Virus record (IMG/VR): IMGVR_UViG_3300011013_000032
Coordinates: 1-39,288 of that record
DNA: 39,288 bases
From: a virus
Direction: 5' to 3' (one strand)
Shown: piece by piece, positions 1 to 39,288 of the stretch
How the letters are laid out: every line of letters starts with the position of its first letter
Numbering within the stretch: position 1 is the first letter of the stretch
Position numbers and translations under genes: made by a program
Notes under the pieces: model-generated
Told to the model about the DNA's origin: nothing
What the model saw: the letters and a program-made list of their open reading frames with translations, nothing else
The model's database searches: none

Positions 1-1
1 A

Positions 2-193
2 ATGAATAGGAATCTAGCAGTAGCACTTTATAATTGCGATCCTTCGGGACTGGAAGGTCAGGACTTAAAAGATTATGAGTCAGTTGACTTTGACTTTGTT
101 GTAACCGATTGGGCCGAAGACAGTACTGATATCAATGACAAGTGTGATATATCAGGACTATGGGACCACTGTGTAACGATCGAAACAAAATAA
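2..193 (+). CDS. Hypothetical acidic protein, possibly 5'-truncated
   Basis: A 63-residue reading frame opens with ATG at the window edge, so neither its ribosome binding site nor its true start can be seen; the frame may continue upstream. The product is strongly acidic (many Asp/Glu, including a D-F-D-F-V-V stretch) with two Cys and no membrane segment. It lies directly upstream of three more small rightward genes, and its TAA overlaps the AGGAG of the next gene, which argues for an operon. I do not recognise a family. It is probably one of the many small early phage proteins that act on the host. Confidence 0.5.
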   Translation: MNRNLAVALYNCDPSGLEGQDLKDYESVDFDFVVTDWAEDSTDINDKCDISGLWDHCVTIETK

Positions 194-200
194 GGAGCAA

Positions 201-359
201 ATGATGAGTGCCAATATAAGAGAGAAACTAATTGAAGAGTTCTATTACTATGGTCCCCCGGGATGCGAGGATATTGATAGAAGTAAACTGGAAGCCATGC
301 CTCTAGAGGAACTTATAAAAGATGTTGATTTTTTTAAAGCAACTTATGGTTGGGACTAG
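201..359 (+). CDS. Hypothetical small early protein (52 aa)
   Basis: ATG ATG at 201/204 follows a strong AGGAG (193-197) that overlaps the previous stop codon, the initiation arrangement shared by the early genes here. The 52-residue product begins MMSANIREKLIEEFYYYG, has a C-terminal acidic/hydrophobic helix and ends YGWD. No transmembrane segment or known motif is seen. The TAG at 357-359 overlaps the AGGAG of the next gene. Function unknown. The call as a gene rests on the ribosome binding site, the spacing and the operon context. Confidence 0.6.
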   Translation: MMSANIREKLIEEFYYYGPPGCEDIDRSKLEAMPLEELIKDVDFFKATYGWD

Positions 360-368
360 GAGTAAAAA

Positions 369-596
369 ATGAGTTTTTACAAAAATAAAGATACACAGCT
401 GGCCCACGATCTAATCCAGGATACTCCTGGGTTACTCACGGCCTTGATCGGTGAGCCAGCACACTTAATTAAAGAGAATTTTGAAAATTTAATTACTTTA
501 CTTCCAGGTCTTGATGCTGTGGAGACTGCAGAGGTCGATTGGAATCACTTAGAGGAGCTATTGGCCGAAGCAGAAGATTACGAGCCGATGAGTTAA
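369..596 (+). CDS. Hypothetical early protein (75 aa)
   Basis: ATG at 369 sits 6-7 nt after AGGAG (359-363). The product (75 aa) is acidic and Leu-rich, with a predicted helix pattern in LIQDTPGLLTALIG and a second helical, acidic C-terminal half. No Cys pairs, membrane segment or known catalytic motif. It is the third member of the small early operon. Function unknown. Confidence 0.65.
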   Translation: MSFYKNKDTQLAHDLIQDTPGLLTALIGEPAHLIKENFENLITLLPGLDAVETAEVDWNHLEELLAEAEDYEPMS

Positions 597-650
597 CACC
601 GGCCCAACACAAAAATAAACTAGAAAGTTTATATTAGAGGAGTTTATATT

Positions 651-854
651 ATGGGAGCAGTAAAAAATCAATTCAGATGTTGCGCTTGTGACCAATTAAA
701 AAACCGTGGGACCCTTAGGCCTTGGGCCACCAGGAAGTTGACCCGTCAAGGGACCAACGTGAAGGTGTGCCTTCGGTGTGCCAAAAAAGCAGTGGCCGCA
801 GATGTTACTATCAGATCACTGGCAAAAATAATAGACTTAGAGAGGCTCAAGTAG
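651..854 (+). CDS. Small basic zinc-ribbon-like protein
   Basis: A 67-residue basic protein with two CxxC knuckles, CCAC near residue 10 and CLRC near residue 40, separated by an Arg/Lys-rich linker (WATRKLTRQG). This arrangement is typical of a small zinc ribbon that binds nucleic acid or protein. The start at 651 follows GGAG at 640-643 with a favourable spacing. It is the last gene before a factor-independent terminator at 928-969, so it probably closes the first early operon. No enzyme motif is seen; a transcription-modulating role is only a guess from the fold type and position. Confidence 0.65.
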   Translation: MGAVKNQFRCCACDQLKNRGTLRPWATRKLTRQGTNVKVCLRCAKKAVAADVTIRSLAKIIDLERLK

Positions 855-860
855 TCTCCT

Positions 861-914
861 GGGCCTTCAAAGGTACCAATCCCTCTCCTAGTTTGGGTTG
901 ATACCTTAAGGCCC
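861..914. other. Long imperfect stem-loop after the first early operon
   Basis: GGGCCTT (861-867) pairs with AAGGCCC (908-914), and inside it 870-882 pairs with 895-907 (13 positions, one mismatch and one G-T pair). The loop is about 12 nt. No T-run follows, so it looks like an RNA structure (3'-end stabiliser or processing site) rather than a terminator; a true terminator lies just downstream at 928-969. Confidence 0.55.
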
Positions 915-927
915 TTAAATCCAGCGT

Positions 928-969
928 CAGATACTTTAAAATAGAAATTTCCTTAAGTATCTGTTTTTT
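928..969 (+). terminator. Factor-independent terminator of the first early operon
   Basis: CAGATACTT at 928-936 is perfectly complementary to AAGTATCTG at 955-963, with an 18-nt AT-rich loop, and is followed at once by TTTTTT (964-969). It lies 74 bp after the zinc-ribbon gene. Confidence 0.75.
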
Positions 970-1074
970 ATAAGGAAGGGCCTAAAAAGAATCTCCGAAG
1001 GTCCAAAAGGAATCTCCGCACTATTTAGTCCTAATATCGTATTATCCCTCAGAAAAATTTCTTTCCCTTAGGCC

Positions 1075-1235
1075 AAAATGTGTCGGGCGAAATTAATGTC
1101 AAAATGTGTCGGGCGAAATTAACCTCTGGGCGAAACCCAGAGGCCGTTAAATCATTGAAATATTAAAACTAACTCACAAGATGCCACAAATTATACCCAC
1201 TTTAACCTATATTTTCAACCTCTGGGCGAAACCCA
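1075..1235. repeat. GGGCGAAA iteron-like repeats in a 512-bp non-coding region
   Basis: A 22-bp sequence is perfectly repeated at 1075-1096 and 1101-1122 (26-bp period). Its core GGGCGAAA recurs at 1128-1135 and 1224-1231, and a related CAGCGAAA at 1251-1258. The last two GGGCGAAA copies sit in the shared 17-mer CCTCTGGGCGAAACCCA (1123-1139 and 1219-1235). The stretch 855-1366 has no credible gene. Repeats of this kind upstream of replication genes are typical of initiator or repressor binding sites; an origin function is inferred, not shown. Two GAATCTCCG copies (989-997, 1010-1018) lie just upstream. Confidence 0.6.
1123..1143. other. Perfect 8-bp hairpin carrying a GGGCGAAA core
   Basis: CCTCTGGG (1123-1130) and CCCAGAGG (1136-1143) form an 8-bp stem with loop CGAAA. 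No T-run follows. The 1219-1235 copy keeps only the inner five pairs (TGGGC/ACCCA region). It could be a protein site or an RNA hairpin. Confidence 0.6.
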
Positions 1236-1298
1236 TAAATTAAGGTTACCCAGCGAAATAACTGTTTTTACTACCCAGGAGAAAATAGTTAAAAATAA

Positions 1299-1337
1299 TT
1301 AACAATTGAGTAACGCAGTCGGTTATAATTTAATTAC
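1299..1337 (+). promoter_or_regulatory. Early promoter, copy 1
   Basis: A perfect TATAAT at 1324-1329 is preceded by TTAACA at 1299-1304 (19-bp spacer, somewhat long). The 19-mer TCGGTTATAATTTAATTAC (1319-1337) is repeated exactly at 38,553-38,571, also just upstream of an early gene with the same ribosome binding site. Duplicated conservation is the main support. Confidence 0.7.
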
Positions 1338-1366
1338 AAAATTAAATAACTAACTAGGAGCAACAC

Positions 1367-1657
1367 ATGAGCACAAAGAAAATTACAAAAAGGGATTTAT
1401 TTGGAATGGCCGCTGAACTTCAAGAGATGAAGGATCAAAAGAAAGCTTTAGATAACCAAATTAAATCTTATGAGAAGATCATAAAAGAAGAACTTGGAGA
1501 AGGTGTCCACAAGTTTAAAAATATCGAGGTTAAATTTATAACGACCTCTGTCATGAGGTTTTCTAAGGACCTTTTTATCGAAAAGTACTCAGCTGATGAG
1601 TACGAAAGCTGTAAAGAAGAAGGATCTAGGGGGACGTTGTCAATTAAAGTGGCGTAA
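1367..1657 (+). CDS. Hypothetical early coiled-coil protein (96 aa)
   Basis: ATG at 1367 follows AGGAG with CAACAC spacing, identical in layout to the gene at 38,602. Residues 10-45 (FGMAAELQEMKDQKKALDNQ and onward) form a charged coiled coil. The C-terminal half (residues 50-96) is a compact region with V-K-F and R-F motifs, then SADEYESC. Small phage proteins of this layout (N-terminal coiled coil plus small beta domain) are common near replication genes, but I cannot assign a named family. It is the only gene between copy 1 of the early promoter and the terminator/dyad region at 1662-1837, so it is probably expressed alone and strongly. Confidence 0.7.
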   Translation: MSTKKITKRDLFGMAAELQEMKDQKKALDNQIKSYEKIIKEELGEGVHKFKNIEVKFITTSVMRFSKDLFIEKYSADEYESCKEEGSRGTLSIKVA

Positions 1658-1661
1658 GGTG

Positions 1662-1749
1662 TCACAGGTACTTAGAGAGTTAACCTTAAGATCTCTTAAG
1701 ATTAGCTTTCTAAGTACCATTAACGCAGAGTTCCTGTGATCTATTTTTT
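1662..1749 (+). terminator. Stem-loop with T-run after the 96-aa early gene
   Basis: GGTACTTAGAGAG (1667-1679) pairs with CTTTCTAAGTACC (1706-1718) with one mismatch, and an outer TCACAG/CTGTGA pair (1662-1667, 1734-1739) is an alternative. TTTTTT follows at 1744-1749. The T-run is also the left arm of the dyad starting at 1741, so the two elements overlap. Confidence 0.5.
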
Positions 1750-1837
1750 GCTTGGTAATTACTTTATCCCTTATAGAATATAATATAAAAAATATTTTAT
1801 TATTATATATAGAAAGTAAGTACGTAGCAAAAATAAG
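1741..1837. repeat. AT-rich long dyad, copy 1
   Basis: An inverted repeat of about 27 bp per arm (1741-1767 against 1811-1837, about 21 of 27 positions matching by hand) flanks an almost pure A/T centre. Each arm carries TTTTTGCT followed, about 7 nt on, by TTACTTT. The whole element aligns over about 90 nt with 38,250-38,339. It lies between the gene ending at 1657 and the helicase gene at 1974. A replication origin, a partition-type site or a regulator site are the main possibilities. Confidence 0.65.
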
Positions 1838-1897
1838 CCAGATCTTTTTTACGGCAACGTGTCTTTACAAAATATCTACTGGTATCTAATTTACGTC

Positions 1898-1975
1898 ATG
1901 GTCGTTTGTTTACTTATCCTCGGGGACGGATGGCTTAAAAACCATGCGAGTAGACGGATAGGAGCAAACGGCCAT
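1898..1975 (+). promoter_or_regulatory. mRNA fold covering the start of the helicase gene
   Basis: ATGGTCGTTTG (1898-1908) can pair with CAAACGGCCAT (1965-1975): 11 pairs with one U-G. TATCC (1914-1918) can pair further in with GGATA (1957-1961), next to the AGGAG at 1960-1964. The fold would bury the AUG at 1974 and part of the ribosome binding site. It suggests translational control of the helicase; this is inferred from complementarity only. Confidence 0.5.
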
Positions 1976-3458
1976 GATTCCCAGTGAAATTTTCAATTCA
2001 ATTAAAGACAAATTAGTTTTAGATGTTACGGCCTCCACAGGTAACGTGCATATTTATTGTGATGGAGAGAAGTATACTTCCAATCAAGTTTTAAAATTTG
2101 GTAATGCCTTGATACCTTATGTGGCCAAAGAGTTACCTGGAAGAGATCTCTCAGGTCTGGCCAAGGACCCAACTAAATATGCGAGCGAAATATTTGCTTT
2201 GGCCAAAGAACAGATGGAAAGCAATCTCTCTTCTGGAGAAGGTTTCTTCACGGACCCAGAGATAGTTAAATTGGCCACTCAGTTTCAGCCTTACATGGAT
2301 TACCAAGACACTTCCAAAACATTAATCTATGATCTTGAGCGAAAGGTGGTAGATGCTCAGTCTTATGACTCCTGGAAGTCCACCGTGAAGGATCACTTAA
2401 TAAATTTACGGAAGGATAAAATAGACGTGAAAGGTCTACGTATGGCCGCAATTTATTTTGATCCTTACTCCAGCACAGAAGTGAAACAAGTTGTTGTTGG
2501 GTCTATGGATATGCCAAGAATAAATTTATATCAAAGGCCGCAGTATTTAGACGTGAAATTAGATTATGATACTTCCACAAAATATGTGGAGATGTTTGAA
2601 AAGTATATGGAACACTTGGTCCCTGATGAGGAGGATCGAGTTTACTGTTATTATTGGATGTATCATTGCATAACTTCCAAGATGCAGTGTTACCTATTTT
2701 TAAAAGGTAAGCAGGGTACAGGTAAAACAGACTTCGCAATGATCTTGAAAGGATTAGTCGGTGAGAATAATTTTACGGCCACTAAGAATAACTTCCTTTC
2801 TACGGAGTTTAATAGCTTCTTAGACAAGAAGCAAGTGGCCTATGCTGATGAGGTTATCTGTAAAAGAGAAGAACACAGAGAGGCTTTTAAAAAGCTTACA
2901 AACGAAACTGTACAAATTGAAGGGAAAGGACAAAATCAAAGGACCGTTAGAAGTTTTTGCAGTTTCTTAATATCAGCAAATCAATATACTAATATTCACA
3001 TCCATCCTGACGATAGACGTTTTAGTATTATCAAATGTACTAGTGCAAAACCTGACGACTCGCTTGGAAAAACCTGGTACTCAGAATTTAGAGATTACTG
3101 GAGAAACGAAGAGTTTCTAAAGGCCGTTAGGGATTTCATTCTTAAACATAACGACGGGAAGTACGACACGTATAATAGACTCCATAATCATGAGTACGAA
3201 ATAGCGGTCGTCGAGTCAGCAAATAAAACTCTTAGAAAAATTTACGATCACTTTGGATTAAGAGAGTCAGAGTCAGAAGAGACAGAAGTTTATTATTCGG
3301 ATATCCGTAAAAAATTAGAGTCCAGTGAAAGACGTTTCTTTTCCACTATTGAAACGGTCAGAGAAAACCTTGAAAGTTTTACATGGTACGGTGAAAAGAT
3401 CTTCAAAGTAGAGTATGACCAGACTATGGAAGATTACTTAATTAGGAAAGTGAAGTGA
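1974..3458 (+). CDS. SF3-type replicative helicase (D5/DUF5906-like)
   Basis: A 494-residue protein whose second half is a superfamily 3 helicase-type AAA+ ATPase: Walker A GKQGTGKT at residues 245-252, Walker B VAYADE near 288-293, and a sensor-like FLISANQ near 330 followed by PDDRRF, the usual arrangement in phage and plasmid D5/DUF5906 primase-helicases. It would unwind DNA for replication as a ring on single strands. I see no clear AEP or TOPRIM primase motif in the N-terminal 200 residues, so a primase activity is uncertain. ATG 1974 follows AGGAG by 9 nt inside a potential stem (1898-1975). Its TGA overlaps the GTG start of the next gene. Confidence 0.85.
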   Translation: MIPSEIFNSIKDKLVLDVTASTGNVHIYCDGEKYTSNQVLKFGNALIPYVAKELPGRDLSGLAKDPTKYASEIFALAKEQMESNLSSGEGFFTDPEIVKLATQFQPYMDYQDTSKTLIYDLERKVVDAQSYDSWKSTVKDHLINLRKDKIDVKGLRMAAIYFDPYSSTEVKQVVVGSMDMPRINLYQRPQYLDVKLDYDTSTKYVEMFEKYMEHLVPDEEDRVYCYYWMYHCITSKMQCYLFLKGKQGTGKTDFAMILKGLVGENNFTATKNNFLSTEFNSFLDKKQVAYADEVICKREEHREAFKKLTNETVQIEGKGQNQRTVRSFCSFLISANQYTNIHIHPDDRRFSIIKCTSAKPDDSLGKTWYSEFRDYWRNEEFLKAVRDFILKHNDGKYDTYNRLHNHEYEIAVVESANKTLRKIYDHFGLRESESEETEVYYSDIRKKLESSERRFFSTIETVRENLESFTWYGEKIFKVEYDQTMEDYLIRKVK

Positions 3459-3763
3459 AATTCAAATGTATTTTCTGTAAGCAGTACCGGTCAGAAGATG
3501 AAATCAGCTCTACAAAAAGTTACCCGGCCAGGAAAGGTCGAGTTTGTAAGTGTTGTCATAACGAAAGGGCCAGAATCTATACCAGAGGATTAAAAGCGAA
3601 AAGTAATCCTACTAATTATTTAGAGTGTGATTCATGTGATTCCATTTTAAATAAATATAAACTCGGTCGACCTAGAAAGGATGGAGTTAGATTAGTTAAT
3701 ACTGAATGTAGATATTGTGGAAGTGCAGAGTTAATAGAATATTTTGGGGGAGGAGATGAATAA
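3455..3763 (+). CDS. Double zinc-finger protein with four CxxC knuckles
   Basis: A 102-residue basic protein with four CxxC pairs: CIFC (residue 5), CKCC (near 31), CDSC (near 59) and CRYC (near 86). Pairs one and two make one zinc ribbon, three and four a second. The first half resembles the Cys-rich finger of phage recombination endonuclease VII-type or HNH-adjacent proteins, but no nuclease motif is present. It starts at GTG 3455, overlapping the helicase stop in GTGA, with AGGA shortly upstream, so it is translationally coupled to the helicase. A DNA-binding accessory role in replication is likely. Confidence 0.7.
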   Translation: MKFKCIFCKQYRSEDEISSTKSYPARKGRVCKCCHNERARIYTRGLKAKSNPTNYLECDSCDSILNKYKLGRPRKDGVRLVNTECRYCGSAELIEYFGGGDE

Positions 3764-4100
3764 ACTAAAGGTACTCGACTATGCGATCGAGTGTATCAAT
3801 AGATATGACAAGTTTAAGGAAGGTGAGAGAGTTGGTAACTGTGATATGTGCCGACTTATACCTATTAAACATAGTGAGCCGTTTAACATTGGCCTTGTAG
3901 ATTGTAATAGATGTCCGTTCGGTAAAAGTATATTTTTCGACAAGGTCAATCACTGCAATCATAAGGACTATATAGACAACTTTGGGTGCTGGGCTAGGAT
4001 TAACGGCAAAAATATAAAAGCATGGCAAAAGGAACTCATTAAGCGCACTATTTCTTGGTGTGAGCGAGAGTTGCCAGAATATACAATTGAGGTGGTGTGA
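3756..4100 (+). CDS. Hypothetical Cys-rich protein
   Basis: About 114 residues with CDMC, CNRCPFG, a later CNH and a GCW, a set of Cys that could hold a metal or a 4Fe-4S cluster. No catalytic motif is recognised. A TTG at 3744 would add four residues. ATG 3756 has a GGAGGAG directly against it, so the exact start is unsure. The 5' end overlaps the previous gene and the TGA overlaps the next ATG (TGATG). This is where the GGCC-poor segment begins; only one GGCC lies inside it. Confidence 0.65.
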   Translation: MNKLKVLDYAIECINRYDKFKEGERVGNCDMCRLIPIKHSEPFNIGLVDCNRCPFGKSIFFDKVNHCNHKDYIDNFGCWARINGKNIKAWQKELIKRTISWCERELPEYTIEVV

Positions 4101-4723
4101 TGGAAGTAAACACAGAATTTATAAAACAGTTCGATCCTTGTAAGGATGGTTTTGAAAATTGGTTAGATAAATACGAGAACTGGGAAGGAAGTGTTTTAGA
4201 GTTTCTAGAATTAGACTTACCTATAGATGATATATTTTGGCTTGTTCTTAGAGAAGAAATTATCCCAGAGAAAGAGTTACACCTATTAGCCTGTGACTTT
4301 GCCGAGAAGGTTTTACCTATATTTGAAGAACAGTACCCAGATGATAAACGTCCAAGAGAAGTAATTGAAGCTAAAAGGAAGTATATTAAACGTGAGGTAA
4401 CCAAAGAAGAATTGGATGCTGCTAGGGATGCTGCTAGGGATGCTGTTAGGGTTGCTGCTAGGGATGCTGCTAGGGTTGCTGTTAGGGTTGCTGTTAGGGT
4501 TGCTGTTAGGGTTGCTGCTGCTAGGGTTGCTGTTAGGGTTGCTGCTAGGGATGCTGCTGCTAGGGTTGCTGCTAGGGATGCTGCTAGTGTTGCTGTTAGG
4601 GTTGCTGTTAGGGTTGCTAGGGTTGCTGTTAGGGTTGCTGCTAGGGATGCTGCTAGGGATGCTGCTGCTAAACAAGAACAACTAGAAATGGTTAAAGAAT
4701 TAGTTAAGAGGTTAGAGTTATGA
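4100..4723 (+). CDS. Imm5-like putative immunity protein with Ala/Arg repeat tail
   Basis: The first 105 residues match, from memory of the family, the phage-borne putative immunity protein (Imm5) pattern: an N-terminal PCKDG..NWL, a D-I-F-W-L segment, LACDFAEKVLPIFE, then YPDDKRPREVIEAKR. In that family an Ala-rich repeat tail follows; here residues 107-190 are 20 four-residue units (A-A/V-R-D/V). The domain is named for polymorphic-toxin immunity, though its job in phages is unproven. ATG 4100 sits 8 nt after GAGG and overlaps the previous stop (TGATG). Every Ala codon in the tail is GCT and nearly every Arg codon AGG, so the tract expanded recently. The C-terminus returns to a charged helix (KQEQLEMVKELVKRLEL). 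Confidence 0.75.
   Translation: MEVNTEFIKQFDPCKDGFENWLDKYENWEGSVLEFLELDLPIDDIFWLVLREEIIPEKELHLLACDFAEKVLPIFEEQYPDDKRPREVIEAKRKYIKREVTKEELDAARDAARDAVRVAARDAARVAVRVAVRVAVRVAAARVAVRVAARDAAARVAARDAASVAVRVAVRVARVAVRVAARDAARDAAAKQEQLEMVKELVKRLEL
4418..4669 (+). repeat. Tandem 12-bp repeat tract (20 units) inside the immunity-like gene
   Basis: 84 codons made only of GCT, GTT, GAT and AGG (plus one AGT), arranged as 17 four-codon units, two five-codon and one three-codon unit. Consensus GCTGCTAGGGAT or GCTGTTAGGGTT. Because lengths are multiples of three, gain or loss of units keeps the frame. The +2 frame (4416-4685) and one antisense frame (4313-4681) also stay open, as shadows of the repeat. Confidence 0.95.
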
Positions 4724-5076
4724 TGGAAGAACGAGATTTCTTCGATTTAAAAATCGGGCAGAAGATTTACTATCAAGGCAAAGAGGTTGAAATAGATTTT
4801 TTAGGTAAAGTTAGATTCGCCAAAATAGCTTTTACCCACCTTAATTTTAGGGAAAATTTTAGAGATATAATGGAGCATCTATCCTTCGACCCACCTAAGG
4901 TTAAAAAGAAGTATTGGTTGTGGAAGTATGACGAAGGCGCAGGTTGGAGTAGAGGTTTCTATTACAGGGATGACACCGGGTACTGTACTAATGGCCGCAA
5001 GTTCAAGGGTGCTTTAGGTTGGAACGACATGAAGAAGATCAAAATAGAGGACGACTTTATAGAGGTGGAGTGGTGA
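4720..5076 (+). CDS. Hypothetical phage protein (118 aa)
   Basis: 118 residues, aromatic-rich. The middle, PPKVKKKYWLWKYDEGAGW, and the C-terminal WNDMKKIKIEDDFIEVEW follow a pattern I associate with small accessory proteins of phages, usually found among exchangeable genes; I cannot name the family. AGAGG at 4707-4711 supports ATG 4720 (ATG 4723 is the alternative), overlapping the previous stop. The stop overlaps the GTG of the next gene. No membrane segment or catalytic motif. Confidence 0.7.
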   Translation: MMEERDFFDLKIGQKIYYQGKEVEIDFLGKVRFAKIAFTHLNFRENFRDIMEHLSFDPPKVKKKYWLWKYDEGAGWSRGFYYRDDTGYCTNGRKFKGALGWNDMKKIKIEDDFIEVEW

Positions 5077-5330
5077 GTACCTATAGAAAAATGGTTAAAG
5101 ATGAATTTAAGTCTCATTGGGAAAATATTGCGATAAACCAATATAAGAACGATATGAAATCAGCACAGCACCATTACTGTGAAGGTTATCACCGAGCATT
5201 TACAAAATCCCAAATCCAACTAACCACCGCAACAAGTATGTTGAAAGAGTTTCAAACTACAGATTGCAAGCAAACATGGTTAGAAGAAATGCACGCTAGT
5301 ATCGAGGCGTTTTTGAGAGAGGTTGAATAA
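5073..5330 (+). CDS. Hypothetical helical protein (85 aa)
   Basis: The frame is open from 5019, but the likely start is GTG 5073: it overlaps the previous stop (GTGA) and has GAGG at 5062-5065. This gives MSTYRKMVKDEFKSHWENIA and a mostly helical 85-residue protein with no known motif. Its TAA overlaps the next ATG (TAATG). The chain of 1-4 bp overlaps suggests one co-translated cassette. Confidence 0.65.
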   Translation: MSTYRKMVKDEFKSHWENIAINQYKNDMKSAQHHYCEGYHRAFTKSQIQLTTATSMLKEFQTTDCKQTWLEEMHASIEAFLREVE

Positions 5331-5758
5331 TGGCAATGGAAAAAGACGAATGGACAAGCGAGGACACTTTCGATCAATTACAGTATGACGTTAAGAAATG
5401 GAAAAATAATTATTTCATGGCGAAGGATAAAATCAAACAACTCGAAGCCGAGAACAGCGACTTAGTAAAATCTAGGGACGTTGCAATCGATTGTATAAGC
5501 CACTCGACGGACGTTATGAGTAAGTTAGGTGATAGAATTAAGCAATTGGAAGAGGAAGCGGTTAAGGATCTTGAGGTTATTAAGTATTATGGAAATCTTG
5601 ATAGTTGGGGTAAAACTAATCAATCGTCAATTAATAGAATCTCTCTCGGTGACTGCACTGCAGAAAGATCTTTTTGTTATAGAGGTGTGTGGGTGAAAGG
5701 GGTTGAGATTGGCGGCAAACGAGCAAGACAACGACTTAAAGAGCGAGGTGTAGAGTGA
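5330..5758 (+). CDS. Hypothetical coiled-coil protein (142 aa)
   Basis: Residues 20-80 form a long charged coiled coil (KIKQLEAENSDLVKSRD and DRIKQLEEEAVKDLEVIK), followed by a compact C-terminal part with C-T-A-E-R-S-F-C and a basic tail (GGKRARQRLKERGVE). GAGAGAGG precedes ATG 5330. It is part of the overlapping island cassette and contains no GGCC. Function unknown. Confidence 0.65.
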   Translation: MAMEKDEWTSEDTFDQLQYDVKKWKNNYFMAKDKIKQLEAENSDLVKSRDVAIDCISHSTDVMSKLGDRIKQLEEEAVKDLEVIKYYGNLDSWGKTNQSSINRISLGDCTAERSFCYRGVWVKGVEIGGKRARQRLKERGVE

Positions 5759-6057
5759 GTTTAATTGACATTATTCTAGATAAAAGAAACTTTGAGCTTA
5801 AACAAGCTTACGCACCTAGCGATATACTGTTGAACGATGTAGCCGCCACGCAATTGTACTATGAGCATATTCACTTTTTTAAAATGCAAATACCTAGAGA
5901 AGACATATTAAAACCTAAGTGGGAAATAGTTAATAATGGTTTACTGTATGGAATGACGATAACTGTAATTGAATCAGGAAGTACAGAGCCAATTATAAAG
6001 GTTTACTCTAAAAAAAAACGAGTAGAAAATCAAGAAACTAGTAAGAGAGATGCTTAG
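5755..6057 (+). CDS. Hypothetical protein (100 aa)
   Basis: GTG 5755 overlaps the previous TGA (GTGA), with GAGCGAGG upstream. The product has an N-terminal helix, a middle KWEIVNNGLLYGMTITVIES that looks like beta strands, and a Lys-rich end. No family recognised. Last gene of the overlapping run; an intergenic stretch with a flanking repeat (6069-6097) follows. Confidence 0.6.
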   Translation: MSLIDIILDKRNFELKQAYAPSDILLNDVAATQLYYEHIHFFKMQIPREDILKPKWEIVNNGLLYGMTITVIESGSTEPIIKVYSKKKRVENQETSKRDA

Positions 6058-6068
6058 GGCTGTACCGT

Positions 6069-6097
6069 ATAATATTGATTATCGGGTAGAAAAATAG
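6069..6097 (+). repeat. 29-bp flanking repeat, left copy
   Basis: This segment matches 6396-6424 at about 23 of 29 positions by hand, sharing ATAATA, ATTAT, GGTAGAA and AATAG in order. The two copies bracket the gene at 6109-6399. Confidence 0.5.
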
Positions 6098-6108
6098 GAG
6101 GTAAGTGT

Positions 6109-6399
6109 ATGATTTTTACATTAGGGATAATTTTAAGCCCTTATAGTATGTTAACATTTTTTTTAAAACCTTTTTTTAAAGGACATATATCTATAGGTAG
6201 GATTACGGTCTATGGATTTAACGCAATGAAGTTCGCTCTTAATATTAAAGTTAGTGAAAAGTACCTATGTGTTAGACCATGGGTTTTCGAGAATAAATTT
6301 TTATGGAGTCCATATTTATATCTAAGTCCCGATGGGACGCCTGGTAGTGCTGTTTTTGGTGTAGGTAAAAGATTTAAAAGATTTAAGTATGTCCGATAA
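6109..6399 (+). CDS. Small protein with hydrophobic N-terminus
   Basis: 96 residues: the first 25 (MIFTLGIILSPYSMLTFFLK) form one probable membrane or signal segment, followed by a basic, Tyr/Phe-rich domain ending RFKRFKYVR. A strong AGGAGG (6096-6101) precedes ATG 6109. It is flanked by an imperfect 29-bp direct repeat and separated from both neighbours, so it looks like an independently gained gene. A membrane-acting role (for example superinfection exclusion) is possible from its shape but not shown. Confidence 0.6.
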   Translation: MIFTLGIILSPYSMLTFFLKPFFKGHISIGRITVYGFNAMKFALNIKVSEKYLCVRPWVFENKFLWSPYLYLSPDGTPGSAVFGVGKRFKRFKYVR

Positions 6400-6424
6400 T
6401 AGCAATTATGCGGTAGAAGAATAG
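6396..6424 (+). repeat. 29-bp flanking repeat, right copy
   Basis: Partner of 6069-6097. It begins inside the stop codon region of the 96-aa gene, as expected if gene and repeat moved together or if the repeat is a regulatory element copied with each gene. Confidence 0.5.
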
Positions 6425-6458
6425 CACGGTTTTATGAGGATGAAAGGACGGTTTACAC

Positions 6459-6487
6459 TTGACAATTAAAATTCTAAAAGGTTTTAT
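6459..6487 (+). promoter_or_regulatory. Candidate promoter for the polymerase gene
   Basis: A perfect TTGACA (6459-6464) is followed after 17 bp by a poor -10 (TTTTAT, 6482-6487). It would restore expression of the polymerase downstream of the accessory island. The weak -10 keeps this tentative. Confidence 0.35.
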
Positions 6488-6569
6488 GTCTAAAATTATT
6501 CTTATTATTGGTTGTTTATGTATTGTTATATTGATTTTGAATTTAATAAAGTTACTAATCCTAAATTAA
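6486..6569 (+). other. Possible 27-codon hydrophobic leader frame overlapping the polymerase start
   Basis: ATG 6486 follows AAAAGG at a workable spacing and encodes an almost wholly hydrophobic peptide (MSKIILIIGCLCIVILILNL and seven more residues) ending at TAA 6567-6569, in a different frame from the polymerase. It could modulate polymerase translation, or be a chance frame in AT-rich DNA. Confidence 0.2.
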
Positions 6570-8539
6570 ATCTCGTTTGTGCAGTTTTAACAATCCCAGA
6601 AAAAAACATACGACGTAATCACTGGCTTGATTCAGAAGATTCCAGAGAACTTTTAAAAAGAGATATTCTCCACTTGAGAGAGAAAGGTTACACCTTTGTC
6701 GCTTGGAACGTTATCTCCGAGGCCCGTTCTTTTATCTCACTTGGAATAGATCCCGTTAAGTGTTTATGGATTGATCTCTACTTAGAGTACCGTATGTTAA
6801 CTAATCACTGGGATGAATATATGTATGGCCCTCAACTAATAGACGGTCGTAAAGTCACCACGTCGAGGCCAAAAAGTAAGTATGAACAGACGGAGGAGGA
6901 GCGAAAGAAAACTAACTCCTCAAAGCCAAAACATAATCTCTTGGCCGCTACTTATAAGTTGCTTGGGGTAGTTAAAGATTCAGCTCATAAAAATAAAATG
7001 AGAGATCTGATTATATCTAATCCACCTATGTTTTCAGAGGATGAGAAAACCTCCATTTTAGATTACTGTTATGAGGACGTCGAGTTACTACCCGATCTCC
7101 ATAAAGCCATCGACAAAGCTTACATAAGGTCCGGTCTCAATAAGGTCTACATTAAAAACGAATTAGAAGATGACCAGCATGAAAGAGCGGAGTATGCTGC
7201 CAGGTCCGCTATTATGGAAACGAAAGGTTATCCAATAGACACGAAGGCCACTCAGAGGTTTATAGATAACGTGCCAAATATTCTTAAATCTTTGGCCGAA
7301 GATATTAACTCTCAAAACGTCCCTATTAAACCTTTCAAGTGGAATAAGAAGGACCAAAAATATTCAATGAAACAAAAGGTCCTCCAGGATGATTGGATCG
7401 CTCATTTACCACAGGCCAAAAGGTGGATGAAAACAGATACAGGAAAGTACTCTCTATCTCTAGAGGCCATTTCTCGTTTTTTTAATTTCACACACGATTA
7501 TCCTAGAGATAACTTAGGCGCTCAATTAGTTAGATATTTTAAAACAAGGCAATCTTTAAACGGATTTCTTCCAAAACCTAAGAAGAGTAAAAAGAAAAGT
7601 TTTCATGATTACGTTGGAGAGGACGGGAGAGTCCGGTCTTATATGGGTATCTTTGGAAGTCAAAGCTCAAGATCACAGCCGGCGGCCACTGGTTTTATTC
7701 CTTTAAAGGCCGCTTGGATGAGACGGTTTATTCTAGCTCCTCCAGGTAAAGCTATCTGCGGGATTGATTACGGATCACAGGAGTTTTTAATTTCTGCTTT
7801 AGTTTCTAAAGATGAAAATATGGTCGAGGCCTATAGGTCAGGAGATGTCTATCTCCACTTCGCAAAGTTGGCCGGTGCAGTTCCATTGGAAGGTACTAAG
7901 AAAGAGTATGCTAAAGAGAGAGATCTTTTTAAATCTACTACTCTCGGTATCTCCTACAATATGGGAGCTGAGTCTTTAGCAGTGAAACTGACAAATGATA
8001 CAGGTATCCCACAGACAGAAGCAGATGCTCAAAAACTGATACAAAAATTTCAAAAGGCCTACCCTAAGTTCAAAGATTGGAATCAAGATAATCTCTTGGA
8101 GTATATAAAAAACAATTACATGGCACTCCCAGATAAATGGATATTATGGGGAGATCAAGATAATTGGAGAAGTTGCAACAACTTTCCTATTCAGGGGAGA
8201 GGAGCAACGATAATGCGAAAGGCGGTTGCGTATGCACAGGACGAAGGATTGGATGTTATTTACACTTTACACGATGCTCTTTATATCGAGTATGATTCAG
8301 ATGACCTTAGGGCCGTGGATACTTTGGCACGGTCTATGCGAAGAGCCTTTGTGGATACTTTTGACGGTGACCCTGACGCTGACCTCATTCGTTTGGACGC
8401 CAATATCTGGGGTCGCAACTATACAGATGGGAAGGTCATTACTCCAGAAGGTATGGAAGTAAAACAACAAAAATATTATATAGACGGTAGAGCTATAAAT
8501 GATTACGAAAGATTTAAAAAATACTTCGAGGAGGAGTAA
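6518..8539 (+). CDS. Family A DNA polymerase with 3'-5' exonuclease domain
   Basis: About 673 residues. The N-terminus has exonuclease motif I (YIDFEF, Asp and Glu at about residues 6-8), a motif II-like AWNVISE near 67-75 and YCYEDVELL near 185. The palm has motif A GIDYGSQEF near 415, motif B (RDLFKSTTLGISYNMG) near 470 and motif C TLHDALYIEY near 583, where the usual HDE is HDA. It is the phage replicative polymerase. The start is uncertain: ATG 6518 lacks a good ribosome binding site (TTG 6512 is an alternative), and the best AAAAGG upstream is placed for an overlapping 27-codon frame at 6486. The stop overlaps the next ATG. Confidence 0.92.
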   Translation: MYCYIDFEFNKVTNPKLNLVCAVLTIPEKNIRRNHWLDSEDSRELLKRDILHLREKGYTFVAWNVISEARSFISLGIDPVKCLWIDLYLEYRMLTNHWDEYMYGPQLIDGRKVTTSRPKSKYEQTEEERKKTNSSKPKHNLLAATYKLLGVVKDSAHKNKMRDLIISNPPMFSEDEKTSILDYCYEDVELLPDLHKAIDKAYIRSGLNKVYIKNELEDDQHERAEYAARSAIMETKGYPIDTKATQRFIDNVPNILKSLAEDINSQNVPIKPFKWNKKDQKYSMKQKVLQDDWIAHLPQAKRWMKTDTGKYSLSLEAISRFFNFTHDYPRDNLGAQLVRYFKTRQSLNGFLPKPKKSKKKSFHDYVGEDGRVRSYMGIFGSQSSRSQPAATGFIPLKAAWMRRFILAPPGKAICGIDYGSQEFLISALVSKDENMVEAYRSGDVYLHFAKLAGAVPLEGTKKEYAKERDLFKSTTLGISYNMGAESLAVKLTNDTGIPQTEADAQKLIQKFQKAYPKFKDWNQDNLLEYIKNNYMALPDKWILWGDQDNWRSCNNFPIQGRGATIMRKAVAYAQDEGLDVIYTLHDALYIEYDSDDLRAVDTLARSMRRAFVDTFDGDPDADLIRLDANIWGRNYTDGKVITPEGMEVKQQKYYIDGRAINDYERFKKYFEEE

Positions 8540-8835
8540 TGCAGTTAACAGATAGTACGAGAATTGTAGCGTTATTAAACTCTATAAATGAAAGTTACAA
8601 AAGACATGACGTTAAAAGTTGGGGAGAGAAATTAAAGAAAGTACCTCCTGGCAATAAAAACTTGGCCAAGAAAATTAGAGAAGGAAACGTCATGCTTTTG
8701 GCCGACATTGAAGGAACGTGTGCAGTATCTCAGCTAAACGATTTTAGAGACTACACATTTTTAACCCACCTATACGCTTTGGCCCCAACTTTGGCCAAAG
8801 AGATAGATATATTAGATAAAATTATTAAGGAGTAA
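8539..8835 (+). CDS. Hypothetical protein coupled to the polymerase (98 aa)
   Basis: ATG 8539 overlaps the polymerase stop (TAATG) and has GAGGAGGAG just before it. The 98-residue product is helical and basic in the first half (SYKRHDVKSWGEKLKKVPPG) and Leu/Ala-rich later. No motif recognised. Its position between polymerase and the SSB-like gene suggests a replication accessory role. Confidence 0.65.
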   Translation: MQLTDSTRIVALLNSINESYKRHDVKSWGEKLKKVPPGNKNLAKKIREGNVMLLADIEGTCAVSQLNDFRDYTFLTHLYALAPTLAKEIDILDKIIKE

Positions 8836-8838
8836 ATT

Positions 8839-9189
8839 ATGGAATTTGAAAGCGTTAAACCAAGAGTAGAGTTTTTATTAAGAAAGAATCTTCCAGCACC
8901 TGGAAACGTTGTTGTAGAAGGTACTTTCAGCGGATCTCACGAAGGAAAACACGGGACTTACCATGCAATCAAAACTACAGAAGGATTGAAAGGATTGCCT
9001 GGGTCTAGAATTTTAGACGAAGCTTTTGAAGAAGTTTCTAAAGGTGAACAAGTTAGAGTTGTTTACAATGGGGAGGCTACTTCTCAAGCTGGAAATATGT
9101 ATCAGACTTTTGACGTCCAAGTTGCTAGAGAAACTCAACTTCCTTTACCTACTGTAGAGACAGAAGATGAAGAACTCAATTTGGATTAA
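8839..9189 (+). CDS. Putative single-stranded DNA-binding protein
   Basis: 116 residues with a beta-rich core (GNVVVEGTFSGSHEGKHG, then EQVRVVYNGEATS and MYQTFDVQVA) that would suit an OB fold, followed by a short acidic tail ending ETEDEELNLD. A beta-barrel plus an acidic tail with a terminal hydrophobic residue is the plan of SSB proteins, whose tail recruits partners. It lies between polymerase and nuclease genes and is followed by a strong hairpin, as often seen for abundant SSBs. AAGGAG before ATG 8839 is well placed. Family membership is inferred from shape and context, not from a clear motif. Confidence 0.5.
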   Translation: MEFESVKPRVEFLLRKNLPAPGNVVVEGTFSGSHEGKHGTYHAIKTTEGLKGLPGSRILDEAFEEVSKGEQVRVVYNGEATSQAGNMYQTFDVQVARETQLPLPTVETEDEELNLD

Positions 9190-9215
9190 TAGACTGTATT
9201 TAACAGTACTTATTT

Positions 9216-9250
9216 GTCTAGTCCTAGGGGCGGCCCTCCTAGAGCTAGAC
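9216..9250 (+). other. Strong stem-loop between SSB-like and nuclease genes
   Basis: Left arm 9216-9230 (GTCTAG..CTAGG) pairs with right arm 9235-9250 (CCTCCTAG..CTAGAC), about 13 pairs with two small irregularities. No T-run follows. It could partly stop transcription or protect the 3' end of the SSB-like message. A smaller ACTGT/ACAGT hairpin lies at 9193-9207. Confidence 0.55.
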
Positions 9251-9269
9251 CTTGCTTTGAAGGTTTTAA

Positions 9270-10130
9270 ATGAAAATTGATACTAGATTAAGTTACAGTA
9301 GTGCCACTTTACTATCAAACTGTAGTACGAAGTATTGGCATTACAAGGTTAATAAAACGTCAAAAGATGCCGACGTTACTGATGATTACGTCCACTTTAA
9401 TATCGGGAAAGCTTTTCATCAGGTTTTAGAAGATACTAACCATACCCAGGATAATATTAAACATAGAGTTAATATGTCATGTGATAGATACACGGTCCAC
9501 GAACATCAGGCCATGATCCACGCTATGGTTTTAAAATATTTAAAAGTACACGAAGCTTCTGGCCTAGAGTGTATTGGCTGCGAATTAGAAATTAACAACG
9601 ATATCTTCGTCGGTTTCATCGATGCTATTATGAAAGATGAGGACGGTAATTGGTGGATTGTCGACTTAAAGACTGCAGCCTTTGTTACTGACTTAACTTT
9701 CGCAAAACTAACAGCGGATACTCAGCTAAATCTATACGCTTCTTTTAAAGAAGATATCGCTAGCTATTATAAATTGGATCCAAATAAGTTTGCTGGAGCT
9801 AGGTATAGAGTTACTAAGAAGAGTAAACTGAAACAAAAAAAGACAGAAGAGTATAACGAGTTTGTAAAAAGGATCTATGACAATATAGAGTCATATGATG
9901 CTATCATCCCTGTAGAGTTAATGAAGCCAGAGGAGTTTTATAAAAAACATAAAAAACTTCACGACCTATCTATAGAACTAAGGACCGGAGAAGCTGCTCC
10001 AAGGCCTAACTTTAGTTATTGTGATGCTTTCTTCAAATCGTGTGAGTACTTCTCACAATGCCACGGCGGTAAAACTAAGACTGAGTCAGTGGACTCAATT
10101 GAAGTGTTAACTTGGGAGAAGTTGAAGTAG
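9270..10130 (+). CDS. PD-(D/E)XK nuclease, Cas4/RecB type
   Basis: 286 residues. N-terminal GKAFHQVLE (about 50), GFIDAI near 113 and VDLKTA near 130 give the D..(D)xK nuclease core; QLNLYA follows as the usual QxxxY motif. Cys 18 (LLSNCSTKYW) plus a C-terminal CDAFFKSCEYFSQC group match the one-plus-three Cys layout of the 4Fe-4S cluster in Cas4/AddB-type nucleases. It probably degrades or trims DNA ends during recombination with the neighbouring helicase and resolvase. AAGG precedes ATG 9270. Confidence 0.88.
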   Translation: MKIDTRLSYSSATLLSNCSTKYWHYKVNKTSKDADVTDDYVHFNIGKAFHQVLEDTNHTQDNIKHRVNMSCDRYTVHEHQAMIHAMVLKYLKVHEASGLECIGCELEINNDIFVGFIDAIMKDEDGNWWIVDLKTAAFVTDLTFAKLTADTQLNLYASFKEDIASYYKLDPNKFAGARYRVTKKSKLKQKKTEEYNEFVKRIYDNIESYDAIIPVELMKPEEFYKKHKKLHDLSIELRTGEAAPRPNFSYCDAFFKSCEYFSQCHGGKTKTESVDSIEVLTWEKLK

Positions 10131-11350
10131 TGTTTAATCTAACTAACATCACGTTAAAAGATTACCAGGTAGAAGGTGTCAATTATCTATTAAAACATCA
10201 GCACGCTGTACTAGGTGACGAAATGGGTCTTGGAAAGACAGTCCAAGCTTTGGCCGTTGCCTCGGCTAATCCAAGTCTTAAAACTCTGATCGTTGCTCCA
10301 GCTTATCTTATTCCTAATTGGAAACAAGAGATAGACAGGTTTTGTCCACATATTAACTATGAACTTGTCTCCTACTCTCCAATTACTTTGAGAAAAAAGA
10401 GACAGTTATTTGTCCAAACGGATATCGTCATCTTTGATGAGGTCCACTATTTAAAAAATCCTTCGGCCCAAAGGACTCAGGTAGTACATTCTTATATTGA
10501 GTCTCATCCACCAAAGTATTTACTTGGGCTAAGTGGGACTCCGATAAAGAATAGAGTTCCTGAGTGGTACTCTCTTATCTATCTTACTTGTTACGGATCA
10601 GCTCCAAACGGGCTCCAGATCCAGGACCAATGGTATTCAAACTATTATAAGTTTTGCCATAACTTTTCTAATGCTGTGAAGATAACTGTTAAAGGTCGGC
10701 CGGTGACTAAGTTCCTAGGAGCTAAGAACACTCACACTTTGAAGAATTTACTTAGAAGTAAGTATCTTAGACGGAAGGCCAAAGACGTCCTGGAACTTCC
10801 AGATCAAAACTATATCTATAGAGATCTTGGAGGAGACGACGGGGAGCTATTAGATGCCTGGGAGAACTTTGGTAATGGAGATAAAGAACTTATTCAAGTT
10901 AAAGTGGAAAACGCTCTATCTAAAGTTAAGTACACCATAGAGTACGCTAAAGGTTTAATGGAACAAGGTTACAAGGTTTTAATTTTTACAGATCATGTGA
11001 AGGTCGTTCAGGAAGTTAAAGAAAAAATTAAAGGAGCTTTAGGTATCACAGGGTCAACACCGTCCGACCAAAGAATGAAAATAGTTAATAAGTTTAATGA
11101 GACAGATGCCGGTTGTTTAGTCGGAACTATTGGAAGTATGTCCACAGGTTTTAATATGACCACTTGTAACCAAGTTATTTTCAATGATATTAGTTGGGTC
11201 CCAGCGGATAACCTCCAAGCTGAGAAACGAGTCCACAGAATAGGTCAAGATAAAAAGTGTTTTTATCATGTAATACTTTCTGGCCGCATGGATAAAATGA
11301 TCTTTGATAATGTAAAAGAAAAAATAAAAGTCTTGGAGGCCGTCACGTAA
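10130..11350 (+). CDS. SNF2-family DNA helicase/translocase
   Basis: A compact two-RecA-domain ATPase: motif I DEMGLGKT near residue 30, Ia LIVAPAYLIPNW, II DEVH, III LSGTPIKN, V with GTIGSMSTGFNMT, and VI EKRVHRIGQ. GTG 10130 is chosen because it overlaps the nuclease stop and sits 11 nt after GGGAG; the frame is open from TTG 10112. At about 406 residues it is only the motor. Such proteins in phages are linked to recombination-dependent replication or strand annealing. It overlaps the nuclease and is likely co-translated with it. Confidence 0.9.
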   Translation: MFNLTNITLKDYQVEGVNYLLKHQHAVLGDEMGLGKTVQALAVASANPSLKTLIVAPAYLIPNWKQEIDRFCPHINYELVSYSPITLRKKRQLFVQTDIVIFDEVHYLKNPSAQRTQVVHSYIESHPPKYLLGLSGTPIKNRVPEWYSLIYLTCYGSAPNGLQIQDQWYSNYYKFCHNFSNAVKITVKGRPVTKFLGAKNTHTLKNLLRSKYLRRKAKDVLELPDQNYIYRDLGGDDGELLDAWENFGNGDKELIQVKVENALSKVKYTIEYAKGLMEQGYKVLIFTDHVKVVQEVKEKIKGALGITGSTPSDQRMKIVNKFNETDAGCLVGTIGSMSTGFNMTTCNQVIFNDISWVPADNLQAEKRVHRIGQDKKCFYHVILSGRMDKMIFDNVKEKIKVLEAVT

Positions 11351-11367
11351 CCATAGTACAATTAACT

Positions 11368-11604
11368 ATGGAAACAAGATCTTTGATATTACATTTACAC
11401 AATAGAGTCGAAGAGTTACAGCAAGACATAGATAAAGCCATCCTTAGAAAATCCTCTAATAGCTACCTTCAATGGTTAGAAGATACTCATGATACTAATG
11501 TAAGAGTGTTACTTGACGCTATAGAGGTTTACAAGAGACAGAAGGAAGGACTAGAATTTATGGATGCCAGTTATAACACTTCCATTACGGGCCTTGTCTG
11601 TTAA
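11368..11604 (+). CDS. Hypothetical helical protein (78 aa)
   Basis: 78 residues, mostly one long helix (LHNRVEELQQDIDKAILRKS). No strong ribosome binding site is visible before ATG 11368. The 3' end overlaps the resolvase gene by 41 bp in another frame. Function unknown. Confidence 0.5.
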   Translation: METRSLILHLHNRVEELQQDIDKAILRKSSNSYLQWLEDTHDTNVRVLLDAIEVYKRQKEGLEFMDASYNTSITGLVC

Positions 11605-12028
11605 TCAGATTACTAAAGTAAACTATAAACAGAAACGAGTACACAAATCTACTGAGGCCTATGCTTTCAGGAAAGCTGTAAATGAATATCTAGATATTCA
11701 CGGTGACGAACTCAGACTCTTGGCTGAAAACTTCGTTGACCATAAACACTGTTTCATCGTAGACACCACTTTCTATTTTCCGGCCGATGACCTTCTCGCT
11801 AAACCTAGGCTCAAGAACGAGAAACGCCGTCTCTCTAATAGAGTCGGGGACACTGACAATTACTTGAAGTGGACGATTGATTGTATATGGGATTGGATAG
11901 GCGTTGACGACCGCTTTATAATTGACCATACGATTAAGAAAAGGCCTTCCATGGCCACAGGTAGCATCCATGCTGATATTCAAATGGTAGAGCTTTCTTC
12001 GATTTCAGAATACAGTCCTTTTTTATAA
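11564..12028 (+). CDS. rusA-like: RusA-like Holliday junction resolvase
   Basis: 154 residues with the RusA features: an N-terminal strand LPLRALSVNQ, then DTDNYLKWTIDCIWDWIG at about 96-113 and VDDRF near 112-116, carrying the three acidic residues that bind metal in RusA. It cuts four-way DNA junctions formed during phage replication before packaging. GAAGGAAGGA lies 14 nt upstream. It is the last rightward gene, and its stop codon abuts the stop of the leftward phosphoesterase. Confidence 0.85.
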   Translation: MPVITLPLRALSVNQITKVNYKQKRVHKSTEAYAFRKAVNEYLDIHGDELRLLAENFVDHKHCFIVDTTFYFPADDLLAKPRLKNEKRRLSNRVGDTDNYLKWTIDCIWDWIGVDDRFIIDHTIKKRPSMATGSIHADIQMVELSSISEYSPFL

Positions 12029-12847
12029 TTATACCCTATTTCCGTATTGATCTAAAATTTCATTGTCTTGCATCTGACAAATATTAACGAAGATGTGATC
12101 TCTTGTTCTATTTATAAAGCTGGCCCCTTTGGCCCAGTTGTTAATCCGGCCTCCCATATAGGATGGATCTAAGTTTGAGAGACACGGATTATTGTAGACC
12201 GTGCACGTAGGAGTACCCTTAAACGTCTGCATTGCTGCTTGATGAGTATGTCCGTATATAATAGACGTGTGTACATCATCAAAATGGCGTTTAAGGTGAG
12301 TTGTTCCACAATGTGTTCCATGCGTAATCTCCAAATTGGCCGATCTATTGGCCTTCATTAAAAAGTAATCGTTATAGTCTATAAAAGGGATGCCTCTCTT
12401 TTTTACGTGTAATCTGTACTCCAGGTCGAATGAAGGTCTATACATATGTGGAGTTTTATTTATAAACCCTGGTCTTGTGCAGCGTTCCTCATGGTTTCCT
12501 AGAGTAATGAAAATTTTATTGTAGTCGGTAACGTACTCTCCTAGTTTCTCTATCAGGTCATTGTACCAATCGATTTCTGCATCCATCTCTGGAATGAAGT
12601 GATCTTCAAAGGCTTGGGCCTTAAGTAAAGATTTAAACCGGCTATCATGTGTCGAGAGATAAGGTACGTCGATAATGTCACCATTTAAGATGATATTTCT
12701 TCTAACCTTTGGCACGTTCTTTTTGAACAGATCTAAGAACTTCTGGACACCTTTTATGTCGCAGTCGAAAGAGTGTAAATCACTAAACAAGAGATAACTT
12801 TCTGTTTTGCCAACGGAAGGTTTGTCGATGATTGTCCTTTTATCCAT
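12029..12847 (-). CDS. Calcineurin-like metallophosphoesterase
   Basis: 272 residues with all family metal-binding motifs: FSDLH (D23, H25), NGDIID (D57), GNHE (117-120), HGTH (176-179) and GHTH (199-202). It hydrolyses phosphoesters (nucleotide, nucleic acid or protein); the substrate cannot be told. It lies at the far end of the leftward unit, after lysis genes, and converges on the RusA gene with no spacer. There is no clear ribosome binding site before ATG 12,847, so it may use its own short or leaderless transcript. Confidence 0.9.
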   Translation of the reverse strand: MDKRTIIDKPSVGKTESYLLFSDLHSFDCDIKGVQKFLDLFKKNVPKVRRNIILNGDIIDVPYLSTHDSRFKSLLKAQAFEDHFIPEMDAEIDWYNDLIEKLGEYVTDYNKIFITLGNHEERCTRPGFINKTPHMYRPSFDLEYRLHVKKRGIPFIDYNDYFLMKANRSANLEITHGTHCGTTHLKRHFDDVHTSIIYGHTHQAAMQTFKGTPTCTVYNNPCLSNLDPSYMGGRINNWAKGASFINRTRDHIFVNICQMQDNEILDQYGNRV

Positions 12848-12890
12848 AATTTATTGTAACATTAATAGGAATATAAAAAAGGGGTTTAAG

Positions 12891-13070
12891 TTGGATAAAT
12901 TCACTCTGTTAAAAGGTTACGATAAGAAGATAGAAAAGATTCGATATCATATTCTAGAGATCCAAAAGATGCTAGATAAGTTGGAAGAAACTAAGCACGA
13001 TGATAAACAATATCTGAAAAGGGAGCTATTCTCTTTGGCCTGTAATTGTATCCATTACATTAAAGAGTAA
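12891..13070 (+). CDS. Small coiled-coil protein on the opposite strand to its neighbours
   Basis: A 59-residue frame from TTG 12,891 (after AAAAAAGGGG) encodes a basic coiled coil (YDKKIEKIRYHILEIQKMLD) followed by LACNCIHYIKE. It is divergent from the phosphoesterase and overlaps the 3' end of the leftward gene at 13,060-13,281 by 11 bp. Coding is supported by its coherent composition and because no leftward gene fills the space, but there is no homology evidence. Confidence 0.45.
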   Translation: MDKFTLLKGYDKKIEKIRYHILEIQKMLDKLEETKHDDKQYLKRELFSLACNCIHYIKE

Positions 13071-13281
13071 CTTTCTCTCTAAAATCTACCAGGACCACGG
13101 CCCCAGTTACCTGGTCGACGTGAATTATTTCCCAAAGAGCATCACAGTAAAAGCAGCGAAAGACGCCTTCCCACCTAGGAATGTCGACTAGCTCATGATC
13201 GCATTCACATTTAAGATCGGTTACGTTCTCTAAGCTCTCTAATCTTAGCACTGACTTCGTTTTGGATTTCGGCTGCTTCAT
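13060..13281 (-). CDS. Small zinc-ribbon protein
   Basis: 73 residues with CECDHEL and CFYCDALW separated by about 17 residues: a CxC-type and a CxxC-type knuckle forming a probable zinc ribbon. It overlaps the upstream gene by 71 bp. Function unknown; it lies beside the lysis cassette but has no membrane segment. Confidence 0.6.
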   Translation of the reverse strand: MKQPKSKTKSVLRLESLENVTDLKCECDHELVDIPRWEGVFRCFYCDALWEIIHVDQVTGAVVLVDFREKVTL

Positions 13282-13411
13282 TTTGCACCTGGGTTTCTTC
13301 TAGAAATTTATAAAAAGATTCTTTAAGTTTTTCATTCTTCTTAATTTGTTTCATTACTGGAGGTAATACTAGCTTCAATAATAACAGTATAACCTCTACA
13401 ATCATGGCCAT
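13211..13411 (-). CDS. Membrane-anchored coiled-coil protein, possible inner-membrane spanin
   Basis: 66 residues: an N-terminal membrane segment (MAMIVEVILLLLKLVLPPVM) and a charged coiled coil. This is the plan of inner-membrane spanins, and the next gene upstream encodes a lipoprotein, the usual partner. GGAG precedes the ATG by about 6 nt. A holin-like role is the alternative. Confidence 0.5.
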   Translation of the reverse strand: MAMIVEVILLLLKLVLPPVMKQIKKNEKLKESFYKFLEETQVQNEAAEIQNEVSAKIRELRERNRS

Positions 13412-13413
13412 AA

Positions 13414-14052
13414 TTACTCCAAAGGTATGCGCTCATACCCGAAAAAATAAACTACGCAGTACTTATGATCCGACCCCATGATGACCATATTAGAATTATC
13501 TTTAGGTACGATATAATCTACTGTGGAGTCAGTTATTGAATAGTCACCTTTAGAAACTTCGTCATCTTTGTCTTTATAAACTCTGACCTTAAGCCCTACT
13601 TTAGTCTGACAGATAACAGTATTACCTTTTAAGGTGGTTCCGTTACAAGCTACTCTACAATCTTTAGTGCCTTGTTCGTGTGTGAATAGGCCCCAGGAAT
13701 GTTCCCCCCGTTTCTCATCTAAAGCTGTAAAGTTCCATAAGGAACCACTTTCCAGGTCCACAGGTTTGTACTGGAGTTTGGCCTCGGTTTTAATTTTGCG
13801 AAGGCCTTTCTTTACGAAAGGTGCCTCGATGACTGATTCTCTGTGGGATGTTTTCATGAAAAGATGAGTAATCCTACCCTTAGACTTCACATGAAAATTA
13901 TAGATAGATCTGTTTTTGAAAACCCCAGTACCTGTAAAACATTGTCCTCCTGTACACACCTCCAGTTGTTTCTTGTACAAAAAACCAGGGGTGAGGGATG
14001 CACAGGAGACCAATGGAGTAAGTAGAAAAAGGATTAGAAATCTACTTACCAT
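13414..14052 (-). CDS. Secreted lipoprotein in the lysis region
   Basis: 212 residues. A signal peptide (hydrophobic LILFLLTPL) ends in a lipobox LVSC, giving a lipidated Cys at residue 17. The mature part is beta-rich with several Cys that could pair (VCTGGQCF, CRVACNG). Most o-spanins are shorter, so this may be a lipoprotein spanin variant or an outer-membrane exclusion protein. Its start overlaps the end of the 48-aa gene upstream by 11 bp. Confidence 0.7.
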   Translation of the reverse strand: MVSRFLILFLLTPLVSCASLTPGFLYKKQLEVCTGGQCFTGTGVFKNRSIYNFHVKSKGRITHLFMKTSHRESVIEAPFVKKGLRKIKTEAKLQYKPVDLESGSLWNFTALDEKRGEHSWGLFTHEQGTKDCRVACNGTTLKGNTVICQTKVGLKVRVYKDKDDEVSKGDYSITDSTVDYIVPKDNSNMVIMGSDHKYCVVYFFGYERIPLE

Positions 14053-14188
14053 TACCTGTTAATACTTTTAGAATGTTTTTAACTAGTTGGAAAACACTGT
14101 TAGACTCGATAGAATCTACTCCACTTAAAACTTCTGATAGTGCCCAAAGACAAGCTAAAACTACTGTTACTACTTCCATAGCTTCCAT
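14042..14188 (-). CDS. Small holin-like/lysis-associated protein (48 aa)
   Basis: ATG at 14,188 follows AAGGAG by 6-7 nt. The 48 residues (MEAMEVVTVVLACLWALSEV onwards) make one hydrophobic helix, then SNSVFQLVKNILKVL. I associate short phage proteins with a comparable ending with the gene next to the lysozyme. It overlaps the next gene (lipoprotein) in a different frame. Holin function is a reasoned guess from size and place. Confidence 0.55.
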   Translation of the reverse strand: MEAMEVVTVVLACLWALSEVLSGVDSIESNSVFQLVKNILKVLTGNGK

Positions 14189-14197
14189 GATTTCTCC

Positions 14198-14686
14198 TTA
14201 AATAGTTTCTTTTAAATATTGTACCCTACTTTTGACTTTATCAACATAGTGTTGATTTCTATACTTACCTGTGGAGGTCAGTTTATTTGAGCCTTGATTA
14301 TAGGCACTAATAGCATCGTCCTCTGATGAGTATTTGTCTAAGTAATTTTTAAAATGTTTAACTCCATATTCCAATCCAACTTTAGGACTGCAGAGTTCAA
14401 CTAGATGACCTTTGAAATCATACTCTCTGGCCACTGCTCCCATGACTTGCATGAGACCCCAGGAAGTTTTTTGTTGAGTCATTTCAGTTTGAATAGTCAC
14501 TCGGTTACTTTTAGCAAACGGCTCAGGGTCTATAGTCCACCGGTAATGTGGCTCGTACCTGGTAGCACAAGTCTCTCCAGAAGATTCCACAGAGACAATG
14601 GCCGCAATAACTAGTGGGTCGACTCCGTGAGTCGTAGCGACGTCGTTAATCAAATTTAATGGAAGCGATAGTAACCAAGTTTTCAT
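14198..14686 (-). CDS. SLT-type lytic transglycosylase (endolysin)
   Basis: 162 residues forming a soluble lytic transglycosylase domain: VESSGE with the catalytic Glu near residue 34, SWGLMQVMG, AISAYNQGS and a C-terminal YVDKVKSRV. It cleaves glycan strands of peptidoglycan for host lysis. The hydrophobic start (MKTWLLSLPLNLIN) might be a weak signal-arrest segment. The 5' end overlaps the 38-aa membrane gene. Confidence 0.88.
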   Translation of the reverse strand: MKTWLLSLPLNLINDVATTHGVDPLVIAAIVSVESSGETCATRYEPHYRWTIDPEPFAKSNRVTIQTEMTQQKTSWGLMQVMGAVAREYDFKGHLVELCSPKVGLEYGVKHFKNYLDKYSSEDDAISAYNQGSNKLTSTGKYRNQHYVDKVKSRVQYLKETI

Positions 14687-14762
14687 TAAATAAATAGTGC
14701 ATCACGCTTATTAAAGTTACAACTAAAATAATATCTATGATTAACTGCAGTACATACTTCAT
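14646..14762 (-). CDS. Small single-pass membrane protein (38 aa)
   Basis: ATG at 14,762 overlaps the previous stop (ATGA), so it is translationally coupled. The 38 residues hold one strong membrane span (VLQLIIDIILVVTLISVM). Its end overlaps the endolysin start by 41 bp. Position directly before the endolysin makes it a holin or antiholin candidate. Confidence 0.5.
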   Translation of the reverse strand: MKYVLQLIIDIILVVTLISVMHYLFNENLVTIASIKFD

Positions 14763-14965
14763 TTTAACTTTTCCAGGACTTTATCTATTTTACGGCCGTT
14801 TTCTTCGACTTTGCTGTATGTCCTTTCTTCTATCTTATTCATATAATCCAGCTCGGTTTCAGCTGCAGATATACGGGATTTCAATGACATAATCTCAGTT
14901 GCTCCCCATCCTAAAATGGGGATAATCATAACTGTTAATATAACTTTGGCCCCGAGTCGTTGCAT
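14759..14965 (-). CDS. Membrane/coiled-coil protein of the lysis cassette
   Basis: 68 residues: N-terminal membrane span (VILTVMIIPILGWGA) then an acidic/basic coiled coil to the C-terminus (KVEENGRKIDKVLEKLK). It resembles the topology of XhlA-like or spanin-like proteins, without a diagnostic motif. It overlaps both neighbours by 1-4 bp. Confidence 0.6.
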   Translation of the reverse strand: MQRLGAKVILTVMIIPILGWGATEIMSLKSRISAAETELDYMNKIEERTYSKVEENGRKIDKVLEKLK

Positions 14966-15399
14966 TAGTACCCTTTAGCTGTGATATAATCTATTATAAC
15001 TTGTTTCTCAGCTGCAGTATAGTATAACTCACTTGAGTAAGCCACTATGAGACTCTTGGCCTTACCAGGTCGTCCAGCTAACTTAAGCATCTGTAATATG
15101 GCGGCTAACTCAACGTCGGCCATCATTGCGTCTTTTTGAATAGCCGTGAAACCTTTAACCGTGTTTAATTTAGTAATGTACCTCATTACCATGAAACAAG
15201 TTTTCTCTTCGTCCTCAGATACTTCTGACTCGAAATCTATAATGGTTTGCTCAGCTGCACTTACAATAGGTGAGATGTCAGGAGCTGTGTTACCTTGAGC
15301 TATCCACTCTAAATAATCTTTATGGGCTGAATTATCGTTGGCCGGTATCCGTGCTCCGTCTGAATCTCTAACTATTTCTCCATTAAAAATACTATACAT
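14965..15399 (-). CDS. Tail-fibre-associated protein (possible chaperone)
   Basis: 144 residues. The N-terminal half carries the common phage pattern I-x-R-x-x-D-G-A-x-I-P, then DYLEWIAQGNTAPD, seen in small proteins encoded right after tail fibres (XkdW-like or fibre-assembly proteins). The C-terminal half is helical (CFMVMRYITKLN). AGGAG precedes the ATG. It probably assists or caps the fibre encoded just upstream. Confidence 0.65.
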   Translation of the reverse strand: MYSIFNGEIVRDSDGARIPANDNSAHKDYLEWIAQGNTAPDISPIVSAAEQTIIDFESEVSEDEEKTCFMVMRYITKLNTVKGFTAIQKDAMMADVELAAILQMLKLAGRPGKAKSLIVAYSSELYYTAAEKQVIIDYITAKGY

Positions 15400-15407
15400 A
15401 ACTACTC

Positions 15408-17027
15408 CTATTCGGCCACTGCAACAAAGTGCATTTGGAAACCGTTATTTCCGGCAGGTAGTGTAATCCCGAATCTAGCTTGATTGGCGTTACTGGCTGC
15501 TGCTGTAAGTGTTGGGTTTTGGTTGTTTGTGATTGTACCGTTTGCAAGTCCATAAGTAACTCTACTAGCGTTACCGACTTGATCGTAATAAGTAATCACG
15601 GGAGATATTCTCATGCCTACTGGGAAATTAAATGTAGAAGATGTGTTAGTGTTTCCTGCAACATTATCTCCGCCTTGCTCTACAAGTAATCCATTTACAC
15701 TAGATGCTCCTGCATATACTCCGTAGTCATAAGTCTTGAAGTAATATCTTTGACATCTATTATACTCATCAGCTATTAATCTCGGTTGAAAAGGGTATGC
15801 AATTGATCCAAAATATAAACCTACCCCAGTTAATTCTAAATAATCATTTGTAGATATTGCTACGTCCGCTCCGGCAGCACTTATTGTATATACCCCGACC
15901 TGACACATAGTAGTCGCTAGAGATCCTGACATTGTATATGTTATGGTTAGTAGTTCCCAACCTCCGCCGCCAGTATGCGAAGTCGCTGAATAAACAGTAG
16001 AAGTACCGTTATAGTAGCCTAGCCTAGTATTTGCATTATTAGACTTAACATAAGCACTTAGTGTTAAAGTTTTATTAATAAAGGTATCATCCATTTCTAT
16101 AAATGTTCTATACCCGATATTGCCTGTAGCTGTAGACGTAGCTGTTAACCTTAAAGACTTAGATGTAGTTAAAGCTGTTGGCTGTCCTGTAGAAAGTCTT
16201 TGTGTGTTTGCAGTTACAGTACCTACTTTTGTTTTCCACCTGTCTAATGTGAAAGTATTATGTAAGACAGTTACTGCAGATGTATCAAAGTCAGCTATTT
16301 GCATGATCTTCATACAGCCGTTAATAACTAAGTTATTATTGGCCATATCAGCGTTTACATAAGTACTACCATCATGGACAAGTTGTTGTCCCTCAGAAGA
16401 ACTAGACTCAACAACGTCGCTAAGTTCATTTAATACCGTGGCACCACCAATTACATTCCACCCGGCACCATCATTGTAAACAGGTTTATCCGTTGTAGTG
16501 TCATAAGCAAAACTAGACTTAGCATCTGTTAGTAAGCCCAGGTTTGCTGTAGTGTCCTGAGGTAATAGCCATTCATTTACGGCCGAAGCTGTTCCACCGT
16601 TTAACTTTTTATTAGTTAAAGTTTGAGCTGTACTCACGTCCGCTATTTCTACTTCTGACCCTAACTCTCCAGCTTTCCACTTACTGGTCAATGTACTGTC
16701 ATAAGTAAGAACAGCATTAGTAGCATCAGTCATCTGGACTTCTACTCCAGCTGACCCGTCGGCCGTGACCTGGTCTCCTCCAGAGTTTAACAAAGATTTT
16801 AACTCCGACATACTTTGGATCTCGATCCAAGCTGTATCGTAATACTGCAATCTAGAGGTAGTAGTGTTCAAGAAGAAATCATCTTGAGAACTTACTGAGC
16901 CTTTAGCACTTTCAAAAGCTGCCACGTCAACATAAGATGCCACTTGAGAAGCATTTATAAAATTTTGTAGAGGGGCCAACGTGTCGGTGCCCTCTGCATA
17001 AGATAAAATTAAAGTTTGGCCGGCCAT
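15408..17027 (-). CDS. Tail fibre / receptor-binding protein
   Basis: 539 residues. The N-terminal third has short repeats typical of trimeric fibres (VSTAQTLTNKKLNGG), the middle NNNLVINGCMKIMQ leads into a jelly-roll-like domain (RWKTKVGTV...LTLSAYVKSN) resembling carbohydrate-binding folds, and then YPFQPRLIADEYNRCQRYYF. These traits mark it as a host-recognition fibre. AAGGAG lies before the ATG. This is the gene most likely to vary between relatives. Confidence 0.8.
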   Translation of the reverse strand: MAGQTLILSYAEGTDTLAPLQNFINASQVASYVDVAAFESAKGSVSSQDDFFLNTTTSRLQYYDTAWIEIQSMSELKSLLNSGGDQVTADGSAGVEVQMTDATNAVLTYDSTLTSKWKAGELGSEVEIADVSTAQTLTNKKLNGGTASAVNEWLLPQDTTANLGLLTDAKSSFAYDTTTDKPVYNDGAGWNVIGGATVLNELSDVVESSSSEGQQLVHDGSTYVNADMANNNLVINGCMKIMQIADFDTSAVTVLHNTFTLDRWKTKVGTVTANTQRLSTGQPTALTTSKSLRLTATSTATGNIGYRTFIEMDDTFINKTLTLSAYVKSNNANTRLGYYNGTSTVYSATSHTGGGGWELLTITYTMSGSLATTMCQVGVYTISAAGADVAISTNDYLELTGVGLYFGSIAYPFQPRLIADEYNRCQRYYFKTYDYGVYAGASSVNGLLVEQGGDNVAGNTNTSSTFNFPVGMRISPVITYYDQVGNASRVTYGLANGTITNNQNPTLTAAASNANQARFGITLPAGNNGFQMHFVAVAE

Positions 17028-17036
17028 GGCTTCTCC

Positions 17037-19043
17037 TTATATGTCTAAGAGGTCAGTAGCCTCTACAGTTGTTTCATTAACTTTCTTATTCATACTAATT
17101 ATTTTAAGTGGTCTACTAGTAACTTGACCAGGTAATCCTGATTTTTCTAATAAAATGTCGTCCCCGATCTCTGAGTCATAGTTTACACTCTTAGTCGCAA
17201 AAGAATATTTAGCAAATCTTTCAGATCTAATGGCCATAAGGTCAGTAGCTCTAGTTGAGTAATCTTCTAGGTAATGTCTAAACCTGGAGGTCTTATTTAT
17301 ACCGTGTAAATATTTGGCCTTAGGAGAGTCTACAGTAACTGACGCAACGTTGCTAAATTCTGATGAGCTGTAATGACTATTAAAAGTTATTAACTCAGAT
17401 ACAATGTCTTTATATTCAAATCCCACTTGATAGGTATCCTTTAAAATATCAATATCCGTCACACTATCTGCAGAGGTCGGAGTTTTAAATAGCTTATAGG
17501 CTATAGTAAAGTCGTTTTTTAATAGTATATAGCCTATAGTTGACTGTAATAATTCTTCTACATACTTAGTGTAATCATTAAAATCCACTTCATCAAAGTA
17601 AGGAATAGAAAAATTGGCCTTAACGTCTAAGGAAGTTTGGGCCGCAGTAAAACTAGCCGCATCTAAAGTAAATCCTGCTTTAGTTAAGATCTCCGTCAAA
17701 ACATTAGCTTGATCTTGAGAGTCAAAGTTAGGTTTTAACCTATAACCTACAGTCATAAGACTAGGGTCTAGTGCAGTAAGTCCAGCATGGTTTGCTTCAA
17801 AATTAGAAACAAAGTTCACTTTGATTAGTTTGTTCCCACTAGGGAGTGCCACTTCCGAGGCTGTATAGTCTCTCCCATACAGACAATAATATGTGGTCGA
17901 GAGATCTTGAATCGTGATGACTGGACACACATTAGAATTAACAGTGTCAGTAAGTACGAGAGAGCCTTCCTTCGTAATATAGACATAGTTATTAGTCCTA
18001 TCGACATACAATATTCTCACATAATAAGTACCACTTCCTGTAACGACAAAAGTATCTCCTATGTGGAGCTTAGCTATTGAAGCGGCCGAAGTGGTTAATC
18101 TAGTAAAATTTGGGTCAGTATTGTCTACGGCCGTCATGGTGAATGAGAAGTCTGTAGATCCTGATACTCGGCCGGCGTGATACTCTCTATTATTTGCCGT
18201 GGTTATATCGTTATTGTAATCAGTACAGATGGCTTGGCTTAAGGTACTAGCATCTATACGGCTAGCGTCTCCTAAATTAGTAACTGATTCAGATAATAAT
18301 TTATACCTGGTAACCGTTCCAAAGTGATAGAGGATTGGAAAGTTAACTCTTAAAGGATCTACTTTAGTAAAGTTCCCATTTGTATAATAGACGATATCGT
18401 CTCCCATCAAAGCTGGGTAGGTCAGCCTATCTAAGGTGTCTTTAACTCTTAAAACTAATTGTTTCTTATCTATACTTAGTCCGCTGATAACACCTTTAAA
18501 TACTTTTTGAATATTAGAAACTTCGTCCAGGACTTGCCAGACTTCTATCTCTTTATTGTAAAAGGAGTCGTTATCTGTGAGATACTGTTCCCAGTATTGG
18601 CCATTATTAATCAAAGTGATAGAGGAGTTACTGATAGAAAAAACTCCGTTTAAAATATCTTTAACGTTTTGTTTAACGCTTAATAAGTTCTTTAACCTCG
18701 GCTCCCAGTCTCTTAAATCAGTACCTGGAGTCTCAGGGTCTTTACCTATAGTTTTTACATCACTTGAAGTTATGTAAATGGCGTAAGTAACCACCACAAT
18801 ATTGGAGCTAGAAGGTGCAGCTGTTAAAGTTACGTCTAGTTGTTGGGTCGTTTCTGTGTGGGTGTAACTAACACTCGACCCGTTTTCTACAACGTCTACT
18901 ACGTCGTAAGGAAAAGTCATCGTGTAATCTAAACCACTGACCAGGCTCAAGTCACCATTAACCATACGAGCTGGATTAAGTTTAACTAGATGGAACTTTC
19001 TAGAAGCTTGGTTTTCTTTAATGTTAACAAAGTTATTTGCCAT
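17037..19043 (-). CDS. Tail tip/baseplate structural protein (668 aa)
   Basis: 668 residues, beta-rich, with no enzymatic motif. It starts with a short beta domain with TFPYDVVDVVEN, followed by a hub-like region (LVLRVKDTLDRLTYP) and a late segment (EIGDDILLEKSGLPG) that look like phage tail-hub proteins which thread and anchor the fibre. It lies between the fibre and the distal tail proteins, consistent with a tail tip or adhesin-bearing hub. Confidence 0.65.
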   Translation of the reverse strand: MANNFVNIKENQASRKFHLVKLNPARMVNGDLSLVSGLDYTMTFPYDVVDVVENGSSVSYTHTETTQQLDVTLTAAPSSSNIVVVTYAIYITSSDVKTIGKDPETPGTDLRDWEPRLKNLLSVKQNVKDILNGVFSISNSSITLINNGQYWEQYLTDNDSFYNKEIEVWQVLDEVSNIQKVFKGVISGLSIDKKQLVLRVKDTLDRLTYPALMGDDIVYYTNGNFTKVDPLRVNFPILYHFGTVTRYKLLSESVTNLGDASRIDASTLSQAICTDYNNDITTANNREYHAGRVSGSTDFSFTMTAVDNTDPNFTRLTTSAASIAKLHIGDTFVVTGSGTYYVRILYVDRTNNYVYITKEGSLVLTDTVNSNVCPVITIQDLSTTYYCLYGRDYTASEVALPSGNKLIKVNFVSNFEANHAGLTALDPSLMTVGYRLKPNFDSQDQANVLTEILTKAGFTLDAASFTAAQTSLDVKANFSIPYFDEVDFNDYTKYVEELLQSTIGYILLKNDFTIAYKLFKTPTSADSVTDIDILKDTYQVGFEYKDIVSELITFNSHYSSSEFSNVASVTVDSPKAKYLHGINKTSRFRHYLEDYSTRATDLMAIRSERFAKYSFATKSVNYDSEIGDDILLEKSGLPGQVTSRPLKIISMNKKVNETTVEATDLLDI

Positions 19044-19045
19044 AA

Positions 19046-19528
19046 TTACCTATATGTAAATATTTGGTAAGCTAAGTTATGTTTGAAAAATGAGCTCTCT
19101 CCGTTATCATATACTGGAGCTGGGAAATCATAACTAAACCCCATCCAAAAGTCGGCCACTCTAGTGTAGTTGTTGGCCTCTATTCCTGGGTAGTAATAAA
19201 TATTCTTGTTAATATTCTCTCTGGCAAAATCAAATCTAAGCCATCCGACCCAGTTTTCATTGTTACCGAAAGTGTCGTCTACTGCAGCAATGGCCGCAAT
19301 AGTTGAGGCCGAGCTAACGTAAACAGGTTTTGTTAAAGCTGCATCAGAGTAAAGAGTCAACACTAACTCTTCGGACCCTGCTAAAGAACTTACTCCGTTT
19401 ATATGGAGTAAAACTCTCATGGAACCTAGCTCACCATTTTCTGTGACCTTAAAGCCTCCAGTATTTATTTTTTCACTAGTATCCATTGTCTTTACATATT
19501 GATCTTTTGAGAATTGATAAAAACTCAC
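19046..19528 (-). CDS. Putative distal tail structural protein (160 aa)
   Basis: 160 residues, a compact beta-sandwich pattern (LRVLL.., LVLTLYSDAALTKPVY, WVGWLRFDFA) ending with aromatic strands. It overlaps the preceding 384-aa gene by 4 bp (ATGA). Placed in the tail tip by context only. Confidence 0.6.
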   Translation of the reverse strand: MSFYQFSKDQYVKTMDTSEKINTGGFKVTENGELGSMRVLLHINGVSSLAGSEELVLTLYSDAALTKPVYVSSASTIAAIAAVDDTFGNNENWVGWLRFDFARENINKNIYYYPGIEANNYTRVADFWMGFSYDFPAPVYDNGESSFFKHNLAYQIFTYR

Positions 19529-20679
19529 ACGACCTCCCTAAAATTTAGAGTCATATTAAATAGGTCTCTAATGACGTGTTTAAATCCTGGGTCTCTAGAG
19601 AACACCATATATTTAGTTAAGTCATACAGGTCATTACTTACACAGGTAGTTGGGTCCAGTGAGATGAATAGTGGAGTAGTTAATCCAAAGTCATGGTAAA
19701 GTTGTTCTAGAGTATCTCTATCTGTCTTGTTTAAATACTGTATACCAGCATTCCTAAACACTGCGTACTTAGTTCTTTCGTCAAAGTAAAGACTTCCATT
19801 TTCTGACTCTTGGACTTCGGATGGGTCTACTATAGTTTTTTCAAAACCATTAGAGATATTTCTATCTGTTAACGTGGTGTACGTTCCAAGATACATATAA
19901 CTAAGTTGAACTCCAGTAGGGCCTTCTGTATTTTGTTTATCCTGGTACTCAAATCTCCAGTACCTATAGCCGGTGTCCTCAATGTCATCTAGAAATCTCA
20001 TGATCCCACCAATAGTAGGAGTTAAAGTTACCTGTAATGGAGGTGAGTCCCATTGGTCTAAGTTGTTACCTGATAAAGTTATCGTGGCGTCTGTACTGAA
20101 AGGAAACTCTACATTAAGTGGAGCTATGACTGCGAAGAATTGAATAGAAGCATTATAACCTAAGTCATAAGTTACAAACTCACTAGTATGATTTCTTTGT
20201 TCGTCTGCATAAATTTCTGTACTGATAGTAAGGTCTACACTTCCAATAAATCCTAGGTCATCCCAGAAAGCATCTGTAGTGGAGCTTACTTTTAACACAT
20301 GATTAGAAGCATGAGATATTTTGAAACGATAATCTCCAGAGGTAGCATTATACGTTACCGTCCATCCTGTAGAGACAGTATTTAATTGAGTTTGGATTTC
20401 AGTAGCTAAAATATCTGGAGTTATATAGTCTCCGGTCGTTAAAGTTACCGTCTTATCGGCTCCGTCATTTATATAAAGTAAGTTGTTTGCTGAGCCTGCT
20501 CCGGTCCCGTCTCTTACTTCAAATCTTCCAGAAGGTCTCCAAACTTTTGACCTAAAAGGATTTATCACGTTGCTTTGTGGGAAAGCTGCTAGCTCCGAAC
20601 TAAATGTAATCTGACCAGTAGTTAGCTGGGCATGATTGTTATTCATGAAACGAATTCTATTATTTATAGTCGTGGCCAT
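19525..20679 (-). CDS. Distal tail-type protein with inserted beta module
   Basis: 384 residues. The gene follows the tape measure (overlap of 1 bp), the normal place of the distal tail protein. Residues about 58-145 form a module (LLYINDGADKTVTLTTGDYI, LATEIQTQLN, VTYNATSGDYRF, ending DLGF) that recurs in the major tail protein at 25,597-27,114. The remainder (SIQFFAVIAPLN, YRYWRFEYQD) is a beta-sandwich. Role as a tail-tip ring is inferred from order. Confidence 0.7.
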   Translation of the reverse strand: MATTINNRIRFMNNNHAQLTTGQITFSSELAAFPQSNVINPFRSKVWRPSGRFEVRDGTGAGSANNLLYINDGADKTVTLTTGDYITPDILATEIQTQLNTVSTGWTVTYNATSGDYRFKISHASNHVLKVSSTTDAFWDDLGFIGSVDLTISTEIYADEQRNHTSEFVTYDLGYNASIQFFAVIAPLNVEFPFSTDATITLSGNNLDQWDSPPLQVTLTPTIGGIMRFLDDIEDTGYRYWRFEYQDKQNTEGPTGVQLSYMYLGTYTTLTDRNISNGFEKTIVDPSEVQESENGSLYFDERTKYAVFRNAGIQYLNKTDRDTLEQLYHDFGLTTPLFISLDPTTCVSNDLYDLTKYMVFSRDPGFKHVIRDLFNMTLNFREVV

Positions 20680-23600
20680 TAAGTTAACCTCGCATTACTT
20701 CTGTTTAAGTTCAATATGGCCGTGGCCAATGTTTCTCCGTCTAACTCTAGATTACTTTCTAAAGTTTGTGGAGTACCTAATAACTCTACTACTTGGGCCA
20801 ATAGTGCATTAGTAACATCATTACCGCTGGCCAAGAAATCAGTTAAATCATTATTTGTGTTAGGGTCTACTACTCTTTCGTTAGAAGTTAATAGAGCTGG
20901 AAAACTATCATTTGGAAATCCTTCAGGGATAACTCCTCCAGTAGCTAGTCTACTTGGATCCATTAACTTTAAAAAGTTTGGTTTAAAAAGTGTAGTGGCT
21001 GCGTCTCCTACTTTACTCTTAACATATTTAATCGGATCTTTGACAATGTCGTCCAGATCTTTAGCAATGTTTACATTAGTACCTATTTTCTGAAGGCCCT
21101 CTATAACACCTACTAACTCAGAAGGGAGTCCAAATTCTCTAATAGCTCCTAGTAAATCTTTAAGAGCATCAGTTCCCAGTCCAGAGGCTGCTTTACTTAT
21201 ATTATCTTGAACTAAATTTGCAGCATCTTTAATGAACTCGAAAGGGTCCTCTAAAATATCAAATAACCCACCGACTCCAAAACTATCTAACGCTGCAGAA
21301 GCCTCTGCAATAACACTAGATTCCAGACCTCCAAAGTAATCAGATACTCCACCGAGTCCAATATCTTCTAGTAAGCTAGATAACCCTCTACCTTCTACGA
21401 CACCACCACCCTGAAAACCAGGAGCACCAATGCTGCTTAAGAAAGAAACTATACCTTCTCCTCCTCCACTAACTGCAGTCCTAGGAAGGACTATCTCTCC
21501 TGGGGAAAGTAAGGCCGGTACAATATCGTTTAAAGCAGAGTCTCCAGAGGATTTAGCACTCCCTCCAACCATACCGCCTTTAGCAAAAGCTATAAATGGG
21601 AAGTCAAAACCTAGGAAATTTTCCACGGCAGAAGTACCGCCGCCGTCAAACTCAAATAACTTTTTAAATATATTTCCTACGTCCGATAAGGCTTCTTTTA
21701 GTCCGTCTACAATACTGGACCCTAGATCTTCAAACTTATCTCCAATACTACCTAAGCTTTCTGTGATGCCGTCGACAATACTTGAACCTAATTTTTTAAA
21801 TGGAGCTACTAACTTCTCTTGTACAGAGTTTCCAATGGAGTCAAGTCCACTAGATATTCCGTCTATTACTTTAGATCCTAGGCTTGTAAATTTGTCTCCT
21901 ATAACAGAGACTCCGTTTGATATTCCGTCGGCAATTTTATTACCTACTGATTTGAAAGCTTCTCCTACAGTATTTGCAGAGTTGGCCACGGCTTGTTTTA
22001 TAGCGGATCCAATCTCTTTTACTTTTTGTACTAAAGTATTGATAGGCTCAGTAATAGCTTTACTGAAAGCATCTTCTAATACATCAGCTACTTCTAGTCC
22101 GAAGTCTTTGATTATTTCAAATAGCTTACCGCTTTCAAAGTCCCCAAAGATTCTATCGAAAACTTTTTTACCAGCTTCAGCTATTGCTTCAAATACTTTA
22201 TCAAATACGTCGAAGAGTTCTTTACCTACGTCTATTAGTACTTTGGTAAATTTAGAGAACACTTTTTCAAAAGCTTTACCTAGTCTTTTAAACAGAGTTA
22301 CAAATACTTTTTCAATTATATTAGCTATCTTTTTATAGGCGTCTGCAAAAGACTTAATGAATCTTTTAGTTATTTTACCTAAGCTTTCAAAGAACTTAGC
22401 GACTCCGTCTTTAAAAGATTTAGCAACGACCTTACCAAACTCTCTACTAATATTTTTGGCCTCTCTTTTAACTGCAGAGATAATTGCGTTAGGAACTCCT
22501 TTAGCTATAGCTGAAACTAAAGCGGCTGCTATATCAGGAGCTGCTTTAGCTAGTTCAAAAGGTAACTCAAATATCATGGCCTTCATTAACTCAGGAGAGG
22601 CTTTGGCCAATGCTATAATTAAACCTTTAACTATTTGATCCAAGTTATCGGTTAAGGTTGTTAGAAATACAGGTATGGCCTCAATGAAACCCTGGAAGAT
22701 AGTTGGAAGAGATTTAGAAAATTCTTCTACTGTCTTTTTAGTTGCCTCTGGCCCTTGAGCAAATAACTCAAATAGCGGTCCTAATGAGTCCCCTAGCCCA
22801 GGTATTACTAAATTTGTTAGTTGTGTTGCTAAACCTGTGACTAGACTTTTAGCACCTTCTTTACCTCCAGCAATAGCGTTAGCTATCCCTGCAGTAAGCC
22901 CGGCCGTGGCCTCCTCATTTAAGAAGCCGGCAAAATTACTAAAGCCTCCAGACTCTTGAATACCTTCAAAAGTAAATTTGATAGGGTCCGCAGCTGCGTC
23001 TCTTAAGACGTTTAGAGCTTTTTGTTGCTCAGCTAATCTTTTTTCAGATTCTTTCTTGGCCTCTTCTGTTCTCTTTATGTCTAGAGTTTTTAGATCCTCT
23101 GAAAGTTTAATATTTAAATCTTTTATTTTAGTAGTTGCTTCTGTCTCAGTTATTAGTTTTCTTTTAACTGCTTCATTGACAGCGTCAATAGCTCTCTTAT
23201 TAGCGTCTATAAAGATTTGACTTTGAGTCTTACCTACATTTTTTATCTTTTCTAAAGCACCTAATAATTGCTCATCAGATAATTTAGCTATGTCTGAAAG
23301 TTCTTTCTTAGTCTCTGTAAAACTATTGTTTAATTCTATATTGGCAACATAGGCCCTTTTAATATTGTTAAAAAGAGCTTCTTCGTCGTCAGCTATTTGG
23401 TTAGTTAGCTCTATTCTCTTTTCTTCTGCTCTAGTATCCTGGAGAATCTTCTGTCTATCTTTAAGAAGTTTTAATTGTTTCTCTAGTCCTTCAATAGCTT
23501 GGCCAGCAAGTCCTCGACCTTCTGACTCTGCTAAACTGATTAAGGATTTCTCGATACCTTGTATTTGAGAATTAACTTTCTCTAACTCAGCTGCAGTAGT

Positions 23601-24983
23601 TGTAGAATCTTTAAAAACATCGTTTATCGTAATATTAGAATTTAATAGAGCTACAATAACTCTAGATATATCTCCCAGGAGAGGTAGGAACTTATCGCCA
23701 ATTGATTGGAATAAGTTTCCAATAGAAACTCCAGCCTGATCCATAGCAAAACTGGAGTCATCGGCTATCTTCTCAAAAGCTTTAGAGGTAGCACCTAAAC
23801 TGTGGTTAGTTTCGTTTACTACTCTTTGATAGTCATCAAAGTCACCTGTAGCAATTGCAATCGCTGCGGTTAACGCTCTAATATTTGGGAATAATTTATT
23901 TAAGGCCGCATTGTTACCATTAGTCGCTTCCCTAATATCTTTAAAGACACCGACTAGACCTTTAGTTTTTAAGGCGTTGGCATCAAATTCAATACCTAAC
24001 TCGGCCGCAGCTTGTTTAGTTTGTTCGGTTGGTTTTAATAAAGTAGCTAGTGCTTGTCTTAAAGAAGTAACTGCAATATCTGTGGAGATACCTGTTTTAG
24101 TTAAGAAAGCTACAGTACCGGAGAGATCTTCAAAAGATACTCCAGCGGATGCTGCAATAGGAGCTACTCGACCCATTGTAGCCGCTAACTCGTCAAATCT
24201 AGTTTTACCTTCCCGTACAGCTACGAATAGAGCATCACTGGCTTCTTGAGCTGTTAGTCCGGTTAATGAGTAAGCGTTTAATGCTGATGTTAAAATATCG
24301 GCTGCAGTTTGCACGTCTACTAGTCCGGCCACGGCCGCTTTGTTTGACTGCACTAAAACGTCTAACTGGGTAGACGCCCCTCTGATACCGGCCGAGACGA
24401 TGTCGTAAAATGCTCTAGTTTGTTGAGTTTTGTCTTTACCAAACTGTACAGAAAACTCTAAGAATTTGTCGGAGACATCCTCTGTAATTTGAGCTGTGTC
24501 AGGTAGTAGCGTGTTAATCTCTGAGATTTGTTTCTCAAAGTTTTTAGCTGCGACGATACCTTCTTTAAAAGCACCAACTAGAGCAAAGATCGCTCTAGTA
24601 GCTAAATCTACTGCTCCAAATCCTAACCCAGCGGCCAGTCCAGCTTTAAAGTTTTTAAAACTAGCAGAGGCTTTCTTAGTCTCTGCATTAGTTTTTCTCA
24701 TGGCCGTCTTAGCTGTGACGCCTACTTTCTTAAAACCATTATTTACTGTGGTTAAGTCCTTAGAAGTTTTCTTAAGGACTGAGTTAGTTAATTTTAAGGA
24801 AGTGTTTATTTTGTTAAAGCCTCTAGTGGCCGCTTTAACTGAATTATTATTTTTCTTGAAGGCCCCTTCAATTTGTTTGACCGAGGCCTCTACTGTTTCA
24901 AGAGCAGAATTAAGTTTCTTTATTGCAGAGATCGAATCCGAGACGTTAGTCAGGATTTTTATATCTATTCTTTGTCCAGCCAT
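20679..24983 (-). CDS. Tail tape measure protein
   Basis: 1434 residues, the longest gene. The N-terminal 110 residues are coiled coil, then a TP901-type core (KQISEINTLLPDTAQITEDV to IGNLFQSIGDKFLPLLG), a charged coiled coil, a hydrophobic middle (about residues 700-850) and a repeat-rich region near 1010-1110 with four 22-residue units. Two Gly-rich C-terminal motifs (VPALLSPGEIVLP, FPALLTSNERVV) are typical. At about 0.15 nm per residue the length would set a tail of roughly 215 nm. It starts directly after the chaperone genes. Confidence 0.93.
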   Translation of the reverse strand: MAGQRIDIKILTNVSDSISAIKKLNSALETVEASVKQIEGAFKKNNNSVKAATRGFNKINTSLKLTNSVLKKTSKDLTTVNNGFKKVGVTAKTAMRKTNAETKKASASFKNFKAGLAAGLGFGAVDLATRAIFALVGAFKEGIVAAKNFEKQISEINTLLPDTAQITEDVSDKFLEFSVQFGKDKTQQTRAFYDIVSAGIRGASTQLDVLVQSNKAAVAGLVDVQTAADILTSALNAYSLTGLTAQEASDALFVAVREGKTRFDELAATMGRVAPIAASAGVSFEDLSGTVAFLTKTGISTDIAVTSLRQALATLLKPTEQTKQAAAELGIEFDANALKTKGLVGVFKDIREATNGNNAALNKLFPNIRALTAAIAIATGDFDDYQRVVNETNHSLGATSKAFEKIADDSSFAMDQAGVSIGNLFQSIGDKFLPLLGDISRVIVALLNSNITINDVFKDSTTTAAELEKVNSQIQGIEKSLISLAESEGRGLAGQAIEGLEKQLKLLKDRQKILQDTRAEEKRIELTNQIADDEEALFNNIKRAYVANIELNNSFTETKKELSDIAKLSDEQLLGALEKIKNVGKTQSQIFIDANKRAIDAVNEAVKRKLITETEATTKIKDLNIKLSEDLKTLDIKRTEEAKKESEKRLAEQQKALNVLRDAAADPIKFTFEGIQESGGFSNFAGFLNEEATAGLTAGIANAIAGGKEGAKSLVTGLATQLTNLVIPGLGDSLGPLFELFAQGPEATKKTVEEFSKSLPTIFQGFIEAIPVFLTTLTDNLDQIVKGLIIALAKASPELMKAMIFELPFELAKAAPDIAAALVSAIAKGVPNAIISAVKREAKNISREFGKVVAKSFKDGVAKFFESLGKITKRFIKSFADAYKKIANIIEKVFVTLFKRLGKAFEKVFSKFTKVLIDVGKELFDVFDKVFEAIAEAGKKVFDRIFGDFESGKLFEIIKDFGLEVADVLEDAFSKAITEPINTLVQKVKEIGSAIKQAVANSANTVGEAFKSVGNKIADGISNGVSVIGDKFTSLGSKVIDGISSGLDSIGNSVQEKLVAPFKKLGSSIVDGITESLGSIGDKFEDLGSSIVDGLKEALSDVGNIFKKLFEFDGGGTSAVENFLGFDFPFIAFAKGGMVGGSAKSSGDSALNDIVPALLSPGEIVLPRTAVSGGGEGIVSFLSSIGAPGFQGGGVVEGRGLSSLLEDIGLGGVSDYFGGLESSVIAEASAALDSFGVGGLFDILEDPFEFIKDAANLVQDNISKAASGLGTDALKDLLGAIREFGLPSELVGVIEGLQKIGTNVNIAKDLDDIVKDPIKYVKSKVGDAATTLFKPNFLKLMDPSRLATGGVIPEGFPNDSFPALLTSNERVVDPNTNNDLTDFLASGNDVTNALLAQVVELLGTPQTLESNLELDGETLATAILNLNRSNARLT

Positions 24984-24987
24984 GGAT

Positions 24988-25224
24988 TTACCTTTTCTTT
25001 TTCTTAGGAGTGTTCTTAGGCTTTTTCAACTTGGCCAATTTAGCTTCTATTATATTGTAACACTCCACTTCAAAATAAGTTAGATCATCCACGTTAAAAG
25101 TATAGCCGAGTTGTTGTAACATTTTCTTATTACTATACTCGGCTACTATCGGAGCTGCAGAATTAGTAGACTGTAAACCTTGAGCGGCCCAGCTTACTTG
25201 CATTTCGATCTCTGACTTTAAGAG
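24988..25224 (-). CDS. Tail assembly chaperone, -1 frameshift extension (GT-type)
   Basis: The frame overlapping the end of the G-type gene is open from 25,260 but has no good start or ribosome binding site. Entered by a -1 shift at GGGAAAC (25,230-25,224), it adds 78 residues (LLKSEIEMQVSWAAQ to KNTPKKKKR), making a 187-residue fusion. It sits immediately before the tape measure, the constant place of the G/GT pair in long-tailed phages; such fusions hold the tape measure during tail assembly. The Lys-rich end is notable. Confidence 0.75.
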   Translation of the reverse strand, partial: LLKSEIEMQVSWAAQGLQSTNSAAPIVAEYSNKKMLQQLGYTFNVDDLTYFEVECYNIIEAKLAKLKKPKNTPKKKKR

Positions 25225-25550
25225 TTTCCCACTTGCCCAGCATTTAATACTGACGAACAAAGTTCAACTAATAATCCATCAAACTCGGGACTATATTCTA
25301 AATCTTCAAAAGACTCGGCCATAGCTCCACTTTCTACGTGTTTGATCTTTACATCTTTAATGTAACCCTTAGTACCTTCGATCAAAGCTATAACACTGTC
25401 TAGTTGATCGGTTGTTACTTGAGCTTCTCCCTCTGTACCTAGAGAGAAATTACAGTTTTTAATAATTTTTAATCTTTCAGTATACTTTGGTACTTGTAAC
25501 TGAGCAGATCCTTCAAAGCCCTCTGGAGCTTTATACTCTATACTTCTCAT
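25218..25550 (-). CDS. Tail assembly chaperone (G-type)
   Basis: 110 residues, starting MRSIEYKAPEGFEGSAQLQV, alpha/beta with an acidic later part, located between the major tail protein and tape measure. AGGA precedes the ATG. Ending in-frame at 25,218, a few codons after a slippery heptamer, is the signature of the shorter chaperone in a programmed frameshift pair. Confidence 0.8.
   Translation of the reverse strand: MRSIEYKAPEGFEGSAQLQVPKYTERLKIIKNCNFSLGTEGEAQVTTDQLDSVIALIEGTKGYIKDVKIKHVESGAMAESFEDLEYSPEFDGLLVELCSSVLNAGQVGNS
25224..25230 (-). promoter_or_regulatory. -1 programmed frameshift heptamer GGGAAAC
   Basis: Reading leftward, the zero frame reads G GGA AAC with TCT TAA directly after, and the -1 frame GGG AAA CTC continues into the extension. 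It follows the X-XXY-YYZ rule and differs from the lambda G/GT site (GGGAAAG) only in the last base. Confidence 0.8.
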
Positions 25551-25575
25551 CCTATTGCCTCCTATACGATGAATA

Positions 25576-25591
25576 GAGGGCCGAAGCCCTC
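25576..25591 (-). terminator. UUCG hairpin between major tail protein and chaperone genes
   Basis: GAGGGC and GCCCTC form a 6-bp stem with a tetraloop reading TTCG on the leftward strand. No T-run follows, so it is a weak terminator at best, or an RNA-stabilising hairpin that lowers expression of the chaperones relative to the tail tube. Confidence 0.45.
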
Positions 25592-25596
25592 ATTTA

Positions 25597-27114
25597 TTAT
25601 AAAAAGTTAATATAGAACTCGCCAGCTCCGTCTGCAACATAAGCAGAAAGACTCATAGCTAATTCAATAACTCCGTCTGTATCTTGTAACGAATACGAAA
25701 CGATTGTAGCAGTTGGCATTGCGACATTACAAGTCTTACCAGCTACCCAGTTTCCTCCAGATTTAGCACCGAAGTTCCACTGAAATTGTACGTTATCATT
25801 ACTTCTAAATTTTCTAAACTTATCGGCATCATGTTTTTCTAGTCTAGCTACTAGGTCTACAGAGACGTCTCTTTCAGTAATTAGTGATCCGGCTTTACCA
25901 GAATCAGCACACATTGAAAGTAAGTCAGACTTAGTATTAGAGACTGAAACAGAAACACTTGAAGCTTCAAAACAAACGTTGTCATCAAAGTCACCGAATA
26001 AAACTTCGTTAGACTTAGCAACGATTGGAGAAGTACTGTCATAAGACGGAGTTTGAGGAGCTGCATAGCTTAGCTCATTATCCGCTGTATATGAAGTGGC
26101 CCCTGTATCGTCAGCTACAACAACAAAACCTAAAAGAGATCCTATCGAATTAACTGAGTTAGCACCTGTACTCCAATCCAATACAAAAATTGTAGAAGTA
26201 CTAGAAGAGATTACAAACTTTCCTAGAGAGTCATCAAAAACTACTTTGATAGTCTCTGTAGTTACTCCGTCGGCCGCTACTTGAAGAGCTGCAGCTAGCT
26301 CGTGTGGATCTTTGTAAAACTTATCTTCTACTTGTGCAGAGTGAACCCCGACGTCGTCAGTAAAGTCTAAGTAAAAATTTCCAGCTGTATCCATTGGATT
26401 AAAGAAATATTCTACACCTTCCATCGAGAAAGAAGCGTTGATAAGTTCTCCGGCCGTAGCTTCTAAAGTCATGTCTACAGGTCTAACCCCAGACATTAAC
26501 TCTACTGCACCGCCGTTAGCTCTATAAAGCCAAGCTGCCATTGTAGGATGACCTTCGTCGGCCATTTTATACATTACAGCTTTACCTAGGTTTACACCAG
26601 AAGCAGGAGCTGAATGATTGAATAATAAATTTAATGTGTCAGTAGAAACGTCAAACACGTTAGATACAGAGTATCCGTTTGTTGCATCTTTCTTTAATAC
26701 TGCTTGGCCTCTTTCAAATTGAGCACCTTCTCCAACATCAACAACTACAGTACCTCTAGTCGTAGCGTCTCCAGCTGTAGACCCAGCAACCGTATTGTAC
26801 TCAATAGCTTCAATAACTTCTGCTCCAAGTAAGCACTCCAGGATTAAACCAAAGTTTGGCCTTACACCTTCGACACCGGAATGTTTCAGGTAATGACTAA
26901 CACTGGCCGAAGGCTCTTCAAATCCGAGGATTGATTTTGCTTGTCCGATTGACCCAGTTAATTCTGCGTTTTCTAGTTCACTAAAAGCAGGCTCCATAGA
27001 GAAGCCATCTTGTAGAGCAATGTAATCGTCAGCGGCCGAAGTTGGAGCAACGGGAGTTCCCTCTGCAGTTTCCTTTACTAAAGCCATGACAGTTTTTCTA
27101 TTTTGCAATGCCAT
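25597..27114 (-). CDS. Major tail (tube) protein
   Basis: 505 residues. The start (MALQNRKTVMALVKETAEGT) follows the tube-protein pattern of many siphoviruses. Around residues 240-355 it carries the module YLDFTDDVG, LAAALQVAADG, IKVVFDDSLGKFVIS, SLLGF that also appears in the 384-aa distal tail gene, which explains its larger size. Position between tail terminator and chaperones fits. It should be among the most abundant virion proteins. Confidence 0.75.
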   Translation of the reverse strand: MALQNRKTVMALVKETAEGTPVAPTSAADDYIALQDGFSMEPAFSELENAELTGSIGQAKSILGFEEPSASVSHYLKHSGVEGVRPNFGLILECLLGAEVIEAIEYNTVAGSTAGDATTRGTVVVDVGEGAQFERGQAVLKKDATNGYSVSNVFDVSTDTLNLLFNHSAPASGVNLGKAVMYKMADEGHPTMAAWLYRANGGAVELMSGVRPVDMTLEATAGELINASFSMEGVEYFFNPMDTAGNFYLDFTDDVGVHSAQVEDKFYKDPHELAAALQVAADGVTTETIKVVFDDSLGKFVISSSTSTIFVLDWSTGANSVNSIGSLLGFVVVADDTGATSYTADNELSYAAPQTPSYDSTSPIVAKSNEVLFGDFDDNVCFEASSVSVSVSNTKSDLLSMCADSGKAGSLITERDVSVDLVARLEKHDADKFRKFRSNDNVQFQWNFGAKSGGNWVAGKTCNVAMPTATIVSYSLQDTDGVIELAMSLSAYVADGAGEFYINFL

Positions 27115-27122
27115 AAAATCTC

Positions 27123-27575
27123 CTATAGGTTTTCAAAATATTCTATGTCGAAAGAACTCTCAATGACTAGGTAGTTGTTTCGATCGGTAAATACGTTTTC
27201 TATTCCATTGTCACCTGAATAAATCAATTTAGCTAGTAAATCCTCTAAAGTTGGATCCTGCTCAAAGGATTTTATCAAAGTAAAATGATCCTCTAATAAT
27301 TGTTTCTCGGCCGTCTGTCTGATAGATATATCTTTGGCCGTCCCTCTATTTATAATAGATAGAGAAACCACTAACTCTCTCTGTACAGATAACTTACAAG
27401 AAATATTTCTATTTGTGTTGTTTCCAGGCCCTAGATAGAAACCATAGCCTCTACCCAAAGCATAAGTATCATTTACACCTAATTCTCTAGGGTCATAAAA
27501 TTTCTTATGTGTCCCTGAAAACAAAGTACCCAAATGTGTGTCTACTGTATCATAAACAGTACTGATAACACTCAT
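27123..27575 (-). CDS. Tail terminator/completion protein
   Basis: 150 residues. Layout of an N-terminal helix, strands (ISCKLSVQRELVVSLSIINRG), then a long helix (TAEKQLLEDHFTLIK) and a strand pair at the end, as in gpU/tail-terminator folds. Placed directly before the major tail protein, where this gene usually lies. Overlaps the preceding gene by ATGA. Confidence 0.6.
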   Translation of the reverse strand: MSVISTVYDTVDTHLGTLFSGTHKKFYDPRELGVNDTYALGRGYGFYLGPGNNTNRNISCKLSVQRELVVSLSIINRGTAKDISIRQTAEKQLLEDHFTLIKSFEQDPTLEDLLAKLIYSGDNGIENVFTDRNNYLVIESSFDIEYFENL

Positions 27576-28441
27576 CTGACTAACCTTTTAATAGATCCCT
27601 GGAGTTCCCTAGAATCTAACTCCCCATCCATGTCTGAATCAAAAGTAAATCTATCTACGTCCAAAGAGTCGTCATATAGTTTTCTAAGTTCCTTTCTCTT
27701 TTCAATATAAGAAGGTCCTAAATTCATATAAATTAAATCTAATGTTTTATAAGTGGCTGGAATAAACACGTCATCAAATCGGATAACCTGTTCTCTGGCA
27801 TCTATTAAACCTAGATGTTTTAGATCTATAACTAACATTTTAGAAGCCGTCATGATTTCAGGTATCCAGTCTGATTTAGATACTCCTCCAATGGCCTCGT
27901 AGAAACAAGATATCTCTACATCAATATTATCTAGCTCTTGAGTAGTCGTAAAAGCATAAGAAATCTCTTTGATCTTTAATCCTGCATCTAAGTCAGAATC
28001 GTAAGATATTCTCATCCAGTAAGTATTATATAATGTTACTTTTTGAGCAGATGCTAAAGTTTGTAATTCAGCTGGAGCATAATTTTCAGAAGAGTCTGCT
28101 ATTCTATTCCAGCTATATCCATTATCAGTGACCCATTGAATATTCCCAGGTCTAGTGAAAGGTACTCCGGCCAAAGCAGAAGCATCTAAAATATCTACGG
28201 CTTCAATCCATCCGTTACCTTGTCCTCCCCAGTACTCAATTTTAATATTGGCCGCAGCTGTATTAACTGTATCTCCAACATAAGGGAAGATATTTGTTAC
28301 TGGAAAATTGTGGGCCATGTATAGATAATCTGTACTAGTCAAAGCTGGAGTCAGATCTATGGCCTCTTCTTGATTTGCTAATGAATAGTCAGTGAAAGAA
28401 GTGCCGTCATATTTAAATAATCTTAGATATTCATAAAGCAT
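27572..28441 (-). CDS. Head-tail region structural protein with EF-hand-like loop
   Basis: 289 residues. The first 220 are a beta-rich domain (SLANQEEAIDLTPALTSTDY, IEYWGGQGNGW, YNTYWMRISYD). The C-terminus, residues 268-279, is DSDMDGELDSRE, which fits an EF-hand calcium loop at positions 1, 3, 5, 9 and 12. Located between the putative protease-like gene and the tail terminator. Not assigned to a named family; a virion joining or accessory role is likely. Confidence 0.6.
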   Translation of the reverse strand: MLYEYLRLFKYDGTSFTDYSLANQEEAIDLTPALTSTDYLYMAHNFPVTNIFPYVGDTVNTAAANIKIEYWGGQGNGWIEAVDILDASALAGVPFTRPGNIQWVTDNGYSWNRIADSSENYAPAELQTLASAQKVTLYNTYWMRISYDSDLDAGLKIKEISYAFTTTQELDNIDVEISCFYEAIGGVSKSDWIPEIMTASKMLVIDLKHLGLIDAREQVIRFDDVFIPATYKTLDLIYMNLGPSYIEKRKELRKLYDDSLDVDRFTFDSDMDGELDSRELQGSIKRLVR

Positions 28442-28878
28442 TATTTCTCCCCTAACATTTTTAAATGTTTTTCTAAATCATGCACTGTGAACAGATCCAA
28501 ATTACCTTCTATCCCTAAAGAACGCCCAAGCATCTCACTGCATTGGTAGGCATTGTCCCCATTATTATAAAACTTGGCCTTAAATGCTATGGCAAAAAGT
28601 GAAAGTATGTCGTACTTTTTCCCGTCTTGTTTTAAACAAAAGGCTAAAGAGCTTTTCCTAAGGTGTCTAGGTACTTCGTACTGAGCTACTATTTTATTTT
28701 CTTTTAAGAAATCTTCTAATGTGGAGATGTGTACTCCTCCTAAGATAGAAGCTTCAATAACCATTTCCACGCCGGCCACAACAAATTTTCTAGTTGAGTG
28801 AGAGTAATCTTTCCCCATGAACTTCATTAATGAGTATGAGATAATATTAAATTTTATTCTTGTAGTTAGTAAAATCAT
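28441..28878 (-). CDS. Permuted NlpC/P60 (papain-like) hydrolase candidate
   Basis: About 145 residues from ATG 28,878 (a GTG/ATG-type start at 28,899 would add seven). A conserved-looking DYSHS (His near 27) comes before AYQCSEML (Cys near 113), the His-then-Cys order of circularly permuted NlpC/P60 (YiiX/YaeF, LRAT-like) enzymes. These hydrolyse amide or ester bonds, often in cell-wall peptides or lipids. In a virion gene cluster it may be a tail-borne wall hydrolase. Motif match only. Confidence 0.5.
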   Translation of the reverse strand: MILLTTRIKFNIISYSLMKFMGKDYSHSTRKFVVAGVEMVIEASILGGVHISTLEDFLKENKIVAQYEVPRHLRKSSLAFCLKQDGKKYDILSLFAIAFKAKFYNNGDNAYQCSEMLGRSLGIEGNLDLFTVHDLEKHLKMLGEK

Positions 28879-28879
28879 A

Positions 28880-29638
28880 TTAGGCCCTATAGTACTCAAG
28901 CGAACACATGAACTTGTGTTGTAGTCCCGCTGCGTGGTGTACTCTAATTTGTATCATGTTCATATCGGCACCTACACCGATGTCCTTGTTAATCATTTTG
29001 GATGATTCCCCATCAATATGAATGACGCCTTGAAATTCTTCTAGATCTAACCCACCAATAAATTCAGAATATAAATCAACACCTACGTTTGTTATATCTT
29101 CTTTCGTTCCTGAGAAGTTACCTATACCAACACCGATATTACAAATATCTGTAGCATAAGCCTTGTTATAAATAGTGCCTTTTAGAATATCGAAATCGTA
29201 TGTTGGTTTTATTGTAACTCTTGTTTCAACAATATTAGCTTGATCGGCAACATAGTCAGTGACTAGCGAACCGTCTGCTTTAAGGTGCTTAACAGTATAT
29301 ATACACCTATCTTCATTTTTAAAAGTCTTCATGCTTACTGAGTTCGTCTCGGTAGCCGTTATAATAGTCGTCATGTGTGAGAGGAACTTCCATCCCTTCT
29401 CTGTCATAGCTAAACGATATAGAGGTCTTCCGGAGTCATCCGAAACAGTCTTATTTATTTCCCCATACATACTATGGGCCAGGAAATCAGTTTCATCTGA
29501 GCTTCCTAACTCTATTAAACAAAATACTGCTTCGTCTGGCATATAAACTTTTTTAAAAGCACCTTGGTTGACAGCTCTAAGCCTACCGCCTACTGCTTCA
29601 TATATTGCCTTAAACTGTGTGTATGTCATCTTGTGCAT
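28880..29638 (-). CDS. Hypothetical virion-region protein (252 aa)
   Basis: 252 residues with no recognised motif; mixed strands and helices (LKADGSLVTDYVADQ, MIQIRVHHAAGLQHKF). Its ATG overlaps the previous stop (TAATG) and the end overlaps the next gene frame. Contains a single GGCC, fewer than neighbours. It lies among small structural proteins between capsid and tail genes. Confidence 0.55.
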   Translation of the reverse strand: MHKMTYTQFKAIYEAVGGRLRAVNQGAFKKVYMPDEAVFCLIELGSSDETDFLAHSMYGEINKTVSDDSGRPLYRLAMTEKGWKFLSHMTTIITATETNSVSMKTFKNEDRCIYTVKHLKADGSLVTDYVADQANIVETRVTIKPTYDFDILKGTIYNKAYATDICNIGVGIGNFSGTKEDITNVGVDLYSEFIGGLDLEEFQGVIHIDGESSKMINKDIGVGADMNMIQIRVHHAAGLQHKFMCSLEYYRA

Positions 29639-30165
29639 TATAAAATTTCCCTAGATACTGCATGTTTTTTAGCTTTTTTATTGGGGCCGGCGGCTTTTGC
29701 TGATATTTTAAAACTAGTAGAATAATAAATAGGAAATTCGGCTTTATATTGAAGCTTGTTACCGTCATACTCAAAGCCTAAAAAGGATTCCTTACCAGCC
29801 CCATTGAATGTAGAAAATTTCTCAATATCATTTTTAAAGTTTAAATTAAAGGATTCAATACCGTCGATTTCTAACTTTATATCGAGATCATCAGTGCTGA
29901 ACTCAATAAAAAAGGCATACAGTTTACCTTCTTCTGAGGTTTGTTCATATATAGTAGTGTAAACAGAGTTAGATAGGATTATCTCTGTATTACTATGTTC
30001 TACTCTTAAACCACTTTTAACTAAATTAGGAGAAGCCCCACTGGAAAAAGAAGCATCAACTTTTAACCTATCGCCAGTATTACCAATTGTCGTATTGTCT
30101 GTACCGCCGATTACTTTATGTTCATTTTCTGGTGTTAAATCTGAAAAACCACTTACACCACTCAT
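29638..30165 (-). CDS. Structural accessory protein with IGGTDNTTIGNTGDRLKV motif
   Basis: 175 residues. The N-terminal KVIGGTDNTTIGNTGDRLKV is a pattern I associate with phage virion accessory proteins; the rest is a beta-sandwich (LYAFFIEFSTDDLDIKLEID) and the C-terminus is Lys-rich. Probably a decoration or neck-associated protein. Family not named. Confidence 0.55.
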   Translation of the reverse strand: MSGVSGFSDLTPENEHKVIGGTDNTTIGNTGDRLKVDASFSSGASPNLVKSGLRVEHSNTEIILSNSVYTTIYEQTSEEGKLYAFFIEFSTDDLDIKLEIDGIESFNLNFKNDIEKFSTFNGAGKESFLGFEYDGNKLQYKAEFPIYYSTSFKISAKAAGPNKKAKKHAVSREIL

Positions 30166-30386
30166 TTAACATCGCCTTCAGTTACTTTAGGGGCGCCGTT
30201 CAGCATTTCTTGCTTAATAGCATCGTCAATCTTTTGCTCTAAATCATTAAACCAAACAAAAAGTGACGCTACACTAATAGCAGCGTCACCCCTTAATTCT
30301 AGCTTAGACATGGATATAACTTTTTTAAACGCCTTGTACTTTGCCAAGTCATCTCTGTTAAATTTGCTTAAAAGCTTTAATTCCAT
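30162..30386 (-). CDS. Hypothetical helical protein (74 aa)
   Basis: The frame opens at 30,419, but ATG 30,386 is favoured by AAGGA about 5 nt upstream. It encodes MELKLLSKFNRDDLAKYKAF, then an amphipathic helical body. Overlaps the next gene by 4 bp. Function unknown. Confidence 0.6.
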   Translation of the reverse strand: MELKLLSKFNRDDLAKYKAFKKVISMSKLELRGDAAISVASLFVWFNDLEQKIDDAIKQEMLNGAPKVTEGDVK

Positions 30387-30399
30387 ATCTATCCTTTTG

Positions 30400-31008
30400 T
30401 TATGCTGCGTACTCAACAACTCTTAAATCAGCAGAACCAGCCGATGTAATTGCAAAAAGATTTGCACCGTCATCAAGGTTTGCAGAATAAGAAGAACCTT
30501 TTGGAACTTTCATCCCGTTTGCTGCTGAAACTCCAGTTGCTTCTTTTAGGTAAATATCTTGTGACCCTAAATTTTGAACTAAAACTGAAAGTCTACCAAT
30601 TAAAGGTGTTGATACTAATTCTGATTCTGTGGTTGTCGCAGTTTCAGCACTAACCTTCCAAGAAGCATAACCACCTGGAGTAGTTTCTACACTCCAAGTT
30701 CCGCCCTGGTGTGCTGTTACTGAATCACTTGCAAATGCCAAACCTCTGATGTCCAAACCAATAGCATCGACAGTAATTGAACCACCGTTATCAGAAATAT
30801 CCACGGCCCAAACGCCTGACTGTACTGCAGCCACGCTATCGCTAACTGAACTTAAACCTCTTATGTCTAAACCAACTGCGTCCACAGTGATCGAGTTTCC
30901 ACCGTCGTTAAACGATAGGTGTCCAGACGCATCGATCAAAAGATCGTTTGATCCGTCACTAATTTTAATTGAATGTAAAGATGCCTGAATGTCGTCTAAT
31001 GTAATCAT
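30400..31008 (-). CDS. Repeat-containing virion accessory protein
   Basis: 202 residues with two tandem units of about 37 residues (ITVDAVGLDIRGLSSVSDSV and ITVDAIGLDIRGLAFASDSV with their followers) and a C-terminal beta module ending LRVVEYAA. Two further genes downstream end with similar modules (VTVEIIEWA, VTVKILEAA). Possibly a decoration protein or head fibre. AAGG precedes the ATG. Confidence 0.6.
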   Translation of the reverse strand: MITLDDIQASLHSIKISDGSNDLLIDASGHLSFNDGGNSITVDAVGLDIRGLSSVSDSVAAVQSGVWAVDISDNGGSITVDAIGLDIRGLAFASDSVTAHQGGTWSVETTPGGYASWKVSAETATTTESELVSTPLIGRLSVLVQNLGSQDIYLKEATGVSAANGMKVPKGSSYSANLDDGANLFAITSAGSADLRVVEYAA

Positions 31009-31024
31009 TGTTAACCTTCCCTAG

Positions 31025-31351
31025 TTATGCCCACTCTATAATTTCCACCGTGACTCCTGCCACGTCAGATTGTAGAAAAAGCGTTAATGATGTGGCGTTT
31101 AGGCCTTCCTCATTGTAAACCGTGTGAGGTTTTAAAGTAATAAACTTTGTCCCACTTTCTCCAGAATTATAAGCTAACTTTAGTGTAGCACTCTCCCTAC
31201 ATCTGACCAAGAACCTCTTAACGTTTGAAGAGAGAACCTGGCTAACTTCTGTGTTGGCCGTGGCCACTGCTTTATTATAAATTGTCGGATTAGTTACTTC
31301 ACTTAATAAAGTGGTGTCGACTTTTCTGACCGACTGATTAGCTGAGCCCAT
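31025..31351 (-). CDS. Small beta-module virion protein (108 aa)
   Basis: 108 residues, with a beta-sandwich (VKRFLVRCRESATLKLAYN, VYNEEGLNATSLTLFLQ) and the ending VTVEIIEWA shared in form with both neighbours. Likely a paralogous decoration-type protein. Overlaps the upstream gene by 1 bp. Confidence 0.55.
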   Translation of the reverse strand: MGSANQSVRKVDTTLLSEVTNPTIYNKAVATANTEVSQVLSSNVKRFLVRCRESATLKLAYNSGESGTKFITLKPHTVYNEEGLNATSLTLFLQSDVAGVTVEIIEWA

Positions 31352-31773
31352 TAAGCAGCCTCCAGTATTTTTACTGTGACTGTGCCTGATGCGACTATAG
31401 CATAAACTTGGATACTATCCGTTATATCTATATTTAACATTTCTCTTGGAAGGATTTCCCATCCACCGGTTGTCGCTGCATCGTCTGCAGTTACCGTGTT
31501 TGCTGGTCCTATATATAAAGTGGCTGCATTGTCTTTATTCCAAATAATTAAAGTGTTTCTATCTGTAAGAGACGTAGTTGGGATTGCAACAGCTGTAGTA
31601 CCAACCGATACTGTGGTGACTTTCCACTCTTTAGTAAAACCGACAACATTTAAACTACCTTCTCCAATGTTAACACTTCCGGTAACATTTCTGGCCACTT
31701 CTCCGTTAAGGTCTGCAATGAACGAGTTTCCATCGTCCGTTCCTCTATGTCCCGATGGAGGTCTAGCTGCCAA
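31351..31773 (-). CDS. Small beta-module virion protein (140 aa)
   Basis: 140 residues. A flexible N-terminus (MAARPPSGHRGTDDGNSF) precedes a beta domain (TLIIWNKDNAATLYIGPAN) and the ending VYAIVASGTVTVKILEAA. Third member of the related trio. First gene after the terminator at 31,794-31,813, so its expression depends on read-through or on an unseen start. Confidence 0.6.
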   Translation of the reverse strand: MAARPPSGHRGTDDGNSFIADLNGEVARNVTGSVNIGEGSLNVVGFTKEWKVTTVSVGTTAVAIPTTSLTDRNTLIIWNKDNAATLYIGPANTVTADDAATTGGWEILPREMLNIDITDSIQVYAIVASGTVTVKILEAA

Positions 31774-31793
31774 AGTAACTCCTTACTAAAAGA

Positions 31794-31813
31794 GAGGAGG
31801 CCGAAACCTCCTC
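31794..31813 (-). terminator. Terminator closing the capsid transcription unit
   Basis: GAGGAGG (31,813-31,807 reading leftward) and CCTCCTC (31,800-31,794) form a 7-bp GC-rich stem with loop TTTCGG, followed leftward by TCTTTT. It lies between the 75-aa gene and the beta-module genes, so it would stop most capsid transcripts here. Confidence 0.75.
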
Positions 31814-31856
31814 AAATCTTTTATTACAAAGGTGAGGCCCGCTCAGCAACAAAAGA

Positions 31857-32084
31857 CTATCCATTTCGACTCGCTTTCTTTTTAGGCCGCTTCGTCGTGG
31901 TCTTTTTAGTTGTCTCCATGATTTTATCTTGTTTCTCTTCGTGTACACCTTGTACCAAAAAGAAGATATACCATGTGGCCCCTAATTTTTTTATTTCTTG
32001 TATCACGATTGGAAGCTTGATTTTTTCAAGCTCCCTTTCGAGTAATACGATATTATCCCCAGTGATGTGCCTCAATTTCACCAT
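31857..32084 (-). CDS. Small basic-tailed protein coupled to the capsid gene
   Basis: 75 residues, starting 5 bp after the capsid stop, so probably read by re-initiation. The first half is helical (IVLLERELEKIKLPIVIQEI), the C-terminus is very basic (KKTTTKRPKKKASRNG). No motif. Could be a capsid-associated DNA-binding protein or a translation by-product; a frame at 31,763-31,948 on the same strand is considered a shadow. Confidence 0.6.
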   Translation of the reverse strand: MVKLRHITGDNIVLLERELEKIKLPIVIQEIKKLGATWYIFFLVQGVHEEKQDKIMETTKKTTTKRPKKKASRNG

Positions 32085-32089
32085 GGATA

Positions 32090-32923
32090 TTATCCAGAAA
32101 TCTTAACGATTCTTGTATCGTCAAATAATTGATATCCGTAAACAAAGTCAGCAGATACTAAGTATCCATACTTGTTATTAGAATGAAGGTCAGAGATCTT
32201 GATTCTAATATCTTGTTGCATAACTAATTGTAGAGCAGAAGGATGAACAGCAAAACCTGTGTCAGCTGCGATACCATCATGTTCCATGATTTGGAATCCC
32301 ATGAAAGCGTCAGCTACACCTGGTTCAGATAAGTTCCCAGAAGTATAGTCTCTACTCATAACTTTAGCGTCATCAAGGATGTCACCATAGTATTGAGGAT
32401 CAAGAAATAACTTTCTGTTAGTAGTTGGGATAAGAGCTTTTGACATAAGAGTTCTAATTGCCCCTAAGTCAACGGCTGCTAAATCTCCAATTACAGCTGG
32501 AGCGATATCATGATCCGGAGCTAAAGCACTAGGTACTAGAGCAGAGATGATATCGTTTTCTAATTGTTTTCTAATTGAGTAAACTAAAGCTTCTTGAGCT
32601 TCTGCTTGAAAACTCATTGACTGTAGTTGACCTAAGTCAGAAATTTCAAAAGCTGCACTAGCTCTTTTGTTAGCGACGATATTAAACTGAGTTGTATTTA
32701 ACAATTCAGAAGAAAAAGCTACAGTGTCATCTGTTAGGATTTCACCTGTAGGAGCGTTTACTTGGTTAACTCTAACCGTGTCTCCCATATTCTTAATTGC
32801 GCCTTCGTACTCTCTTGAGAAAGTGTTCGCAAATAAAATTTTCGAGCGAAGCTCGTCGTACATTTTTGGTGACCAGATCTCTGGTATTAAATTGGCTAAT
32901 TGTGTTACGCCTGAAGTTGCCAT
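32090..32923 (-). CDS. Major capsid protein (HK97-like fold)
   Basis: 277 residues with the pattern of HK97-fold coats: an N-terminal arm (LANLIPEIWSPKMYDELRSK), an extended loop (GDTVRVNQVNAPTGEILTDD), a spine helix, and a C-terminal A-domain with FMGFQIMEHDGI and FVYGYQLFDDTRIV. It follows the scaffold gene. AGGAG lies 8 nt before the ATG, and a promoter candidate precedes it. No GGCC occurs in this gene. Confidence 0.88.
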   Translation of the reverse strand: MATSGVTQLANLIPEIWSPKMYDELRSKILFANTFSREYEGAIKNMGDTVRVNQVNAPTGEILTDDTVAFSSELLNTTQFNIVANKRASAAFEISDLGQLQSMSFQAEAQEALVYSIRKQLENDIISALVPSALAPDHDIAPAVIGDLAAVDLGAIRTLMSKALIPTTNRKLFLDPQYYGDILDDAKVMSRDYTSGNLSEPGVADAFMGFQIMEHDGIAADTGFAVHPSALQLVMQQDIRIKISDLHSNNKYGYLVSADFVYGYQLFDDTRIVKISG

Positions 32924-33022
32924 CTATGACTCTCCTGTTATATTCCGTTAATAAATTTGTTTAGACTCTTCCCTAAGCTGCACAGCTAGCTCGGCAATCT
33001 TCCACAGGTAAGATTAAGAATA

Positions 33023-33051
33023 ATTAAATCTTAATTGATTTATTTTCTCAA
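33023..33051 (-). promoter_or_regulatory. Candidate promoter for the major capsid gene
   Basis: Reading leftward: TTGAGA (33,051-33,046) - 17 bp - TTTAAT (33,028-33,023), five of six at each box. The -35 lies in the last codons of the scaffold gene. An inverted AAGATT/AATCTT pair (33,010-33,032) covers the -10, a possible operator. Confidence 0.6.
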
Positions 33052-33672
33052 TGCAATACCATGCTTCTCAAAAAGTCGCTTTTGTACTTCTGGGTCAGAT
33101 CTATCTTTAGCACTCATATTTTTATAAGTGTCTAGATCAAGACCACTAAAGTCAGACTGCGGAGCTCTGTTATCTACTTTTGAAGTTACTTTACCAAAAG
33201 CCTGAGGGATAGAGTCATAAATATTTTTAGCAGCGTCCTCTGCTCCTAAAACAATTTTATGTTCCGTGTCGTACTTAAGACCTTGAAGATCGGCCAATTT
33301 TAAAAGAGTCCCAACTGACTCACCTTGAGCACCTAGTTTTTCAAGTTCTCTTTTTAGGGCCGCCGTCTTGTAACCGTTTCTAGTTTCTTCTTCTTTAACG
33401 GTTAAAGTTGTTGTCACCTCATCGAGTTTTTGCTTTGTTGACTCGTAGAGAGATTTCCAATCTTCTTTCTCTTTTAATCTCTGGTCGGCTTCATTTTGGA
33501 GTTTTTCCTCTAGATCCTGGGCCTTGGCCTTCCAATTCTTTTTCTCATTTAAAGCTTTCTCTAAAAGTGGATTCGGTGTCGTTTCCGTTTTAGTTTCTAC
33601 TTTTTCTTCGGTTTTATCCGTTACGTCTGTCGATACAACTGTATCCGTTTCTTGATTATCTACGCTTTCCAT
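33040..33672 (-). CDS. Capsid scaffolding protein
   Basis: 210 residues, acidic Thr/Glu-rich N-terminus, a long coiled coil (NEKKNWKAKAQDLEEKLQNE and DWKSLYESTKQKLDEV) and a basic C-terminus (FEKHGIALRK). This charged coiled-coil plan with position directly upstream of the coat gene is that of scaffolds (phage minor scaffold/gp20-type), which direct procapsid assembly and leave. No protease is seen nearby. Confidence 0.85.
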   Translation of the reverse strand: MESVDNQETDTVVSTDVTDKTEEKVETKTETTPNPLLEKALNEKKNWKAKAQDLEEKLQNEADQRLKEKEDWKSLYESTKQKLDEVTTTLTVKEEETRNGYKTAALKRELEKLGAQGESVGTLLKLADLQGLKYDTEHKIVLGAEDAAKNIYDSIPQAFGKVTSKVDNRAPQSDFSGLDLDTYKNMSAKDRSDPEVQKRLFEKHGIALRK

Positions 33673-33681
33673 AATTGCCTC

Positions 33682-34221
33682 CTATTTGAAAATGCGGTTG
33701 ATTTCTCTTATAACTAACTTTTCGAACTCTTTTAGTAGATGAGTATACTCCTCATTTGTCAATGCTAAGAACTTCCTACCAGGTTGCTTGAAAGTTAATT
33801 CAGCTTTTATTTGTGCATTAGTTATCACGGTGTCGGCCCGTCGGTTGTTGTTTATAAACACTTCGAATCCTTCACTAGTTATTCTAAAAGTTAGGGCCTC
33901 TAACATCTGACCCGTGAAAGTGTTGTTTGCAAAATTCACACGGCCTCTAGGGCCTAGTGGAAATCCACTTCTAACATATTCTTCTCTAAGTTCTACATAA
34001 CTTGGGGATAGTCTTGGAAGTTGTCTTTTTAGTGTGGTCTCTGGAGGATTATCTTCTGATGTAACACCGAAGCCTCCTTTGGTCCTGTCATACAGAGTGT
34101 CTTTAACTATTTTGGCCATCTTATTTGCGACGGTCCTCTGTCTTAACCTTTTGACTAGTCTCTTGAAATAAGTTTCAAAGTTAACTAAATAATCTTCTCC
34201 TTTTTTCCTAGAGACCGGCAT
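33682..34221 (-). CDS. Head completion/joining protein, paralogue 1
   Basis: 179 residues from ATG 34,221, favoured over 34,236 because GAGGAGG precedes it by about 8 nt. Basic N-terminus, then SPSYVELREEYVRSGFPLGP and FTGQMLEALTFRITSEGFEV, then PGRKFLALTNEE. This order (Y-x-x-x-R, TG-x-ML, final LT-x-E) is shared with the next gene and with small head-tail joining proteins. Confidence 0.6.
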   Translation of the reverse strand: MPVSRKKGEDYLVNFETYFKRLVKRLRQRTVANKMAKIVKDTLYDRTKGGFGVTSEDNPPETTLKRQLPRLSPSYVELREEYVRSGFPLGPRGRVNFANNTFTGQMLEALTFRITSEGFEVFINNNRRADTVITNAQIKAELTFKQPGRKFLALTNEEYTHLLKEFEKLVIREINRIFK

Positions 34222-34879
34222 CGTCGTCCTCCTCATCTAGAAGCCCAGCTCCAACACCGAAGCCAAAAGGGTCTATAGTTGTTCCTGGAGAGAAGCCCGT
34301 TTTTCCTGGAGTTGTTGGTTTTACTCCTATTGAGGCCGCGGCCACGGTGTCGAATAGGTTTGCAAAAATCACTGGGTCAGCTCCAGCTTCTCTTTTGATA
34401 GCTTCTTTTAGTAGAGAGTTTTCTAGTTCCTTTGGAAGTCTGAAAAACTCTCTCGGTCGGGTCACTCCTCTCTTCCCAAGTCGTCCAGAGATATGGCCTT
34501 CGGCCTTTCCTCTATTGAGCTGCTTTCCAAAATTAAAAGTAATTATAAAACGAGCGTCAACGCTTTTAATATCATTGAGCATTGAGCCCGTGAGTCTTAG
34601 ATCTCTGACGGTGCTTTGTCTTTTATAAATTTTAAATTTAATGGAGTTCTTATAACCCTCTGTGTAACCGGTATGTTTTTTTCCTTTATAATCTAATCCT
34701 TCTAAAGTTCTCTCGATGATCTTATCTCTGACTAGGTTGGCATAGAACTTTTTGACAGACGACCTCGACAAAAAAGGGCGTAGTTTATCCCGAAGTTCTC
34801 TTGGAGAATCAGCATAGGCTCGATTGAATACTTTTAAAGTATTAATCTTGTATTTCGGATTCCAATTCTTCTTCGCCAT
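34208..34879 (-). CDS. Head completion/joining protein, paralogue 2
   Basis: 223 residues. The middle has YKNSIKFKIYKRQ, LRLTGSMLNDIKSVD and KAEGHISGRLGKRG, paralleling the FTGQMLEALTFR region of the neighbouring gene. The C-terminus is Gly/Asp-rich (GAGLLDEEDDDAGL). Located between portal and scaffold, a usual place for a head-completion or connector protein. Overlaps the portal stop. Confidence 0.6.
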   Translation of the reverse strand: MAKKNWNPKYKINTLKVFNRAYADSPRELRDKLRPFLSRSSVKKFYANLVRDKIIERTLEGLDYKGKKHTGYTEGYKNSIKFKIYKRQSTVRDLRLTGSMLNDIKSVDARFIITFNFGKQLNRGKAEGHISGRLGKRGVTRPREFFRLPKELENSLLKEAIKREAGADPVIFANLFDTVAAASIGVKPTTPGKTGFSPGTTIDPFGFGVGAGLLDEEDDDAGL

Positions 34880-36266
34880 TTATTTCGTCTACTTGAAGGG
34901 CCCTAAGTAGTGCCTTCTCCTCCAGGATTTCTTTTTCCAAGTTCTCTATTTGCGAGTCACTCATATCAGGGTTAAGTAATCTTAGTTCTCTTTTTAAAGT
35001 GGAGAAGCCTTTTTCTAGTTTGAAGGCCGAGTTCTCTAGTTGCTCCTTCTCAGATACTAGGACCTTTGGATCTCTGAATAATACAGATACTTCGAAGGTC
35101 GATGAGAATTCTCTATTGTAAGGGTCAGCTAGTAGACCGGCCTGCCTCCAAACTGGAATGATGTACTTTGATAGTTTGGTCCAAAGGTCTCTTTCTCCTT
35201 TGGCAAAATAACTTTGTTGATCCTTCTTATCTTCCACCGACTCCGCTTGATCTAGGGCCTTAGAGATTCCGGAAATTGTTTCACTCACTGACTGCGTTGT
35301 CTTAATTGTGCCGGCCGATAAGTTCTTTGTGGTTAACAGTGTGGAGAGTAAATTGGTAACGAGCTGTAAAATTGCGATGATATCGATTTCAGGTTTGATC
35401 GTTCCGACTTCTGGCTTCTGGTTATCTGGGCCCCAGTTCATTGAGATGACGGAGGATGGATTCGATGGAAGATCACCGACATCCCCGATTGTATAGATGA
35501 TCGACCAGGCTTGATACTTTGTTGCAAATAAAAGATCGGTTAAAACCACAGGTATCGCAATGGCCACTCTAATAAGATCGTCATCAGGAAGTGGAGCCAC
35601 TGCATAAGTTGCTTCATTGTAATATACATAAGGGAGCGTGCCATAAGGGTTTAGGCCTTCCGGATTTTCTTCACTTGGAATAACGGTACCGTGTCCATTT
35701 ATAATTATGGAATGTTGATCGGTGTCTACTCTGAGACGTTGGTTATCCTTTAGCTCATCGTCTGCTAAGATGACAACAACAAGATCGGGCACGTCAGGTC
35801 GTACTTCGTTAAAGGAGTAGACTTCGTATGTGTGTCTTGGAAGATTTCTTATTCCTGGCACGCCTTCGTTATCCACAAAAATATGCTGGAGGTTCCTTTT
35901 AAATAATTTAAAGTAACGGTTCCCTTCCTTCTGGACCGCATTGAGGTCGAGGCCGTTCTCCAGGTCCTCTACGAGCTCTTGATCGGCTTCATTTTGATCG
36001 GCCACTTCTCTTAGCGGATCCTCGTTGTAGACACCACTTAGCTTGTTGATTATTTTGTTCACTATGTTTAGTGGAACCAATCGGCCTAAAAGCTCTTCGA
36101 CGGTCTCCGGTCTCTTGAACTCCCTAGTAATTGCTTCTCTGATTATGGTCATGGTGTGGCCGTTGTACATTAACCACCGATTATAATCTTCCTGGCGGGC
36201 TTCTTTTTTCTCTGGGCTGTTAAGATCGTTTGCAATCCACTTGAGTAATTCAATCGATAGTTCCAT
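34842..36266 (-). CDS. Portal protein
   Basis: 474 residues, of typical portal length. N-terminal WLMYNGHTMTIIREAITREF, a central beta/helix section (IPVVLTDLLFATKYQAWSII), then a coiled-coil C-terminus (FSTLKRELRLLNPDMSDSQI) and an acidic end. It forms the ring through which DNA enters. Lies directly after the large terminase. AAGGA precedes the ATG. Confidence 0.85.
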   Translation of the reverse strand: MELSIELLKWIANDLNSPEKKEARQEDYNRWLMYNGHTMTIIREAITREFKRPETVEELLGRLVPLNIVNKIINKLSGVYNEDPLREVADQNEADQELVEDLENGLDLNAVQKEGNRYFKLFKRNLQHIFVDNEGVPGIRNLPRHTYEVYSFNEVRPDVPDLVVVILADDELKDNQRLRVDTDQHSIIINGHGTVIPSEENPEGLNPYGTLPYVYYNEATYAVAPLPDDDLIRVAIAIPVVLTDLLFATKYQAWSIIYTIGDVGDLPSNPSSVISMNWGPDNQKPEVGTIKPEIDIIAILQLVTNLLSTLLTTKNLSAGTIKTTQSVSETISGISKALDQAESVEDKKDQQSYFAKGERDLWTKLSKYIIPVWRQAGLLADPYNREFSSTFEVSVLFRDPKVLVSEKEQLENSAFKLEKGFSTLKRELRLLNPDMSDSQIENLEKEILEEKALLRALQVDEINGEEELESEIQD

Positions 36267-36277
36267 AGATATGTTCC

Positions 36278-37555
36278 TTAAGCGTAATAGTGTATCGTTG
36301 AGCCTTTGGCCCTTAAGTTTGGATCTAATATGTTAACGAAAAAATATCTTAAAGCATCGACCGCGTCGTCATCTTCTTTAATAGGGTTCTCGTTTATAAT
36401 CTGTCCGTCCTTCTCATTGTAGCGGTAACGTTTGACGCCATCAATAGTTTTCGGGCATCTTTTCTCATCCACAAAAAACCGTACTTGGTTCATTGAGTTC
36501 CTGATGTATGACCGCACGATCGGTATGCCATAGTTAATTGCTTTTCTTCTGGCCTTGAAGTGGACACCGTATCTCTCTTTGAAGTAATTCATATTAGAGA
36601 TACCAGTCTGTTCACGTTCCTGGTTGCCGGCTATATCACAGATCCAATCGGTTATTCTGTAGTGGCGGCTCTTGATCTGACGGTACAGCTCATCTATCTT
36701 CATCCTACTTTTAATTATCTCGTCGAACAGATACACACGATCACGGGCCCTGTCATATTGAAAAAATAGGGCGGCCATCTCGTGAGCGTAGCCCCAGTCG
36801 ATTGCTACATACGTTTCAAACTTCGGGTTGTATATATAATTAGATATTAGATTCGACTCTCCGAATTCAGAATATACTGCATTCTTTGGTGTGGTGTCCC
36901 AGTCGATCGTGAACATCTGTCTAAAAGATACAGGATCAAGAGTCTGCTTTAAAGTGTCCAGCTCGTCCTTTGGGAAATGTGGATTATCTAATGAGTTCCA
37001 AGTGTAACACTCAAAGTTATCCGGTCTGTTTTTTACGAAGTAATTATACGCCCAGTGGTCCTTTGGATTTATAAATTGGACCCCGAGTGACCCGGTTGCC
37101 AGTATGGTGCCCTTAGTGTCTGCCGTTCTGGCCATGAACTCTAAAAACAATTGCTCCTTCATCTGAAAAACTTCGTCCGCCCAGATGACACCGGCCTTGA
37201 CACCTTCGACCCTCTCCGGTTTTTCACCAGATACCCCGATGACCTCGGACCCATCATGCCACTCTGCTATTAGTGGGGACTTCCATTGCCGTCGAACGAA
37301 GGGAGCCGCATAGGCCATAAATTTTTTCCAGGATAACCGTCTTAACATATCGGCCGTTGGCGCTACGATGACACCGAGATATGGATCAACAGGAGAAGGA
37401 GTCCACCGAGGTTTTTCCTCTACTGTCTTTATAAACTTAATAGCTCCGACTTCGGTCTTGCCGCCCCTTTTTCCAGCGAAGGCCCCAATGACTCGGCCTC
37501 TGCTATTTAGGATATTTTTCTGGACGCCCCACGGTCGGAAGGTGATGTCACTCAC
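36278..37555 (-). CDS. Terminase large subunit
   Basis: 425 residues. ATPase: Walker A GKRGGKT at 28-34, Walker B VIWADEV near 124-130. C-terminal nuclease: YVAIDWG near 250, then CDIAGN, and EDDDAVDALRYF near the end, giving the acidic metal ligands. It pumps DNA into the capsid and cuts it. GTG 37,555 is the start, overlapping the 46-aa gene by 8 bp. Confidence 0.95.
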   Translation of the reverse strand: MSDITFRPWGVQKNILNSRGRVIGAFAGKRGGKTEVGAIKFIKTVEEKPRWTPSPVDPYLGVIVAPTADMLRRLSWKKFMAYAAPFVRRQWKSPLIAEWHDGSEVIGVSGEKPERVEGVKAGVIWADEVFQMKEQLFLEFMARTADTKGTILATGSLGVQFINPKDHWAYNYFVKNRPDNFECYTWNSLDNPHFPKDELDTLKQTLDPVSFRQMFTIDWDTTPKNAVYSEFGESNLISNYIYNPKFETYVAIDWGYAHEMAALFFQYDRARDRVYLFDEIIKSRMKIDELYRQIKSRHYRITDWICDIAGNQEREQTGISNMNYFKERYGVHFKARRKAINYGIPIVRSYIRNSMNQVRFFVDEKRCPKTIDGVKRYRYNEKDGQIINENPIKEDDDAVDALRYFFVNILDPNLRAKGSTIHYYA

Positions 37556-37688
37556 TAGCTGGAGCTTCTTTTGCTTCTTCTTTTAATGCTCTCTGTTCTT
37601 CCTTAGTCAGTTTGGCCAGGTAGATTTCTCTTTGGTCCTTAGGGAGTGCATTTAAATGTTCTTTTAAATCTTTAATCTTCACTTTCAT
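37548..37688 (-). CDS. Small coupled gene between the terminase subunits (46 aa)
   Basis: ATG 37,688 overlaps the end of the small terminase by 17 bp and the stop overlaps the large terminase start by 8 bp. The 46-residue product (MKVKIKDLKEHLNALPKDQR onwards) is a charged helix. It is preceded by GGAG. Function unknown; the tight overlap suggests a coupling role or a packaging accessory. Confidence 0.55.
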   Translation of the reverse strand: MKVKIKDLKEHLNALPKDQREIYLAKLTKEEQRALKEEAKEAPASE

Positions 37689-38124
37689 GATCTTCTCCGT
37701 CCATTTGGATAATTAGTTTTTTAGGCTTATCGTTATCTTGCTCCGCGGCCTTGTCATTCATACCAAGATTACACTTAGCAAAAAAGATGCTCCAGGTAGT
37801 ATTATAATTGCCGTTAAGCCCTTGCCAGGTGATAAAATCCTTCTGGAAATCCTTGCACCACTTATATGCTTCGTTAAAGTCAGGGAACCGTTTTTTCCAT
37901 TGATGCAGAGTATCGGTGTTAACTCCTAACTTAATAGCAAACCGCTCGAAAGTCGGAAGCTTTGGACCCCGTGTCTTAAAAGTAGCCACTTCATCTTCTC
38001 CGTTGACTACTCTCTGTGCTAGATATTCCTCTTCCTTCTCCAGGTGAGCGTAAAAGAAATCAATCATCTCCTGGGGTACGCCTTCGTTGTATTTCGACGG
38101 TCGACCCATCTTCTTTTTGGCCAT
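37672..38124 (-). CDS. Terminase small subunit
   Basis: 150 residues from ATG 38,124 (AGAGGA upstream; GTG 38,142 is an alternative). N-terminus KKKMGRPSKYNEG, then FERFAIKLGVNTDTLHQWKK, a helix-turn-helix, then a helical body (FITWQGLNGNYNTTWSIFF) as in DNA-packaging small subunits. It recognises the packaging start and feeds the large subunit. First gene of the late unit. Confidence 0.88.
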   Translation of the reverse strand: MAKKKMGRPSKYNEGVPQEMIDFFYAHLEKEEEYLAQRVVNGEDEVATFKTRGPKLPTFERFAIKLGVNTDTLHQWKKRFPDFNEAYKWCKDFQKDFITWQGLNGNYNTTWSIFFAKCNLGMNDKAAEQDNDKPKKLIIQMDGEDHESED

Positions 38125-38192
38125 ATTATCCTCTTTTTTCACTTTATAAAATCATACTATTCCGAAAACTAATTAATTACAACAACTTCCGC

Positions 38193-38221
38193 ATTTTACT
38201 GATAGACGCTGTCTATCACAA
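38193..38221 (-). promoter_or_regulatory. Candidate late promoter
   Basis: Reading leftward: TTGTGA (38,221-38,216) - 17 bp - TAAAAT (38,198-38,193), leading to the small terminase start at 38,124. The -10 has five of six and the -35 four of six consensus bases. Its spacer is filled by the 19-bp palindrome at 38,200-38,218. Confidence 0.65.
38200..38218. promoter_or_regulatory. 19-bp palindromic operator
   Basis: TGATAGACGCTGTCTATCA is an exact palindrome of 8 bp per arm around GCT. It covers the spacer and part of the -35 of the candidate late promoter, so a bound regulator would block or reshape transcription. Confidence 0.7.
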
Positions 38222-38241
38222 CGCACTGTCAATGAATTGAG

Positions 38242-38347
38242 GGTAGCAGTTTTTTGCTATGACAATACTTTATATGTATAGAAATAAAATAAAAAAAATA
38301 TTATATTATAGAGAGAATAAAGTAATGTTGTAGCAAAATCTGCTACC
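38242..38347. repeat. Long AT-rich dyad, copy 2
   Basis: Left arm 38,242-38,273 (GGTAGCAG..TTTTGCTA..TACTTTAT) pairs with right arm 38,317-38,347 (ATAAAGTA..TAGCAAAA..CTGCTACC), about 27 of 32 positions. The centre is an A/T tract with TATTATATTATA. Element 1 at 1,741-1,837 has the same design. It lies between the late and early promoters. Confidence 0.75.
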
Positions 38348-38466
38348 GTCAAAACGGGGACAATGCGTCAAGTGCCCGATATCTCATTAACGTGCCACAT
38401 TAAATTGGCAATCTGCCTATTTTCCCTGGAATCTGAGCACCTACTACCCTGTAATATTCTCTAGAG

Positions 38467-38527
38467 TTTGACTCTATAAGTCATCTATTTTACTCTGAAA
38501 CAGTATTATCTGACTGATAGAGTCAAA
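38467..38527. repeat. 17-bp inverted repeat upstream of the early promoter
   Basis: 38,467-38,483 and 38,511-38,527 are inverted copies matching at 16 of 17 positions (TTTGACTCTAT.AGTCA), 27 bp apart. The right arm ends 7 bp before the -35. No T-run follows. A two-site operator is likely. Confidence 0.7.
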
Positions 38528-38534
38528 ATAATTA

Positions 38535-38571
38535 TTTACTGAAATAATGCACTCGGTTATAATTTAATTAC
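38535..38571 (+). promoter_or_regulatory. Early promoter, copy 2
   Basis: TTTACT (38,535-38,540) - 17 bp - TATAAT (38,558-38,563), followed by sequence identical to the 1,319-1,337 copy. Points at the gene starting 38,602. Confidence 0.75.
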
Positions 38572-38601
38572 GAAATAATTAATAATAACTAGGAGCAACA
38601 A

Positions 38602-39018
38602 ATGAAATTTTTTAAAACTTTAAATCTTTATAAAAACTCTGTTAGCTCAAACATCATTGACCTAAATAATCTAAAAGCTACCTCTTACGATTGGTGGCAG
38701 TATTTAGCAGTAATAAAAGGAAAAATAGTTTTCAATGACTACAATTACTCAAGTGCTACTAATAAACATCAAGCAGAATGTAGATCTTTATTAAGTAAAA
38801 ACGGTATCCAAGTAGATTTATTTATTAAGACAGAGCACTCATTGACAGATGAGAGGGCCGTACAAAATGCTATTGATTTATTAAATAGAGAAATAAGAGT
38901 TTTAAAAGCTGAAATAAATAAACCACGATCTCAAAAAAAGAAAAATCTAGAGAGAATATTTACAATTGAAAAATTGGAAACAGAGATAACAATTTTAACA
39001 AATGAACTAGTGGCCTAA
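38602..39018 (+). CDS. Hypothetical first early protein (138 aa)
   Basis: 138 residues. AGGAG with CAACAA spacing precedes ATG 38,602, as at 1,367. N-terminus SYDWWQYLAVIKGKIVFNDY, a probable small beta/helix domain, and a coiled-coil C-terminus (RIFTIEKLETEITILTNEL). No motif recognised. As the gene nearest the early promoter it is likely among the first proteins made after infection. Confidence 0.7.
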   Translation: MKFFKTLNLYKNSVSSNIIDLNNLKATSYDWWQYLAVIKGKIVFNDYNYSSATNKHQAECRSLLSKNGIQVDLFIKTEHSLTDERAVQNAIDLLNREIRVLKAEINKPRSQKKKNLERIFTIEKLETEITILTNELVA

Positions 39019-39057
39019 TCGGTCACTAGCAATTGAACTAAAAACTAGGAGCAAAAA

Positions 39058-39258
39058 ATGGAATTCACAGATAGAAATAATTTTGGATTTGAAGAGATAA
39101 GCAATTATAAAACAATTTCTAAAAGTCAATGTGATGACTTGAAATTTGAAACTGATTATTTAAGAGTGTGGTTATCTAGGTTTGAGCCCGGCCTTGTAAC
39201 GATTGAAGTATTACAGGAAGGGCGCTGGATAATCAAAAAACAATATGTAGCAGCTTAA
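39058..39258 (+). CDS. Hypothetical early protein (66 aa)
   Basis: 66 residues, ATG 39,058 following AGGAGCAAAAA. Contains FEPGLVTIEVLQEGRWII, a beta-hairpin-like segment. Family unknown. The sequence after its stop repeats the same leader (ACTAGGAGCAAAAAATG) for the next gene. Confidence 0.65.
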   Translation: MEFTDRNNFGFEEISNYKTISKSQCDDLKFETDYLRVWLSRFEPGLVTIEVLQEGRWIIKKQYVAA

Positions 39259-39282
39259 TAACTAAAAAACTAGGAGCAAAAA

Positions 39283-39288
39283 ATGAGA
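39283..39288 (+). CDS. Start of a further early gene, cut by the window edge
   Basis: ATG AGA follows the standard ACTAGGAGCAAAAA leader, so a gene begins here and runs off the window. Joining to position 1 would give a stop after four codons (ATG AGA AAT GAA TAG), so the edges probably do not abut directly. Confidence 0.6.

Follow-up and report, generated by a model that had tools for sequence, protein, structure and literature searches.

Seven small genes in a primase-helicase/polymerase slot lack the GGCC enrichment of the surrounding phage genome

Genes of the slot

The window, by which we mean the whole 39,288-nucleotide stretch of phage DNA analysed, carries a primase/helicase gene (1974..3458, plus strand; DUF5906, VapE-like; Pfam PF19263 3.9e-17, PHROG DNA primase 1.8e-25) and a family A DNA polymerase gene, polA (6518..8539, plus strand; PF00476 6.3e-21), which form the left and right borders of a slot of small co-oriented genes. 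The first of these (3455..3763, plus strand) encodes a small Cys-rich protein, zinc-ribbon-like by eye, with no tblastn match in phages; the idea of a homing-endonuclease remnant was dropped, its comparison with an HNH protein of the related locus L030 being at chance level. The seven genes that follow (3756-6399, plus strand) are referred to as the island. The original prediction described an overlapping cassette of small genes, and the overlaps are confirmed except for the last gene, which stands alone.

Gene 1 (3756..4100) is Cys-rich, has no Pfam or PHROG match and contains a GGCC at 3891. Gene 3 (4720..5076) resembles a slot gene of L030 weakly (26% over 46 aa) and has neither a phage match nor a relative in viral_contigs. 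Only weak matches were obtained for gene 4 (5073..5330; PHROG, best 0.023), for gene 5 (5330..5758; coiled-coil-like by eye; Pfam and PHROG, best PHROG 0.0013) and for gene 6 (5755..6057; PHROG 0.17, no Pfam match). Gene 7 (6109..6399) is kin of cyanophage proteins (phrog_32401, 2.9e-11): its phage matches are in cyanophages only, namely seven records, all from Nostoc/Anabaena/Dolichospermum phages, with 36-43% identity (best 6e-8). It is surrounded by an imperfect 23-nt inverted repeat (left arm 6063..6085, right arm 6393..6415; 78% complementary), the arms of which have a best match of 17/27 elsewhere in the window. Neither an insertion scar nor a duplicated target was visible at either end of the island as a whole, the repeats being found around gene 7 only.

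Gene 2 (4100..4723) had been singled out as immunity-like, and it does match Imm5_like over the whole protein (PF21805, 1.6e-9). The match scores 38.1 bits for the whole sequence and 34.1 bits for the first 105 residues alone, both above the cut-off of 25, whereas the Imm5 profile scores 32.3 bits for the whole and falls below its cut-off of 25 without the tail (24.5). This tail, rich in Ala/Arg/Val/Asp, corresponds to a 12-bp minisatellite of 20.6 copies (4417..4666, plus strand; TRF score 320), a pattern absent from viral_contigs; codons 105-190 comprise GCT 36, GTT 21, AGG 19, GAT 8, AGT 1 and TTG 1. A single-sequence AlphaFold2 model predicts one long helix at 102-206, at low confidence (mean pLDDT 65.5). 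Imm5 and Imm5_like immunity proteins of polymorphic toxin systems are described as mostly alpha, with R and D listed for them, and as associated with DYW deaminase and CdiAC toxins (PMC3482391). Gene 2, a putative immunity gene, shares the sequence match. Unlike those proteins, it is phage-borne, its C-terminal half is a repeat of 12-bp units predicted as a single helix, and no toxin family lies beside it among the Pfam matches of the slot. PADLOC defence families gave no match in the eight slot proteins. An Imm5_like search of the host group matched 0 of 59 genomes; the control was also without a match anywhere, hence the search is uninformative.

Judging by their position, the island genes likely encode small early accessory proteins acting on the host or on competitors. 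No match to phages was obtained with blastn of 1974-9900, a promoter scan of 1-12100 gave no excess (27 found, 31.3 expected by shuffles), and no RNA families were found.

GGCC content of the window and of the island

The whole window contains 204 GGCC in its 39,288 bases, with 99 expected. Positions 3900-6715 hold a single one (at 4993), where 15.7 are expected from the density of the rest, and the longest GGCC gap of the window (4993-6721) adjoins the fourth longest (3891-4993). This desert, noticed in the original prediction, is a local absence of the genome-wide excess, and the contrast outlasts corrections for codon pairs and expression. A model based on the encoded proteins and on codon pairs elsewhere in the window predicts 12.7 GGCC in the seven genes, against 2 seen (P=4.9e-5, the lowest among 50 overlapping gene runs of the window). 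Since the repeat unit at 4417-4666 has no room for GGCC, the array explains about half of this deficit; with it removed, 7.7 are expected against 2 seen (P=0.006).

A normal GGCC density outside the island is only partly correct. It holds for the flanking replication genes: Ala following a G-ending codon is encoded by GCC in 9 of 10 cases in the primase/helicase gene and in 12 of 16 in polA. The gene at 3455..3763 is normal too (2 seen, 1.9 expected), and GGCC is plentiful at the left end, positions 1-1973, which comprise small genes and a stretch of non-coding DNA. It does not hold for head-region genes on the minus strand (28880..32923), which contain 8 GGCC where 25.8 are expected (P=3e-6).

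Chance and composition might be thought sufficient, in that few Ala after G-ending codons and a repeat array leave little room for GGCC. Indeed, only four Ala follow G in the island, and the array accounts for the drop in expectation from 12.7 to 7.7. General composition is unremarkable as well, so that the sliding codon or k-mer shift sought as a check was not found: codon usage, with the array masked, gives G=67.4 for 41 degrees of freedom (1.64 per degree; other runs reach 4.14), and the Karlin delta is 0.051, compared with 0.137-0.164 for the 15 highest of 306 windows. However, the deficit is still there without the array, and when the same kind of model was applied to 400 kb of host-type chromosome, the very sequence on which it was trained, P<0.01 was reached in just 1 of 108 runs and P<0.003 in none. 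Furthermore, the composition-free share, GGCC/(GGCC+GGCT+AGCC), is 2/12 in the island, the lowest among ten regions (core 190/311, left end 15/21; P=0.004), and relative to all GGCN/NGCC the island has 2/28 (P=1e-4). We therefore consider chance and composition unlikely to account for the island. The informative sites number only 12. Leaving out the array puts P between 0.006 and 0.015, and the case for an acquired island, built on a missing lineage mark that expression does not explain, is then of moderate strength.

A host-type mark and its probable source

A terminase relative is located in a Halobacteriovoraceae MAG and a polA relative in a Silvanigrella phage. The window is most likely a tailed phage of Bacteriovoracales-type marine predatory bacteria. 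Predatory bacteria in general have few known phages. Bacteriovoracales-type genomes have a GGCC excess that extends to the DNA between genes, with GGCT as the depleted neighbour. In genome G020, GGCC is the top intergenic tetramer (242 against 132.7, both strands), and its ratio at coding phase 2 is 2.90. The palindrome is thus in excess in the host DNA both within and between genes. The mark of the window is similar, not identical, to that of the hosts: the phase-2 ratio is 3.18 (2.90-3.16 in three hosts), phase 0 is also raised (2.31 vs 0.97-1.40), and the odds ratio for GCC after G, 15.9, lies above every host genome sampled.

Several sources of the excess were rejected. A purely translational codon-context bias disagrees with the excess in intergenic DNA and with its being least in ribosomal-protein genes, and the small flank preference speaks against a longer recognition word. 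Very short patch repair in E. coli (Dcm/Vsr) leaves one word enriched and its C-to-T neighbour depleted. The signature here is of the same form, with GGCC as the word; unlike in E. coli, the Vsr family has no match in 12 host-group genomes or in the window, which argues against Vsr-type repair.

The excess co-occurs with a conserved cytosine-C5 methyltransferase of the Bacteriovoracales group: genomes rich in the palindrome carry the enzyme, and genomes without such abundance lack it. The GGCC ratio exceeds 1.05 in 16 of 16 carriers, a count that leaves out five thinly sampled carriers, two of them below 1, and is 0.80-1.11 in all eight other genomes, a contrast confounded with ancestry and including one non-carrier, G067, with a weak match. 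The odds ratio for GCC after G is 1.6-11.8 in the 16 carriers, 0.6-1.2 in the eight relatives without the enzyme and 0.0-0.7 in seven controls (one chromosome, six plasmids or second replicons). M.HaeIII is specific for GGCC; the catalytic parts of the methyltransferase match PDB 3g7u with 137.9 bits, M.HaeIII with 133.1 and M.HhaI with 93.7, the recognition domain lying outside these matches. No restriction enzyme was recognised by eye at 12 methyltransferase loci or by Pfam among ten genes that neighbour it at eight loci, and six of the ten lack any match. Judging by this co-occurrence, the excess is probably tied to the methyltransferase. Because the excess of the window resembles that of Bacteriovoracales-type genomes and goes with a conserved methyltransferase, we regard GGCC as a host-lineage mark.

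There are parallels in cyanobacteria, where HIP1 and alternate HIPs are described as palindromes in genome-wide excess in genomes with a matching orphan methyltransferase, with one-base deviations gathering at outer positions (Elhai 2015, PMC4390886). The GGCC excess likewise accompanies a conserved C5 methyltransferase and depletion of an outer-base neighbour, GGCT. It differs in that the phylum is another one, the word is a 4-mer and not an 8-mer, the excess is milder, the match of enzyme and word is putative, and the mark is used to judge phage genes. Another counterpart is M.Ssp6803II of Synechocystis, an N4-cytosine methyltransferase with proven specificity for GGCC (PMC6560206). Both cases combine frequent genomic GGCC sites with a methyltransferase for them, here a candidate and of the C5 type; directional conversion, as far as the cited text goes, is not claimed for M.Ssp6803II.

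Slot content among relatives

With polA of the window alone as the query, no relative was found in viral_contigs; with the Silvanigrella phage sequence added, there were 11. These are distant (36-46% identity), so presence and absence are compared between lineages and not between strains. A primase-helicase lies upstream of polA in all 11 (ten by tblastn, L038 by a Pfam VapE-like match, 6.4e-11); L033-L036 are one lineage, and the helicase of L030 is truncated at the contig end. The spacer holds 0 to 12 ORFs: five lineages have 0-1 genes there, and three others have 7, 9 and 12. In other words, the flanking order is conserved and the content varies, which agrees with the accessory island originally predicted. 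Accessory or moron slots of phage replication modules typically hold short co-oriented genes whose functions are not known, which lie between conserved replication genes and vary among relatives; unlike in the usual ones, the content here is also told from the core by a missing host-type DNA mark.

The sole island gene matched in any polA relative is the Imm5_like one, in L039, outside the slot. L039 carries a partial mark, which is also borne by the block that contains the Imm5_like gene of L039 (11 GGCC vs 4 GGCT/AGCC). No island like that of the window was found elsewhere, and the terminase relatives, in the stretches examined, have part of the structural genes in common and share no replication gene. 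Since the gene at 3455..3763 sits in the slot yet is marked normally, the slot was filled in more than one step.

Origin of the island genes

Taken as a whole, the observations are best explained if the genes at 3756-6399 entered the slot recently from DNA without the GGCC mark, which we consider probable. A DNA-level process in the hosts, apparent in coding and intergenic DNA, would raise GGCC at the cost of GGCT, probably through the conserved methyltransferase, beside which no restriction enzyme was recognised. The phage core would have taken the same kind of mark, presumably through long residence in such hosts, and the content of the primase-helicase/polA slot turns over among related phages. 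The seven small genes, including the putative immunity gene with its young minisatellite and the cyanophage-type gene, are, on few sites, unmarked and do not appear highly expressed; most likely they came recently from DNA never exposed to the GGCC-raising process. The earlier suggestion of arrival from another background thus keeps the corrected GGCC contrast and the cyanophage-only kinship of gene 7, but overall composition is unremarkable, roughly half of the deficit comes from the tandem repeat, and no donor came to light (tblastn in phages covered three of the seven island genes, and the genes at 3455 and 4720 had no match). In the same host group, acquired regions of Halobacteriovorax marinus were found by shifted modal codon usage (PMC5760749); here, unlike there, general codon use is no outlier and the GGCC mark alone is missing.

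More tentatively, and with rather less confidence than in the recent arrival itself, one may propose that Bacteriovoracales own a HIP-like system, in which a vertically kept C5 methyltransferase would accompany directional GGCT-to-GGCC conversion in all but the most expressed genes. Phages would acquire the mark, the composition-free share could serve as a host label and residence clock, and the helicase-polA island would be the first unconverted recent block. It is difficult to assign hosts to metagenomic phages, and a tetramer that separates the Bacteriovoracales group from unrelated bacteria offers a simple label. With the mark, native phage genes can also be distinguished from newly arrived ones in cases where ordinary codon statistics reveal little. 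Should the link to the methyltransferase hold, the long-standing question of what causes HIP palindromes in cyanobacteria would gain another test system, one that can be cultured.

Recent arrival has to be weighed against long residence of fast-evolving genes in which the mark fails to build up. Five of the seven are without a Pfam match and without a convincing one in PHROG (tblastn in phages covered one of these five), and the minisatellite is fast DNA-level change. Nonetheless, five small genes at 2-1657, likewise without a Pfam match, are marked (GCC in 7 of 9 Ala after G), which makes long residence improbable.

Strong expression is another conceivable cause, as strongly expressed genes shun GCC after G: in ribosomal-protein operons of three hosts it falls to 5/44, 8/38 and 10/37, and across 18 gene runs of the window more ribosomal-like codons go with less GGCC (Spearman -0.74). 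Yet the similarity of island codons to ribosomal-protein genes (-0.044, -0.128 and -0.043 for the three hosts) falls among the values of the replication genes, and the expression correction still predicts 7.9 GGCC against 2 seen (P=0.015), so that we find this cause quite improbable for the island. It suits the head genes instead: the block of the major head protein (32090-32923, minus strand; PHROGs 1.7e-27) has the most ribosomal-protein-like codons among the groups tested, and that desert likely reflects high expression, a cause different from the island's. This second desert and the host-type nature of the enrichment both go beyond the original prediction.

Local selection against GGCC, such as restriction avoidance from an earlier host, is hardly credible: of the 24 terminase-relative loci, 11 (77.7 kb) lack GGCC altogether where 45.8 are expected, and GGCC-avoiding backgrounds therefore exist among related phages, but the island keeps 2 GGCC, close to the 2.2 expected by synonymous shuffle, and its state is missing enrichment, not avoidance. 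A GGCC-avoiding background as the donor source is compatible with recent arrival.

GGCC in the island and in the rest of the window

The window as a whole is rich in GGCC (204 against 99 expected from its trinucleotides), and the GGCC desert noted at 3900-6715 is real, with one site, at 4993, where the density of the rest would give 15.7. Outside the island, 152 of the 189 coding GGCC straddle a codon boundary as G|GCC (41.7 expected for these 152 from synonymous shuffling), and alanine is encoded by GCC in 152 of 211 cases after a G-ending codon against 84 of 616 after other bases. In the island, alanine follows G four times and is never GCC. The contrast survives codon correction: under a codon-pair model of the rest, the seven island genes (3756-6399) have two GGCC against 12.7 expected (P=4.9e-5), or against 7.7 (P=0.006) once the 12-bp array in gene 2 (4417-4666) is removed. 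The composition-free share, GGCC/(GGCC+GGCT+AGCC), is lowest in the island, 2/12 compared with 190/311 in the core (P=0.004). Among 140 same-length windows of a host-type chromosome the lowest P was 0.0035, compared with 0.0022 for the island against its own core.

A recently arrived island would lack the host-type GGCC mark that the core carries, and recent arrival is the best explanation of what we observe. The proposed origin in another background is supported by the missing mark, but not by general composition. Codon usage of the island is not outlying (after masking of the array, G is 67.4 for 41 degrees of freedom, or 1.64 per degree, other runs reaching 4.14), and neither are its k-mers (Karlin delta 0.051 against 0.137-0.164 in the 15 highest of 306 windows). 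That the island is real and accessory has good support; that it is without the host-type mark borne by the core has moderate support, since informative sites are few.

A second GGCC desert covers head-region genes (28880-32923; 8 against 25.8 expected from the codon-pair model). With three hosts as reference, the major head protein (identified by PHROGs, 1.7e-27) has the most ribosomal-like codons among the groups tested (+0.065 to +0.114), while island codons score -0.043 to -0.128, similar to replication genes. Over 18 gene runs of the window, GGCC declines as ribosomal-like codon use, our proxy for expression, rises (Spearman -0.74, P=4e-4). This line predicts 7.9 GGCC for the island without the array, where two are seen (P=0.015); the composition-free share of the head genes is 12/28 (P=0.07). 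The two deserts therefore probably differ in cause: the head desert fits high expression, whereas that of the island does not.

The slot between helicase and polA

The island lies between the primase-helicase (1974..3458) and polA (6518..8539), a slot that in the window holds eight genes. As anticipated for an accessory island, its content varies, from 0 to 12 ORFs, among 11 polA relatives (36-46% identity), 10 of which have the helicase upstream of polA by tblastn; the other, locus L038, has a VapE-like ORF. The slot is empty in L032, holds one gene each in L033, L034, L037, L039 and L040, and by tblastn has the same spacing in L035 and L036 as in L033/L034. It is filled in L031 (7 ORFs) and L030 (12 ORFs; plus strand, at least 40 aa for both) and in L038 (9 ORFs of at least 60 aa). 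Two slot genes are common to L030 and L031 (at 37% and 50%), with one further short match between them (E 0.012), and L030 also has an HNH endonuclease there. For the slot genes of the window, the closest similarity found in the slots of the relatives was 26% across 46 aa, in L030.

The island genes are co-oriented with the helicase. Described originally as overlapping cassettes, they do overlap by one to eight bases, depending on the start codons chosen, except that gene 7 follows after 51 bases. The immunity-like gene corresponds to gene 2, which without its tail matches Imm5_like; its N-terminal part is matched twice among phages, best in Methanosarcina virus MetMV (31%). The tail is the 12-bp array in 20.6 copies, and codons 105-190 are GCT, GTT, AGG or GAT in 84 of 86 cases, which points to a recent DNA-level expansion. 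Gene 7, flanked by imperfect inverted repeats, has matches in the phage collection exclusively in phages of filamentous cyanobacteria (7 records). In one of these, Dolichospermum phage L140 (2802-4261), the matching gene immediately follows one that carries a DNA-cytosine methyltransferase annotation. Genes 1, 4, 5 and 6 were searched against profiles and the collected loci, and no PADLOC family matched the slot proteins. Any functions of the island genes are putative. The stretch right behind polA (8539-8835) weakly resembles the C-terminal HTH domain of DpnI, at a value (0.0043) that does not reach the cut-off.

No whole-genome relative of the window was found. It has in common with terminase relatives structural genes at best, and with polA relatives replication genes and, in L039, also the Imm5_like gene. 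In L039, which has a partial mark (share 0.44), this gene precedes the helicase and belongs to a marked block (11 GGCC, 4 GGCT/AGCC); there (6355-7609) it is followed by a gene that by eye is pentapeptide-repeat-like. For polA, a Silvanigrella aquatica phage ranks first among 1084 phage records (32.8% identity, 6e-65). Terminase relatives comprise 24 loci in viral_contigs, L023 among them, and a single one, L028 in a Halobacteriovoraceae MAG, among 546 candidate stretches of genome_contigs.

The GGCC mark and a conserved methyltransferase

With both strands counted, no tetramer exceeds expectation in intergenic DNA of the host-group genome G020 more than GGCC (242 against 132.7), and none falls further short of it than GGCT/AGCC (107 against 183.5); five other neighbours are at 0.82-1.10 in a slightly larger set. 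When other carriers of a cytosine-C5 methyltransferase ortholog are pooled, intergenic GGCC stands at 1.46 times expectation, GGCT at 0.55 and the remaining five tested neighbours at 0.92-1.03, whereas genomes without the ortholog have GGCC at 0.70, GGCT at 1.17 and GGAC at 0.63. Flanking bases of GGCC have little influence. This looks like a directional change from GGCT to GGCC in host-group DNA. The window follows the same trend (intergenic GGCC 20 against 11.7, GGCT 5 against 11.7), but unlike the host-group genomes it also has raised phase-0 GGCC (2.31 against 0.97-1.40) and a higher odds ratio for GCC after G (15.9). A translational optimum as the source of the mark is ruled out by its loss in ribosomal-protein operons of three hosts (5/44, 8/38 and 10/37).

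Of 59 host-group relatives, 37 (G001, G013-G048) match the ortholog strongly (at least as well as 5e-131), G067 and G070 match it more weakly, and 20 have no match. We sampled 21 genomes with it and eight without. Five carriers with fewer than 20 alanines after G were dropped from the test (GGCC observed/expected 0.81 in G026, 0.79 in G046 and 1.32, 1.67 and 2.09 in the others). All 16 retained carriers have GGCC ratios above 1.05 (median 1.57) and odds ratios for GCC after G of 1.6-11.8 (median 4.6). In the eight genomes lacking the ortholog, among them G067 with its weak match, GGCC ratios are 0.80-1.11 and odds ratios 0.6-1.2 (Mann-Whitney P=2.7e-6 for odds ratios); the points are not independent, as the carriers probably form a single clade. 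Odds ratios of 0.0-0.7 were obtained for seven unrelated controls, of which one is a chromosome and six are plasmids or second replicons. Two carriers, G017 and G024, seemed almost without the mark when only their first 20 kb were taken (1.4 and 1.5), but reached 2.8 and 3.5 with 60 kb.

Thus, within what is probably one clade, the GGCC mark of these predatory bacteria and their phages is correlated with a conserved methyltransferase, for which we predict GGCC specificity. This link draws on many more sites than the reading of the island. The window itself is without a C5 methyltransferase, and Vsr was not found in it or in 12 host-group genomes. By eye, no restriction enzyme was recognised adjoining the methyltransferase in twelve loci; nor did Pfam identify one in ten genes neighbouring it at eight loci, of which six had no match at all. 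Elhai's work on highly iterated palindromes of cyanobacteria describes a comparable palindrome-methyltransferase association (PMC4390886). A shallow literature search, with the Bdellovibrionota genome papers PMC11656739 and PMC8067016 outside it, found no paper on a GGCC-methyltransferase link in this host group.

Other observations

Opposite to the window, 11 of the 24 terminase-relative loci (L002, L003, L004, L008, L009, L011-L014, L022 and L024; 77.7 kb) have no GGCC against 45.8 expected, which suggests hosts with GGCC-cutting defence. GGCC is likewise absent (70 expected in 45 kb) from the Eubacterium eligens plasmid L076 (NC_012782.1 1-45000), which has many phage genes, and the Silvanigrella phage L007 (CP017838) has no GATC against 71.7 expected in 43.3 kb.

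Near the left end of the window, half a kilobase without listed genes (855-1366) had no Rfam match. Two pairs of direct repeats in it are exact (1074/1100 and 1121/1217), it contains hairpins with GGGCGAAACCC, and none of 100 shuffles folded as well (z -2.6). It may be an origin, a regulatory RNA or an iteron region.

Follow-up and report, generated by a model that had tools for sequence, protein, structure and literature searches.

Two matching AT-rich dyads in the genome of an uncultured phage: candidate paired replication origins

Results

Organization of the genome and location of the two dyads

The window analyzed in this work is the whole IMG/VR record IMGVR_UViG_3300011013_000032, 39,288 bases long, which belongs to an uncultured phage. 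Its genes are arranged in two blocks of opposite direction. An early-type block begins at 38.6 k, crosses the joined ends and continues rightward to 12.0 k, and its products include a superfamily-3 (SF3)-type helicase, a family A DNA polymerase, a PDDEXK nuclease, a SNF2-type helicase and RusA; the late block runs leftward from 38.1 k to 12.0 k and includes the terminase, the portal region, the capsid and the tail. The ends of the record (39283-39288 and 1-10) fuse in frame with a one-base overlap, ATGAGA + ATGAATAGG, and the usual ribosome site AGGAGCAAAAA precedes the reading frame that spans them; for this reason a circular or circularly permuted genome is probable, in spite of its IMG/VR class, 'linear'. 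The cumulative GC skew has its minimum at 38,688, a value that is confounded with gene orientation; given that the genes change orientation at almost the same positions, the skew was dropped as evidence for an origin.

Two non-coding elements, sites A and B, together with the features that surround them, are listed below.

1746..1832, no strand: site A, an 87-nt dyad with 22-nt inverted arms and a 43-nt A/T centre
38252..38338, no strand: site B, an 87-nt dyad with the same geometry as site A
1770..1812, no strand: centre of A, the least stable 43-bp window in the record (rank 1; z 4.4), presumed unwinding element
38269..38311, no strand: centre of B, the second least stable 43-bp window in the record (rank 2)
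38221..38368, no strand: outer arms of B, ACGCA-N-TGTC ... TTGA-N-GGTAGCAG and complement
1974..3458, plus strand: gene of the SF3-type helicase, DUF5906/VapE-like, candidate initiator
37672..38142, minus strand: terminase small subunit gene, adjacent to B and opening the leftward late operon
38535..38563, plus strand: predicted early promoter TTTACT-17-TATAAT, outside site B, a consensus match only
38193..38221, minus strand: weak predicted late promoter TTGTGA-17-TAAAAT, a consensus match only (9/12)

The first-pass annotation placed both elements at the borders of the early gene cluster. This is correct for B, which occupies the divergent gap between the terminase and the early genes, about 110 bp before the start of the terminase small subunit gene; in contrast, A is found within the rightward early block, where 142 bp separate it from the helicase gene downstream. 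Neither site falls in a listed ORF of at least 50 aa. The distance between them is 2.8 kb if the record closes on itself, a condition that agrees with the in-frame joining of the ends and disagrees with the 'linear' label.

Geometry of the sites and the common half-site

Both elements were found where they had been described, and their alignment, initially given as about 90 nt of inverted arms around an A/T centre, could be tightened to 87 nt with an identical layout of a 22-nt arm, a 43-nt centre and a 22-nt arm. The arms (1746-1767 and 1811-1832 in A; 38252-38273 and 38317-38338 in B) form two convergent pairs. Without gaps, A is identical to B at 59/87 positions and to the reverse complement of B at 62/87. 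All four arms share the half-site TTTTGCTW-N6-TACTTTWT-N9-AATAWAATA, whose third block, overlooked in the first-pass annotation, occupies positions 32-40 of the arm and is present in 4/4; this half-site occurs four times in the record and nowhere else in it.

1746..1785, plus strand: half-site A+, TTTTGCTT-N6-TACTTTAT-N9-AATATAATA; PWM score 46.7
1793..1832, minus strand: half-site A-, TTTTGCTA-N6-TACTTTCT-N9-AATAAAATA; PWM score 47.6
38252..38291, plus strand: half-site B+, TTTTGCTA-N6-TACTTTAT-N9-AATAAAATA; PWM score 45.9
38299..38338, minus strand: half-site B-, TTTTGCTA-N6-TACTTTAT-N9-AATATAATA; PWM score 46.5

A scan of the record with TTTTGCTA-N6-TACTTTAT returned four matches with 0-1 mismatch, and the next best carried 3 mismatches. 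With a weight matrix for the 40-nt half-site the four copies scored 45.9-47.6, and no other position of the genome exceeded 7.4; because the matrix was trained on these same four copies, what counts is solely the distance to the next score.

When the record was scanned for paired 22-nt dyads with four matching arms, the score was 16/22, whereas the maximum in 300 Markov genomes was 12/22 and 0/300 gave such a twin. The same scan found no twin dyads in eight comparison phages (P4, NrS-1, Scuro, KLEP18-1, MSW-3, HMSP1, Rostov 6 and the contig of L009). Site B is also the strongest dyad of the genome, with a local self-complement score of 52 against maxima of 22-32 in the Markov genomes. As a dyad alone, site A (score 34) is within the range of local shuffles (mean 18, max 38) and is not exceptional, so that its weight comes from matching B. 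These analyses confirmed that the twin sites A and B are real.

The stability of the centres was determined by ranking all the 43-bp windows of the record by nearest-neighbour duplex stability. The ranks given above place at both A and B what is generally looked for in an origin, i.e. repeated initiator-type motifs beside the least stable DNA of the replicon.

Sequence recognition versus pairing of the arms

Conservation of the arms could reflect either a protein that reads their sequence or the pairing of one arm with the other. The similarity between the arms of a site is 29/44 in A and 27/44 in B, and the similarity of arms across sites is 29-31/44, not below the within-site values. Since cross-site similarity equals or exceeds complementarity within a site, the conservation of the arms seems best explained by sequence recognition of four half-sites and not by formation of a hairpin. 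The N9 spacer, situated between conserved blocks, is hardly complementary (2 and 0 of 9). Two positions of the N6 spacer differ between A and B and change on both arms together, but these are too few to argue for pairing.

The outer arms turn site B into a 148-nt imperfect dyad, and site A does not have them. Compared with shuffled sequences, the fold of B reached z values of -10 and -12 on the two strands, and that of A a z of -4. A structural role special to B is possible, given that its outer arms produce a very stable 148-nt fold. The elements had no Rfam match at the gathering threshold. Just before site A there is a second strong dyad (1667-1718; 25-nt arms, 88%, fold of -35.6 kcal/mol), which is overlapped by one sub-threshold Rfam hit only.

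The helicase gene and the region around site A

The 494-aa helicase encoded next to site A carries a Walker A motif, and its profile matches were DUF5906 (E 3.9e-17) and the helicase part of the NrS-1 primase (PDB 6k9c, E 3.6e-13). In an alignment with six relatives the helicase core is present and the primase domain that its phage relatives have is absent; no primase was recognized among the proteins scanned. No match was obtained for the N-terminal 200 residues, a winged helix was not recognized at the C-terminus, and structure prediction from the single sequence gave no usable fold (pLDDT 34.6). A predicted leader hairpin (1897-1976; -41 kcal/mol, z -4.6) pairs the ribosome site and the start codon of the helicase gene, and it is possible that it would act in the translational control of this gene.

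Around site A, promoter-like matches appear on both strands, including the leftward TTGCTA-17-TATAAT; their number was 3, versus 3.0 expected by chance. The idea that the arms themselves are promoters was rejected, given that most of the -10-like part is within the N9 spacer, which is not conserved.

Further upstream, a stretch of about 500 nt (855-1366) has no convincing gene and a fold z-score of -3.6. It holds a 23-nt perfect direct repeat (1074-1096 and 1100-1122) and the 19-nt repeat AACCTCTGGGCGAAACCCA (starting at 1121 and 1217), and it showed no match to Rfam at the gathering threshold; this region is a candidate for a structured RNA or for a competing iteron region.

Predicted promoters and palindromes around site B

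The predicted early promoter at 38535..38563 is the strongest one near B, with about 200 bp between it and the core of the site. The late promoter is also outside the 87-nt core, and its first base touches the outer arm. Perfect operator-like palindromes stand on opposite sides of B: one, TGATAGAC-GCT-GTCTATCA, at 38200-38218 near the predicted late promoter, and two of the form TGACT-N5-AGTCA at 38469-38483 and 38511-38525, 42 bp apart, near the predicted early promoter. In addition, a promoter-like stretch, CGGTTATAATTTAATTAC, is identical at 1320-1337 and 38554-38571, ahead of two early genes, and probably represents a shared early promoter type.

Search for relatives and for the half-site in other genomes

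Queries with the helicase, the polymerase and the SNF2 helicase found no relative among viral contigs, and the terminase query found none among genome contigs. With terminase, portal and capsid as queries, the viral relatives obtained were mostly 43-64% identical and lacked the motif; the nearest ones (approximately 54% identical for terminase, 50% for portal and 64% for capsid) did not carry the half-site either. The motif pattern was sought in 2.9 million viral contigs and a genome collection, and the matches, judged one by one, were only chance matches, mostly in coding sequence; the collections used for these searches may omit near records. A blastn search with site B gave low-scoring partial matches, with a best E value among the matches listed of 0.1 for phages and 0.5 for plasmids. 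The Silvanigrella phage CP017838 was considered as a relative with twin sites and discarded; only its polymerase is related, and its apparent twin dyads come from a segment that is repeated.

Comparison with known replication systems

In the P4 record, crr consists of two 120-bp copies that end 46 nt from the alpha gene; in these copies inverted type-1 repeats flank 35-nt T-rich centres (29-31% GC versus 50% in the genome), and ori, located about 4.5 kb from crr, has the same type-1 repeats. The phage studied here resembles P4 in having two cis regions a few kb apart with a common motif, one of them beside an SF3 helicase gene, and in the inverted motif copies that surround an A/T-rich centre (about 35 nt in P4 and 43 nt here). 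In contrast, P4 uses several 8-mer repeats per site whereas here there is one inverted pair, and the alpha protein comprises primase, SF3 helicase and a winged-helix origin-binding domain, whereas here only the helicase core was recognized. The motifs are unrelated as well: the P4 type-1 repeat GGTGAACAG is not enriched in the record, with 8 one-mismatch matches versus 6.0 expected, none of them in A or B.

Nitratiruptor phage NrS-1, which has a related helicase, carries about ten copies of GGTTACACTTT in opposing arrays separated by a 45-nt gap, comparable to the 43 nt found here; 14 copies within one mismatch are present genome-wide versus 0.5 expected. This array (17061-17271, with iterons to 17378) starts 10 nt after the primase-helicase gene and is the strongest dyad of that genome, as B is of ours; from its sequence it is a candidate origin, absent from the NrS-1 annotation. 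NrS-1 differs in that its ten or so iterons are at one place and a second site was not seen, and GGTTACACTTT is not enriched in the record analyzed here. Symmetric sites beside AT-rich DNA are also used by the SF3 initiators of SV40 and the papillomaviruses.

In plasmid pRN1 the putative origin is a stem-loop with a 21-nt stem and a 58-nt loop, about 100 bp in all, that is required beside the primase-SF3 gene; the integrity of the stem is needed, and origins of this type have also been proposed for some phages (PMC4234260). In its size and its SF3 neighbour site A would fit this type, although the neighbour has no primase domain and is downstream of the site; in P4, NrS-1 and pRN1 the site follows the gene. 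Moreover, pRN1 has a single copy in which structure is conserved and sequence is not, whereas in our two sites the arms share sequence and pairing adds little.

In phage SPP1 one protein binds two AT-rich origins (PMC6316719). Its oriL and oriR resemble A and B in that a single phage genome has a pair of sites that share their motifs and contain an AT-rich unwinding element; nonetheless, the SPP1 sites are about 13 kb apart, their repeats are direct and bound by a gp38-like protein, and the helicase is of the DnaB type with a loader, whereas here the repeats are inverted and the helicase is of the SF3 type. For each of the P4, pRN1 and SPP1 systems a defining feature was thus looked for and not found here; therefore, these sites were not assigned to any of the three types, and they may still work alike.

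Among the other SF3 phages, Scuro, KLEP18-1, MSW-3 and Rostov 6 lack a strong dyad next to the SF3 gene; HMSP1 has one, which resembles a terminator. In Scuro and Rostov 6 the strongest dyad is located in or close to the gap that separates gene blocks of opposite orientation, which is taken as suggestive only; MSW-3 and KLEP18-1 have no comparable feature. An N15-type telomere was set aside on general knowledge, given that no protelomerase was seen and that the centre falls short of a perfect palindrome.

Discussion

The replication origins of most phages are not known. Among the roles that had been put forward for the twin dyads (paired origins, a looping regulator site or a partition site), paired origins fit best on account of the least stable centres, the SF3 helicase neighbour and the parallels with P4 and NrS-1. 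We consider, with a confidence close to even, that A and B are paired cis-acting replication origins of one phage replicon, each comprising initiator sites and an unwinding centre, and that a single phage protein serves both. The likelihood of this reading roughly equals that of all its rivals combined, the main one being a looping regulator. If it holds, the sites would be a known kind of switch in a new arrangement.

We infer the identity of the binding protein, the melting, the start of replication and the cooperation of A with B. The phage initiator, in the simplest case the helicase 1974-3458 or else an early partner protein, would bind the half-site; two molecules or rings would then assemble mirror-wise, one per arm, flanking the 43-bp centre. 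Melting of this A/T centre would let two forks depart in opposite directions, and forks from the A/B region would travel co-directionally with transcription of both gene blocks. The other site, 2.8 kb away on the circle, could be a second origin or a helper that is looped in, analogous to crr aiding ori in P4. Arguing against paired origins are the order of site and gene at A, opposite to that in P4, NrS-1 and pRN1, the four SF3 phages without a strong dyad beside the SF3 gene, together with the terminator-like one of HMSP1, the direct repeat at 1074-1122 as a rival iteron candidate, and a helicase with no primase domain, no recognized winged helix and an unmatched N-terminal region.

The strongest alternative, which we regard as unlikely overall, is that the sites are operators: a dimeric or tetrameric phage regulator would loop A to B and control the early, helicase and late units, and the A/T centre would serve for bending or promoter opening. 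The position of B between the late and early units and of A upstream of the helicase gene would suit such a regulator, the identical geometry of the sites would suit a bridging protein, and a TTGCT-like hexamer is present in every arm, with promoter-like matches on both strands at A. These matches, however, are at chance level and have most of their -10-like part in the non-conserved spacer, the best early promoter is distant from the core of B, and conventional operator-like palindromes are already present near the promoters; in addition, three conserved blocks per arm across 87 bp are large for an operator.

A doubtful elaboration of the paired-origin reading would divide the labour between the sites. 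In it, A, adjacent to the helicase gene, would start early theta replication, and B, which has the larger 148-nt dyad and adjoins the terminase gene, would stall forks or restart them and so link the transition to concatemers with packaging; SF3 helicase rings would be loaded in mirror orientation at both symmetric origins.

It is rather improbable that the sites act as folded single strands, whether as cruciforms or DNA hairpins (a pRN1-type origin or a single-strand initiation site) or as RNA hairpins. The stability of B far above shuffles on both strands, the weaker excess of A and the two N6 positions that change together are consistent with folding, and the stem integrity required in pRN1 provides a precedent (PMC4234260). 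Nevertheless, whole-arm complementarity within a site is not above the similarity across sites, A is missing the outer stem of B, the Rfam search gave no match at the gathering threshold, and no promoter is shown to transcribe B.

Packaging (pac), partition or resolution sites are highly unlikely. The proximity of B to the terminase small subunit gene would agree with the first of these, and two direct-oriented copies would be open to recombination or bridging; in contrast, a packaging role leaves site A unexplained, and neither a recombinase nor ParA/ParB was recognized in the proteins scanned. The proposal of a partition site in particular is weak because no ParA/ParB-like gene was recognized among the early proteins scanned. 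To our knowledge, pac and par sites do not have an unstable centre of 43 bp enclosed by inverted motifs. Least credible of all is a MITE-like relic of a duplicated non-coding insertion without phage function, for although the two AT-rich copies are short, non-coding and bounded by terminal inverted repeats, in each of the four arms only three blocks are conserved and the remainder has diverged, the flanks have no obvious target-site duplication, and the pattern has no relevant match in the 2.9 million viral contigs or the genome collection.

On the paired-origin reading, a half-site in four fixed copies beside a replication helicase is a concrete target that can be tested cheaply. The parallels with NrS-1 and P4 also suggest a rule for searching other SF3-helicase phages: one would look next to the helicase gene, or in the gap between early and late genes, for weak DNA enclosed by a pair of inverted motifs with a spacing of about 35-45 nt.

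Some additional features were observed. In Vibrio phage Rostov 6, opposing arrays of GGTGGACAC (39508-39636) constitute the strongest dyad of that genome, and on the circular map they are upstream of the terminase region. In the phage studied here, the early protein encoded at 4097-4723 resembles the Imm5-type immunity proteins (Pfam Imm5_like, E 1.7e-9; Imm5, E 1.4e-7), an unusual company for replication genes. Finally, the closest relative by coverage of the polymerase gene product (6512-8539) is in a phage of Silvanigrella aquatica (Bdellovibrionota), with 33% identity, which may be taken as a weak hint about the host.
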